From contig OY783197.1 in assembly GCA_963678675.1 (NCBI GenBank), forward strand, positions 7,959,069 through 8,023,068: 64,000 bases of DNA. Reading direction: 5' to 3'. Origin of the DNA: Xiphydria camelus. Taxonomy: Eukaryota; Arthropoda; Insecta; Hymenoptera; Xiphydriidae. The position numbers were made by a program, and so were the translations under genes. This document shows, piece after piece, positions 1 to 64,000 of the stretch. The notes under the pieces are model-generated. The model made no database searches, was not told where the DNA came from, and saw nothing but the letters and a program-made list of their open reading frames with translations. Every line of letters begins with the position of its first letter. Position 1 is the stretch's first letter.

Positions 1-7
1 TCCGACC

Positions 8-1132
8 TTGGCCATGGGGGCCCTCCTCAACCTGGCACCTCCGCACCTTATGGCGGAGGTTGGGGCGAGGAAGACGGCGTTGCGCCTGCACTTCAGTGGA
101 CATTGGAGGCAGGCGGCTAGGGGGCACGCCGCGATCCTTCGGGGAAACGGAGTGCTGGAAAGGTTCGCTTCAAAGAAGGGGGATCGATTCCAGGAGAGCT
201 ATTTCTTCTTTCAGCGTCGATTCCATGTTCTCCTTCCGGACAGATCGTCCAAGGAGGAGGACAAAAATGGCCTTCTGTCTCCGAAGGGACTCGTCTGGTT
301 TACGGACGGGTCCAAGATGGGTAGAGGAGCCGGGGCGGGAATCTGGTGCGGCGGGCCTAGGGTGGAATTGTCTTTCGCCTTGGGTAGCGACGTCACGGTT
401 TTCCAGACGGAGGTGTTTGCCATCTGGGCTTGTATCAGATTCATGCTGAACAAGTGCTACAGGGGCAAGCACATCTACATCTGCAGTGACAGCCGGGCTG
501 CGCTCGGATCGCTCTCCTCAGTAAGAGCCACGTCAAAACTGGTCCGGGACTGTAGGGATCTGCTGGAGCTACTCTCTTATGAGAATCAGGTAAAGCTGCT
601 GAGGGTACCGGGTCATACCGGAATCCATGGCAACGAGAAAGACGACGAGCTGGCTCGGTTAGGCTCTGCGCAGCCTAACCCTGAGGCTGGACGGGTAATA
701 GGTGTCTCAATGGGGACTGTGAGGGAGGCTTCTCATAACTGGATTAAGGACCGCTTCGCCAACTTTTGGGCACAGTCTCCAGGCATGAGACACACGAGGG
801 TCCTCTTCAAGGGGCCCTCTAGGAAGCTGAGCACTACGCTACTGAACCTGGATAGGACCCAGCTTCGATTAGTCGTGGGGCTGGTCACTGGGCACTGGCT
901 CACGAGGAAGCACCTGAAGAACATGGGCCTCTGCACGGAGACCCTATGCCCCAGGTGCGGTAATGAGGAGGAGACTCCTCTGCACGTACTGGCGCGTTGC
1001 GAGAGGTTGATAGCCCTAAGGACTACTATCTTGGGGGCCCCCTTTGTTGATGACGTCGATATTGGGGACGTCGGGGTGAGTGGGCTCTTGCGCCTTGCGA
1101 GGGAGGCCGACATACCCCGATGTCACGTTTGA
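8..1132 (+). CDS. Non-LTR retrotransposon ORF2, C-terminal RNase H part (partial)
   Basis: This is the 3' end of a LINE polyprotein that copies element RNA into DNA at the target site. The frame is open from the window edge, so the endonuclease and reverse transcriptase lie outside. Residues about 95-220 form an RNase H domain. Its acidic residues are in FTDGSK, QTEVFAIW, CSDSRAAL and NEKDDELA. Near residues 310-335 is a CPRCG...H...C cluster (C-x2-C-x8-H-x4-C), typical of the tail of R1/I-group ORF2 proteins. The first ATG is only the first in frame, not the true start. RNase H plus the terminal zinc cluster favours the R1, LOA or I groups over Jockey or CR1. The part seen has no stop or frameshift, unlike most of the window, so it may be fairly young. 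Confidence 0.85.
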   Translation: MAMGALLNLAPPHLMAEVGARKTALRLHFSGHWRQAARGHAAILRGNGVLERFASKKGDRFQESYFFFQRRFHVLLPDRSSKEEDKNGLLSPKGLVWFTDGSKMGRGAGAGIWCGGPRVELSFALGSDVTVFQTEVFAIWACIRFMLNKCYRGKHIYICSDSRAALGSLSSVRATSKLVRDCRDLLELLSYENQVKLLRVPGHTGIHGNEKDDELARLGSAQPNPEAGRVIGVSMGTVREASHNWIKDRFANFWAQSPGMRHTRVLFKGPSRKLSTTLLNLDRTQLRLVVGLVTGHWLTRKHLKNMGLCTETLCPRCGNEEETPLHVLARCERLIALRTTILGAPFVDDVDIGDVGVSGLLRLAREADIPRCHV

Positions 1133-1215
1133 TTGGGCTGCCCCAGCTGGGGCCCGGGCATAATGGTCCAACAGGACTGAGCGCCCAGTTTATGCCACCC
1201 ATCAATTCATAATTC
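1133..1215 (+). other. 3' untranslated tail of the LINE
   Basis: Short stretch after the stop codon, ending in AT-rich repeats of the ATTCAT type. It then joins sequence shared with 18.2 kb. No poly(A) tail is visible. I infer that this is where the LINE integrated into an older GACGTC-rich element. Confidence 0.45.
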
Positions 1216-1652
1216 ATGAATGTTTATTCATCCTACATTAATTGATTGTCTTTCATATACTTTAATAATCTGTGCTTTTTAATAAATAGTATAGATTATA
1301 ACTTGCTCAACATACTCGGGAGACTCGAAATCAAATAATTTATTGATTTAATAATTAAACAAATTACATTTTTTTTCTATTTATTCACAAATAAATTTTC
1401 AAGTCCCTATATATGCAAGACACCAACATTTTTCTAAGTCTCGTTCGTCATTAAAAATGACGGAAAAGTTCCGTCAAAAAGAAATTGAATTTTGACGTCC
1501 AAGAAATGTCGTAAATATGACGTCCCGGTAACGTTAATATTACGACAACTGACGTCTGAAACCCTACCCTATACCCCCCCCCCCTACCCTGCCCTATATA
1601 CTTACCAAAAAATGACGTCTGAGACATTATTCTAACGTCAGTGTGCTACCTG
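1216..1652 (-). mobile_element. GACGTC-rich DNA element, terminal fragment (copy 1)
   Basis: Reverse complement of the left end of the element at 17022. The matches are 1391-1652 to 17022-17245 and about 1216-1255 to 18171-18210. The gap between the two blocks in the other copy is exactly the 0.9-kb insertion at 17247-18132, so this copy shows the uninterrupted state. The end reads CCAGGTAGCACACTGACG on the minus strand. The subterminal region is packed with GACGTC and TGACGTC words. A poly-C tract lies near 1575. The rest of the element lies leftward, beyond the LINE. Confidence 0.7.
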
Positions 1653-2171
1653 GGTGATTAGGAGAATGGAATGTAGAATAGCCGCAGCCTCGGCGGTGAA
1701 TACCGAGGCGTCAGAGGGAATTTTAAATTTTAAAGAGGATCCGAATTCCGGGGCGGGGAGGGTGGCGGATGGGTTTAGGGAGCTCAGGTAAAGGAGAAAA
1801 TCTGTGTTCGGGGAAGGGGAGTTAGCTTCCGTAAATCTTTTTCCGGTGTTGAAGTCTATGAGGTCAGTGGGAGGTGTAGTGGGGGTGTACGAGTAAACGA
1901 GGGACGTGGGGTGGGAGTCAATGCGATCTTGGAGGTGGGAGGTTTTGGTAAATATCCTGTAGAAAATGAAGCTTCTTAAAATGGGACTCGGGGGGTTATG
2001 TTTTCTGGTATGGATGTGCAGGTAGCTTAAGTTGTTGACAATGGGGTGATTTTCAGTCGAGTAAGTTTTAAGTAGGAATTTGTATGTGCAGTTGGTGAGC
2101 CGGATGTAGAAAGGGGGCGTGTTGCTTTCGGCATGCATGACAATGATGGGAGTTGAGCATCTATAGCCCAA
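1653..2171 (-). pseudogene. LINE ORF2 C-terminal region with truncated RNase H
   Basis: Continuation of the LINE polyprotein after the reverse transcriptase. The N-terminal part (RCSTPIIVMHAES...) is the thumb/connection region seen in many arthropod LINEs between RT and RNase H. Near its end is FTAEAAAIL, the glutamate block of RNase H. The frame then runs into the GACGTC element, so the last two acidic blocks are absent. The TDGS block that should precede it is not clear. About 350 bp between this frame and the RT frame (2172-2523) are coding-like but out of frame. Confidence 0.7.
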
Positions 2172-2523
2172 GACTAGTCGGATAGCTTGATTTTGGATTT
2201 TCTGGAGTCTACTTTTTAAGGAGAAGTCATCCAGATTGAAGCAGAAGGAACCGTATTCAATTGAGCTCAGAAGTTAGGATTTATATAGAATAAGCATGGT
2301 GTGTGGATCAGCACCCCACCAGGTGGCGCGGAGCGCCCTGATTATGTTTATAATTTTCCTGCTTCTGTTGAAAAGGTGATCGAGATGAGGTTTCTACTTG
2401 AGCTTCGAATCTAAGTGTAGGCCGAGAAATTTAGCGGAGTTCGAGGGGAATATAGGAGTATCGTTTAGGAGGATGTTGGAATCCAGAGGGATGAATCGAT
2501 TGGTGAATATGACCATGGAAGGT

Positions 2524-4107
2524 TTAGTATGTGAGTTGGAGTTTTCTATTCGCTAGGAACGTCGTGATATTGTTTATTGAGGATTGGATAGAGGTTAAGG
2601 CTTCTGCGAGGTTTTTTGAGCGGGAAAAGATAGCAATGTCATCCACGAATTGTATGATGGAGTACCTTTCGTCGATCGTCTGTTCGATGTCTTTAACGTA
2701 CAGGTTATAGAGTATTGGGCTTAAGACGGAGCCTTGACGTAGGCCGATGGAGGTGGAGTGGGGCTGAGATAAGGATCCGTTGATTTGAAAAAATAGTTTC
2801 CTCTTGTTGCAGAGGTTATAGATGAATTTGCAATATTTTTGTGGGATGCCAGTTGTAGCCAGGCACTGGATAAGGATAGCTGGTGCAACATTATCAAATG
2901 CGCCGGTTATATCGAGGAATATCGCTGGAGTATATTCATGGCGAGCGTATCCTGTGTTAATTTCCGTAGTGATAAGTGCTAGATTGTCAGCGCACGAGCG
3001 TTTCTTTCGGAAACCGTATTGGGAGTCCGGGAGGACGTCGTGATGCTCTATCCACCAGTTGAGTCTCATTTGGATGAGTTCTTCAAGGAGTTTTAATATG
3101 CAAGAGGCCAAACAAATTGGTCGAAAACTGCCATCTTTGGGTTTAGGGATGGGGATAATTATGAACTCTTTCCATGAATCTGGGAAGGAGCCCCCTTTTA
3201 GGAGGGAGTTGAAAATGTCTAGGAGGTTGGTGAGGGCGGGAGGAGGGAGTTTCTGGATGATTTGGTAGTTGATGTGGTCCAGACCCGGGGCTGACCGGAC
3301 TTTGATGCCGGCAATAACGGTCTTATGCTCTTGGAGGTTAAATGGGCTTTCTAAGTAAGGATCTGTCAGGTAGGCGACTGGGGGGAGGAGAAGGGAGGGA
3401 GTAGACGGCTTACAGAGGTTATTTTTGAATTTTTCCATGCTATTAATAGTGGCAGTGTTGTTGGTGAATTGAGAGTGAGGTTTAATGTAGCGGTTCCTAA
3501 AGCTTTTAATTCTGCTCCAGACTATGGACAGCGGGGTGTTGTAGCTGAGGGATTCGCAGCACCTGCGCCATGAGGCTCTATTTTCTTGTTTGAATATCTT
3601 TTTAGCGTTGGCTTCAGTTTTTTTGAGGGCAATACAATTAGTGCAGCTAGAAGTTTTACGGAAAATACTTAGTGGTTCTTTGCATTGGGAATTGGCGTCG
3701 GCGCAGCGATCATTCCACCAGGGGGCGTTCCGTTTGTAGCGAGAAGGATTGGTAATAGGTCTGGGGGGTGGGGAGGATTTTATGATTGCAGAGTCTATAA
3801 GGTTGATGAGATTGTCGTATTTAACAAGAGGAGGTGAATATGTCTGAGTACGGGAAGAGTTAGAAAGATCGTCAGTCAGAGATTGTTGGAAGGCGGTCCA
3901 GTCTGTTTTCCTAAAGTAATAACCGTGAGTGGGGGGTGGGGATGAGCACGCCGTAGCTCCTATGACTAATTGGATGGGAAAGTGATCGCTGCGCATACTG
4001 TCGAGTAAGGTAGTCCAGCTAGCAAGTGGGCAGATGGATGGGGAGGCCAGGGTCAGATCTATGCATGAGGGAGTGAGCAGATTTATTGATGTGGGTGGGG
4101 GAACCAT
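2524..4107 (-). CDS. LINE reverse transcriptase domain
   Basis: Open frame of 527 residues containing the reverse transcriptase of the minus-strand LINE. Diagnostic blocks in order are IIPIPKPKDGSFRPI, FLDITGAFDNVAP (first catalytic aspartate), GLRQGSVLSPILYNLY and QFVDDIAIFSR (catalytic FVDD in place of the more usual FADD). The N-terminal 200 residues are the linker after the endonuclease. The frame begins inside the endonuclease C-terminus, so the ATG is not a genuine start. RT is the longest intact block of the element. It ends at a stop near 2524, and the downstream coding continues in another frame. Confidence 0.85.
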   Translation of the reverse strand: MVPPPTSINLLTPSCIDLTLASPSICPLASWTTLLDSMRSDHFPIQLVIGATACSSPPPTHGYYFRKTDWTAFQQSLTDDLSNSSRTQTYSPPLVKYDNLINLIDSAIIKSSPPPRPITNPSRYKRNAPWWNDRCADANSQCKEPLSIFRKTSSCTNCIALKKTEANAKKIFKQENRASWRRCCESLSYNTPLSIVWSRIKSFRNRYIKPHSQFTNNTATINSMEKFKNNLCKPSTPSLLLPPVAYLTDPYLESPFNLQEHKTVIAGIKVRSAPGLDHINYQIIQKLPPPALTNLLDIFNSLLKGGSFPDSWKEFIIIPIPKPKDGSFRPICLASCILKLLEELIQMRLNWWIEHHDVLPDSQYGFRKKRSCADNLALITTEINTGYARHEYTPAIFLDITGAFDNVAPAILIQCLATTGIPQKYCKFIYNLCNKRKLFFQINGSLSQPHSTSIGLRQGSVLSPILYNLYVKDIEQTIDERYSIIQFVDDIAIFSRSKNLAEALTSIQSSINNITTFLANRKLQLTY

Positions 4108-4647
4108 CGTTGAGGATGACTAGGTTAGTTTTATCGGAGTCAAGCAGTTGAACGAGGGACTTGGCTATAGGGCAGGCGTCATTGGAGCCCCAGGCTTGAT
4201 GATGGCAGTTGAAATCGCCGGCGATTATGACGTTGTCCAAGTTATCCACGGAGTCCAGCAGGTGTGTCCAGTTGGAGTGGTTGCATGGGTTATGGGGGGG
4301 GGGGGGGGTACAGATTGATTATGTGGAGGTCACCAAAAGCCGTGGAGATTTTGATTGTAAGGGTTTCTAGGATGTTAGGGGAATTGTAGGTCGTATCTAT
4401 GGTGGAGAAGGGGAGGTTGTCGCGGATGGCAATAGCTAATCCCCCGCCTCGATTAACCAGGCGGTTGTTTTGTAAGGTGGAGAAGTCAGGAATGTGGAGG
4501 TTGGATGAGAGGGGGAGTTTTGTTTCGGAGAGGAGTATTATGTCGTATTTTTTTATGTAAGATTTGTAGTAGCAAGTCTTTTTTGTTTCGGATCCCTTGG
4601 CAGTTCCAGTAAAGGATGGAGATTTGGTTATTGTGGGTTCTGGCCAT
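4019..4647 (-). pseudogene. LINE apurinic-type endonuclease, frameshifted
   Basis: N-terminal domain of ORF2, which nicks target DNA to prime reverse transcription. The start (MARTHNNQISILYWNCQG, ATG at 4647-4645) carries the asparagine block of exonuclease-endonuclease-phosphatase folds. The block IIAGDFNCHHQAWGS near 4200 holds the GDFN catalytic motif. Frameshifts and a poly-G run at 4299-4312 separate the two blocks. The ORF2 ATG lies in the same frame as the ORF1 C-terminus, with no stop between them. I read that as a lost stop or frame drift, not a designed fusion. Confidence 0.75.
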
Positions 4648-6267
4648 TGTGAGCGAGATTAGTGTTGGAGGAGGGAGAAGACTGCAGGGGGAGGTGTGGA
4701 GTTGGGAAAGGTTGATGCTTATTGTTAGATTGGCCAAAACTGGCACCATCTGAGAAATTAAGTTGATCAGGGGGGGAAGATTCTCCAGAGCCGTAGTTAG
4801 GCGGTCAATTTGCGTGGATGAGGGGATATTAGTGAGTAGAGATAGGTTGTTAGAGGGAGAGGAGGAGGATCGCGCTGTAGGAATAGGGGTTAAGGAGAGG
4901 GGGAGGGGGCGGCGATGTGGAGTCGTCACGAGAGCTGCAGGTTGGCTGCGCTGTGGGAGTGGGGAAAGGGGGGGGGGAGACTCTATCGGAGGGCACAATA
5001 TGCTTATGGAGGGGTATAGCGTAGGCGTTGGTTGAGGTGGGAGCGTGGTTGGAGGATATTGGAGGCGGAGAGGGGGGAGTAGTGTTGCCCGCAGGCAATT
5101 TAGGCGGATTGAGAGAGGGGAAGTTCTGACTGTCTAAGGAAGGAGCGGGGGGAGTGGGGGTCCTTGTATCTAGGAGGCGGCTAGCATCGATGAGAGGGAG
5201 GTTGTTGCTTTGGGCCAGAGCTCTGATATTTTCCTGGCGAATGTAGAGGGGACACTTTTTGTCCATGGTGTCGTGGTCTGAGGATATACAGTTAATGCAA
5301 AACCGATCTGATTGGGAAGGGGTGGGACATGAATTAGATGTTGGGTGATCGGTAGATCTGCATTTGTTGTATCTAGGTTGGCTGCGGCATAGTTTGGTTG
5401 GGTCGCCAAGTCTATAGCAGTAATGACAAATGGTGATAGGTGGAGAGTAGGGCACGACTTTGAAGTGGGCTCCAAAAAGAGTGACGCTTTCAGGGAAAGT
5501 ATTCCCTCCGAAGTTTAGGAGAAGCGTGGAGGAGGGGGTGTATTCAATATCCCCGCGTTGGTTGATGGTTTTTCTATTCAGACGGCATGCGTTAATGATT
5601 TTTAATGGTGAGTTAAATGAGGGGACGTCTTTCTCGTTGAAGGAGAGTGCGATGCCCTTGATTAGCCCTTGCTTTGAGAAAGTGTGTGATGGGATGTAGC
5701 AAATGTAGCCATAAGAGCATAATGATTAGACCGCGACAATATTATTCGCGCTGGTTCTGTTCTTGAAGATGGCAACGGGTTTGTGAATCCCTGCGTTTTC
5801 GATACTTAGCAGGGCATCTTTAGTAAGCTGGGTTATTAGTCTGCCTACAGTTAGCTTATTGACAGTGAGGTTGGGCTTACTTAGGTCGGCTTCTATGTAG
5901 ACCCTGTACGGACCACCGTGATTCTTCGGAAATCTATTTTCAGTGTGAAGGAGCGGTGGTTGCGGCGCTTTTTTTTGGGATGTGGTTCGGTGTCCGTGGG
6001 AAAGGTACTCAGGTTCGCGAGGGGGGGACCCGAAGGTGAGGAATGAGGGTTAGCATTGTTTGTTTCTAGTGGTCTCTTCTTGACCCGACCCTCGCGGGGG
6101 CTGCCGCCTTTATGAGTAGGACTGGTACCTGAGGATGGTGAGGAGTTTGGGTAGGTTCTCACGGGGGGAATATTTTCTTTGGCTGGCTCGTGGTCGATAA
6201 CTCGGAGGACCGACTCGATGGCCACGTAAGCCGGTACATACAACAAGAGGTTTGCGAGGGAGCTCAA
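4648..6267 (-). pseudogene. LINE ORF1 gag-like protein with zinc knuckles
   Basis: Nucleic-acid-binding ORF1 protein of the minus-strand LINE. The N-terminus (6267-5893) has an early hydrophobic stretch and a basic Ser/Pro-rich region containing PKKKRR. Past a frameshift near 5930 the conserved gag core follows, and then cysteine knuckles at about 5420-5240 (CHYCYRLG, CRS, FCINC). The C-terminal third is proline/serine rich and ends in a leucine-rich stretch (about 4820-4720) that may form a coiled coil. At least two frameshifts and one stop are present. Knuckles plus the downstream endonuclease/RT make the assignment firm. Confidence 0.75.
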
Positions 6268-6445
6268 GGAAGCGTACTGTCACGAGCGCGGTCAAGACGA
6301 GACCCGCCACAGACACGCATGCTAGTTGGTCGTTTTGATTGTACAGATTTAAATTGTAATGCAAGACGGAGTATGCGTGGTATAGGGACCGTGCACGAGC
6401 TATAGATAGCAGTGTAGTCGTCGATGTGCGTGCGACCACACGACT
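6268..6445 (-). promoter_or_regulatory. 5' leader of the I-group LINE
   Basis: Sequence upstream of the ORF1 start. On the minus strand it opens with CAGTCGTGTGGTCGC at about 6444. A CAGTYG-type start is usual for internal promoters of I and Jockey LINEs, so the element is probably complete at its 5' end. No TATA box is needed in this class. The exact transcription start is inferred. Confidence 0.45.
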
Positions 6446-6649
6446 GAAATAGATACTTTTTGGGAGTATGGAAATCGATCCTGTAGTTTAGAAGTTATGA
6501 TGAGAAAACCATTTTTTTCCACAACTTTGACACCCTGCATCTTTGTTAGTAAACATTTTTGAAAAAAATTTTCTTCTGAAAGTCTGCTTTATTTTTGTTG
6601 TTCTGTAACATATCAAAATTAATGACGTTTAACCCTGTTCACCCTGTAT
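6446..6649. other. Spacer with possible piggyBac left end
   Basis: AT-rich, no gene. At 6628-6645 is TTTAACCCTGTTCACCCT: a TTAA followed by CCC, as in piggyBac terminal repeats, just upstream of the transposase frame. I found no matching GGGTTAA end downstream of 8289, so the element boundary is unproven. Confidence 0.3.
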
Positions 6650-8289
6650 AGAGGAAAACGAACATAACTGAATCAGAAATTGAAGGTAACGACTCCGATA
6701 AATTAGAAGAGGAGGATGAAAGTACCAGTCACTTTATTGCTAAAGATATCTTGACTGGTTGGCACAAAAAATCGCTGAAAAGAAAATTCAGTAAAGTGGG
6801 CGCTAATAACATCGTCAAAAAATGTCCCGGTGCTAAAAAACAAGCAAAAAACATACAAAATGAAGTAGATACTTTTATGAGAATACTTACAGATGAAATG
6901 ATAGAACATAGGTATAACCGAATGCACAAACATGCCATTTTCCAAAGTTCGACCTAAATATAAGAGAGAACGCGACGCAAAAGATGCAACAAAAATAGAA
7001 ATGCTAGCATTTTTAGGATTGTTACTGTTATCTGGATATAAGAAACAAAATCGTGCCCATTTTATGGAACTATGGACAACAGATTGCACAGGTTCTGAAA
7101 TTTTTCGGGCATGCATGACTAAAAATAGATTTATATTTTTGCTTTCTGTAATTAGCAACGACGATAAAAGTATAAGAAACCAAAGAAAGCGGATCGATAA
7201 GTTGGCTGCAGTAAGATGGATAGTAGATGAATTCGTAAAGAATTGCAAAAACAACTACTCCGTAGGCGAATTCATAACCATTGATGAAATGTTGATACCG
7301 TTTCGAGGACGCTGTGGTTTTGTCCAATATATACCAAATAAACCTGTGAAGTATGGCTTGAAAGTTTTTGTAATGTGTGATGCGAAAACATTTTATGTAT
7401 CGAATTTGGAAGTCTATTGCGGAAAGCAACTAGATGGGCCCTACAGCTTGCGAAATACACCTATTGCGATTGTTCATCGCTTGCTCGTAGAAGTAAAAGG
7501 TAGTAACAGAAATTTGACATGCGATAATTGGTGTTCAAGCTATCCGCTAGCACAGGAATTACTAGAAAATAAAAGTACAATGATAGGGACCATGAAAAAA
7601 ATTAACGCGAAATACCGGCAGAATTTTTGCCACACAAAAACAGACCTGCGAGTTCTGGTTGCGAGTGCATTGTTTGGATTCCAAAAAATGTAACATTGGT
7701 TTCCTATGTACCGAAGAAAAATAAATCTGTAGTATTGATTTCAACAATGCACGAAGATGGAGCTATAGATCCAATATCGAAGAAACCTCATATAATATTA
7801 CAATATAACGCCACCAAAGGCGGAGTTGACACTGTCGACAAAATGTGTAGCACCTACTCTGTATCTAGAAGAACAAGGAGATGGCCATTGGCTTTATTCT
7901 TTCAATTGATAAACATAGCGGGAATCAATAGTCAACTGCTTTATAATGCTACTCATATTAATGCAGCTTTCAAGCACAGAAGGGAATTTTTTAAAGTGCT
8001 CTCTCTCGCTTTGATGAAGTCACATCTTTCTGAACGTGCCGCTATGGAGTCATTGCCAAGTGACATAAAATGTTTCCTGAAAAAATACAAGAGATCAGAA
8101 GAAGAGAGTGAAGACGAGCCTCCTGCAAAAATACGAGCGAGATGTTTTATCTGTGGTAGAAAAACGAATCGAGTTACCACAATCATCTGCGGCAGTTGCA
8201 ATAAATCAGTTTGCAAACAACATATGACCACAGTCATTAGATGCGATTCATGCAAGAATGGCGAACGAAGCAGCGAAGGAAGCGAATAA
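6650..8289 (+). pseudogene. piggyBac transposase with two frameshifts
   Basis: Cut-and-paste transposase that inserts at TTAA. Coding is in three overlapping frames: acidic N-terminus to 6957, core 6932-7693, C-terminus 7627-8289. The three catalytic aspartates are visible in TIDEMLIPFRGR, TCDNWCSSYPL and GGVDTVDKM. The C-terminal cysteine-rich domain is also present (CFICG, CGSCNKSVCKQH, CDSC), which binds the terminal repeats. The frameshifts fall near 6940 and 7616. Length and domain order fit the family (about 550-600 residues). No acceptable ATG is seen upstream of 6751, and the coding-like sequence starts after a stop near 6648. The enzyme is certainly inactive as it stands. Confidence 0.9.
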
Positions 8290-8503
8290 AAATTGTAAAT
8301 CAATTTAATCAGTTTATCTTTGTTTATATCAATTTTTATATACATTTATGGTTATTTTCTCAATAAATAGCATGATTTATCAAGACGATGGATTTTCTTA
8401 TCCCAATACAACAATATGCCGACTCAGTCACACAGTGATGCATGCGGTGTACAGAATACACCGCGCGGGTAGATACATGGACACTCTGGGTGCGGGTAGT
8501 TAA
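8290..8503. other. Spacer, no gene seen
   Basis: AT-rich to 8400, then a short palindromic patch near 8440-8465 (CGGTGTACAGAATACACCG). No coding or transposon terminus recognised. Confidence 0.4.
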
Positions 8504-8839
8504 GAGCCAACTCACACGGTGCGACTTCACTGCGACAGCAGTGCGACAAAACTGTTGCACTCGATCGGACTTGGTCGAGACTACGTCGCACGCGGCAAAT
8601 CAGCATGGAGACGCAGCGAAGCACTCACACGGTGCGATTTCCCTGCGACAGCAGTACGACATGCACCTCGCGCTTGTCCGTATGACATCTACAGTGGCGG
8701 TGTCGTTGTGTTAGTTTGCCGCGCATCTGCTCACGCAGTGGGACAAAACTGTCGCAGGAAAGTCGTCGATTCCTGCGACAGCGTGCGTCAGTTCTTTCGC
8801 ACTGCTGTCGCAGTGAAGTCGCACCGTGTGAGTTAAGCC
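8504..8839. repeat. TTAA/TAA-flanked MITE with GTGCGAC-rich termini
   Basis: Inverted ends (AACTCACACGGTGCGACTTC at 8509 and its reverse complement ending near 8833) are flanked by TTAA at 8500-8503 and 8840-8843. An internal copy of the same motif starts near 8623. About 340 bp, non-coding. The flank could be read as TTAA (piggyBac-like) or TTA/TAA (Harbinger-like). The GGC-type terminus favours Harbinger. Confidence 0.7.
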
Positions 8840-8843
8840 TTAA

Positions 8844-10384
8844 GGTTAAGATAAGTGCCTTCTGCACTCCAATCATTATCGACTCAATCTCTGCCTGAAC
8901 AATGGTTGAGAGTAGTTGAGTAAAGTGGAGAATATATTGTTGATTAAACATTAAATAAATATAAATAATTGACTAAATGTTAAAATACTTTAAAGTGTTT
9001 CATTAAATTCTTACCAACCTAATACATCTTACAGTAAAGGACTGGCAAGCAGTGCATACGGAATATATTCCATTTCGCAAAGTTCTCATCGGAAGATTGC
9101 GCGAAGCTAAATATAATCTTAAACATGTTCCGAAAGTTAGATTTATTCAGATCTAATTTAATCTAACCAAATCAAATTAGATCAAAAATTAGATCTAAAA
9201 TATTTTTTTCCCGAGTTAACGAATTGAGTACCTTTGTTTAATAGGTATGATAAAGTTGACTAATCCCTTGAATCCTAAAATTTGTAAATTGAAAGTGGGT
9301 CAATTAGAATAATTATTATGTACTTACTTTGCAGTAGTAGGCACCGAGAGACAAGGTTTCGCCAATGTTTCTTCCAGAATTCGATTAGTAATTGATTAGA
9401 TCTAATAGAATAGTATTATCCATAAGTGTATAATAAGATGCAGAGGTCGCTTGCAGTAGGAACCTACCGATCGAGATATGTAATACATATCTGTAGAATA
9501 TTTCTGAATATTGCTAAGATATCTGTGAAATGTTCATGTGATGTTTAATAAATACTTGTTTCACATACAAAGGTGACATTTAGATATAGGAAAATGTTAT
9601 GGACATTGTCACGACCTGAGAAGGATGGACATTTACTATCACTGTGCGTTCGCTAGCCGGGGAAAAGATCTGCATTTCGCATAGGTATCGCACTGCTCTT
9701 CGACCTACTACTAACACAAGTTCAGGGTTGCAACCGAACAATAGGCCACCACATTAAACGATTCTTTAATTCGGTTAATCCTTTAACGACGACTCCCTAT
9801 TTCAGATTCAGGTCGAAATGACTAAATCGCGAAAGCACACAGATCAATTTTACTTCACTTACTCTTTTGCTAAGGGCTCCTCAGGTGCCAGAGATCCCAG
9901 TTTCCCTGACTAGCGAGGAAGCTCGGGTTTTTCTGGGGTCTCCAACGGTTGGGCTCGTTCCCGGAGTCTACGAATTCACTTCTTTCACTTTCAGGGCAGG
10001 ATTCTTCGATGCAGCTCACACAAAAGACTTTCTTTAAAATTATTCTAACACTTTATTTAACAAACTAGAATTCTAATTCACGCTGCTACTAAAAGACTGC
10101 TGGTGGTCCTGGGAGTACCGGTGTACCTAGGAATGCTGGTGTGCCCGAGAGTGCTGGTGTGCCCGGGAGTGGGTCTCGAGAAAGTTACACTCTTATTTAT
10201 AAGCTAGCTTCGGTCTTCTTGGGAAACGCCTTCTCTTCTTATGCCTAGACTAAAACTATTATCAAATTTGGAAGTCTCTCACGCTTCGTTGGGAGACGCT
10301 TCAAAGAAAAATTGCATCCTTCGCAAATAATACCTAGTCTCGGCATCTGTTATTAGACCATAAGCTACCAATATGAAACTCTCT
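8844..10384. other. Intergenic stretch with possible decayed LTR
   Basis: No gene seen. 8900-9600 is AT-rich with short GATCTAAT-type repeats. Around 9608-10290 is more GC-rich and begins TGTCACGACC, and it carries three imperfect tandem units of about 24 bp (GCTGGTGTGCCCGGGAGT type) at 10099-10175. It could be part of an LTR, but no second end or target duplication was found. Confidence 0.3.
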
Positions 10385-11255
10385 CCCCCCCCCCCGTGGG
10401 AATTTCTGACTCACATATTTTTTTGTTGGTATTGCCATCTAGTTTAAGAGGCCGACATACCTCCTTGAAACGCATGCAAAACTTGTCGCAGTAGGGCTAT
10501 GCTCATTTCGTAACGGGAAACAATATCCATACGAAACTTATCACACTTTCAGACCAAATATCATTAAAGGTTTCTATAATAACCAAATTAAATATTTTTG
10601 TGTAAAAACATCTGCATGGCACCTACAATATTGTCACTTTCAGCATCTAAATTGAAGACCGTACAAACATAAAAAACGATATCTGTTACTATAGGAACAT
10701 AAAGTGAACCTTTCTGAACAAAATTCATAGAAAACTTTTTTCAGAATACGTAATAGAAACGATAATATCATAGCTCGCGTAAACGATTGCATCGTGAATT
10801 TTAACCGCAGTAATGTGCTGCCACACGTTAGCGAAATATACGTACTGCTTAGAGGCTTGCGCGGCGTTGCCAGTTTGTTTGCTGGTAGAGCGTATTCTCC
10901 CGCGTTAATATTTTGATGTCTATATATTATATAAAAGAAATTCGGGTTAGTTACACTATTTATAACTAACGAACGGCTGGACAGATTTGTATGACCTTTG
11001 ATTCTTGGATTTGTCTCCGCCACGAATAACAGAATATCGTCGGTCTTATCACGTAAGGGCGTATCTCACAAGGGGATCCCGGCAGATGTCAAATCGATTT
11101 TGTCTTGAGAATTTTTTTGGTGAAAGTATATCGAAAAATATTAGACACGTGTTTCGGCTTTTTCTTTGGCCTTTGTTTCGAAGAAAAAAATTTTTGAAAA
11201 TCGCGTCGCGCGCGCCTTCCAAGTGTCCGGGATTGGCGTGCGTCATGTCACCAAT

Positions 11256-11326
11256 GCTTCGATAGCGCAACGGTTAAGTTGCCGGGCTGGGAGTCTCGAT
11301 GTCGCGGGTTCAATTCTTGTTGCCGT
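11256..11326 (+). repeat. tRNA-like sequence (left arm)
   Basis: Has an A box-like TAGCGCAACGGTTAAG and a B box-like GGTTCAATTCT at proper spacing, plus a 7-base loop CTGGGAG that would hold anticodon GGG. The acceptor ends do not pair well, so this is more likely a tRNA-derived SINE head or pseudo-tRNA than a working tRNA gene. Confidence 0.5.
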
Positions 11327-11872
11327 TTTTTTTTTGTTAACTTTTTTCATTCTATTACAACCCCTTCTTGTTATAGAAAGTGGTTGACATTATCGAATAA
11401 AATAAGAATTTCAATTTTTTAAATAGTTTTACGTTATTTTCTTCCTCGTTGAGGTGAACCAATATTATTGCCAACCAGGCCGTTTTTCGAAAATGTCAAT
11501 GAAATTTGCTTTCCCATAATGCTTTTAAAGTGTAAATGTGCGTGTGGCAAAGTTCCATTCGGCAAATGTTCATGGTGTCAAAATACGGTGTGCTTCAAAT
11601 GTTTTTTCGACAATTATTATCCAAATTAATGTACAAAATCTTCGGCAGCCAAAAAATCCCATGACGAAATGTAAGAATGAAAAAATGCAACGATGCTTCT
11701 AACTGTTCTTTCAAATAATATTGGTTCACCTCAACGAGGAAGAAAATAACGTAAAACTATGAAAAAAATTGAAACTCTTATTTCATTCGATAATGTAAAC
11801 CACTTTCCATAACAAGAAAAGGTTGTAATCGAATGAAAAAAGTTAATAAAAAAAAATCCCAACAAGAATTGA

Positions 11873-11945
11873 ACCCGCGACATCGAGACTCCCAGCCCGG
11901 CAACTTAACCGTTGCGCTATCGAAGCATTGGTGACATGACGTACG
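11873..11945 (-). repeat. tRNA-like sequence (right arm)
   Basis: Inverted copy of the tRNA-like segment of the left arm with the same A-box and B-box words (GAATTGAACCC and CTTAACCGTTGCGCTA on the plus strand). Evidence and doubts are as for the left copy. Confidence 0.5.
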
Positions 11946-12110
11946 CCAATCCCGGAGACACTTGGAACGCGCGCGCGACGCGGTATCACGGTCTAAATGG
12001 GAGCGAGCCATGCTCTCGCCACTGAGGCCGGCGTAAGACCGGACCGTGTTAATACTGCATGCATTCGGCAACATCGCTAACCTCGCGTAGCTCCACCCCC
12101 TTCTAGTACA

Positions 12111-14213
12111 AGATCCGAACTAGAGACGTTCTTCACCGATCTGCTTACCGGATGAAAAGTATTTTTTATCAAACATAATACGTCAATGAATATATCGCGA
12201 ATCGGTAGGCTAATAAAATATGCTCAAGACTACCCTTAAAGCTATATAAACAGGTGAGCTGATATGAGCAATTTGCACCGATCTGCTTACCAATTAAACT
12301 ATATATGAAAATAAAGATAATTTTATTGCAAACACGACGGTATAACCCTACCTGCAAGAAATCGGTCATGAATCACGGTTGTAAGGCTTTGAGATTTATC
12401 GGAGCTAGCCAAGATGCGCGTACTACAGGCAAATTTGCTATAGGACGCAACGTAGGAAGTGGGCGCGACGCGACGGTTACCTACATGAGAGAGAGTGCGT
12501 ACATGCTGCTTCCTCGTACGCGATTGAAAAAGATAACACTACTAAAATGCCAAGAAAAAGCGACTACGATGGAGTAGGTACTGGCAGTAAACTTTTAATT
12601 ACTTTAAATTAAATATTAAATATTAAAATGTGAGAAATATTTTCAATTAAATATATGGATGGGGAAATATTAATATTTCTATCACAGAATAATAATAATA
12701 TGTTAGTGATAATTATTCGATAAATTTGATCTATTCTATAAAAATACCACAGCAAACAAACGGAAAAATTACATTTTTTAGAGAGCGATAAAAAACCATT
12801 AACAAATTGGCGGTGTAAAAAAACTTTATTATAAAACAATAAATACAATAACAATCTTTACAAATATTACAACAATATTACAACAAATACAGTATTATAG
12901 CCTTCCAAAAACTTGTATGTTGCTGGAATAAGAGTGCCCAGATTTTATATAACAGTAACCTAAACAACGCAAAGACTCCAACAAGAATTAAAAAATAGAC
13001 GATTGGCGACTACATGTACAGTATGTCCCGTGGATAACGCAAGTATTTGAATTTCCCTGACATTTGACTTTGGTAGTGCTTGGAACGGTGCTGTAGTTAG
13101 AGTTGGCATCAGAAGAGTGCGCTGCGTTCTTACGAGCCGTGTTTCGAGAACGAAAAGTGTAAAACGTCTGATTTTTCCCGGGAACTGTCAATTCGGGAAA
13201 TCGAAGCGTCTAACCTCGAAATTAACTGAATTTGTAAATAATGGTAAATAATGTGTAGAAATGATGAGAAATAATCATACAGGTTTCGCGGAAACACGGC
13301 TCGTAAGAACGCAGCGCGCTCTTCTGAAGCCAACTCTAACTACAGCACCGTTCCAAGCACTACCAGTCAAATGTGGTGGAAATTCAAATACTTGCGTTTT
13401 ATCCACGGGACATACTGTATACCTGGAGATGAGCGTGGCGGCCACCCCATGAGCCATCGCCTCGACTGTCTGGTTATCACTTGTTCGGAAAAAACTTTCA
13501 CTCGAAAACCCGGTAAGAACGTTTTTCGCCTTTTTCTGTACTTTCGAGAAAGAGCCATAAAGTAATAAATTGTCCCTTCCGGACAGGCAAATTAAAAATG
13601 CAAAGTTAGTTGAATCTTGAATGAAAATAATTGTACCAGGAATCCAACAGTAATTGATTGAAAAAAATAACGATTGAAAAAGATAACACTACATTACATT
13701 TATGTAATAATTGAGTACGTATTTTTCCGCAAACTGAGGGATGTAAATAGCGAGTCGCTCGTAGTCGCTTTTTCTCGGCATTTTAGTAGTGTTATCTTTT
13801 TCAATCGTACGATGAAGCAGCATGTACGCACTCTCTCTCATCTAACCGTCGCGTCGCGCCCACTTCCTACGTTGCGTCCTATAGCAAATTTGCCTGTAGT
13901 ACGCGCATCTTGGCTAGCTCCGATAAACTTCAAAGCCTCTTACAACCGTGATTCATGACCGATTTTTTGCAGGTAGGGTTATACCATCGTGTTTGCAATA
14001 AAATTATCTTCATTTTCATATATAGTTTAATTGGTAAGCAGATCGGTGCAAATTGCTCATATCAGCTCACCTGTTTATATAGTTTTAAGAGTAGTCTTGA
14101 GCATATTTTATTAGCCTACCCATTCGCGATATATTCGGTGACGTATTATGTTTGATAAAAAATACTTTTCATCCGGTAAGCAGATCGGTGAAGAACGTCT
14201 CTAGTTCGGATCT
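12111..14213. repeat. 2.1-kb palindromic element with arms of about 450 bp
   Basis: Terminal AGATCCGAACTAGAGACGTT (12111) is matched in inverse at 14213. The arms run to about 12570 and from about 13755, with roughly 95 percent identity by eye. Within each arm the motif CACCGATCTGCTTACC is repeated twice. The central 1.2 kb contains a separate hairpin element at 13019-13417. No protein-coding content. No clear target duplication was found. Confidence 0.75.
13019..13417. repeat. MITE of the CNGTATGTCC terminal family
   Basis: Inverted arms of over 100 bp begin CAGTATGTCCCGTGGATAA and are flanked by TA at 13017-13018 and 13418-13419. Internal words (GAATTTCC, TTGGCATCAGAAGAG, CGATTTCCCG types) recur in the elements at 32227, 38910 and 51097, so it is a diverged member of that family. 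A TA target suggests the Tc1/mariner or a related superfamily. Confidence 0.75.
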
Positions 14214-14632
14214 TAGACTATTCTAGCGTTTTGACATTACCTCGTCTCACCGCTGCCCCGCAGGAGAAACTAGTGGGCCTGTTATGTCGGCCTCTTAAGG
14301 TTTTAGTTGTTTGCCTCTTGTCAATTACAGCATATCCCGAAAAAACATTAAAAACCACGAAAACACGGAGAAAATGACTCTTTTTCAATTCATTCTCCTT
14401 TCATTTTAATTTTTCGTTGAAGAATTTATGTTCATAAATAATATTTTGTGCAGGAATTCTTCCCTGAGTTTTTAGTTACATATTCTTCCATTTTTTATTG
14501 TAAATATGAACCTTAACACAAAATTCTCATTGTGTGAATATAAACGAAAACATTCTAGTTATAATAATGAAAATTCACTTTCAACCTCAAAATCAAATAA
14601 GAGTATTTTATTTTATAACAGCATCTGTAATC

Positions 14633-16720
14633 AGCAGTCTTCTTCATCCTCATGTACTATATCGGCTAAGTTAATTACTTCTGGACCATCTCCATCTTCA
14701 AATTCATCTGGATGAAAGCTTTCCATAACGTCGGTTAATTCGTGCGGCAACGGATCCCCTTTAATCCAATCAAACTTCAGTTGTCCATTCTCCAACTACC
14801 AGCCATATCCCACTGGAGTTGGTAGTATGGATTTAGCGACATGTGCATTGTTCCATATATAGCACTGGTAGTTTGAACGACTGATGTGCTTTTCAAGTGA
14901 AGCTTTACAAGGAGGTAGTAGACTCAATTCGACACCTTGTGTATTTGGCAATGCAAATGTCATTGTGTGGAAGAGTACTTTTGCGTGAACAAATCGTACC
15001 GTAGCTTATTTATATCTATGTATCCCTTATTACTGTACAAGCAACAGACGAATTCCTCTAGGCCTGTCTGTAACATGTTTGTAATTGTAAGTGATGATCT
15101 TAATGATCTAAGGATAGGCACGAATTTCGAAAACTTCCAATTTAGATTTTACTGACAACTTTCCATGACGAACAAATGAACTGGTAGTGTCGCATCCGGA
15201 TAATGCATGCATATTCAACATAGCATGGCTCTTTGCTACACCTAAATCCCGAGAAATGATGGTGACGTTAATGACCCTTCGTTTGTTTCTAGTTCCTGTA
15301 TCAAACAGTAACACGTTTTCAATTTCGTTGGCGTAACTTAATAACAACATAAAAACATTTGTGTCTGGTGATCTAATTCTGATAGGCAAATTGTCTTGAC
15401 AGGATTGAGAAGCATGAAAGCAATGTAATGTAATTTTAGTATCCGCCTCCTCTTGTAAAGAGCATAGCTCTTCTTGTATCGTATAGTTCACAGTTGAACC
15501 GTCTTCGCTAGTAAACAAAATGCACTGATCATTATGTGATGAGTAAAGATTTCTACCATGAAAATAGTGGGCATATATGTCTTGTTTCCATTCATTATAT
15601 AGAAGGTTGACAAGATGTTCTTTGTTTTTGCCATTACTGAGGAATTTTTGCAATCCCGAGGAATGTTTTTCTTAGGTATCTCCACGGCCCCTTCTGAGTC
15701 CCTTAATGTTTTTAATAGATACACCTGCGTAAGTATCCGTCACGAAATCTATCCTCTTGCATTTTGGAAAACGGCTTAAGACTATCTCGGCGAGCTCACC
15801 AAAGGTTTCTGGAATATTACTGAGAGCTTGAAAGTAAGTCATGCCATCTCAATCGTATAAATGCATTCTTCTCAACCTTAGGAGGTTCATTTACCGCACC
15901 CTTGATCTCCAAAGCATGGAGTAGTTTGGCCTTGTCTGTTTTTATAGGACACCCATCAGCAGTTGCTAATGCCCATGGTACTGGTCCTAATGGATAGGAT
16001 AACAGCATCTCTAGGCTAATTTGACGTCCCTGGGACAGGAGCAAAGCTCGACCAAAAATATTTCTTTCTGCTCTTATCTCAACTAATCTGTTTTGAGAGG
16101 ACGTAACAATTATCTTCTCTTGAATACTCTTAAAAGTTTTAAGCTTTTCTCTTCAGTGGTTCATGAAATTTTTTATTCTTTAAAATAAATCTGTCTTGTA
16201 GGAAAGTGTTGTAGGCAGCTTTCCCCAGAGTATCTACATTGAGTAAATCTTCTTCCACCGATTCAGGTGCAGGCCTTCCAGATGATAAACAGAACAGAGA
16301 ATCCTTGTTGTCAACTTCAAATGGATTGATATATTACTCAATAGCTTCAATTACTTTCGAGACACTTTGTTCACTTCGTTTCATTTCTCCTATTTGCATG
16401 TCTCGGTGAGAGGAATCTGATGTATGTAACATACTTGCTTTTTCAAATGCCAATTCTACATATTTAGCACGTTCATGCCTTGTAATACACCATCGTGCAT
16501 ATGCCCAGAAATTTCTGCTGTAACCCACTATGCCGCCGGTGCATTTGGCATATCGATTGATTGTCTGTTCTATTGTGATGTCAATAGAATTTCTAGAACT
16601 TGAAACTTGTGATCTATCGACGCTATTAAGGGGTATGAATCGACCTTCCGAATTCCGTCGGTCAGCGCGACGGAACACTGTAGTTTTCCACGTTTTTCCG
16701 GGATATGCTGTAGTTGACAA
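14633..16720 (-). pseudogene. Transposon-associated protein with EEADTK / GCDTTSSF motifs
   Basis: Broken minus-strand gene inside the 10385-16810 element. Fragments in order: 16720-16334 (EQTINRYAKCTGGIVGYSR, ARWCITRHERAKYVELAF), 16044-15817 (LEMLLSYPLGPVPWALATADG), 15653-15108 (EEADTKITLHCFHAS, SPDTNVFMLLLSYA, HALSGCDTTSSF) and a C-terminal tail to 14633 ending in an acidic EDEEDC. I recognise these motifs from a multicopy protein family in invertebrate genomes. The spaced acidic residues resemble a PIN/flap-nuclease fold, but that is inference. At least three frameshifts, and the N-terminus is missing. Confidence 0.6.
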
Positions 16721-16810
16721 GAAGCAAACGACTAAAACCTTAAACTATACTACCTTAAACAAAAAAATATGTGAGTCAGAAATTCCTACGGGGGGGGGGG
16801 GGGGTAGGGG

Positions 16811-17021
16811 GTATACACGAGCCTTCGCTCTACATAAACAGAGCCGCTCACTCAGTCAGGGAAAGAGCAGAAGAGAAAAAAAGGGTCGCTTCCCCGGCGA
16901 AACTTTTTCTTATTTCAATATTATAATCCTAAAGGGAGTTCTTATTATACGCAGCTTCCTCTGATTCCTAAGGAATTTATATCTCTAAATATCCATAAAA
17001 CAGATACGTTATAACACCAGG
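16811..17021. other. Spacer, no gene seen
   Basis: Short unique stretch between the G-tract end of the preceding element and the GACGTC element. No coding or repeat signal. Confidence 0.4.
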
Positions 17022-17246
17022 TTGCACACTGACGTTAGAATAACGTCTCAGACGTCATTTTTTGGTCAGTATAGGGTTTCAGACGTCAGTTGTCGTAATA
17101 TTAACGTCACAGGGGCGTCATATTTACGACGTTCCTTGGACGTCAAAATTCAACATCTTTTTGACGGAACTCTTCCGTCATTTTTAATGACGAACGAGAC
17201 AAAAAAATTTCGGTCTCCTGCATATATAGGGACTTGAAAATTTATT

Positions 17247-18132
17247 CGGACTATTTGACCGGACCATGGTATTCCGAGGTATTTTTGCGTCCTGAATCCG
17301 ATTCCGAGGTCATCTGAGCCCCATCACGTCAGAAAAACGAGATTTGTAACGAGGAGGTTGCCACTGCAGACGCACAAATTTTTGATTCATGTTCTGCATG
17401 CTGTTTCATAGGGCCGATTGTACACGAACAATCAGCTTTACAGAAAAGTCTTTATTGTTCGGATACAAGCAATGTTCCCAAGAAGTCCCCTAACATGGTG
17501 CGAAATTTCAGACGAATGGGTTGAGCAGTTCTCGAGATATGGAAGTTTTCCGTCAAGTTTCTGCATCTTGGCAGGGAGCTTAAACTCTTGAGTTGGTAAG
17601 ATTCCTTCGTCAACTTACAGCAAATTTGTGCCGCCCAATTGTGTTGGTTGTAATGTCTTTAAAAAGGGCAAGAGCCCGTGAAATAAATAAATAAGGAAAT
17701 GGAACTGCCCTGAGCAGCACCCAAAGCATGACTCCAAGGTTCTAAGGCCATTAGCGTCAGTGCTGGGTCCACTGTCAATATGTTACAGTGAACGGATCGC
17801 CGGAATTGGATGCCTTGACAGGGAGATCGTAATCCGCGAGATACAATGATCATGGCAACATTTTATCCACTGGGGTGGTTCTGTGATAGTCCCGGTCGAG
17901 ATTTAGGACTCTATTCCAATGTTTGGAAGGTATTCAAGACCTAAACAGCTACCCCCCAACTCAACAGGTCGTTTGAGAAATTGTTCCGGGTCCAGTTCCA
18001 AAAAATGGACATTTCAACCTCTAAATGACCTTGAAATCTCGTTTTTCTGACGTGATGGGGCTCAGATGACCTCGGGATCGGATTCAGGACGCAAAAATAC
18101 CTCGGAATACCATGGTCCGGTCAAATAGTCCG
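17247..18132. repeat. 0.9-kb inverted-repeat element
   Basis: Ends CGGACTATTTGACCGGACC and its reverse complement, with arms of about 95 bp that continue through GGTATTCCGAGGTATTTTTG. Absent from copy 1 of the host element, which joins the two flanks directly. The interior has a minus-strand 64-residue frame with no recognised homology, which I do not call a gene. Confidence 0.75.
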
Positions 18133-18450
18133 GACTTTTTTTTTAACCTGTGTTATTAAAGTAAAAATGTGAAAGACAATCAATTAATATAGGATGAATA
18201 AACATTCATATAATTATTTATTTATCAATTAATATCAATATTTCATTTTTTATTTTTTAAAATATCAATTTGCGTCTATGCAAGAATATTTGTCAAAAGA
18301 TGCAATCATAAATTTAGAAAAATGTTGAGAAAATAATAATACAATTATAAAATCTTATTTATTCAAGCTCTTTCTTATTGACTGAAAAAGCAACATACAT
18401 TTATTCATCAAACTTCATATGAACACCAATAGTAATAATATTGTTAACCA

Positions 18451-18530
18451 CAGGACCGATCAACAAAGTTAAGCAGCAAAAAGTGCGGACAGTAGTTGGA
18501 TGGGTGACCGCTCACGATGAAAAGATATAA
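18451..18530 (+). repeat. 5S rRNA-derived segment
   Basis: Contains GACCGATCAACAAAGTTAAG and, 28 bases on, TAGTTGGATGGGTGACCGC. These are the central and 3' words of eukaryotic 5S rRNA (the internal promoter region and the GGATGGGTGACC block), with several substitutions. The 5' third and the 3' end are missing or unrecognisable. Best explained as a 5S-derived SINE head (SINE3 type) or a 5S pseudogene carried by the element. Confidence 0.65.
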
Positions 18531-18811
18531 GGTAAGTGAATACAATATGCCCACCCTAAGCGATTTTTTTTGTTAACAAGGTAATGTTAAATAATAACGG
18601 CAATTATTTCATGACAAAGTTCAACATGTTTAGAACCTAAAAAAAATAGTCACCATGGAAAATTAATTTGAAATTTTTTTAACAAATTAAAAAAAAAGTA
18701 AATAGCCATATTGCCAACACGGTATTTGCAATATGACCATGTATGAAAAAGTCGAAAATTATTATTAAAAAATTACTTATTACTAGTGGAAAATACTTAT
18801 TTATTATAAAC

Positions 18812-19069
18812 TTAGTACAAAACATAAGAAAAATTATATTTGTGTGGTTTTTTGTCTGCTTTAGATGTTGTAGTTTTAGGTGCTGACGTAGCTTTAGGTG
18901 TCGTTTTAGCTTTAGGTGTCGTTGTAGCTTTGGGCGTTGACGTAACTTTAGGTGTATTTATCTGGTTGTTGTTAAAAACTGCTCTTTTCACTATAAGAGC
19001 TCGACTGTTTATGGCCTTCTGCCCATATGCGTATTGCCAACTCCGCATGGTGGGCATATTGCCACACAT
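18812..19069 (-). CDS. Short Thr-Pro-Lys repeat protein frame
   Basis: Minus-strand frame of 85 residues. Residues about 39-70 are six-residue units of the form TPKATT/TPKVTS repeated about six times, encoded by an 18-bp minisatellite. The basic C-terminus is KADKKPHKYNFSYVLY. No domain, signal peptide or membrane segment is seen. It lies inside a DNA element and may be chance coding through a minisatellite, or the tail of an element protein. Function unknown. Confidence 0.35.
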   Translation of the reverse strand: MCGNMPTMRSWQYAYGQKAINSRALIVKRAVFNNNQINTPKVTSTPKATTTPKAKTTPKATSAPKTTTSKADKKPHKYNFSYVLY

Positions 19070-19583
19070 GAAGTAAAATTAGGACAGGTCACGGTTTTGT
19101 CTAAAGTGTTACCTTAAATCGATTACTTTTCACCACGATCTAAGCTTCAATACCCATGCATGGAATACAAGATATTGTAGTTCATTAACACCTTTTTTCA
19201 CAATTCTACAATGAAAAACTTAGCGTGTAAATATTATAATGGCCTCTTAAAAAAACAATTTTTAGTGACACCAGTCGAATGGCGCTTGCTACTGGTCAGA
19301 TTACCAATTCAAATCTGACAGTAGGTTAACAGCAAACTGTACGTATGACATGTGCTGCCATTTTTCACAAAACAACCAACCTACGGGCTGTGTGCATATT
19401 GCAAACATGCGCATATTGTATTCACCTACCTTACGTCAGACCTAACCTTTTAGAACCGTCATTTTTTACGTCGTCACAACGTACGGTAGAACGTCATTAT
19501 GACGTGATATTTCTGACGTCGTGTTTATGTGCAATTAGACCCTCTTTGCGACATTAAAACGACGTCATATCTGACGTCAGAAC

Positions 19584-20712
19584 TGTGACGTAGCGTTTCG
19601 CTAAGGGCTCGCGATGCCCTCCGCTACGCCGCTAAACGATGGATATGATGCCACGCGCGGGACGAACGATGGGCGCCAGGTGCTACGAACGCGCTCCCCG
19701 ACGACGAACGATCTCCGGGAGATCGGGAACGGACCGATCTCGAACGAGCTCGGCTACCCCGGCAAAAGCCAGAGGGGCGGTTCGAGATACGTTGGCTGGG
19801 ATACGGGAGGAACGGTATCGATGGACGGAGGCGTGAAAGAAAGCATTGGTCGACGACTATAGCAGAGAAAGCGTTTTAATCGAATAACGAGACGGCGGTC
19901 CCCGCACGACGCTCGTGACCGGGGAACGATACCTACTCGGCGCGGTCTCGGTGCTGCGTGCACCACGCTAAACGCGGAGACGAAGCAAGTGCGCTAACAA
20001 TAAGACGACGAGCACTAAACGAAACGAACGCTCTAAAATGGTGAGCGCGGAAATGCAGCGAGCGCTCTACAACGACGAGCGACAGGACGATCGGGCGCTC
20101 TGAACGACGAGCGCGAAAACGAAACAGGCGCTCTAAACGACGAGGCTCGGATCCGAGGAAATGCCCTGACGAAACGCGTCGACGGAAAGACGCTGCAACG
20201 TCGCTAACACGAAACGAGTGCGCTAAATCGTAACGCGGGCCTGAATCTGACGAAGAGGTGCGCGACGGCTCGACGGAAGCACGTGGCGACGGTGCGACGG
20301 CGAGTCGGAATGTCGGTCGCTAGGCAAGGGGGATCGTACCGGCTATCGTCGATTTCGGTAGTCCCCGGATCTCCTAGACGCTCTTCCAGCTCGTACTCGT
20401 TGCTCGTCTTCGACGCTCGTATTCAACACTTCTCCTTCACGCTCGTACTCGACGCACTCTCACTCGTGCGAAACTCGAGCAACGACTGACTGCCGGTTTT
20501 CGGTCAAAGCCGTCACGTGGGCGCCTCGTGGTCCTCCGGCTTGCCCCTCGAGCCTCCGAGGTGGCTCTCCGGTAGCCGTTGCGATCGGTCCGGACGCTCA
20601 ATGCGTATCGATATGGATGCGTCTCATCCGTATCGACCCGCGGTCGTGCGCCTTCTTCCGAAGGGGCCGATTGCCCCCTTTTGTGACGTGGAGAATCGGT
20701 GAGTGACGTGGA
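19584..20712 (-). mobile_element. Solo LTR, TGACGT family (copy 1)
   Basis: About 1.13 kb, colinear with the LTRs at 25181-47132 (opposite orientation) and 52715-53832 (same orientation). It shares GACGTAGCG, GGGCGCCAGGTGC and a GAAGGGGCCGATTGC block near the far end. GC-rich with tandem units near 20040-20110. No internal retrotransposon genes flank it, hence solo. Its outer tip near 20690-20712 is rearranged: the last stem appears inverted relative to the other copies. No target duplication found. Family inferred as Gypsy from 4-bp duplications at the other copies. Confidence 0.7.
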
Positions 20713-20755
20713 GAAACTGACCTTCAAAAAACGTCATTTCGACATTAGTGTGCTT

Positions 20756-22639
20756 CCAGGGAACGTGACACCTCCCCCCCCCGCCCCTCCCTTAAAACTA
20801 AACGTCAGATGAGCCTAACGTGAAGGTTGGGATTCATTTCCTCTTTTTAAAAAAAATTTAAGTTCAAATAGAAATGTACATACCTAATTATGTAGCCATG
20901 TCCATGGATTGACTTATTCTATATCCCTCCATATGCTTTCCTTGAATGCTTCCATGACGAATTCAAATTCATCCCAGAGATCGTCATCCGGGTATTTATT
21001 ATTGAATTAGTTGTTAAAGATAGAATATATTGTCGTCATAGTCCCATGTTCAGTCCAGATACATCTCGACGGCAAGCTGGTTTACTTGACTAGTTGTGGG
21101 TTGTTGAGGATATTCCATTGCGGTTGCCTCGATATCTGATTGATCTCTTCAGATTTCGGAGTGAAACGTACTAGTTCAATGAGAAGTATTTAATTGACTT
21201 CGCTGTACAATTAGTGGGGGTTTTATACTTGATAGTTTGTCTCACTTTGGAATTTGGATTCGGATTTTGGAGAGGTTTTTTCAGGCTTAATTTATTTATA
21301 TTTTTTGATAGTTCTTATTACACATTTGGTATATATTTCTTCTTGACCGATTGCTTTCTACTGGAGCTATGGTCAGCTAGGTTCTGTGATGTCAATTTCA
21401 ACCAGTCGTAATATTTTTAAGATTATATAAATTGTTTTGATTTTAAATCTTAGCAACTTCCAATTAGTAGTTCCTTACATAATTTGAAATATTATGTTTT
21501 TTTTTTTAAATAAGGTAAGTTCGGAATTGTTCGACCAGCGGGTTAGTTTGACCAGTACCTATAGATTCAATACGAAGCATCCATATGTGGTAGAAATGCC
21601 GTCACGACATTTAGTTGGTTCTGCGAAGTCACAGCGGCGACTCGCGGTCATTTTTACAGACATAAGACGTGATACTGAGAACAATATTTTCGTCCTACTG
21701 ATTTTTTTACCGTTAAATTTGAAACGCACATTTAGTAATCTGAAGGTGAGAATTTCATTTATATCATTTATATTAATATGTTATGAGTTTGTTAGCATAC
21801 CTAAGTGTGACAAAACGAAGTTTTGTTACTTTAATTTCATGTTAACCCTCTGGTTTGTCTCACCCTAATGAAGTGATTCAACTAACCCAGCTATTAAGGG
21901 TTAGTTGAGCCACAGCATCATATTTATTATTTGTTGCAACTGCATTATGCTTATGTTTTCATGCAACTTTCTAATAAAAACTCCCTCCCGGCGCACATGC
22001 AAATTTTTTGTATATTAATCATTGTTTTTTTGTAGATTAATTTTCCTATCATTATTTATCTAATTAATTATAATATCAGCTGGGAGTAACTATATTTGTG
22101 AAACTTATTTTAAATACAAGTAGTGTACGCACCTACATTTATTTATAGGTATGTATAGTTCACTATTGTGCTTATTCAACTTTGACTTTTATAATATACA
22201 TTATTCTAAAAATTATTTGGTATTATATGTGTTAACCTCAATCTATTAATGTGTACTATTTTCGTATTTTCCTTAATTCTAATTTTTACATTTGTTTTAT
22301 TTACACAGGCCAACGACCAAAAAACTTTTTATGTGTGTTTACCTTATTCTTATAGTTTTAGGCGTTCTGATTCCAAAAATAACATTAAAACGCCATATCA
22401 CCCATCATTCGTTCACATTTTAACATTTCGTTTACACAATAATACAAATTCAGCCAAATTTCCTCTTTCGGTTCACGTGTAATAAACTTATTTTTACTTT
22501 ATTTGTTTAGTACCTTCTAGGAGCGTTATTTTTAACCTTTTGTGTTGATAGATAAACAGTGTACCGCAAGATGGCTCCACTTAAAATATTAATAAAACTT
22601 AAACCTAACATTTTAGCAGCCAGTGTTTCTATTCAATCA
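20756..22639. other. Long stretch without a gene
   Basis: AT-rich DNA with no convincing gene. 21100-21200 is repeated in inverse at about 48430-48515 (shared words CGGTTGCCTCGATATC and AGATTTCGGAGTGAA), probably decayed LTR-retrotransposon sequence. A minus-strand coding-like patch with stops lies at 20890-21130. The ORFs at 21214-21868 look like chance frames. Confidence 0.4.
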
Positions 22640-23333
22640 TAGCGAGTCGAGGTTGTAAGAACTTCCCTGATAGGTTTTGTTATATTTGTTGAGAATTTGT
22701 GGTTAAAAAGCACCAAAGGAACATCACAGAGTTAGTTAAAAAAGTGTATTTTTCATATTTCAGAATTAAACTTGGTGATCAGGACAAGTCTTGGGCTCCG
22801 CATAAAGTATGTTATGTTTGTGTAAAAGACCTTAGAAAATGGTCGAAAAAGGAGAAAAAAATCCTTTAGATTTGCTGTTCCAATTATATGGAGGGAGCCA
22901 AGGAACCATTCAGACGATTGCTACTTTTGTAGTGTTGATTTGACCGGTTACAACTCAAAAAACAAAAAAGTTATTCAGTATCCTAACCTACCATCTGCAA
23001 TTCGGCCAGTAGGCCATAGTCCGGATCTGCCTGTTCCTGAACTACCAGTGACTATTGAGAATGTTCTTCTGGATATGTCAAGTGACGAATCTCTGTATGA
23101 TAAAAATGAACCAGCGGAGGATGCATCCTCTCATGAGTTTCAGTGTCCTGTAAGAAGTAACGAATCTCAGTTGTTTACTCAAAGCGAGTTAAATGATTTA
23201 ATTAGAGATTTGTGCTTAACAAAGGAGAAAGCTGAACTTCTTGGTTCCAGACTCAAGGAAAAAAACTTGTTAGCAGCTGGAACTTCAATTCATATGTACA
23301 GGAGACGAGAGAGCAGCAATTTACTCAGTTTTA
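22640..23333 (+). pseudogene. Transposon-associated gene, piece 1 (N-terminal)
   Basis: First piece of a gene whose parts lie at 22640-23333, 24905-25180, 47133-47490 and 47647-48163. It begins with a cysteine/histidine zinc-binding region (CKNFPDRFCYIC, VCYVC, CYFCSVDLTGYN). There follow PNLPSAIRPVGHSPDLPVPE, an acidic linker, and QSELNDLIRDLCLTKEKAELLGSRL, which ends in a likely helix. I know these motifs from a multicopy protein family in insects and cnidarians of unproven function, probably transposon-encoded. One in-frame TGA (about 22694) and a one-base insertion (about 22862) are present. The piece is cut by the insertion starting at 23346. Confidence 0.75.
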
Positions 23334-23345
23334 ATGTGAAACATC

Positions 23346-24608
23346 TTATGCCGTGCTTCGGCGGTGAGAACGACTGTTCTCGTGAAACGTCGCTGCGTCG
23401 TCGCTGGAATGGCTATACGTTTACTCGAAACGCATCGGCTCTCTCCGCCACGACTCGGTGGACTCGACCCTTTCACCGACTGCTAGCTGCCCCACTTACT
23501 ACTCCACGCTCACTGTATCGGTGTACAAAGCAGTATTTACCCTCATTAATGAAAGCACGAGGATTGATTAATCATTGATTAGCACGTTTAAAAATAACAT
23601 TAAAAAAATATAGTCTCGCCGTCTGCTACTCCTTAGAATTAGATCGGTATGTACTTCTGCGATACGAATCGCAACCGCTGGCGGTGCAGCGGTGAGAAGA
23701 TATAAGCGGAAGCACGAAACGCCGATTCAACGAATCCCCCGATCATCCGTTCGGTTAGAATTCGGTCGGAATCGCTTCCGCGTTTCCGTTCGGTTAGACT
23801 TCCTCACGCATGTGGCGTACATACGAGGCTACGCGTTGGTCGCCGTTGCGTCGTACATCATTCCCCGTCGGGAATAACAGAAGATACATATCAAATACAC
23901 GGGATGCGACGCGATACGTCGATCGTTCGACGAACGGTGAGACAAGAAGCGCTACGAAATGATTCTCGGGGACGGAGTCGCTTCGACTTCGTCGAGTGAA
24001 TTCGCGGGTGAAACGAGATATGTAAATCTATAGACTTTTTCTCTGGGTAGATCTCTCTTACAAAGTCCTCCGATACTATTATCTAAGAGCGCGGCAACAC
24101 GATATCGTCACCCGATGAAGCGCGATCCGTCCAGAGAATATCCCGCGCCTGTGTAACGCATGCGGAGCGATGCGAACGAAAGGGCGGTGCGCGAGTGATC
24201 GACTCGAGCGCACTCGTCGCGAGGGTTGCCGCACTTGGCCTATATAGTGACTCGATTACGCTTGGTATCTATAACTCTGATATACATACATATAAAAAGT
24301 ATTAAATACATGGCGCGATTTGCCGATAGCAAATATAAAAAAATAGAAGTAATGGTTAATACGGTAACGGTTATAGTAATTTCGTGGAGATTCAACGGCC
24401 GTTTTCGATACGAGTTCGCCGAATGAGGGGCAGCTCGTCACATATTTAAAAAAACAGCTAGTTACAAGTATTGATCATTGTCAAATGACGTGAATTCAAT
24501 TGAAAGAAAACCAAAAATAGAGATATAAATAATAGTATATACCTACAAATAATACGTGTGTGTATAATAACATATAATATAAAACAGTTTTTATAGAAAA
24601 ATTGTTAG
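23346..24608. mobile_element. 1.26-kb insertion with a 12-bp target duplication
   Basis: Flanked by the perfect direct repeat ATGTGAAACATC at 23334-23345 and 24609-24620. The host gene's frame continues across the repeat. A long duplication is typical of target-primed retrotransposition (LINE or SINE), but no poly(A), RT or polymerase III box is seen. Contains a truncated relative of the MITEs at 46115 and 63463 (about 23541-23622) and GC-rich non-coding DNA (23640-24240). Class undetermined. Confidence 0.65.
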
Positions 24609-24618
24609 ATGTGAAACA

Positions 24619-24911
24619 TCGAAATTCTTCTTTGTAGAAAGTATGCGATAGGAAGGATGGACCACGCGTCCGTCGAAAGAACACGTGCGCCAGTGCCCAT
24701 TTGTATTTATGACTGTGATACTATTAAACGGTACGAACCGTTGTGTCTAATTCAAAAAGCGAATTTAGTTTACTCTCTCTTAACTCTGCCATCGGTAAGT
24801 ACTGTTTAATAGTATCACAGTCATAAATACAAATGCGCACTGGCGCACGTGTTCTTTCGACGGACGCGTGGTCCATCCTTCCTATCGCATACTTTCTACA
24901 AAGAAGAATTT
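24619..24911. repeat. Hairpin MITE with arms of about 109 bp
   Basis: Near-perfect inverted arms start AAATTCTTCTTTGTAGAAAG (about 24621) and end with the reverse complement near 24911. The loop is about 75 bp. It interrupts the same gene between pieces 1 and 2. The target duplication is not certain because the arm tips are themselves palindromic with the flank. Confidence 0.75.
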
Positions 24912-25180
24912 TTTTAAACAAGAAGAGGATTTAGTATATTGCTCGAATATTGCTGGTCTGATGAATAAATTCGGAACTGAATACAAAAAAGAAGAATGGA
25001 GGTTATTTATCGATGCGTCTAACTAAAACTAGTTAAAAAATAGTGCTATTACGCAATGGATTACCACCAATGGAGTATTAACTTATGCGTCATTACCTGT
25101 TGCTCACTCTGTATACATGAAGGGAAGTTACGAAAACCTCAGTGTAGTTTTAGATAAAATAAACTTTTCCGCTTATGGAT
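24905..25180 (+). pseudogene. Transposon-associated gene, piece 2
   Basis: Middle piece of the split gene. It reads DLVYCSNIAGLMNKFG, EEWRLFIDAS and VAHSVYMKGSYENL, motifs that in this family follow piece 1 directly. One in-frame TAA after the FIDAS block. It ends at the GGAT target duplication (25177-25180) of the solo LTR, and the next codons are at 47133. Confidence 0.75.
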
Positions 25181-25805
25181 TGTAACGTGGAGAATCGCTC
25201 CGAGTCACAAAAAGGGGGCAATCGGCCCCTTCGGAAGAAGGCGCGCGATCGCGGATCGATACGGATGAGTTGCATCTATGTATATCGAGACGGGTTGAGC
25301 GTCCGGACCGATTGCCAACGGCTACCGGAGAGCCACCTTGTAGGCTCGAGGGGCAACCCGGAGGACCGGGAAGCACCCACGTGACGGCTTGGTCGGAGAG
25401 CAGGCAGTCGTTGCCCGAGTTTCGCAGGAGTGAGAGTTCGTTTTCGTTGCGAGAGAGTGCGTCGAGTACAAGCGTCGAGGACGAACAACGAGTACGAGCG
25501 CCGAGTACGAGCTGGGAGAGCGACCGACCGGGGAGCCGACGACCGGACGTCTAGGAGAACCGGGGACTTCCGAAGTTGACGATAGCCGGTACGATCCCCC
25601 TTGCCTAGCGACCGACATTTCGACTCGCCGTCGCATCGTCGCCAAGTGCTTCCGTCGAGCTGGCGCGCACCTCTTCGTCAGATTCCCGAGTAGAAATGCG
25701 ATCGGGCTTGCCCGATGTAGCATCGGGGCCCGACCGGGCGCTTCTAGGGCATGCCCTACCGGGCGTACCCGATTGGGACCCGACCGGGCGCTTCTAAGGC
25801 ATGCC

Positions 25806-26617
25806 CTGAAAGCGTATTGGGACCGCTTATTACCGATGGCGGCGCTCGCAGCGCTGCGGAAACATGGCGGATATTGGCGTACAGCACACCGCGAACTTCA
25901 AATTCCGTCGACCGGTAGGTAAAAGAGCCAAGTACCGCATACCGCATTTATTTTAAGCGTCCCTATTATCTGATCGGGGCTTGAACGGGCGTTTCTAAGG
26001 CATGTCCTATCAAATTATTCTTATATAAATGATAAAATCATGCATTTTAACATGGAAGTAATTCTGAAATATTTATAAATTATATTGAAATATATTGTAA
26101 CGGTTCGGCCGTTACAAGACCCTAATAAATAATTATAGATTGTGTGATAAATTTTAACTAGTACTATTCTTATTTAGCAACTTTCGCCGGTCTTGTAAAA
26201 TTAAAAAATACGGATTATCCCAATAACTCTGATAGTACTATTTAAATTAAACATTTTTTTATTACATTTTTTTAATATATACTGGAGTAAGTAAAAATAA
26301 TTTTCAAAGTGTACATTACAGTCGAAGCTAATGAATTATCGATATAAAAAACGTGGCCGATATTGGCGTTTCGGATTGGTACGTAGGTACTTGAAGTGTT
26401 AACTTGCTCCAAGTTTTTAAAAAATGAGCATTTTTAGAACGAGATATAGGTAGACATTTATTTTCACAAACAATTAAATGAATTCATTCGGATCAACTGT
26501 ATACTACCGGTTGCCGGAATTTGAAGTACGCGGCGTGCTGCACGCCCAATATCCGCCATGTTTCCGCAGCGCCGCGAGCGCCGCCATCGGTAAATAGCGG
26601 TCCCAATAGTGATAAAT
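25806..26617. repeat. 0.8-kb element with 100-bp GC-rich inverted ends
   Basis: TATTGGGACCGC...CCATGGCGGCGCTCGC-type left arm (25809-25910) is inverted at about 26510-26617. The centre is AT-rich and non-coding, with TTTAAAAAATGAGC and short runs. It lies within the 4.5-kb element. Possible TA flanks, not proven. Confidence 0.65.
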
Positions 26618-27296
26618 GTGACAGACGCTCCGTATAGTTCAATAATCGTTTGCCGTCTTTTTCAAATAATCAAGATAGTGAACGGAAGCAGTGCTTTTTC
26701 CCTGGTTGATTGTGCATCAAGAGTAGAAAAGGAGACATCCGTATCTCAGAAGAAGTGCCATCAGATAAGTAATTCATAATTGACCGTTTTAACCTCATTT
26801 TGATAAAATCTTTGGACAAATATCTTTGTGGTTATTCTATTTTTGTTTTCAGCGTCATAATAATGTGCCTGCCCAAGGATTCACGATCCTGCAAAGGGAT
26901 TCACGACTGCTAAAGAAGTGCCTGGGAAAGAGGTTTTAAAAAATACAACACTACATGCTTGTATCGAAGGTATATGAAGTTTATTGGTTATTAGTACTCG
27001 CTAATAATTGCTTTTTTTCACTGTATTACCTTATAATATTATATATAATTTCTCAGAGGCACTTTTAACAAATCCAGATAGAAAAGTTCCTTCAGAATTG
27101 CGGTACAATGCCACGGTAGAAATATCAGGTTCTACCGATACGACGTGCTTCGACAAGGTCTGCATCAACTTTGGCAATATATTGGCGGTCTTGGTGGCAC
27201 TGCACTAATCCTATGGCACACTTCCACATTATTACGGTAGTATAGCTGCACAGCGTTCTGGTAATATACCGTCTTCCCCTGTACTGACAGTATATA

Positions 27297-27451
27297 TCGA
27301 TACCTTACTGTGAAAACCTCGTAAGTGCAATTTTTGACAAAAATGCCATTTATAGCTTACTGCGTTAAGGTTTAAAATCTGAATACAGTAAGCTATAAAT
27401 GGCATTTTTGTCAAAAATTGCACTTACGAGGTTTTCAAAGTAAGGTATCGA
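27297..27451. repeat. TCGATACC hairpin MITE (copy 1)
   Basis: 155 bp, almost entirely palindromic. Arms begin TCGATACCTTACTTTGAAAA (left arm has TG for TT) and continue through AATTTTTGACAAAAATGCC. Flanked by TA (27295-27296, 27452-27453), readable also as ATAT. Close copy at 47491-47646. Confidence 0.85.
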
Positions 27452-27580
27452 TATGCATTTTGCCTCTAATATGCCTCTAATTTAAAATCTCTAGAATTGC
27501 TGTACAATGCCACAGTAGAAATGTCAGGTTCTATCGACACGACGTGCTTCGACAAGGTCTGCATCAACTTTGGCGGTATA

Positions 27581-27920
27581 CAGTAGACTCTTGATTATCC
27601 GAGGTAATTGGGACCGAGAGTACCTCGGTTAAAAATAAAACTCGGATAATCCGAAGTTCTTTTAAATTGCTCGTGGATGACTAAGAAAAATCCAAAAGGT
27701 ACATTATACAGTTTTATATTTACTTACATTTGTAATTTATCTTAAAAAAAGAAGTCTTTCATGGATTTTTGAGTTAATTGTTTGTCTCTCTTGGAAGCGG
27801 TGATGTTGCACCAACATCGACACGAGTCGACACAGGAGTCGCTGGGAGTCAGGAGAGAGCCCTTGATTAATCCGGAGCCTCTCGGTTAACTGGGACTCGG
27901 ATAACCGCGCGAGTCTACTG
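27581..27920. repeat. pogo/Tigger-like MITE (copy A)
   Basis: 340 bp, ends CAGTAGACTC and GAGTCTACTG with TA on both sides. Subterminal TTATCCGAGGTAATTGGG and GTTAACTGGGACTCGGATAA are the style of pogo-group elements. Non-coding. The copy at 44863 sits at the same site in the other X repeat, so this insertion is older than the X duplication. Confidence 0.85.
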
Positions 27921-28387
27921 TATTGGCGGTACTGCACTAATCCTGTGGCACACTTTTCTATCTGGGAAATTCGTGGCAGAAGAATAGGAGATGCGACGGA
28001 ATTGAATTACAATAATGAAGTAGGTAATTATTTTATTATTATTTTTTTCTCTCTTTACCGATATATTCCCTCTTCCATACTATCACAAGTTCCAATGTAT
28101 ACATCGACCTGTCGAATGTGAAGTGTACATGTATCTCCCTTCTATTTTATCTTTTCTTTGCCTCTAGTGTAACGACGGTCAATGTGGAATCACTGATGCC
28201 GAGTAGACAAATAAATACCGAATAAGGCTGTACAGCTGTACTACTGTAATAATGTGCCTGCCCAGAGACGAAGCAGAGATGAAATAGAAGTGAGGTACAT
28301 GTACATTTCACATTTGACAGGTCGGTGTATAAATTGGAACTTGTGATAGTACGAAAGAGGGAATATATCGATAAAGAGAAAATGGGA

Positions 28388-29116
28388 CTTTATTGTAGAT
28401 AAAAATGTAATCTTAAAAAAAGTATTTTCCGAACATGGGCCAAAAGTAACATAATATAACAAAAGTTCGTAGTCAGTGAGGTAAAGCGATTCAATTTTTC
28501 ATCCTAATCAAGAAGATTGAAATCATATAATATATACTTAATATATGAACCGTTGAAAACCAGAATGGTCTAAGTCACATTTCATGTAAGCTGAGATTAT
28601 TTGACTGCAAAGTTAAGTACAATTTGAAAAATCTGTGTAGATGATGCAAACAGATATTTTTAATCGTAAATATCTGTTTTGTATCATCTAGATAGATTTT
28701 TCAAATTGTACTTAACTTTGCAGTCAAATAATCTCAGCTTACATGAAATGTGACTTAGACCATTCTAGTTTTCAACGGTTCATATATTAAATATATATTA
28801 TATGATTTCAATCTTCTTGGTTAGGACGAAAAATTGAATCGCTTTACCTCACTAACTACGAACTTTTGTTATATCGATACCTGAAAGCAACAGTGAGATA
28901 ACACAGATTTCGAGCTGTGTCAAACGTAATTTTATTTAAATATTTTTGCCGAGCTATCTCAGTATTGCATTGTATAAAGGCCGGTTTTAGCTTACGTTTG
29001 ACACAGCTCGAAATCTGTGTTATCTCACTGTTGCTTTCAGGTATCGATATGTTACTTTTGGCCCATGTTCGGACAATACTTTTTTTAAGATTAAATTTTT
29101 ATCTACAATAAAGTCC
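28388..29116. repeat. Palindrome with arms of about 270 bp
   Basis: Left arm 28388-28660 starts GGACTTTATTGTAGAT. The right arm runs 28668-28873 and resumes at 29050-29116 after a nested hairpin. Arm identity is high, with a few mismatches. The loop is only a few bases, so the whole could extrude as one stem. No coding content. Confidence 0.8.
28874..29047. repeat. TCGATACC hairpin MITE, second subfamily
   Basis: 174 bp. Arms of about 55 bp begin TCGATACCTGAAAGCAACAG and are flanked by TA (28872-28873, 29048-29049). The empty site is visible in the opposite arm of the surrounding palindrome (near 28450), which proves the insertion. Confidence 0.85.
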
Positions 29117-29333
29117 TATTTCGATACGAGAGAAAAGATTATATAATAAATTACGAGATAGTATCGATTCAAATTTCAATAGAAAAAACAGTAAAATAAG
29201 CATTTGTTGTATATTAATAGTTTAAATGTCTGACTAAAAATGTTTACATGACTCTAATGTAATATATTAATTATAAAATAAATTTAACATTTTTTTCGAA
29301 ATTATTTCTCTTATTTAGCACCCTTCCATTTAA

Positions 29334-29949
29334 CCCTTTCGCTCACCGTGTCCACAAATGTGGACATGTAGATTAATGTACCGTATGTCCGCGATCATTT
29401 GAACCATAGGAAAATTGCGAGTTTTGCATGAGCACCCCTTTGGGTCTCCTCGTACAATAGAATCACCGGAGAAGCGTGAATGCGCATGCGTAGTCATCCG
29501 CGAGTGTGGCGTCGTCAGCAAGTTCAGATCGATTATTTCGATAACCGATCTGAACTTGCTGACGACGCCACACTCGCGGATGACTACGCATGCGCATTCA
29601 CGCTTCTCCGGTGATTCTATTGGACAAGGAGACCCAAAGGGGTGCTCATGCAAAACTCGCAATTTTCCTATGGTTCAAATGATCGCGGACATACGGTATA
29701 TATAAGGTCATAAATTAGAATTTTTACCGTTTGTTCACAAGAAGTACATTCGTGGACATTGTAACGAACGTATAAGACATATATAGCCATAAAAATTAAA
29801 AATTAAATTTATAAATAAATAAAAAAAAATTAAATTTATGAAAAAAAAATTTTTTTTTATCAGAAAAATTAAAATTTAAAGCATCGAACAACTGGAATAT
29901 ACATTATCAATTGTATAGCTGTAAAAATAAAAATTCGTGAGTGAAAGGG
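29334..29949. repeat. TTAA-flanked piggyBac-like MITE
   Basis: Ends CCCTTTCGCTCAC and GTGAGTGAAAGGG with TTAA at 29330-29333 and 29950-29953. The interior is AT-rich with A/T runs at 29815-29870. It contains the nested MITE at 29381-29696. No coding content. Confidence 0.8.
29381..29696. repeat. CCGTATGTCC hairpin MITE (copy 1)
   Basis: 316 bp. Arms of about 150 bp begin CCGTATGTCCGCGATCATTT, with TA on both sides (29379-29380, 29697-29698). The loop near 29535 is only a few bases. Near-perfect stem. Opposed mirror ORFs in it are artefacts of the palindrome. Confidence 0.9.
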
Positions 29950-30719
29950 TTAAAATTAATTTGTGGTTAATAAAATTTCGACGAAGCTGCCCGACAAAAA
30001 TCGTGCTAGGGCTCTCATCGGGCAGCCCCGTCGGGCCCCGATCGGGTTTGCCTGACAAGGCAATCATCCCCAAACCGCGTTACAAAAGTCATCGGGCCCT
30101 GGTCGGGCAGCCCTATCCGGGCCTTATCATGGATCGGGCGTGCCTTGCCGGGACCCGATGAGCGCCTTGTCTAGATTTCTACTCGGGTTCACGCCCGTGT
30201 TACGATTTAGCGCACTCGTTTCGTGTTAGCGATCATTGTATTTGCACACGCGTTCCGTTTTCGTATCGTTCCAGCATTTTCGTATCTCGTCGCTCACGCA
30301 AGCCCTCGTTGCAGCGTCTTTCCGTCGACGCGTTTCATCGAGGCATTTCCTCTGATCCGAGCCTCGTCGTTGTAGAGTGCTCGTTGCGTATCCGCGCTCG
30401 TCGTTGTAGAGCGCTCGTTGCATATCCGCGCTCGCAGTTGTAGAGTGCTCGTTGCGTTTCCGCGCTCACCATTTTAGAGCGCTCGTTTCGTTTAGCGCTC
30501 GTCGTCTTACTCCGCGTTTAGCGTGGTGCACGCGGCACCGAGACCGCGCCGAGTAGCCCGGGTAAAAATTTGTTCCGGCCGCCTGACGTAATTTCAGGGC
30601 CGCATCAGGTAACAATGCGGCATGCCTGATCAGGGTAACCGGATCAGGCCTGTATCCGGGCCGGTTGAGGTAATAATGCAGCATGCCTGATCAGGATAAC
30701 CGGAATTTTCTCAATAAAT

Positions 30720-31147
30720 ATACGATTATAACCAAAACTATGCTTAGTTACGCCATATAAATCGACTATTCTCTATTGATAGAGACCAGAATAAATGTTA
30801 TAAGTTAAATATTAACAGAGATTCGCCCTTAGCAACGCTAAGCCACGCCCCTGCCGCCTGAAAGTCGAGAATCCGATTTCTCGGGCAATATATATATGTC
30901 AAAATGTCACTCTAATTCCGCCTATCTTCGGCGATAGTCGGCCATGATCGGAAATGTCTACACAGATGCGGGTACACGCATCCGCCATCAAATGTATGTG
31001 AGAGAATATATTCCTTGAATGTTTGGTCATGGTTTTCAAAGTGAATAAAATATTTCCATTCGCGTAACGATTTCCCTCGCGTTTATTTCGATCCTCGGAC
31101 GCGCTTGTTAATAAAAAGTGATAATTCAGTGCAATCAGAGTAATGAA
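30720..31147. other. Unassigned interior of the 15.4-kb element
   Basis: No gene. Moderately AT-rich with no repeat recognised inside the window. Confidence 0.35.
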
Positions 31148-32226
31148 TCTCAATAGTGGTGAATGTGACAGACGCTCCGTATAGTTTAATAATCGTTTGT
31201 ATTTTTTTCGTTTAATCGAGATAATGAACGGATGTAGTGGTATTTTTCTCTAGTTGCCTGTGCATCAAGAGCAGGAAAGGAGACGGTCTCAGAAGAATTC
31301 CCATCAGATAAGTTTAATTGCCATCTGACAACTTTAACCTCACTTTCGATGGAAGGACAAATATCTTTGTGTTCAATCTATTTTTTGTTTTCAGCGTAAT
31401 GCGAGCATGGGGTGAATCTATGGATTAAAAATAAATTTGATGTTTCTTCTCCATCAAAGCCGTGGCAGAAGAATAGCAGATGCAATTGAATTGGATCACA
31501 ATAATCAAGTAATTACTTTAACATTAGTTTTTCTCTATTGATATATTTCCTCCTTCGTACTATATTTTAAATAGTGAAATGCTGGATATAGTTTTGTTAT
31601 TTATAATCTGTTACAGAAATAAACGTGCTGCTATTCAATTCCACCCAGAAGGACTCCAAATCATGTGCGAACCCGAGGGGGTTTCTTTCGAACGAGGGAT
31701 CGTCCATTTGTCGTTCCAAGAACCAGCTGCATTGGTTCATTCCGCGAGTTAGATTTGCTGCCTCGAGTGCATGGACGTGCGTCCATCCTTCAATATCCTC
31801 CCTGCCATGGTCTTGCTGATTCTAACCTCTGTTGCCACAGCCCGAATGCTCGTCGAAGGTTATTCCTTATTCTTTCTAGCACAGATCTATATTATGCTGC
31901 ACCTGTATTCTTCTGAGACTTCCTAAAATAATTATAAAAACTCCATATAATTCAGCCCTGACAAGTACAATCTTATCGAGGAGATCTTTCGATGTAATGA
32001 TTCCGAAATGTTTCTATGATATTTTGCAACATTCGAGAATTTATCGAGAAATATATATTTCTAACATACGGTAGTATTCACGTAATTTCAAAATATCGCA
32101 GGAATGTTACAGAAAAGTTACTTGCAAAAACGTGCTTTGTGGGGTGTAAATGATTATACCAGAGGCGAAGAAGAGATGAAATAAAAGTGAGGTATATGTA
32201 CACTTCACGTTTGACAGGTTTGTATA

Positions 32227-33296
32227 CCGCAAGTCCTATGGCCAACCGCGCAGATGAGCTGCGACCTGAATTCTTGACTTCGGCAGTATTTATGGTACAG
32301 TTAGAGTGGGCTTCAGATGAGTGCGCTGCATAAGAACGAAAAGTGTCAACTGCTCTTCTAATAGCTGTCAATTCGGGAGATCGAAGCGTTTCGTGTAACC
32401 TCAAAATCGTAAAGTTTTGAATTAGTAGTGAATAATTTGTAGAAGTGATGAGGAATAATCATAAATAATCTTCCGAATTCACAGCCATCGGGAAATCAGA
32501 CGACGCTTTTCGCTCTTACGCTGCGTTCTTACGAAAAGTGTGAAACGTCTGATTTCCCGATGGCTATCAATTCGGGAGATCGAAGTCTAAGCTCGAAATC
32601 GTGAATCTTTGAATAAATGGTAAGTAATGTTCAGAAGTGAGAATTAACAATCATTCGGGTTTTTTCGATGTCCAACCGAATTACACGCCTCATGCCTATT
32701 TGTTTCAGAAATTATTTCCGCGCTAGCACCGCGCGTATCTAGGAAGTAGTTTTACGAAGTGGCGTGAGCGATACCTAAGGTGTCAATTCGGAAGATTATT
32801 TGAGGGGGTCAGAAGCCAAGGGGTCCAAGTAGAAATACAAGTTTTCCGAGATGCTCCACATTAAAGTATTCTTGTTCTTTAAAAATACCTGCAATTTCTT
32901 TGCCTCAAATATATAAGCTGTATGAACTATTCATACACCTTATACACTTGAGGCAAAGGAAAATTGCAGATATTTTTAAAGAACAAGAATACTTTAATGT
33001 GGAGCATCTCGGAAAACTTGTATTTCTACTTGGACCCCTTGGCTTCTGACCCCCTCATTTATGATTATTTCTCATCACTTCTACAAATTATTCACTACTA
33101 ATTCAAAACTTTACGATTTTGAGGTTACACGAAACGCTTCGATCGCCCGAATTGACAGCTATTAGAAGAGCAGTCGACACTTTTCGTTATTATGCAGCGC
33201 ACTCGTCTGAAGCCCACTCTAACTGTACCATAAATACTGCCAAAGTCAAGAATTCAGGTCACAGCTCACCTGAGCGGTTGGCCATAGGACATGCGG
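32227..33296. repeat. CCGTATG-family element with 240-bp arms
   Basis: Ends CCGCAAGTCCTATGGCC and GGCCATAGGACATGCGG, arms of about 240 bp (32227-32465, 33057-33296), TA on both sides (32225-32226, 33297-33298). The empty site matches other X copies. The interior contains remnants of a related hairpin (32470-32640) and a separate hairpin MITE at 32801. Confidence 0.8.
32801..33057. repeat. Hairpin MITE, TGAGGGGGTC termini
   Basis: 257 bp with arms over 110 bp beginning TGAGGGGGTCAGAAGCC, and a short AT-rich loop near 32920. No clear target duplication. Sits between the two arms of the surrounding element. Confidence 0.8.
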
Positions 33297-33298
33297 TA

Positions 33299-34790
33299 TA
33301 AATTGGAACTTGTGTGATAGTATAATACGAAAGAGGAAATATATAAATAAAGAAAAAAAATAATAAAGTAGATACTCCATTATTGTAATCCAATTCCATT
33401 GTATCCCTTATTTTTCTCCCACGACTTTAATTGTTGATAGTGGATGGATCAGCTAATAAATTTGATTTTTATTCACTATCAACGATCAAAGTCGTGGCAG
33501 AAAAATAAGGGATACAATGGAATTGGATTACAGTAATGTAGTAACTACTTTATTATTATTTTTTCTCTATCGATATATTTCCTCTTTCGTATTATACTAT
33601 CCCACACAAGTTCGAATTTATATACCGACCTGTCAAATGTGAAGTGTACATGTACCTCACTTTCATTAAGTATTACTGCAGAACGAGTACGTTAGAAGAT
33701 TTTCATGAAGACTCACGATTTTCTCACATGTTATCTCGTACAGGTGCAACCGAAGAGGATCTAGCTCGTGTACTGTCCATAAAAAGATGACTCGATGGAC
33801 ATCGGAGAATGTCCGGCTTGTCACGGAGCGCCTATTACCTACGGTACATTAATTGCAATACGCGCTTCTCGTTTCATTCAACTATTCCAGCGTTAAATAA
33901 CTTTTACTTCTTTCAAGGTAATAAACTTTTATGAACTGTTCGTGGTAGGAGGCAGCGATCGATATTAGCGACTCGTCGTAGACAAGTTCGTCTATTAAAA
34001 CTAAAAGGCAATTCGGTGTACCGAACTACTACTGCGATAATGTGCCCGAGCTCACGGTCTATTCTGCGATTAACATTAACATAATCGTGATTATGCTCGG
34101 GTGATGGGTGTTCCAAAAGAGGTAAAGTTGATACTAAACATCGGATGCTGTAAGCTGACTTGCTAGTGTATGCTTTGCAACTGGAACATCATCGCAGGAA
34201 TAATTTGTCTACGATTAGTCACAATCATTGATCGCTGCACCCTACGATGAACAGTTTGTACAAGGTAAATACTTTGAAAGAGAAGTGAAAGTTATTTAAA
34301 GCAGGAATAATTGAAACGAAAAGCGCATATTGCAATAAATGTACCGTGGGTAATAGGCGCTCGGTGACAAGTCTGACATTCTCCGATGTCCATCGAGTCA
34401 TCTTTTTACGGACAGGACACGAGCTAGGTCCTCTTCGGTTGCACCTGTACGAGATGACATGTCAGAGTCTGCAGTAATATTTAATGAGATAAAAGTGAGG
34501 TACATGTACACTTCACATTTGACAGGTCGGTATATAAATTCGAACTTGGGATAGTATAATACGAAAGAGGGACTATATCGATAAAGAAAAAATAATAATA
34601 AAGTAGTTACTACATTACTGTAATCCAATTCCATTGAGAATCCCTTATTTTTCTGCCACGACTTTGATAGTTGATAGTGAATAAAAATCAAATTTATTAG
34701 CTGATCCATCCACTATCAACAATTAAAGTCGTGGTAGAAAAATAAGGGATATAATGGAATTGGATTACAATAATGGAGTAACTACTTTAA
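33299..34790. repeat. 1.5-kb palindrome with internal smaller hairpins
   Basis: Arms 33299-33880 and about 34315-34790 are inverted copies. They carry GTGAGGTACATGTACACTTC, a short frame reading TGATEEDLARVL, and the block GGAGAATGTCCGGCTTGTCAC. Each arm contains its own inverted pair (CACTATCAACGATC type). The central 430 bp is unique and includes a minus-strand 67-residue frame of no known relation. Unclassified. Confidence 0.65.
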
Positions 34791-34967
34791 ACACTTGGGG
34801 AAACTCACCGAAGAAACCCGAATAATTATTATCTTATCACTTGTACACTTGATTTCGAGGTTAGATGCTTCGATCTCCCGAATCGACAGCTACCGGGAGA
34901 TCAGGGGGGCCTTTCTCGAGTCACTCGTATCTTTGCGTGCACGCAACTCAGCGAAGAGACCAATTAG

Positions 34968-35079
34968 GATCAAGTATTCCATTGCGGTGGGGGTCCTGAT
35001 TGGTCTACTCGCTAAGAAACGTATACGCATCTTAGCGAGTAGACCAATCAGGATCCCCACCACAACGGAATACTTGATC
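34968..35079. repeat. 112-bp hairpin
   Basis: Arms of about 52 bp begin GATCAAGTATTCC and pass through ACCAATCAGGA (one arm has ACCAATTAGG nearby). The loop is AAACGTATACGCAT. It lies in CCGTATG-family-like flanking sequence (34840-34920). Confidence 0.75.
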
Positions 35080-35084
35080 TGCAA

Positions 35085-35934
35085 CAGTTAATAGATGATT
35101 TTTATTCGCATTGGCATGTTTATGATGATATTTGCAATTAATGTTCTACTCGGACTGAAATGAGTCGTAAGGTCAGCATCGAAGCTGTAAATGATGTGGT
35201 AATAATTAAATTAAATTTCTTTACGAGTAAGGGCGAAATTTCAGCGGTGCATGCAAAAGGATTTCTTAAAACTATTCCAACGTATCGAGTTAATTATTAT
35301 ATAATTAACTAACATTTATCATCAACTGATTTAGTAGGTGTAGTTTCTGCTCTATAATATCGGTATTATATTTCGGTTAATGACTTTTTATGATGCGCGC
35401 ATGCTCACTTCCAACGCATTTAGCACTTAGTGAGTTTTACCATTTAAAGATTTAATAAAATTAAGCTACTAGGTCCAGTTAGGTGAATTTTACAAAATAT
35501 GTTAGGTAGTGTCTTTTTGCAGGAAGGGGACGATATATACTGTCATAAGTGGTATCTTTATATGTGATGAAACAATTCGTCATGGTCATTGGAAGAGTAG
35601 ACTTAGAGAGAGTTCAAGGTAAAACGTCTTCATGGATTTCTGTAGACGACCAAAATATAAGAGAAATCCGATGGTCTGTAAATTCGAAAGCGGTATATGT
35701 TTTATTTCTCCAAAATACTAAGGCAAAGTGAAAAATATAAGGGCTCTATCTAGTCTATAAATCCCTTTCAAAATATCACGAGAATAAATCAAAAGTAACG
35801 TGGTTATAATTAATTGGCTCGTATCGGTATAAAATGTGAGACTTTAATTGTGTGGTAATAAAAAGCTGTTCTTCTACATGTACGTATCTTTCTCATGAAT
35901 AAATTCTAAAAAGTAGTGAAATCCCCCCTAAAAA
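35085..35934. other. Stretch without a recognised gene
   Basis: AT-rich. A 60-residue plus-strand frame at 35549-35731 (MKQFVMVIGRVDLERVQG...) looks coding-like but matches nothing I know. No termini or repeats recognised. Confidence 0.35.
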
Positions 35935-37749
35935 CAGATTCTCTGTAAAAAAAAGGCGGCATGTTCATTCAGTGCCAACAAAAATTGATACGTAAAATAC
36001 TCTCCAAAAGATTTGAAATCAATTGAAGGGCTCGGGGCAACAAGGGATATAAGCCACATTTTACGCGAAAATGAAATTTCTGCTCTGATGGATTGCTGTA
36101 ATGCAAGGCCGAAGTCACAACAAATATTACATACATATTGCAACATATGGCGCCAACAGCCGAGAATGCCGTTGTTGTATATTTATTAAGTTGGTACTTA
36201 TTTTCATACAAGAAGGTTATAAGCCACACAAAAGTCATCATGGCCACTGTGACTGGGAGGACGTGCAAATGAAAACAGACTGAAAACGAGTTCAATTCAA
36301 GTGATAGTAATCGTTATTTCGACTCAGATGATTCAGTTAAAGACCGGGATTATGTTGAAACAAGCTCAACTTCTGATGATGAATTCTTCAGCGATTTATC
36401 GGTAAGTAAGTTTTATAGCGGCTTATGCCCTTTATGCAGAAATAAAAATGGCTTATGCCCTTCTATAGAAAAAAATAACAAAGTGCTGTAATATTAATAA
36501 ATTTTAATTATTGTTCACTAAAAATTGAATCTTTTCTTAAAGTTGAGGTTTACTAGTGAAAATAAATCTGAGTTTGCACTGTGCTATAATTATGTTCTTG
36601 CAAAAACAAAGACGATTCTCTAATTTGTGGCTTGTGACCTTTTTGCATTAAAAATATTTACTAGTCACTGGGTAATTAAAATATTGTTACAGGAGAATTG
36701 CAACCAAAATTTTGATACTATTCGTTAAGTGCTACCCTTCTAATCGTAGAATATAAAACTATGTTCCTTTTTTATACCAAAATAAAATACCAAATATAAA
36801 TATTATATATAAATATTATATATATAATATAAATATAAATATTATATTTATTATTAAATATTATAAATACCAAAAATAGATATTTCTTTTTTTTAATAAA
36901 AAAAGTAATATGTCACTTGGTTTTTAAATAAATGTTTTTTTCAAGTATGTAAATTATTTTTTAAAATTAAATATTCACTATCAAAAGCACTGCCTTCAAC
37001 TGTTTGTACACACTTAAAACAAAATTAGTCCGACTTATTTTATGATTTCAGGATTTGAATGATATATTCAAACCGAGTTTTCTCAGAGTGATGAAAATGT
37101 GGCTTATATCCCTTGTTGCCCCGAGCCCTTCAATTAAGATCGCCATGTTCAAGATTTATGTATTAAAAGTAAAAGGCATCATTTGAAAGGAAAATTATTG
37201 TAAATCAAGTTACTAAAAAATTCGACTAAAAAAATTTATAAAAAAATTTTAATAAAAAAGAACTTGCCGCGTTTTTTCCTTCAAAATAAAAAATTCAGAC
37301 AGAATTATACTCGATGTTTATGCACTTATGATTTTAAATAAATTCATACACTCTTATATGATACCACCAGTATACCGAATGTCGCACAGGAAACCGATCA
37401 GGCGAGGCCTTCTGAATTTCTCTGAATTTGACTTCGGCAGTGCAATTTATGAATCACTCTAGCACCGTCCAAGCACTACCAATTATTTGGCATAGTGGAC
37501 AAAATATAAAAACTTAAACGCGGCAAGTTCTTTTTTATTACAATTTTTTATAAATTTTTTTAGTCGAATTTTTTAGTTACTTGATTTACAATAATTTTCC
37601 TTTCAAATGATGCCTTTTACTCTTTTAATACATAAATCTTGAACATGGCGATCTTAATTGATTTCAAATCTTTTTTGGAGAGTATTTTACGTATCAATTT
37701 TTGTTGGCACTGAATGAACATGCCGCCTTTTTTTTTTACAGAGAATCTG
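35935..37749. mobile_element. 1.8-kb element with CAGATTCTCTGT inverted ends
   Basis: The left arm (CAGATTCTCTGTAAAAAAAAGG, 35935-36080) is inverted at the right (37096-37135 and 37656-37749), with arms of about 130 bp split on the right by a nested hairpin. The interior encodes a short Ser/Asp-rich segment (SDSNRYFDSDDSVKDRDYVE, about 36300-36400) followed by GTAAGTAAG, a plausible splice donor. This resembles the acidic N-terminus of many transposases, but the remainder is absent. Confidence 0.65.
37136..37655. repeat. Nested hairpin element with AATT target duplication
   Basis: 520 bp. Arms of about 130 bp begin AAGATCGCCATGTTCAAG, flanked by AATT at 37132-37135 and 37656-37659. The intact left arm of the surrounding element (36015-36030) shows the empty site. 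The centre holds a scrap of CCGTATG-family sequence (37385-37520). Confidence 0.85.
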
Positions 37750-37814
37750 GTTTTGTGGTTTAATTACGGGAAATATAACGCAGGTTTTTTCGAAGAACTT
37801 CTGTGAAGGCGAAG

Positions 37815-38053
37815 AAGTGCTCCAAGCAAAGCACGTGATTTTCTGTGGAACTGTAGCTGAAGAAAAATATGAATCTTCGTGGACAATTTATGCTCTAGTG
37901 CTGCAAACATCAGCTTTGTCTTCTCCGCCACACACAGTCACTGGTTCCATGCCAAAGATGCAAACCACACGTCATGCAAAAGCCACGTTTGTTTACATCT
38001 GGAACCCAAATAGACTAGTTCCAGATACTGCCACCAGATGTCATGTTCGATAA
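37815..38053 (+). pseudogene. SWIM/YqaJ-type transposon protein fragment
   Basis: Frame reading EEVLQAKHVIFCG and YALVLQTSALSSPPH. I recognise this pattern (x-VLxAxHII...CLQTSxL) from invertebrate transposon proteins that combine a SWIM zinc finger with a YqaJ-like exonuclease domain. A second fragment of the same region lies at 46533-46739. Only this short part is present. The frame ends at 38053 without a zinc finger. Confidence 0.45.
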
Positions 38054-38175
38054 TTGAAATCGCCAATAGGTGATATCGGTGAGAGAGCCTCCTAGCGACC
38101 CGTAGGCGAACTGATGCGAGCGGCGGCCATATTGTAGAAACAGAATTTAAATATAAACGTTTGTACCTATGCAAT

Positions 38176-38580
38176 AGCTGTGTTTTTAGCGAATTAATCG
38201 CGACTATTATCTGGTGTTGATGCGGATAAGTATAAGACTAAAATAGCTCTATGCGGTGGTGTTGATCCTTACGAAGTTTGTTTAAAAAGTACCGATAAAC
38301 GTTACGATCTTGTATCGAATGTTACACGGGAGGACCTGTTTCTATACCTGGTATTATCAACGGAATTATACTCATTAAAACAACTTAAAAGCTTTAAAGC
38401 TATGGGTGCGCATAACACTAAGGCATTGTATTGTGTAGAACATCACGTTCTGGCTACATCAGAAAAGGTGAAAGTCTTGCAGACATCATTCCTATCCATT
38501 TATTGCAAACAACACTTACTGTTGACTGCGCAATGTCAAATCTGTAAGCCAATAATCTGTCTCCAAAAGACCCAAACGTA
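38176..38580 (+). pseudogene. SWIM/YqaJ-type protein N-terminal exon
   Basis: Open stretch of about 135 codons including CGGVDPYEVC, NVTREDLFLYLVLSTELYSLKQLKSFKAMGA. This is the start typical of the multicopy SWIM/YqaJ transposon proteins. The SWIM finger (C-x-C...C-x-H) expected after it is missing. It lies beside, and converges with, the minus-strand THAP gene, as in ISL2EU elements that encode both proteins. No ATG in frame, so the true start lies in a lost exon or upstream. Confidence 0.5.
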
Positions 38581-38909
38581 ACCTCATCATCGTTAATATA
38601 AATTCACTGAACTTGGGTAATGTATTTTGATGGGTGTATTTTATTTTTTCTTCAACAAAATTAAAAAGGTGTAATAACTAAGTAAAGGTAGGAAGTCCGG
38701 TATAAAACTTGACCTTGCTATCATTATCTCTGAAAGACTCGTCAGTCAACAACAAACTTTTCACTTTCTCACGAAGGTTCATAACTTCAGCTCTTAAGGC
38801 GACATTGTCCATACTGAGGCATACATAGTCTTTCCTGACATTGTTTAAAACGTCCTCACTTTTTAACAAATTTACTTTCAAGGCACCATTCTCTTTTTGT
38901 AAGACTATA

Positions 38910-41900
38910 CCGTATGTCCAATGGCTAGTCGAGCAGGTGCAGCGACCTGAATTTTTCTGAAATTTGACTTCGGCAGTGTTTTAGTTAGAGTTGGCTTTGG
39001 AAGATGGCGCTACGTACGAGCGAAATATTTGAAATGGTAAAAGCAGGAGGTAGATAAATGCGGGAGAAGTGAAGTGTAACCTCAAAATTGTGAATGTTGG
39101 AATAATGGTGAGTAATTGTTTGAAACGATAAGACATAATAATTCGGGTTTCTTTTCGATGTTCAACCAAATAACACGACTGATATTTAATTGCAGAGAGA
39201 AACTGATGCGACTGGCAGTCGTGGAGGAAGGGGCTACCGTCAACGTGGTCCTCGCCAGAGTGGTCGAGCTCTGCCTCGTCGACGAAAGGTGCAATTGAAA
39301 TGAAATTAAAGTCTGAGTCAAGGTGAAAATTTGAAGACATGGAAAGAAAACGCGGCAGAGTCGCCGACAGAAGGAGTGAGTAAAGTGCGAAAGAAAAGTG
39401 CAGTGACGCCGAAAAACCACGTGGAAGACAGTGACGAACAGCAGCAGCAACTGGTCGACACTGCTCAACTCCGCACCAGCTCCTGAATGATATCTCGCCG
39501 ATCGCGATACGCGACCGCTCCGATGGACAACGATTCCAGACATTCGAGTCGTAGTAGCAGCAAGGACAGCAGCAGCAGCAGCAGCAGCGTCAACGGCAGG
39601 GGCACTCTTTTAAAGCGAAGGCAGTCCAAGACCGACTCGAATAGCTGTAAGAGAAAGACGCATCGGCGGAAACATGAAATATCGAAGCAAGACTTGCAGT
39701 GAGAGTGTGGTAAAAGAAAGAAAAAAAATGACAGAGACGAGGCGACGAGACAGAGGAGGAAGTCGTCACCACGAAGGGTTCCTGAAACGGTACCAGTACT
39801 AGCAACGTGTGAAGAGTTCAAGAGAACGGGCCATCTACACCCAGTCGCAAATCATGCAGAGTTCCTGTGACATCTGATAGCGGCATCACGTCAGGAGTAT
39901 GAACGGTGGAGAAGAACGGGAGCCTCGCTGAAAAAGGAAGGAGCAGTGTTGGCGATGGCGGTGACAGCCCGGATCATGAGCAAAGGCTGAAGAACCTTGA
40001 GCGTTTTTGATAAAAAGTGGACGTGACTCGAAGCAGTTATCGTAATCGATTTACGCCGACACTGGTGCCGTAGCCAATCTCGATCACAATGGATTCTTCC
40101 AACTAGAGGCGGTTTCTATATCACTCGTCGCCGTTGATCCTTTCCCTCTCAATCCTTGTACATAATGCATCTGTTAATATGAAGTTTGATCCGAAACACT
40201 TCCATCCTTCCTATTGTAACACTCTCGTAACAATACGGTCCGATTATTTTATATTCATAAGGTTTTATCAGCTTTACGCGTTATTCCTCGTTATTTTCGT
40301 TATTTAACCTTGCATTCATACATTATTACTGATGGATTATTAATAAATTAATTCATGAAAGTGACTCTACTGGCTTGTGCTATTTTTCGTCCGGTATTTC
40401 CTTCCGCAAGATATTTGGATAAATGTACCCCTTCGATCTTGAAGAGTTTGGTTGGAATAAGCAAGACGGATAGTGGACAGAGTTTAGGCATTAGGAGGCA
40501 TACAAGATGTCACAATCAGCGGGACAGGATTTCGTGTAATCATGATTTATTAGAATTTTTCATTCATAAAATTAGCTCCCGCAGGGGAAATTACATTTTG
40601 TACTGTAAACTATGAGATAGATGTATCTCATCTAGAGCTACTAATGAAGTATAAAATATCAATTGAACACAGATTTGTTGATACAGAAACGATTACTATC
40701 CACTTCACTTACTATAAATCATGATTACACGAAATCATGTCCCGCTGATTGTGACATCTTGTATGCCTCCTAATGCCTAAACTCTGTCCACTATCCGTCT
40801 TGCTTATTCCAACCAAACTCTTCAAGATCGAAGGGGTACATTTATCCAAATATCTTGCGGAAAGAAATACCGGACGAAAAATAGCACAAGCCAGTAGAGT
40901 CACTTTCATGAATTAATTTATTAATAATCCATCAGTAATAATGTATGAATGCAAGGTTAAATAACGAAAATAACGAGGAATAACGCGTAAAGCTGATAAA
41001 ACCTTATGAATATAAAATAATCGGACCGTATTGTTACGAGAGTGTTACAATAGGAAGGATGGAAGGGTTTCGGATCAAACTTCATATTAACAGATGCATT
41101 ATGTACAAGGATTGAGAGGGAAAGGATCAACGGCGACGAGTGATATAGAAACCGCCTCTAGTTGGAAGAATCCATTGTGATCGAGATTGGCTACGGCACC
41201 AGTGTCGGCGTAAATCGATTACGATAACTGCTTCGAGTCACGTCCACTTTTTATCAAAAACGCTCAAGGTTCTTCAGCCTTTGCTCATGATCCGGGCTGT
41301 CACCGCCATCGCCAACACTGCTCCTTCCTTTTTCAGCGAGGCTCCCGTTCTTCTCCACCGTTCATACTCCTGACGTGATGCCGCTGTCAGATGTCACAGG
41401 AACTCTGCATGATTTGCGACTGGGTGTAGATGGCCCGTTCTCTTGAACTCTTCACACGTTGCTAGTACTGGTACCGTTTCAGGAACCCTTCGTGGTGACG
41501 ACTTCCTCCTCTGTCTCGTCGCCTCGTCTCTGTCATTTTTTTTCTTTCTTTTACCACACTCTCACTGCAAGTCTTGCTTCGATATTTCATGTTTCCGCCG
41601 ATGCGTCTTTCTCTTACAGCTATTCGAGTCGGTCTTGGACTGCCTTCGCTTTAAAAGAGTGCCCCTGCCGTTGACGCTGCTGCTGCTGCTGCTGCTGTCC
41701 TTGCTGCTACTACGACTCGAATGTCTGGAATCGTTGTCCATCGGAGCGGCCGCGTATCGCGATCGGCGAGATATCATTCAGGAGCTGGTGCGGAGTTGAG
41801 CAGTGTCGACCAGCTGCTGCTGCTGTTCGTCACTGTCTTCCACGTGGTTTTTCGGCGTCACTGCACTTTTCTTTCGCACTTTACTCACTCCTTCTGTCGG

Positions 41901-42354
41901 CGACTCTGCCGCGTTTTCTTTCCATGTCTTCCAATTTTCACCTTGACTCAGACTTTAATTTCATTTCAATTGCACCTTTCGTCGACGAGGCAGAGCTCGA
42001 CCACTCTGGCGAGGACCACGTTGACGGTAGCCCTTTCCTCCACGACTTCCAGTCGCATCAGTTTCTCTCTGCAATTAAATATCAGTCGTGTTATTTGGTT
42101 GAACATCGAAAAGAAACCCGAATTATTATGTCTTATCGTTTCAAATAATTACTCACCATTATTCCAACATTCACAATTTTGAGGTTACACTTCACTTCTC
42201 CCGCATTTATCTACCTCCCGCTTTTACCATTTCAAATATTTCGCTCGTACGTAGCGCCATCTTCCAAAGCCAACTCTAACTAAAAAACTGCCGAAGTCAA
42301 ATTTCAGAAAAATTCAGGTCGCTGCACCTGCTCGACTAGCCATTGGACATACGG
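38910..42354. repeat. Giant 3445-bp palindromic transposon (CCGTATGTCC family)
   Basis: Two arms of exactly 1641 bp (38910-40550 and 40714-42354) around a 163-bp loop. Tips CCGTATGTCCAATGGC, with TA at 38908-38909 and 42355-42356. By eye there are about ten mismatches and no net length difference, so over 99 percent identity. Arms share internal words with smaller CCGTATG-family elements (GACTTCGGCAG, CTAACTCTAAC) near the tips, while their inner 1.3 kb is unique here. No transposase. This is the largest member of the family in the window. Confidence 0.9.
39196..39717 (+). other. Possible captured host-gene exons in the palindrome arm
   Basis: After a splice-acceptor-like TTTAATTGCAG (ends 39195) comes a frame rich in Arg/Gly (TGSRGGRGYRQRGPRQSGR). 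Further on are KTWKENAAESPTEGVSK and a Ser/Lys/Arg tract MDNDSRHSSRSSSKDSSSSS with HRRKHEISKQDLQ, in frames broken by a few stops. RGG and Ser/Arg tracts are typical of RNA-binding host proteins, not transposases. The same sequence is mirrored at 41550-42070. I cannot name the gene. Chance low-complexity coding is the alternative. Confidence 0.35.
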
Positions 42355-42899
42355 TATGTAAGAAATAATGCACTCATTATTCTGGAATGCCGGGACACAG
42401 GTGGTTTGATTGTTGGTCCTTCCATTTCTTGATTCCTTTTGCGACGCATATCAGCTCTACGAGCTCGTGACATAGACACGTTGACAAATTTTTGGTCACT
42501 TTCTCTTCGTGAATAGCCCAAAAACAAACTAGGGACCCAATCTACGTTAGTCTCGTCAAATAACTGTGCAGTTTTACCTTCGAAACACAGAGAGTAAGGT
42601 TAGAATATTTGTTGACTAACTAGTTTTGGTATATAATTACAACTTACCAGTAACAAAGTATATGTTGCAGACTTTTACGTCCCTGCTTCTGTTTTTTGTT
42701 AATTTAAATAGCTCAGGCCGATTTATTCGTGAAAGCCAAGTTGCCCGCCTCCTCGTAGAGATCCATGGTTTTGTTACACTGGTTTTCAATCACAGGCGGT
42801 AAACCATATAAATTAACGGAGTTACCATCCTTTCCGTATGTTGCCGAGCAACCAACAATGGCACAAATTACCATCTTAACAAGATCGCAGCCTGCTTAA

Positions 42900-43357
42900 A
42901 GGTCGGGACATACATTACCGGGTCGTGCCAGGGCCGAGATACGGCCGTCATTCGGCCCTGGCACGGCACGTTAAAGGGTGAAACATACATTACCGGGCCG
43001 TGCCAGGGTCGAATACGGCCGAAGAGGAAGAAATGGTCAGAACCCTTGCACGGCGCGTGTATGTAGGAATCATACATGTCCGTCAGTCGTCAGTTGTCTT
43101 GGAAACTGCTAGGTTGTTTGCACTAAAACACGTAAATTACGGAAACACGAGAAGCGCGGCCGGACCATCACCGTAAAAAAAGTAAAACTGAACTAACTGG
43201 CCCGGCCCGGTGACGGTCCGTTGGCGACGCCCGGTCACGGCCCGGTAAAGTGAGAACAAAAGAATTTGATTCTATTGGACAGATCGTCCGCCGGACAACG
43301 GACGATACTCGGCCGTGCTCCGGCCCTGGCACGGCCCGGTAATGTATGTCCCGACCT
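42900..43357. repeat. TTAA-flanked MITE with GGCCGTGCC clusters
   Basis: Ends AGGTCGGGACATACATTACC and its reverse complement, TTAA at 42896-42899 and 43358-43361. Internal inverted units (CGTGCCAGGGCCG, TACGGCC, and a second tip-like copy at about 42973) make a compound foldback. Sits 26 bp upstream of the THAP gene start, so it may have entered its promoter. Confidence 0.8.
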
Positions 43358-43408
43358 TTAAACGTTTAATTATAAAAAGCAACGAAAACGTCTTTACGGA
43401 GCTCTATA

Positions 43409-43550
43409 CCGTATGTCTGACGGCAAGCGCAACACCACTTCGGCAGTTTTTACCGACGATGGTCGAATCTTGCATTAGATCCAATGCAATTTTCGACCAT
43501 CGTCGGTAAAAACTGCCGAAGTGGTGTTGTGCTTGCCGTCAGACATACGG
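43409..43550. repeat. CCGTATGTC hairpin MITE (142 bp)
   Basis: Arms of about 65 bp start CCGTATGTCTGACGGCAAGC, with TA at 43407-43408 and 43551-43552. Near-perfect stem with a short loop (ATTAGATCCAAT). Confidence 0.9.
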
Positions 43551-44346
43551 TATTTATATCTGATAATCTAACATCTATTTCTACAACATAGCCGCCGTTC
43601 GCATCTCCATAGAGTACGCAGTGGATATAGAATATACCGTGACGTCACGCCGATATCGGCTATAGTGATAAATGTGACAGACGCTCCGTATAGTTCGGCA
43701 ATTGTTTGCCGTCTTTTTCGAATAATCAAGATAGTGAACGGAAGCAGTGCTTTTTCCCTAGTTGGTTGTGCATCAAGAGTAGGAAAGGAGACATCCGTAT
43801 CTCAGAAGAAGTGCCATCAGATAAGTTACTTCCTGACCGTTTTAACCTCATTTTGATTAAATCTTCGGACAAATAACTTTGTGGTTATTCTATTTTTGTT
43901 TTCAGCGTCATAATAATGTGCCTGCCCAGAGATTCACGACCCTGCAAAGGAATTCACGACTGTTAAAGAAGTGCCTGGGAAAGAGTTTTAAAAAAATACA
44001 GCACTACATGCTTGTATCGAAGGTACATGAAGTTTGTTGGTTATTAGTACTCGCTAATAATTGTTTCTTTCCACTGTATTATACCTTATAATATTATATT
44101 ATATTTCAGAGGCACAATAACAAACCCAGATAGAAAAGTTCCTCCAGAATTGCGGTACAATGTCACGGTAGAAATATCAGGTTCTACCAATACAACGTGC
44201 TTCGACAAGGTCTGCATCAACGCTGGCGATATATTGGCGGTCTTGGCGGCACTGCACTAATCCTATGGCACACTTTTCCATATTATTACGGCAGTATAGC
44301 TGCACAGCGGTCCGGTAATATACCGTCTTCCTGTACTGACAGTATA

Positions 44347-44731
44347 TCGATGGCTTAGGCGCATTAGGTCGTATCCCCGAAACAGTAAATTTTACAGGAG
44401 ACACAAAAAACTTCACAGTGACAATATTTAAGACAAGTTTGATATTTTCTTAGGTCAGTTACAACTAAAATATAATCAAGAAAAGTATTTTAGATGCATT
44501 TTAAAATTATCTTCCATGTTTGATTATTTTTGTGTGATACGTCCTATTGTATATTCTTGCTTTGTCGGTTACGTATGACCTTTTGAAATAATAAAATAGA
44601 GAGCGTTTTAAATGGAGATAAGGCTTACGATGTATTGTAGGGACATACTTTTGAGGGTTACAATCAAATGGCGTTAAAAACGCAATAACGTGTTTTTTGT
44701 GGGTTACGACTTATTGCGCCTAAGCCATCAA
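44347..44731. repeat. TCGATGGC-ended MITE
   Basis: 385 bp, ends TCGATGGCTTAGGCGCA and TTGCGCCTAAGCCATCAA, TA at 44345-44346 and 44732-44733. AT-rich interior without coding. It entered the same TATATATG stretch of repeat X that the copy-A hairpin (27297) uses. Confidence 0.8.
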
Positions 44732-44862
44732 TATATGCATTTTGCCTCCAATATGCCTCCAATTAAAAATCTCTAGAATTGCTGTACAATGCGACGGTAG
44801 AAATGTCAGGTTCTACCGACACGACGTGCTTCGACAAAGTCTGCATCAACTTTGGCGGTATA

Positions 44863-45198
44863 CAGTAGATTCTCGATTATCCGAGGTAATTGGGACCGAG
44901 GATACCTCGGTTAAAAATAAAACTCGGATAATCCGCAGTTCTTTTAAATTGCTCGTGGATGACGAAGAAAAATCCAAAAGGGACATTATACAGTTTTATA
45001 TTTACTTACATATGTATTTTATCTTACAAAGAAGTCTTTGGTGGATTTTTGAGTTAATTTTTTGCCTCTCTTGGAAGCAGCGATGTTGCAGCAACATCGA
45101 TACGAGTCGATACAGGAGTCGCTGGGAGTCAGGAGAGAGCCCTCGGTTAATCCGGAGCCTAGGTTAACCGGGACTTGTGGATAACCGCGAGTCTATTG
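44863..45198. repeat. pogo/Tigger-like MITE (copy B)
   Basis: 336 bp, CAGTAGATTC and GAGTCTATTG-like ends, TA on both sides (44861-44862, 45199-45200). Same position in repeat X as the MITE at 27581. Confidence 0.85.
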
Positions 45199-46114
45199 TA
45201 TTGGCGGTACTGCACTAATCCTGTGGCACACTTTTGAATTGGATTACAATAATAATGAAGTAATTATTTTATTATTATTTTTTCCTTTACCGATATATTC
45301 CCTCTTTCGTACTATCACAAGTTCCAATTTATACACCGACCTTTCAAATGTGAAGTGTACATGTACCTCACTCCTATTTCATCTCTTCTTCGTCTCTGGT
45401 GTAACGACGGTCAATGAGGTATCACTGATGCCGATTAGACAGATGTGCTGAATAAGGCTGTACAGCTGTACTACCGCAATAATGTGCCTTCCCAGAGACA
45501 AACAAGAAATGAAATAGAAGTGAGGTACATGTACACTTCACATTTGACATGTCGGTGTATAAATTGGAACTTGTGATAGTACGAAAAACGGAATATATCG
45601 ATAAGAAAAAAAATTATAATAAAATTCTTTTAAGATTTGTATATAGTATCAATAACCACAAGCTTTCAAAAACATATTAAGGTAAATGTACTAGTAGTTG
45701 ACACATTCCCTTTTAAACCTATAGAATAAGATTTCTTATAAACTCATATAGTTGCCTTATCCAGGCCGGATTAATCGACTGACCATGGCCGGATTCGAAA
45801 TACCGTTACATGCCTGATCAGGGCCACATATAGTTGCCTTATCCGGGCCGGATTCGAAATGCCGTTACATGCGTCATCAGGGCCTGATATAGTTGCCTTA
45901 TCCGGGCCGGATTGTGTAGATAGGGAAGTCTGATCGGGCCCGGATGCCAGCCAGAACAAAATTTTACCTGGGAGGTACCGTTCCTCGGTCACGAGCGTCG
46001 TGCGGGGATCGTCGTCTCGTTATTGGAATAAAATGCTTTCTCTGCTATTGGCAATCGACATTGGATGCTCACCATCTGGTGGCGGATCCTCCAATCATTA
46101 TTAAGACGCTATGT

Positions 46115-46263
46115 ACACCCAGGGACTCGGAATCATGCTTTCATTAATGAGAGTAGACGCCACCGTAGCTAATGATGGCCTGAGAATTAATTGTTCATTA
46201 GTTAGTACGTTTAAAAATAACATTTAAAAAAGTCAACAGCGACAGATTCCGAGTCCCTGGATG
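46115..46263. repeat. MITE with CAYCCAGGGACTCGGAATC termini
   Basis: 149 bp, TA at 46113-46114 and 46264-46265. Core (AATTGTTCATTAGTTAGTACG, CGTTTAAAAATAACATTT) is shared with the MITE at 63463 and the truncated one near 23541. Confidence 0.85.
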
Positions 46264-46336
46264 TACAAAATACAGACAGCTGATCGTGTTTAGTGAATGA
46301 AATTTACGTGAGAATTTATAAAGTTTAAAGAATATA

Positions 46337-46543
46337 ATGAGTGGTTTAAGCTTCGTACAACGAATAAAAAAATATGTAAAGTCTTGTGCAGTTAGTTGCT
46401 GCGAAAGTAATTCGAAAAAACATTTATCCTTGTATTTTCATGGTTTTCCAAAACCAAATGAACGCGTAGTATACATTGAAAACCTGTTTGGAAAATTAGA
46501 AAAAATAGATACATTGAAGGCATGGCAACGTGCTACAAAATGA
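46337..46543 (+). pseudogene. THAP domain fragment
   Basis: 68-residue frame with VKSCAVSCCES, SLYFHGFPKPNE and LKAWQRAT. These fit the first cysteine pair, the FPK block and the tryptophan of a THAP zinc finger, though the first residues differ from the classic C-x2-4-C spacing. The second zinc pair is missing because the frame ends at the deletion point. Likely the first exon of a transposase. Confidence 0.6.
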
Positions 46544-46739
46544 AACGTGCGTAGCACGTTAATTGAGACGTTTGAAGACAGAAATATGTCAAACTGATAC
46601 AACCGGGTGTCACATTTTCCACATTTCCACCAATTTGTATGATATGATTAGCATTAAGGACACGGCTTCCTTCAATCACATTGCGATGGGAAGGATTTGT
46701 TTGGGCCCAATCATAAATTTGATCTACAGTTATTAACAT
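46533..46739 (-). pseudogene. SWIM/YqaJ-type protein fragment
   Basis: Minus-strand frame of 68 residues: TVDQIYDWAQTNPSH, VLNANHIIQIGG, FCLQTSQL. Matches the N-terminal region of invertebrate SWIM/YqaJ transposon proteins, and is alignable with the fragment at 37815. Ends by running into the THAP fragment. Confidence 0.5.
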
Positions 46740-47132
46740 TTTTACTGTTTTCTCATAAATCGCGTGTATTGTCGAATGGTTTAGGTCTTATTCGGCGCCA
46801 CATTGGTTAGGTCACGCCCCCATGTCGATTCCCAATAGTCGTCGACCGATGCTTTCTTTCACGCCTCCGTCTATCGATACCGTTCCTCCCGTGTCCCAGC
46901 CAACGTATCTCGAACCGCCCCTCTACCATTTGCCGGGGTAGCCGAGCTCGTTCGAGATCGGTCCGTTCCCGATCTTCCGGAGATCGTTCGTCGTCGGGGA
47001 GCGCGTTCGTCTCCCCTCGTGGTGCATTCGTAGCACCTAGCGCCCATCGTTCGTCCCGCGCGTGGCATCATAGTCACCGTAGAGTGGCGTAGCGGAGGGC
47101 ATCGCGGGCCCTTAGCGAATCGCTACGTCATA

Positions 47133-47490
47133 GGATGGATAATATGTGGCGATTTAAAAATATCATGCCTGCTTATTGGCCAGAAAAGTGGTTTTACTAA
47201 ATTCCCATGTTTCCTCTGTGAATGAGATAGTAGGGCACGAGATCAAAATTGGTCTAGAAAAAATTGGCCTATAAGAAAATGTTTGAAGACCAGAGAAAAG
47301 AACGTTTTGCGGAGACATTTTGTCGATCCAGAAAAGATTCTGTTGCCTCCATTACACATAAAGTTAGGTCTTATGAAACAGTTTGTGAAGGCCTTACATA
47401 AAGATGGAAAATGTTTCCAATATCTTTTTCAAAAGTTTCCACATTTATCTGAAGCAAAATTGAAAGACGGTGTTTTCATTGGCCCGGATA
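47133..47490 (+). pseudogene. Transposon-associated gene, piece 3
   Basis: Continues the split gene after the LTR: WIICGDLKIS, QKSGFTKFPCFLCE, PPLHIKLGLMKQFVKAL, FPHLSEAKLKDGVFIGPD. In this family the CGDLK...GLQ...CFLC block follows piece 2. One stop after FLCE, and a coding segment of 74 residues thereafter. Ends at the TA of the hairpin MITE at 47491. Confidence 0.75.
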
Positions 47491-47646
47491 TCGATACCTT
47501 ACTTTGAAAACCTCTTAAGTACAATTTTTGACAAAAAATGCCATTTATACCTTACTGTGTTCACATTTTAAACCTCAACGCAGTAAGCTATAAATGACAT
47601 TTTTGTCAAAAATTGTACTTACGAGGTTTTCAAAGTAAGGTATCGA
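47491..47646. repeat. TCGATACC hairpin MITE (copy 2)
   Basis: 156 bp, same subfamily as 27297-27451, with TA at 47489-47490 and 47647-47648. Excision on paper restores the codons on both sides of the split gene. Confidence 0.9.
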
Positions 47647-48163
47647 TATAAGAAAAATGATGTTTGATTCCCAATTTGAATGATATTTGACAGTAAATGA
47701 GAAAGAAGCTTGGATTGCATTTAAACAAGTAGTAAACAAGTTCTTAGGCAACAAAAAAGACCTAGACTATGAATCCATTATTGCCAACATGCTGGATCGA
47801 TTCAAAAATATGGGATGTTTATGAGCTTAAAGGTTCATTTCTTGAACAGCCATTTAGAATTCTTTCCCGACAACGTAGGTGCTGTCAGTGAAGAACAGGG
47901 TGAGCGTTTTCACCAAGACATAAAAGTTATGGAAAAACGCTATCAAGGACGCTGGAACACCAATATGATGGGAGATTACTATTGGTCACTTCACCGAGAG
48001 AGTCAGCAAACAGCGCATAGGAGAAAAAGTTACACCAGGAGCTTTAAAGAAAAGAGGGGAAGAAAATACAAACCACAATGGACACATAAATCCTTTGTAG
48101 AATCTAGTACTAAGAATATAAAATGTACTTCTCTATGTTCACGTAAAGTTTTGTGTGCACGTT
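47647..48163 (+). pseudogene. Transposon-associated gene, piece 4 (C-terminal)
   Basis: C-terminal piece: EKEAWIAFKQVVNKFLGN, VHFLNSHLEFFPDNVGAVSE, EQGERFHQDIKVMEKRYQGR, MMGDYYWSLHRES, then a basic tail ending at the stop codon. The E-x-GERFHQD...YQGR block is the hallmark of this multicopy family. One stop near 47687 and a frameshift near 47810. The family's biochemical role is not established. Mobility is implied by copy number. Confidence 0.75.
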
Positions 48164-48589
48164 AAAAATTGATTACTTTTCATTTTTATTGCATATTTAG
48201 AATACTCTGTCATATCTAACTAGATTGAATAGTGACTAAATTGAGGGTGATACAAATTAACAGAGTTTAAATTCGGATTTACCATCCCAAAAACTATAAA
48301 AATCAGCTATAAAGATTTAAAAAGCTTTTTTGAAGTGTTTTTTGCGGGCCTGTGTTATTTCTAGGACTTTGTGTGATCCTATATATTGATCACCTAATTT
48401 TCCTGATTTCATTCCTTCTAAAAAGTACAGCGAACTCAATTAAAATACTTCTTATTGAACTAGTACGCTTCACTCCGAAATCTGAAGAGATCAATCAGAT
48501 ATCGAGGCAACCGCAATAGAATTTTATTGAAATATATGATCGCCTACTTTGAATGTTTAAGAATTTATCTTTTTATCGTAATATTTCTT
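48164..48589. other. Stretch without a gene
   Basis: AT-rich. 48430-48515 is an inverted copy of 21110-21200, so the two sides of the nest share decayed retroelement sequence. Confidence 0.4.
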
Positions 48590-48960
48590 TGATTTCAATT
48601 CTGAGTTTATAAGTTTTTCTCTATTTCTTGAATTTCATGTAATCTTGTTACTAAATCAATCAAATATCCATCATACGTCTCTATTTGTTCATTATTGCAA
48701 ATAGGTTCATTGGATGGTAATCTAGCTAATTGTCCAAAACTAATTCGAATGGAGAGTGATCGGTGCCTTCATACATACTTGTATTATATGCAAAAACCAC
48801 AACTTTCAGCCAATCATCCCATTCTGTATCTTTACTAACAAAGTGTTTTTAATATTTTACTAGAACGCGTGTGATTTTTCAAGTGATCCATTTGATTGAG
48901 GGTTGAATGCAGTGGTTTCTAACCGTTTAAGGAGGTCCTCAGTTGAATTTAAGAAAAAAT
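48590..48960 (-). pseudogene. Ty3/Gypsy integrase C-terminal remnant
   Basis: Minus-strand translation with several frameshifts gives AFNPQSNGSLEKSH, EWDDWLKVVVFAYNTS, GTDHSPFELVF and ARLPSNEP. These are the end of a Gypsy integrase core and its GPY/F-side linker. Heavily decayed, with no LTR pair assigned. It is older than the nest next to it. Confidence 0.65.
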
Positions 48961-50007
48961 GCAATGATTCTTACGGAAAACCTTCTGAAATAGTTTATTC
49001 CGATTATCATTCAGATTGGCACCTTGGATTTTATTTTTCCAATTGACAAATTATTAATTCCCAATTTTATAAATGAATTAGATTTATTGAATAAACTAGG
49101 CAACCACGCTTTTTTGGAATAAGTGGTTGGTATTGGTCCAGTCGGTAAAATCGGAACGTTACCATCGAAACTTGCGCGGTTGTGATGACAAGTGATATGT
49201 TAATGAGGCTATGTCCTGTGTTCGCGAATGCAAGCAAGTGAAGTACATTGTTATTTTATGAAGAGAAAAAGTTGAAGAAAGCGATAGAGCATCAAGGACA
49301 GTCACGAGTAAAAGGAAAATTTATTAAGAAAAGTGCCTGCAAGTGCCCGCTCAGTGTTCCAGCGCATGCGCGAAGCGTGTCAAGGGAGTCTTCGACTGAG
49401 CCGTTGCTAAGTCTCACCGCCATTTCTATCTCATTCAAAATAAATTCTAGGTTACCTGATGGTTTTTTCATTATTGCTCAAAAGTTAGAACGGTTAGTGG
49501 GCATTTTTATTGTGTTAATATAAAATTTAACTTTCTAAGTATGTATTTCTAAATCAAGTTTTTCCGTCAATCGTTGCAATTTTCCTTTCTCTACCCCGAA
49601 AGTTTTTATTATTTTTTTTTCTCGAAAATGCGTACGGTAAGTGTCTTTCAAATTTTGAGGATTTATTGAGAACTAATTAATGAATATGCCCTCAAAATTT
49701 CACAGCTGTACATCATTGCATTCATTTTTCATAAAAATAGTGAGGACCCTCCTTAACACGTTCGCTGCGGAACACGCGGCTCCCGCGTGAGGTGGTTGTG
49801 TCTCCTGGGCGGATCACGCGGCTCCCGCGGCACGCTAACATAGTTTTACGCAAATTTCAAGATTATAGTACGGGGGTTAACTCAGTGATCTTGATACACG
49901 GGGAACGTGTTCATTTGCTGCGTATCCGCCATTAACATTCCACTTAAAAAATTTGCATCTTTATCGGTTAGTACTAATTTTGGTGCGCCAAAAATATGCA
50001 TATAAAT
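48961..50007. other. Stretch with one unrecognised ORF
   Basis: Mostly AT-rich. The plus-strand frame at 49248-49523 (91 residues) is not recognised and has no domain. A tandem-like pair GGATCACGCGGCTCCCGCG / GAACACGCGGCTCCCGCG lies at 49765-49830. Confidence 0.35.
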
Positions 50008-50806
50008 CTTTTTTCCTCGCTCATGCCCATTTCGAGGCCTTTTCCAGCCTATTTTTAGACCGTAAGATGGCATTTTTCCTGCATGACACCGACCGGGAGT
50101 CGGCAAGCTGTCAAGAGATTGTTTAGTCCGAAATGGGTCCTTTTTCCAAACTGATAAACGCGACGTGAAATGAGCCGTGATACTTCTATTTGTTTTGTTT
50201 TGAGAAATGGGCATTCATGAGAAAAAATAGTAAATGTCATTCGGCTGAAATCCTCTAATTTTTAAGACTGTGTTTATGTTGTAACCGAAGGCGAGCCTCG
50301 TCCCCTCACCATGCCTCGTGTTACGACCTAAGGCGCAATTCACAGAGAAGTGGCGCGTGGAGGTGGCGTGGAACGGGCATTTGCCACTTGCATTTAAGTC
50401 CATGAGGGACCACGCCAGTGCCACGCCACTTCTGTCTGCATTACCTCATAGGCTAACACGGAGGTGGCAAATGCCCGTTCCACGCCACCACCACGCGCCA
50501 CTTCTGTCTGAATTGCGCCTAATACACACGACACAGTCTGAAAAAAACCTCGGATTACCGCCTAATGACATAAGATACTATTTTCTCACGAATGCCCATT
50601 TCTCAAAACAAAACATACACGACTCATTTCACGTTGCGTTCATCAGTTTGAAAAAAGGACCCACTTCGGACTAAGCAATCGCGCCAGTCTGAGTAAAGTA
50701 CTTTTAACAGTGCGGACTCCCGCTCGGTGTCACGCGGGAAAAACGCCATCTTACGGTCCAAAAATAGACTGGAAAAGGCCTCGAAATGGGCATGAGTGAG
50801 GAAAAA
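50008..50806. repeat. 0.8-kb foldback element
   Basis: Arms 50008-50255 and 50550-50806, inverted, sharing CTCATGCCCATTTCGAGGCC and GAGAAATGGGCATTC. About 85 percent identity by eye. The loop region contains the nested MITE at 50332. ORFs in it are mirror artefacts. Confidence 0.75.
50332..50519. repeat. Harbinger-like MITE (188 bp)
   Basis: Ends GGCGCAATTC and GAATTGCGCC with TAA at 50329-50331 and 50520-50522. Arms carry AGAAGTGGCGCGTGGAGGTG. TAA target and GGC tips fit PIF/Harbinger. Confidence 0.8.
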
Positions 50807-51096
50807 GTACATTTCAAAGACGGGAATTGTAAATGTCGTTATGAAATACGTTTTAGGCGCGCGTGCGCATGCAAATGGTCTAGTGAAAAATATTTACTTT
50901 TTGAATTGATTTAGCATGACCGACTTCTAAATTTTTGATGTGAAACTTCTATGGGCGCCTTGGGTGTGAATTGGTTTTCCCGCAATCTCCTATGTAAAGA
51001 AAAAGCGACACCATGACTCATCACCGCCACTGGGAAATTCATACGTACGAATTGCGCGTCGGTAATGTCACTATTGACATACATTTGGAGGTAACA

Positions 51097-51290
51097 TAGA
51101 AATAATGGAAATTACTCACCATTATTCACAAATTCATGATTTCGAGGTTAGACGTTTCGATCTCCCGAATTGACACCAACTCTAACTGCCGACTCGACTT
51201 CTACCGGTATAAATGAATCAAGTACCGACCAAGCCTGTCCGAAGGTAAATTTCAAACTGGCCAATACAGAGCGGGACATACGGTATGGTA
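51097..51290. repeat. CCGTATGTCC-family remnant
   Basis: Right tip GGGACATACGG followed by TA (51287-51288 region) and the family words GATTTCGAGGTTAGACG and TTCGATCTCCCGAATTGAC. The left arm is lost. Flanked by two copies of TTGGTAATGTTAC / TCGGTAATGTCAC sequence (51060, 51298), a hint of a local duplication. Confidence 0.6.
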
Positions 51291-51310
51291 TAGCGCGTTG
51301 GTAATGTTAC

Positions 51311-51863
51311 TGTGGGGATCGCTTAGGGATCCCACACGCTGGAGAAACGTGGAGAGAAGAGACACAAGTTCGAAGAAAGACTCGTTCTTTATTCGACTCC
51401 TCTACAACTCTCTAACGTCTAATGCCAAATGCGAACTATAAACTGCGTGCGTCCTGTCGGCGGTCTCTGCCCTAGTCGACTCGGCGTCGCTAGGCAGGCG
51501 ATGCGAGGACGATGTACGCTCGATGGTCGATGGAGACTCGCTGATGAATCGTCGATGACTGACTGATGAGCTCGTCGGGACGCCTTCTTGTACGGTGCTC
51601 GTTCCCTTGCGCCGAACCAATCGGAGCACTCCTCGTGTGCTGCAAGTGAGTATCGTTAGCCGGTACGGTCGTCTGTGCGTCATCGGGGATTAACGTCCTG
51701 ATTAATCCCTATCCAGCCGCTACCCCTGACGCGCTGGTCAGGTAGCCGGAGTCGGTGCATCATCGGGGATTAACGTCCCGGTTAATCCCTCTTCGACCGT
51801 TATCCCTGACGCGCTGGTCAGGTAGCCGGAATCGGTGCGGGTGCGCGTGACTCAGCTGCCACA
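51311..51863 (-). mobile_element. Solo LTR, TGTGG...CCACA
   Basis: 553 bp starting TGTGGGGATCGC and ending CAGCTGCCACA. Flanks TTAC / TCAC are probably a 4-bp duplication with one change. Minus-strand AATAAA at about 51394 suggests minus orientation. Two tandem units of about 90 bp (CATCGGGGATTAACGTCC) fill 51680-51845. No internal genes. Confidence 0.65.
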
Positions 51864-51898
51864 TCACGATTGACATACGTTTGGAGGTAAAATAATTT

Positions 51899-52714
51899 AA
51901 GTTGCTACAGACGCATATATTGGTTCTCATAATGCGGAACAGCAAGCTTTTCTGCATCAAATGCTCTACAAGATGTCTGTGATTGATACCGGGGGATTGC
52001 CATATGAAATTGCACTTGTCATTAATGAACCATACATTATAACTACTAACATTGACGTCTCAGATGGACTGGAAAATGGTGCTGTTGGTAAACTGGTACG
52101 TATCGAGCAGAACGAAGCTGGAGAAGCAACCCGTGCCTGGTTGGACTTTCCTGCATCATCAAAAACTGGAGAAAAGATTAGACGAAAAGCTGCAGTCGAA
52201 CTACCGTCCCAATTGCAAAGAGAACATCAACACACACACACAATCACATTGAATAATAATAAAACGATTATTGCGAAAAGAAACCATTTTCCAATAGTTC
52301 CTGCTTCTGCCACTATAATACACAAATCCCAAGGGGGCACATTCAATGAGATTGTCTACGAGTATCACAAGACCCACTCACAGCAACTGCTATATGTAGC
52401 ATTATCACGAGTGACAAATATAGAGGGACTTTACATCGTAACTTGCAATAACGATACAACATTTTACCATGGATGGAAATCAGCGACATCGATGGTCGCC
52501 TTGCAAAAGGAGTTCCGGAGGCTCGCTTTAAACAAATTACAGATAATAGACAACGTGCTCCTCGATTTCATGAGTGCTAAGAAAGGACTATCAATATGTT
52601 CCTTAAATTGTCAAAGTCTTGGTGCTCACAAATCGGATCTCACCGATGCGGTGATCCAACGAGCTAACATACTTTTTCTTTCCGAAACTTGGTTAAACGA
52701 TGAAGGCAATATTG
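51899..52714 (+). CDS. Helentron (Helitron) helicase C-terminus and start of endonuclease
   Basis: Rolling-circle transposon protein. The frame is open from 51899 and truncated at its 5' side. It covers the last Pif1-type helicase motifs (ALVINEPYIITTNIDVSDGL, NGAVGKL, RNHFPIVPASATIIHKSQGG, YVALSRVTNIEGLYIV), then without a break the start of an exonuclease-endonuclease-phosphatase domain (SICSLNCQSLGAHKSDL, ILFLSETWLND). A helicase fused to this endonuclease is the mark of Helentrons/Helitron2. The Rep nickase and early helicase motifs are missing. The solo LTR at 52715 interrupts the protein in a loop of the endonuclease. Confidence 0.85.
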
Positions 52715-53832
52715 TATGACGTAGCGTTCGGCGAGGGCCCTCGGTGCCCTCCGCTACTCACAATCTCGCGGCCCCGATGCCGCGCACGAAACGGAAAAGA
52801 CGATGGGCGCCAGGTGCACCGCGCATGCTCCGCGAGGGGAGACGATCGAGCTCCCCGGAAACGCGCGGAAATCGCGAGATCGGTACCGTTCCGATCTCGA
52901 ACGGGTCCAGCTACCACAGCAAATGGTAGAGGGGCGGTTCGGTGGACGCTGACTGGGACGCGGGAGGACGGATTCGCGGATGGGTTCGCGAAAAAGAAAG
53001 TCGACTACGTTCATAAACAAAAGACAATCGTTTATTTCACCGGGGACGAAACGGAGGTCCCCGGGCGATGCTCGCGGTCGCAACCAAAGAAAGCGGAGTG
53101 GGCCGCACAACGTCGCGGACACCACTCGATTCGTCGACGAGATGAAAGGCGCTAACGGTGCACTATCGGCGCGAAGGCGAGTCGGAAACGTGCGCACTCG
53201 GACGGCGAGCGCGAGACGGAAACGTGCGCTCTCGGACGGCGAGCGCGAGACGAAAACGTGCGCTCTCGGACGGCGAGCGCGAGACGGAAACGGGCGCGAA
53301 CACGGCGAATAGGGGCGCGTCAGCTCGACGGAAGCCCACGGCGGGTCGGAGGTCGAACGTTCGGGAAAGGAGAAGCATACCGGTGGCGTCGAGGTCTTCA
53401 ATGGCCCCCTCGTCGCCCTCCTTGGTCGTCCGGTTGGCGGCTCCTCACGACACCTCTGATCCTTCAGGTTTCGGCGAAGGATCCTCTCGGAATCGGGGCT
53501 GACCTCGATGACTCCTTGGAGACGCTCCGTTTCTCCCTCGACTCTCTCTCTCTCAACCACTTCTGTCACTAAACTCGTACTCGACACTCTCTCGCAGGCT
53601 CGCTGAACTCGTTATCAAGCGATCGTACTCGTATCGTGACTCGAGCAGAACTAACTATCCTCCGGATCGATACCGGTTCGCGCGCGCTACCCGGGCTCGT
53701 CCGGATTCGTACCGTCGCCGCGATCGCGCTCGCGACGTTTCGCGCGGCCCTTTCGACGACTGATTCGCACGCATTAGTCCGAAGGGGCCGATTGCACCCT
53801 TTTTGTGATGCGGAGCGATTCTCCACGTCACA
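52715..53832 (-). mobile_element. Solo LTR, TGACGT family (copy 3)
   Basis: 1118 bp, TATGACGTAGCG...CCACGTCACA, flanked by ATTG at 52711-52714 and 53833-53836. Minus-strand AATAAA near 53035 gives its orientation. The Helentron reading frame resumes exactly on excision, which fixes the boundaries. Four tandem 30-bp GC-rich units (CGGACGGCGAGCGCGAGACG) lie at 53195-53295. Large ORFs here (up to 277 residues) are products of GC richness. Confidence 0.9.
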
Positions 53833-53949
53833 ATTGATATCACCAATTTCCACTGCGTGGTACACTTCAAGCGCCCCAACGTTCGAGCGGCAAGAGTGGC
53901 TGTATACAAAAATACTGCAAATACTACGAATATTGTTACTCCTCATTTA
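53833..53949 (+). pseudogene. Helentron endonuclease, piece 2
   Basis: Reads NFHCVVHFKRPNVRAARVA then NTTNIVTPHL, the strand region that follows ETWLND in this endonuclease. In frame with the first piece after removing the LTR and one target copy. Cut at 53946 by a MITE. Confidence 0.8.
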
Positions 53950-54475
53950 ACCCCTTCAGACCTGATTTTTTTGTTTGACGAAAACATTTTTTTGCGTTTG
54001 ATTCTTGTTCCTAGTCGTCAATAAAACACACTTATGAAAAAATTTAGGAAATTATGCTACTACACATAAGAGTATATTTATTTCAGAATGTATATATTTA
54101 TGTGTACATTTAATTTTACACCGATTTGATAAAAGCAGAAACATTGTATTTAGATTATAAACATTTTAGCATATTTGTAAAGGTGTAAGTAGTAACAAAT
54201 ACTCGCTCGATTGCCGATTAACTATTTTTTTTTTAGAAAAAATAGACAACGACTTATAAGAGTGTTACATCTAACCTACACGATCTGCGTCTGATGAAAC
54301 TTAAGAGGGGCTAGTTCAACCGTTTGCCACCAGATGGTACCAAAAATGCTTTAGTGGGTAGACAACATGTGCAGTAACATGTACATAAGGTCTGTGTAGA
54401 TTATTTTAATAAAACAAATACATTTATGTGTAACTAAAACTATGTACATGTAGATGTACGCCAGGTCTGAAGGGG
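53950..54475. repeat. MITE with CCCCTTCAGACCTG termini
   Basis: 526 bp, flanks TTAA (53946-53949) and TTAT (54476-54479), inverted tips CCCCTTCAGACCTG/CAGGTCTGAAGGGG. The flank can be read as a mutated TTAA (piggyBac-like) or as TA with one base more in the tip. AT-rich non-coding interior. Confidence 0.8.
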
Positions 54476-54579
54476 TTATCTGTTGACTTACAACAAAATA
54501 ACACATTATCTGTGAATACATTAGCAATCGGCGATGTACGTGCTGCGGAATATTTCATGGAAAATCAGCAGAAAGTTTT
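54476..54579 (+). pseudogene. Helentron endonuclease, piece 3
   Basis: About 34 codons (VDLQQNNTLSVNTLA, ENQQKVF) that link the TPHL block to the piece after 63443. Ends in the GTTTT target duplication of the Copia element. Confidence 0.7.
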
Positions 54580-54805
54580 TGTTGGGTTTGATTTGAATAG
54601 ATACGATCTTTCGCGCCGTTATCGATAAATCATCGCGGCGGTACCGCGTGTGGTTGCTCGCACATGCGCCTTTGTTCTCCTTCCGGTGATGCCTCGACCA
54701 CGCGAGCATTGTGCTTTTATCAAAGCACATCGGTAATCGGTAAACTTGTGATTACCGCGATCTTTTATTTCACGCGATCCCGTCCCCATAGCTGCTGCAC
54801 GAACA
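54580..54805 (+). repeat. Copia 5' LTR
   Basis: Starts TGTTGGGTTTG, ends GCACGAACA. Carries TTTATTTCACGCGATC and CCTTTGTTCTCCTTCC blocks shared with the 3' LTR. Primer-binding site after 54805 is unclear (GGCTATGGGCC). Confidence 0.9.
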
Positions 54806-54895
54806 GGCTATGGGCCTAGTTTCTCTCTTTGTCGGGAATAAAATCGTGTTGGTGAAATTGTGCGTGCCGGTCGACGTTTAAGGTTAATCACGTGA

Positions 54896-55610
54896 GTGGC
54901 GTATCTGCGGATTCTCTTGCGAAATCGTTGTGCCTCGAAAAGCCTGGAAGGGAGGACGCCCTACGAGGCCTGGCATGGACGAATCCCAGATCTACGACAT
55001 CTCCGGGTGATTGGCACGAAGGCGTTCGTTCTTAATAAAGCTTCGACTAAAGGGAAATTCGATCCGCGAGCCCGCGAAGACGTTCTTGTCGGATATTCAG
55101 ACGTGTCAAAGGGCTATCGAGTGTGGGTACCGTCTGAGAGTCGCATCGTTACAGCCCGAGACGTAAAGTTCAAGTCAGAGCTCGGAACAGCCCGTTTGGA
55201 GTTCGTGTATTTCCGCCCGATGATTTTATCGGTGATAAAGCAGCTGATGAGCAAGTTGTGGAGAAATCGCGAGTGGAGGAGAGAGAATTTGACGTCGCGC
55301 CGATCTTACATCCTGTCGAGGACGTGATTACAGAGTCTGTCATACGGAGAGCGCCTGGAGGGCCGCATCTTGTACGTACTGGCAGTCGTCAGAAAGAGTA
55401 TCGGATAGTTAATGTTTCGTCAAGAGGTTCGCAGAATAGCGGTGGGACTCCAAGAACATCGATGGGACGAGCTTCACGCGGCGATGAAGTGCTTGAGGAA
55501 TTGGAGAACGAGGTTTTTGAGGAGGCGAATGTCGCACCGGTTTATGCGACGGAGATTCGTCTTCGGGAGGTCATGGCTGGGCCGCAGGCAGACGAGTGGA
55601 AGGAAGCGAT
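54896..55610 (+). pseudogene. Copia integrase C-terminus and linker
   Basis: First frame (to 55327) contains GRTPYEAWHGRIPDLRHLRV, GTKAFVLNK, VLVGYSDVSKGYRVW, ARDVKF, the C-terminal end of Copia integrases (the GKTPYE...L.HLRVFG...GYS...GYR pattern). After a frameshift near 55260 the linker to RT continues and ends at ADEWKEA, the usual block opening the RT domain. Cut there by the Polinton at 55611. Upstream coding is deleted. Confidence 0.8.
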
Positions 55611-56740
55611 AGTAGGTAAGCTAGGACAGTTCGAGCACATCAATCCGGACGGGTTACCTACTTTCAGGGAAAAAATGGCGGGAAATTTGAATTCGCGTAC
55701 CACGTGACCCAAAGGAGCTCTCCCATTGGTCGAACCCCCACACCCCGACCCCCGCCAGATGTCGCCACCATCGGTGCCAACCATTTTGAATTTTACCCCA
55801 ACAGAGCTCCACCATTGGTCGAACCCCCACCCACAGAGCTCCACTATTGGTCGAATCCCCACTCTCCGACTTCGCTCGTAACGCCACCTGGCGGACCTCC
55901 ATTTTGCTCGCAGCGCCATCTCGACCTCACTCGTAACGCCATTTGGTGGAACTCGACTTTGCTCGCAGCGCCATCTCGACATCGCTCGCTACGCCATCTG
56001 GCGGACCCCCACCTCGCTCGCAGCGCCATCTCGATAACCTCCCCACCTTGGTTCCAACTTGCACGTGGCAACGCTACTGCGCACGTCCGGTTCCCGGAAT
56101 TGTTGTGTCTCCGAGCAATCCTGCTATACAATTTCGCTGACTCGCGTGTGCAGGCTAGGTTTTGCTCCAAGCAGCTGCAAACTTGCACGTGTATCAAATT
56201 CCAACGCTACTGCGCACGTCCGATTCCCGGAATTGTTGTGTCCTGCTATCAAATTTCGCTGACTCGCGTATGCCGGCTCGGTCTTGCTCCAGACAGAATA
56301 AATTCCAGCTTGCACGTGGCAATGCTACTGCGCACGTCCGATTCCTGGGATGACGCCAGCTCCGAGCAATCTTGCTATCAAATTTTGCTGACTTGCATAT
56401 GCAGGCTCGCGCGGTTCGCTGCGATGTGTGCAATTTCATACTCTATAACGCGCACTCCGCTGCACCAGGATTCAAATTCGCGCGAGCTGGCTCCGATATT
56501 CCGACGACACCACCTACTCTCCGAACTCCGCAACGCCATCTCACAGACCCACCATCCACTCCCCGACCATCTACGAGTTCAAAAATGGCGGAAAAATTGA
56601 ATTTATTTGCCTCGAGTAATCATGCGGTGCGGTGTGGCGCATCCTCACTCGCAGCATCATCTCGAAGCTACGCTATTGGTTGAATCCCCACTCATCACTG
56701 TTACTATGCAACATGCAGCCGGATGATTTCCCCCTCTACT

Positions 56741-56851
56741 GAGCAATGATTGACTATAAGAACACCGCATCTCTGGAGTACCGCCATCAGAACGCCATAT
56801 CTCTGGGGTACCGCCATCAGAACACCGCATCTCTGGAGTACCGCTATCAGC
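56741..56851. repeat. Tandem repeat, three units of about 33 bp
   Basis: Units of the form AACACCGCATCTCTGGAGTA and CCGCCATCAG at the inner edge of the left Polinton terminal repeat, directly before the small gene at 56865. Confidence 0.8.
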
Positions 56852-56864
56852 CGCAGTTACGAGA

Positions 56865-57212
56865 ATGGACTTCATGGAACTAAACGAGCTCGGCAGATCA
56901 GCCGGATATTTGAACACCAAAAAATTATCCGAGCTAGAGATTGGAAAGGAGTATCTGATCACCAAAGTGAAGAGGATCGTGACGAAATACGGACTGAAGA
57001 TTGTGGTGGATCTGGAAAACAGTTTCGCAGTCTTCCTCCCAGCGAGAGTATAGAAGATTTTCAAGGATGGTGACGATATGGAGATTGAGAAGTTTGTTAA
57101 GGAATGCGGTGCGAATAAGCTGCACTTGAAATACCTAGGCGGTAAATACAATTATTTCGAGTTTGTAAAGAAGCGAGTTGTCAAACGAACTGAGTTTATG
57201 AATAAAAATTGA
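56865..57212 (+). pseudogene. Small Polinton protein, in-frame stop
   Basis: Starts MDFMELNELGRSAGYLNTKK at 56865 and continues with LITKVKRIVTKYG, VVDLENSFAVFLPARV. An in-frame TAG at 57051-57053 is followed by about 52 more codons in the same frame, to TGA at 57210-57212, with LHLKYLGGKYNYFEFV. Size (about 115 residues) and beta-rich pattern suggest an OB-fold single-strand-binding protein. I recall similar proteins in invertebrate elements but cannot prove the function. It converges on the polymerase gene, as expected inside the element. Confidence 0.5.
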
Positions 57213-57511
57213 AAAAAATAAATGTGTCACTCATTTGTAACTTTAATCAAAAGAAATAATTTTTCTCCCTCAACGATTGCTCTTCGGTGTAGTACAGAAG
57301 CGAACCTACGAATCATCGATCGCGACTGTTTAGTGTAAGCTAGTTGATAAGATTTAGACCTATATACGAGAAGAAATTTCCAGCATCAGTGCGTTCACGG
57401 TACGTGCATTCATTCGTTCATATATTTAAACGTGGGAGTCAACGGGAGGGGTGTTGGATTCAACTTCAGAAGCGAACTTACGAATTGCCGCTCGAGATTC
57501 TTTAAGAGATA

Positions 57512-57514
<3 letters not shown>
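57213..57514. other. Polinton intergenic stretch
   Basis: No gene seen between the small protein and the polymerase C-terminus. AT-rich with no repeats recognised. Confidence 0.35.
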
Positions 57515-57546
<32 letters not shown>

Positions 57547-57621
57547 CCTCCCTCCCCCCTCTCCCCCTCCCTCCCCCCTCCCTCCCCCCTCCCTCCCCCT
57601 CCCCCTCCCTCCCCTCTCTCT
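57515..57621. repeat. CT microsatellite turning into CCCTCC repeats
   Basis: About 28 bp of CT dinucleotides followed by CCCTCCCTCCCC-type units, all purine-free on the plus strand. It abuts and truncates the polymerase reading frame, replacing the C-terminal part. Confidence 0.95.
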
Positions 57622-60438
57622 CGGAGGTTGCATGATCTGGCCGTTGCACTCGTCCTTCATGATGCTAACCACCTTCTTGTTCTCCAACGGCATCTCAAAG
57701 GCGTTCTCGGCGGGGTAATCGGACGTGTCGAAGCATCCAATGTGATGCTTCATCACGTCGTAGACGTCCCCGCCTCGCACTTCGTAGATGAGGCTGTCGG
57801 TGTCCGTTTAGAGCAGCTTGCAATTGCTCTCAAAGGTCGCCATCATGAAGTCGTAGTGAAACTCGTAAACGCAAGTCTTCGACAAGTCGAATACGCAGAA
57901 CCCCACGAAGATCGGCTTATTCAGCAGAACTTCGATCTTGATGAGTAGCACGACTACGAGGTTTTCCGCGAAAAGGACTCGGTTGTGGAAGTTGGGCTTG
58001 GCGATGAGTGCTTCAGCACTGTATCTGCCCTTTCACTTGGTTACGAGTTTGATGTCAACACGTTTGCGCACGTTCTCCATCGTCTTGCCGAGCACTGCGT
58101 TGTTCATGAGTTTGAACAAGTTTTTTTCAAACTCATTGCGGGCTCGTTTCCTCATACGGCTGTTCAGGTCCATGCAGCTCTTGAACCACGGTGACTGCTC
58201 GAACTTCAGGGCTCTGTGGATGTTGGTGAGCCGTAGATCGTGCTCAAGAGCTTGCCTGAGATTGCGGTAGTGGATGATGTAACGCGATTTCGGATACAAT
58301 GTCGTCAGAAGCTTGGGCTCCTTCAAGCCCGGTGGCTTCATCCGCTCTGGGCAGAGCGGCAGGTCTCGATGGGTGTCGTGGATGACTTCCGGATAGTTCA
58401 AGTCCACCTCGAGTATGTATCCGATGGGTGAGTCGTCGGACACATTCCACTGGAAGTCGTTATCGAGGTTCTCCACCCACTCGAAGCCACCGTACGGGAG
58501 ATGTTGCGTCATCGCCCAGCCGTACAAGTTGTTCACGTCGCAGTACATGAGGTACTTCGTCTCCTCTTCGGGATTGCAGTCCCTCATGTACGCGTTGTTG
58601 GCTCGGGCGTAACGGTTGCTGCACTGGCTGACACCGCCTCGGATGCCCCGCTCGACGAACATGAGCATGTCGATGTCGGTGAGTAGTTGCAGCTCGATCG
58701 CGGTGTACTTCGGCATGGCGTCCCACGTGAGGCCGGGTGTGGTGTAGTAGTGGGCCCGTCCAGACCGTACGCTTCGAGATAGTTGTTGCGAAAATTCTCG
58801 AATACGTCGGCCAGCAGCAGGACGTCGGTTTTCAGGTAGAGTTCTGCGTACTCGTCCAGGATTCCCACGTTGAACTCATGCCAAACCCTCTGGGCGTATT
58901 CGTAATCCTCGTCGGAGATATCGCAGCCGTTGAGACGGCTGTGAAATTGTTGTTTCATCGGCAACTCCGTCACGTCCAGTTTGGCCCACGCGTCGAGGCA
59001 CTCATATGGGAAGAGTCCTTTCCGCCTCAGCAATTTAAACTGCTCAGCTTGGATTTGCGGGAACTGGCTTTTGGTGATCATTGCCTCCGTGAGGTAAGAC
59101 GCCAACTTCTCCAGCGAGGATGCCATGAAGCGGAAGGAGTCGATGAATCGAAGAGCGATGTCGCTGCCCTTCAGATGTTTCTTGAATGAGACGTATCGCT
59201 CCATGTTTAGCGGCAATAGGTCGATCCGGCCGTCGAAGCAGGTGGAAACTTCTTTTATGATGAGGTGGCTATTGTAGCCGCTGAGATTGTGGAAGACTAC
59301 GGGAATGGTGCGCGAATCCTGATAATTCAGATTACAGTCCTCGTGTACTGCACCCCTGTATCTGCTGGTGAGATGGCAGTGGTCCCGAACTCTCCTCACA
59401 TCCAGCAGCGGCTTTTCGCAAATGTGACACTTCTCGGCGATGCGGAAAGCCCTCTGATGTTCCTCCGTGAGCGGTTGCATGGGTATGGTGTTCTTGAGGA
59501 CTCCTTCGACCTGCTCGACCCATTCAGATAGTTCGCGCGCGAACCATTCAGCGGGTTTCGGGCCCCGAAAGCTGTTGTAGTGGGACAGCGTGTCGTCGTA
59601 GCTGCCCCAACTCACGTAGGCACCTCACGTAGTACCCCACGCTGAACGGTTCGTGCACTTGACAAACTCTCGTCTTGCTCGTCTGCTGCAGGTCGATGTT
59701 CTTCAGGAGACACTCGAAATCTGCGTAGACGACAAACGGCACCTTTTCCTTGAAGTTGAAGTTCTTAAACTTCAAGGTGCTGTGCATCGGTGCAGGCATC
59801 TTGACCTTGCATCGATTCACCTGGCCGCAGTCGACATCGTGGGCTTCCACCCTTTTACTACTCCGGAAGTAGTGCAGGCAGCGATCACAGATGTACTTCT
59901 TCCCATCCCTTCTTGAAAGTTGGGTGCTGACTAGCCGAGAAAGGTCCTTTATCCACACGTAGTGGTAGATGGTTGATGTTTCGTCGTCATCGTCCCCCAC
60001 CACCGCCTCATCATCCTCCTCCTCATTGACGTAGCGATCTTGAATCATGAGGAGATTCACATGCTTGGTCTTCTTGTGTGAGGTAACGTGGATGGGGGCT
60101 ACCACAAATTTTTCTTTGCACTTCAGCAGAACATAGATGTTGATCGAGAGCTCGTTCTGCTTCTCAAACTTTGGGACCTCTCTCGGCATCACTGGGAAGT
60201 CTATGCCCATAAAGTTCAGCTCGTTTTCGTACGGCCTATACACTGACACACGATTGGGGTTACGATCAACAGGATGCAGTGCAGAAAGGAGCGCCCACTT
60301 GAAACACTGGTCGTCGGTGTTTTTCACGTTGACACAAGCCTCCTTCCTCTTGACAAACCCGGGAAGTTCTAGGTAGGAGCTGCCCCTCATAGGGTTGTAC
60401 CGGTTCACGTTGACGGTCAAGTTGATGATGACTCGCAA
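57622..60438 (-). pseudogene. Polinton protein-primed family B DNA polymerase, frameshifted
   Basis: Replicates the element from a protein primer. Read on the minus strand in pieces: 60438-59548 (N-terminal region, a CDRCLHYF...H...C zinc finger, and VVYADFECL of the exonuclease), 59615-58584 (CHICEKPL zinc site, HNLSGYNSHLI exonuclease, [13 protein letters not shown]), 58716-58033 ([12 protein letters not shown], polymerase motif [15 protein letters not shown], motif B) and 58032-57622 (TDTDS, motif C, preceded by an in-frame stop). Frameshifts fall near 59610 and 58720. The end is lost at the CT repeat. Domain order is diagnostic. The gene is inactive as it stands. Confidence 0.85.
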
Positions 60439-60720
60439 CGTCTAACCCGAGTCTCGCTCCTGGAATTCCGATTATAACTCTCAACTTGTCTAATGGTGGC
60501 CTGGTATCGTTGTTTATCAGACACCGATGTCCCCTCTCGGCGCATCAATCGTCCGAGCAACCGCAAATTCTCGGTTCCACGTCGGATCCATTGCGTGATC
60601 TCGGTGGGGTCAACTCTTTCGCAATCGATGAGCTTGAAAGCTTGTCGATGGATGTTTACAATATTCTTACAGTGATTGGAAGACAAGTTGTCGTTTTCGA
60701 GAGTGAAATGTGACTGATGG
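60417..60720 (-). CDS. Short ORF upstream of the polymerase
   Basis: Frame of about 100 residues rich in Arg, Ser and Gln (AFKLIDCERVDPTEITQW, LMRREGTSVSDKQRYQ), overlapping the first polymerase codons in another frame. Unbroken, and it looks coding by composition, but I do not recognise it. A TATA-like GTATTTAAG lies at 60739-60748 upstream on the opposite strand. Confidence 0.35.
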
Positions 60721-61545
60721 TATGAGCGCGGTGACGCGTGGTATTTAAGTACTCTAGACACTGGAGACAGAGGCGCGGTGGTGAAGAGGGTCTTCGTCGG
60801 AATATCCGAGCCAGCTCGCGCGAATTTGACTCCTCGTGCAGCGGAGTGCACGTTATAGAGTATCAGATGGCACACATCGCAGCGAACCACGCGAGCCTGC
60901 ATATGCAAGTCAGAGAAATTTGATAGCAATATTGCTCGGAGCTGACGTCATCCAAGGAATCGGACGTGCGCAGTAGCCTTGCCACATGCAAGCTGGAATT
61001 TATTCTGTCTGGAGCAAGACCGAGCCGGCACACGCGAGTTAGTGAAATTTGATAGCAGGACACAACAATTCCGGGAATCGGACGTGCGCAGTAGCGTTGA
61101 AATTTGATACACGTGCAAGTTTGCAGCTGCTTGGAACACGACCTAGCCTGCACACGCGAGTCAGCGAAATTTGATAGTAGGATTGCTCGGAGACACAACA
61201 ATTCCGGGAATCGGACGTTCGCAGTAGCGTTGCCACGTGCAAGTTTGAACCAAGGTGGGGAGGTCGAGATGGCTCTGCGAGCAAAGTAGAGGTCCGCCAG
61301 ATGGCGTTACGAGTGAAGTCGGAGGGTGGGGGTTCGACCAATGGCGGAGCTCTGTTGTGGTAAAATTCAAAATGGCTGCCACCGATGGTGGCGACACCTG
61401 GCGGGGGTCGGGGAGTGGGGGTTCGACCAATGTGAGAGCTCAGTTGAGTCGTGTGGTACGCGAATTCAAATTTCCCGCCATTTTGCCTCTGAAAGTAGGC
61501 AACCCGTCCGGATTGATGTGCTGGAACTGTCCTAGCTTACCTACT

Positions 61546-63178
61546 AGCGATGGTTCCCGAATTCCGGAGCATTCTCGCTCGCGAGTCCTGGGAGCTCGTC
61601 GAACGGCCGAAGGGGAGGACTATAATAGGTTGTCGTCATGTTCTCAGTAATAAATTGAAGCCCGATGGTACACTGAGCCGTGGAAAGGTGCGCCTGGTTG
61701 CTCGCGGTTTTTCTCAACATCCAAATGTTGATTTCGTCGAGACGTTCGCGCCGGTTGCGAGGTTGGGATCGTTACAGCTGATGATGGCGCTTTCTGTACG
61801 TTACGGGATGGTCGATCATCAGTACGATATCGTTACGGCTGATGATGTCGCTTTCTGTACGTTACGGGATGGTCGTTCATCAGTACTATATCGTTACGAC
61901 GTATTTAAACGGTTTCCTCGACGAGGAGGTATTTATGGAAAAGCCCGAGATGTTAGAAGGAATTTTACAAGAGATCGTGTCTCGAGACGGACAAAATGAC
62001 GGGATTGGAGCCAAGGCAATGAAGATGCTGCGCTCATTGAAGAGTGGGGATAGAGTCTGCCTGCTCAAGAGGGCGTTATATGGTTTACGACAGGCTGGAC
62101 GGCAGTGGCACGAGCGTTTGGATGCGGTTATCCGTCTTCTGGACTTGACTTCGACAAACGAGGATGCCTGCCTGTACTATTCAAAGCGGGGCAAAACGCT
62201 GCTGTTGGCTGCGGTCTATGTTGATGATATTTTGCTCAGTTCGCAGGAGAGTAAGTGGATCAAGGACGTCAGTCGGCAACTCGCACGAGAGTTTGAGGGC
62301 AAGGACCTCGGCGTAGCCCGGTTTTGCCTAGGGATTGAGATTATCTAAGAGAAGGCTGTCATTTCCCTAATCCAGGAGAAATACATCAACGAGATCTTGG
62401 AGCGTTTCCATATGGAGGCGTCGAATCCCGTAGCCACTCCTGGGCAGGTCGGTGCAGAGGTGGCGTCGTTAGAAACTCGCACGGACCAGCGGGAGGACTC
62501 CGCGAAGCCCTATCGGGAGCTTGTCGGGTCTCCGTCCGTCCGTATCTGTCCGTTGCTACGCGCCTGGATATTGCGTACATCGCAAGCTATCTCGCCCAAT
62601 TTAACCATGGAGTCATGGAAACGCATTGGAAAGCCGCGAAGCGCGTGTTGCAATATCTCAAGGGTACGGCTAACTTCGGTCTATGTTTCAGAAAGTCTGT
62701 TAACGGAATGATCGGGTATTCCATCTCGGACTGGGCGAATTGTCCCATGGACCGGAAGTCTTACACTGGCTACGCCTTCATTCTAAATGGAACGGCTCTG
62801 AGCTGGAAAGCCCAGAAGCAAAAGACAGTTGCACTCTCATCAACCGAAGCAGAGTATATGGCGTTCGCCGAGGCCGCTAAGCAGCTGTCGTACTTGAGGA
62901 TGCTGCTGCGAGAGCTCGTGCTGCGTGAGTTCGGTGGTTTCTTCATCTGCTGCGACAATCGTGGTGCAAAGTGCGTCACCAAGAATCCGGTATTTTACGG
63001 CCGGATGAAACATATCGACGTTCGACACCATTATGTTCGTCAGGCCGTCAAGGATGGAATTTTCTCGGTTCGATCGGTTCCGACTACCGAGACGCCTGCG
63101 GACGTTCTCACGAAGTTGCTACCAAAACCAAAACATTGTAAATGTATCGAATTGCTCGGAGTCAAGTCTGTTCGCTAA
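61546..63178 (+). pseudogene. Copia reverse transcriptase and RNase H
   Basis: Resumes the Copia frame after the Polinton: ESWELVERPKGRTIIGCR, GKVRLVARGFSQ, ETFAPVARL (to 61770), then past a frame-shifting 61-bp duplication FLDEEVFMEKPE, ALYGLRQAGRQWH, AAVYVDDILLSSQ (catalytic YVDD), a stop at 62346, the YPVATPG-like region, and an RNase H domain in 62615-63178 (ISDWANCPMDRKS, SSTEAEYMAFAEA, CDNRGAKC, HIDVRHHYVRQ, PADVLTKLLPK). A second frameshift lies near 62550. Ends 33 bp before the 3' LTR, leaving room only for a short polypurine tract. Confidence 0.9.
61771..61892 (+). repeat. 61-bp tandem duplication inside the Copia RT
   Basis: Two copies, 61771-61831 and 61832-61892, sharing GATGATG...GCTTTCTGTACGTTACGG and TCATCAGTAC. 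61 is not a multiple of three, so the duplication shifts the frame. The overlapping frames at 61550-61999 and 61842-62348 are its result. Confidence 0.9.
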
Positions 63179-63211
63179 TCTGTTCCAATGACGCTCGGAT
63201 CGAGTAGGGTG

Positions 63212-63442
63212 TGTTGGAGTTAATATGAATAGATACGATCTTTCGCGCCGTTATCGATAAAGGTCACGGCGGTTCCGCATGTGGTTGCACGTGCATGCGC
63301 CTTTGTTCTCCTTCCGGTGATGCCTCGACCATGCGAGCGTTGTGCTTTTATCAAATATAGTAATCCGAAGTAATCGGTAAACTTATGACTACCGCGATCT
63401 TTTATTTCACGCGATTCCGTCCCCATAGCCGCTGCGCGAACA
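63212..63442 (+). repeat. Copia 3' LTR
   Basis: Starts TGTTGGAGTTAATATG, ends GCGCGAACA, followed by the GTTTT target duplication. Contains an extra short block (CAAATATAGTAATCCGAAGT) relative to the 5' LTR. Confidence 0.9.
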
Positions 63443-63986
63443 GTTTTCATGGTTGTCACATACACCCGGGCTCACGGAATCTGTCGCTGGTGACTTTTTT
63501 TAAATGTTATTTTTAAACGTACTAACCAATGATTAATCAATCCTCGTGCTTTCATTAACGAGAGTAGACGTCACCGTAGCTAATGAGGGCAGCGACAGAT
63601 TTCGTGAGCACGGGTGTACATATATATCTCCAAACCCATAAAATATATAAAATTCCTTCATCGCTCTCTGGCTGGCTGTATACACTGTGGATATCGCAGC
63701 CCTGGTTGATCCCGAACTTGGCAGGATACCCATGATTCTTAGTGGGGATTTCAATACGAATTTCTCATCACCTCAGTCCCAGCCATTAATTGACTATCTG
63801 TACGATAAACTTCAGTTACGCATGACAAACAACCGTACGGAACCTTCAACAGGAGCAGGAACGACTATCGACGCAGTGTTTGCTAGATTTTTAGACCATC
63901 TGCAATCTAAAGTTTTCGTTTTCTATTTCAGTTACCACAAAATAATTATTACTTTTCTAGACGATGGGGAAATGAAGATAGAATAA
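63443..63986 (+). pseudogene. Helentron endonuclease, piece 4 (C-terminus)
   Basis: Continues the endonuclease after the Copia (VFMVVTY), is broken by a MITE at 63463-63616, then reads KFLHRSLA, VDIAALVDPELGRIPMILSG, GDFNTNFSSP (catalytic GDFN), GAGTTIDAVFARFL and YFSYHKIIITFL. The final SYHK block holds the family's histidine. A frameshift lies near 63675. The stop is at 63984-63986. Target and catalytic blocks are conserved, so the gene decayed mainly by insertions. Confidence 0.85.
63463..63616. repeat. MITE with CACCCGGGCTCACGGAATC termini
   Basis: 154 bp, arms of about 27 bp ending CTGTCGCTG, TA at 63461-63462 and 63617-63618. Inserted in the Helentron frame, which resumes exactly. Core shared with 46115-46263. 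Confidence 0.9.
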
Positions 63987-64000
63987 ATGATTTCTTATAT

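Follow-up and report, generated by a model that had tools for sequence, protein, structure and literature searches.

A 3445-bp near-perfect palindrome in Xiphydria camelus DNA as a probable copy-back derivative of a TA-inserting transposon

Mu killer, a derivative of the maize element MuDR, has both of its TIRs from the mudrA-side end and carries an inverted duplication of part of the gene, with each half reaching 1.298 kb into mudrA, according to passages of its description (PMC3440606). The same passages report that silencing Mu killer plants contain short antisense RNAs that are unable to form large hairpins, and keep the long hairpin as no more than a possible contributor. Galileo and Foldback, of the P superfamily, have long and variable TIRs; in Galileo the TIRs have recruited part of the transposase ORF, defective copies are ascribed to aborted repair, slippage or template switching, and the target duplications are of 7 bp, as stated in parts of PMC4168063. 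Tc4 of C. elegans has a fold-back structure, by the title of a paper cited in PMC11071193, an excerpt of which gives its target duplication as TNA inside CTNAG. Within Tc1/mariner, long-TIR variants of Bari of about 250 nt are described in sections of PMC4877112, and TIRs of 355 bp are given for Mcmar in work cited in a part of PMC3169594. Palindromic MITE-like elements of Anopheles are in print with their superfamily not assigned in the relevant passage (PMC3212995), and Drosophila hpRNA loci are described, in an extract of PMC10317233, as hairpin-RNA loci yielding endo-siRNA.

We analysed a 64-kb stretch of Xiphydria camelus DNA (the window), to which alone all family counts given here refer, and describe a palindromic element, E1, that is most likely a large example of this known kind of element, with a plan comparable to that of Mu killer and a shape comparable to that of Tc4. 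The two ends of E1 are alike and may both come from one end of a parent, as those of Mu killer do, and the loop of a relative, E3, appears to continue the same end; Mu killer differs in being of the Mutator family, with a known parent and known silencing. Galileo and Foldback resemble E1 in that their TIRs are long and variable and can take in sequence of the transposase ORF, but E1 has no target duplication beyond TA. E1 folds back over nearly its whole length, a shape like that of Tc4, except that its TA lies outside any CTNAG. Tc1/mariner MITEs and the Bari elements share the TA duplication and include long-TIR variants, although E1 has arms of 1641 bp instead of about 250 bp and has no linked transposase. 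The hpRNA loci give rise to hairpin RNA, and E1 differs in having transposon ends.

Architecture and age of the palindrome

Base-by-base reading places E1 at 38910-42354, a total of 3445 bp, with the following parts:

38908..38909, unstranded: TA at the left tip, either a target-site duplication or part of the end
38910..40550, + strand: left arm, 1641 bp
38910..38919, + strand: left tip, CCGTATGTCC
40551..40713, unstranded: loop, 163 bp, single-copy, with no other match in the window
40714..42354, - strand: right arm, 1641 bp; its reverse complement matches the left arm at 99.27% identity
42345..42354, - strand: right tip, CCGTATGTCC
42355..42356, unstranded: TA at the right tip

A repeat search returned the same structure as inverted arms at 38907-40550 and 40714-42357, 99% identical and with 163 nt between them. 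Comparison of the arms base by base confirmed the near-perfect palindrome with equal arms and a 163-bp loop that an earlier note on this DNA had described, and replaced its estimate by eye of about ten mismatches with an exact count of 12 substitutions and no indels (99.27% identity). Seven of the differences are transitions and five are transversions; eight fall in the outer half of the arm and four in the inner half, and they are spread along the arm (Kolmogorov-Smirnov p 0.19), the longest identical run being 363 bp (simulated p 0.57). When the E1 region was shuffled 50 times with its dinucleotides preserved, exact inverted words reached 18 bases at most. To our knowledge, palindromes of this length and arm likeness are seldom met in assembled animal DNA. 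TA is present on both sides, as had been claimed, and the flanks beyond it are unlike each other: outside the tips the symmetry extends for only three bases (ATA on the left, TAT on the right), and the next six differ at every position.

These observations bear on two explanations that would make the palindrome something other than a recent genomic product. Palindromic reads are a known artefact, and a missed-adapter read of this kind or a false inversion could in principle place such a structure in an assembly or library; misassembly of E1 is nevertheless unlikely because its ends lie exactly at the tips of a transposon family, next to TA, its flanks differ and its arms are distinguished by 12 substitutions and no indels, and an artefact of either origin is scarcely credible to us. 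The other explanation concerns age. The insect mutation rate is about 3e-9 per site per generation, and at this rate the 0.73% divergence between the arms would put the E1 duplication at very roughly a million generations ago, which suggests that E1 is young. The earlier note had offered two options, a very young palindrome or arms whose likeness is maintained, by gene conversion or by hairpin replication; the former is favoured, as the 12 differences are scattered with no sign of converted tracts, at the low power that 12 sites provide, and neither conversion nor hairpin replication is needed. The high identity along so long an arm would also fit an old palindrome whose arms stay similar through gene conversion, but the scatter of the differences and the simple recent origin that suffices to explain them make this very unlikely. 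The arms are also imperfect in all four two-ended relatives described below, so ordinary decay suffices.

Relatives in the window and their common end segment

The tip CCGTATGTCC occurs exactly five times in the window, against 0.05 occurrences expected, and ten times when up to one mismatch is allowed, against 2.25 expected. This tip, unchanged or slightly changed, bounds five two-ended elements (E1, E2, E3, E6 and E7), all five with TA on both sides, and two further copies of the family, E4 and E5, are one-ended. The relatives of E1 are:

13019..13417, unstranded: E3, arms of about 127 bp, tips CAGTATGTCC (one change), TA flanks
29381..29696, unstranded: E6, 316-bp palindrome, tip an exact match to that of E1, TA flanks
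32227..33296, unstranded: E2, outer arms of about 242 bp (96%), tips CCGCAAGTCC / CCGCATGTCC, TA flanks
37375..37442, + strand: E5, one-ended, tip CCGAATGTCG
43409..43550, unstranded: E7, 142-bp palindrome, tip CCGTATGTCT (one change), TA flanks
51110..51283, - strand: E4, one-ended, bearing the ATG/donor segment described below

E1 is thus the largest member, within the window, of a foldback family with common tips, as the earlier note had supposed. Its statement that the tips are shared with hairpins of 142 and 316 bp is exact for 29381-29696 and holds with one change (CCGTATGTCT) for 43409-43550, and E2, E3 and the one-ended copies at 51283 and 37375 add to the relatives that it had listed. 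The tips of E2 depart from CCGTATGTCC by two changes on the left and one on the right, and its middle holds a further copy of the end segment. E6 and E7 have little in common with E1 except the tip, and no match between E1 and either of them was listed by BLAST at E<=0.01.

Some family members are nested with other repeats. E3 lies in the middle of a separate foldback with different tips and arms of about 390 bp (12104-14220), E5 sits in the loop of a palindrome with other tips (37165-37624), and a hairpin with 97-bp arms at 99% (32801-33057) is nested inside E2.

The similarity between the E1 arm and E2, E3, E4 and E5 found by BLAST amounts to 64-83% identity by stretch and lies entirely within the first 285 bp. 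The features of this outer part are:

38910..39192, + strand: part of the arm common to four relatives (each over part of it), with the end, a 5'-UTR-like stretch, ATG, donor and an intron-like stretch
39105..39107, + strand: ATG right before the splice-donor-like GTGAGT (mirror 42157-42159 on the - strand), also in three relatives
39108..39195, + strand: putative 88-bp intron, GTGAGT...TTTAATTGCAG (mirror 42069-42156 on the - strand)

E1, E3, E4 and the middle copy of E2 all have an ATG with a donor-like GTRARTAAT immediately after it, and in the outer arms of E2 the ATG has been lost (GTAGTGAATAAT). E1 has an acceptor-like end, TTTAATTGCAG, at 39195. From these motifs we infer that the ATG at 39105 may serve as a start codon and that 39108-39195 may be an intron.

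The copies differ in how far the common end is duplicated. The 139-bp loop of E3 (13149-13287) matches the E1 arm with 73% identity over 99 bp (E 3e-10 with a set search space), E2 with 78% to the middle copy and 73% to both outer arms, and E4 with 88% over 67 bp; by homology, it is the continuation of the same end. The ATG/donor segment accordingly lies in the single-copy loop of E3, in both arms of E1 and, in decayed form, in both E2 arms. The inverted duplication thus has a different limit in each copy, giving arms of about 127 bp in E3, 242 bp in E2 and 1641 bp in E1 from an end that homology shows to be the same. The plain reading of these varied breakpoints would be repeated, independent copy-back from one end; alternatively, E3 may have lost part of one arm from an ancestral element with long TIRs. 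With a graded series of arm lengths from seemingly one transposon end, sequence comparison can test whether foldback elements arise by copy-back.

Homology searches and target site

Past the putative intron the arm continues as follows:

39196..40550, + strand: inner arm, 1355 bp, with no recognised protein
40342..40347, + strand: AATAAA, a possible polyadenylation signal (mirror 40917-40922 on the - strand)

In comparisons within the window, for which the search space was set by hand, the inner arm matched only the other arm, save short matches with E values of 0.13 or higher; the E1 loop had no other match. The inner arm holds a Ser/Arg-rich frame. Past the putative intron, 265 codons of the sense frame include 6 stops, where shuffles predict 10.2 (p 0.10, or p 0.27 as the best of three frames); the antisense frames have 5, 7 and 3 stops. 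A coding role of the arm was dropped, as the shortage of stops falls short of significance and is greater still in two of the three antisense frames. No Pfam family was found at E<=1 with six frames or pieces of the arm. The 265-residue read-through was scored against 1037 candidates of a protein collection with none at E<=1, and the 175-residue antisense frame against 823 candidates with none at E<=0.1, in a search restricted to proteins whose length is 0.55-1.75 times that of the query, so that a long parent protein would escape it. The piggyBac frame of the window, used as a control, retrieved 103 relatives from the same collection, including those of beetles, an ant, a spider and other arthropods; the collection is therefore not blind to arthropods, and the transposons of the window point to an arthropod-like host. 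In the PDB, a basic Ser-rich stretch of the arm gave the only two matches (E 0.12 and 0.15), one of them named a CSE4 histone, and both were put down to composition.

None of 333 pattern stretches for a 71-residue frame was confirmed in viral contigs, and a tip pattern of 18 positions, 17 of them fixed, had no stretch in viral contigs and hits in seven scattered records of prokaryote genomes, six of which are MAGs and all of which we judged to be due to chance. The arm with its loop had no match among 50,697 phage records, and Rfam had no match in the window at gathering scores. The family was not found among the top-listed results of literature searches, which by sequence covered the ten-letter tip; of 32 papers with this tip in their text, the 20 listed include none that is a transposon paper by title.

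A TA target-site duplication is a mark of the Tc1/mariner superfamily. TA flanks five of the five two-ended elements, where it may also be part of the end, and the target site of E1 is compatible with the Tc1/mariner (IS630) superfamily. Pfam detected no DDE/D transposase related to Tc1/mariner within E1, and there was no Tc1/mariner transposase among the Pfam matches of 18 of the 63 window frames of at least 120 codons (those of the palindrome itself excluded). Other groups were rejected on target site. ISL2EU duplicates AT and PIF/Harbinger TWA (part of PMC4482050); an AT duplication, with the boundary moved by one base, fits three of the five elements and fails for 13019-13417 and 29381-29696, whereas TA fits all five, and the E1 flanks, ATA on the left and TAT on the right, form neither a TWA duplication nor the TNA within CTNAG of the Tc4 group. 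The seven bases on the left (GACTATA) and on the right (TATGTAA) are not the 7-bp duplication of the P superfamily and Galileo, and the Pangu and Nuwa groups were also excluded on target site.

Origin of E1 and a possible role in silencing

E1 is probably young and non-autonomous, formed by copy-back (snap-back) from a cut-and-paste DNA transposon with TA as its insertion site. The palindrome, its tips, the TA flanks, the relatives and the copy-dependent arm ends are the observed part of this reading. E1 would consist of the first 1804 bp of one parent end, made up of 1641 bp and the 163-bp loop, and then of an inverted second copy of the first 1641 bp, as would result if DNA synthesis from one end, for example in repair of an excision gap, switched to the opposite strand and returned to the tip. 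On each end, facing inward, there would be promoter-side sequence of the parent with its ATG and first intron, and having two like ends E1 could be moved by the transposase of an intact relative. The symmetric ends at family tips, the TA on both sides and the unlike flanks argue for copy-back, as do the ATG/donor segment that is single in E3 and duplicated in E1 and E2, the resulting three arm lengths, and the Galileo precedent of extended TIRs and of copies made defective by aborted repair, slippage or template switching; against it, neither a parent element, a linked transposase nor an empty site was seen in the window, and E6 and E7 share little with E1 beyond the tip. The inner arm has no recognisable transposase, so that it may not be parent sequence.

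A rival reading is a Pack-type origin, in which the inner 1355 bp of each arm would have been captured from a host gene (its body and its 3' end, with the AATAAA) and the whole later made palindromic, so that the hairpin could act on the host gene. The relatives cease to match near the 3' end of the putative intron, the inner arm has no counterpart elsewhere in the window, and its Ser/Arg-rich frame and the AATAAA at 40342 are gene-like; yet neither the 265-residue read-through nor the 175-residue antisense frame matches a protein, despite the arthropod proteins in the collection, and the deficit of stops is within chance (6 vs 10.2), which leaves capture possible but doubtful. It is unlikely that long TIRs, of 242 bp or more and perhaps of the full 1641 bp, were already present in the parent and that the palindromes arose by internal deletion without copy-back. 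The end segment is indeed on both sides in E2 and E1, and the long TIRs of Bari and Mcmar offer precedents, but their lengths are far exceeded by 1641 bp, and the inner part of the end segment is one-sided in E3.

E1 might be a mobile, Mu-killer-like silencer in an arthropod, with its parent's promoter, start codon and first intron facing inward on both ends, that would produce long dsRNA and silence its own family wherever it inserted, the shorter palindromes nearby being repeated products of the same process; we consider this improbable. Transcription that ran on through the loop would produce double-stranded RNA of 1.6 kb. Against such a role, the hairpin model is disputed for maize Mu killer itself (passages of PMC3440606), and the siRNA pathway of Aedes has a limited impact on transposon expression, by the title of PMC12076837. 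If transcribed through its loop, E1 would readily supply small RNA directed at its own family and would then bear on the onset of transposon silencing in animals, and E1 would matter more if its RNA hairpin did silence the parent family.

The window contains further repeats and mobile elements. Other inverted repeats, with other outer sequences, lie at 28454-28874, 33364-34789, 17247-18132, 24622-24911, 50010-50806 and 45266-45625, and the window appears to abound in foldbacks of several unrelated families, judging from the 25 longest of 76 inverted-repeat pairs. Inverted repeats of 471 bp (94%) and 231 bp (91%) at 55607-61549 enclose DNA polymerase B-like frames (58033-59624, - strand). Pieces with SH3_retrovirus and RVT_2 domains at 54896-55327 and 61785-62348 are presumably Copia-like, and a reverse transcriptase frame (RVT_1) at 2524-4119 on the - strand is one that we take to be LINE-like. 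A helicase-like frame at 51901-52719, with a weak UvrD_C_2 match below the curated cut-off, resembles, as we assume, a Helitron/Helentron helicase. Two overlapping frames at 6905-8289 make up a piggyBac-like transposase, and database proteins match the first of them with up to 79% identity.
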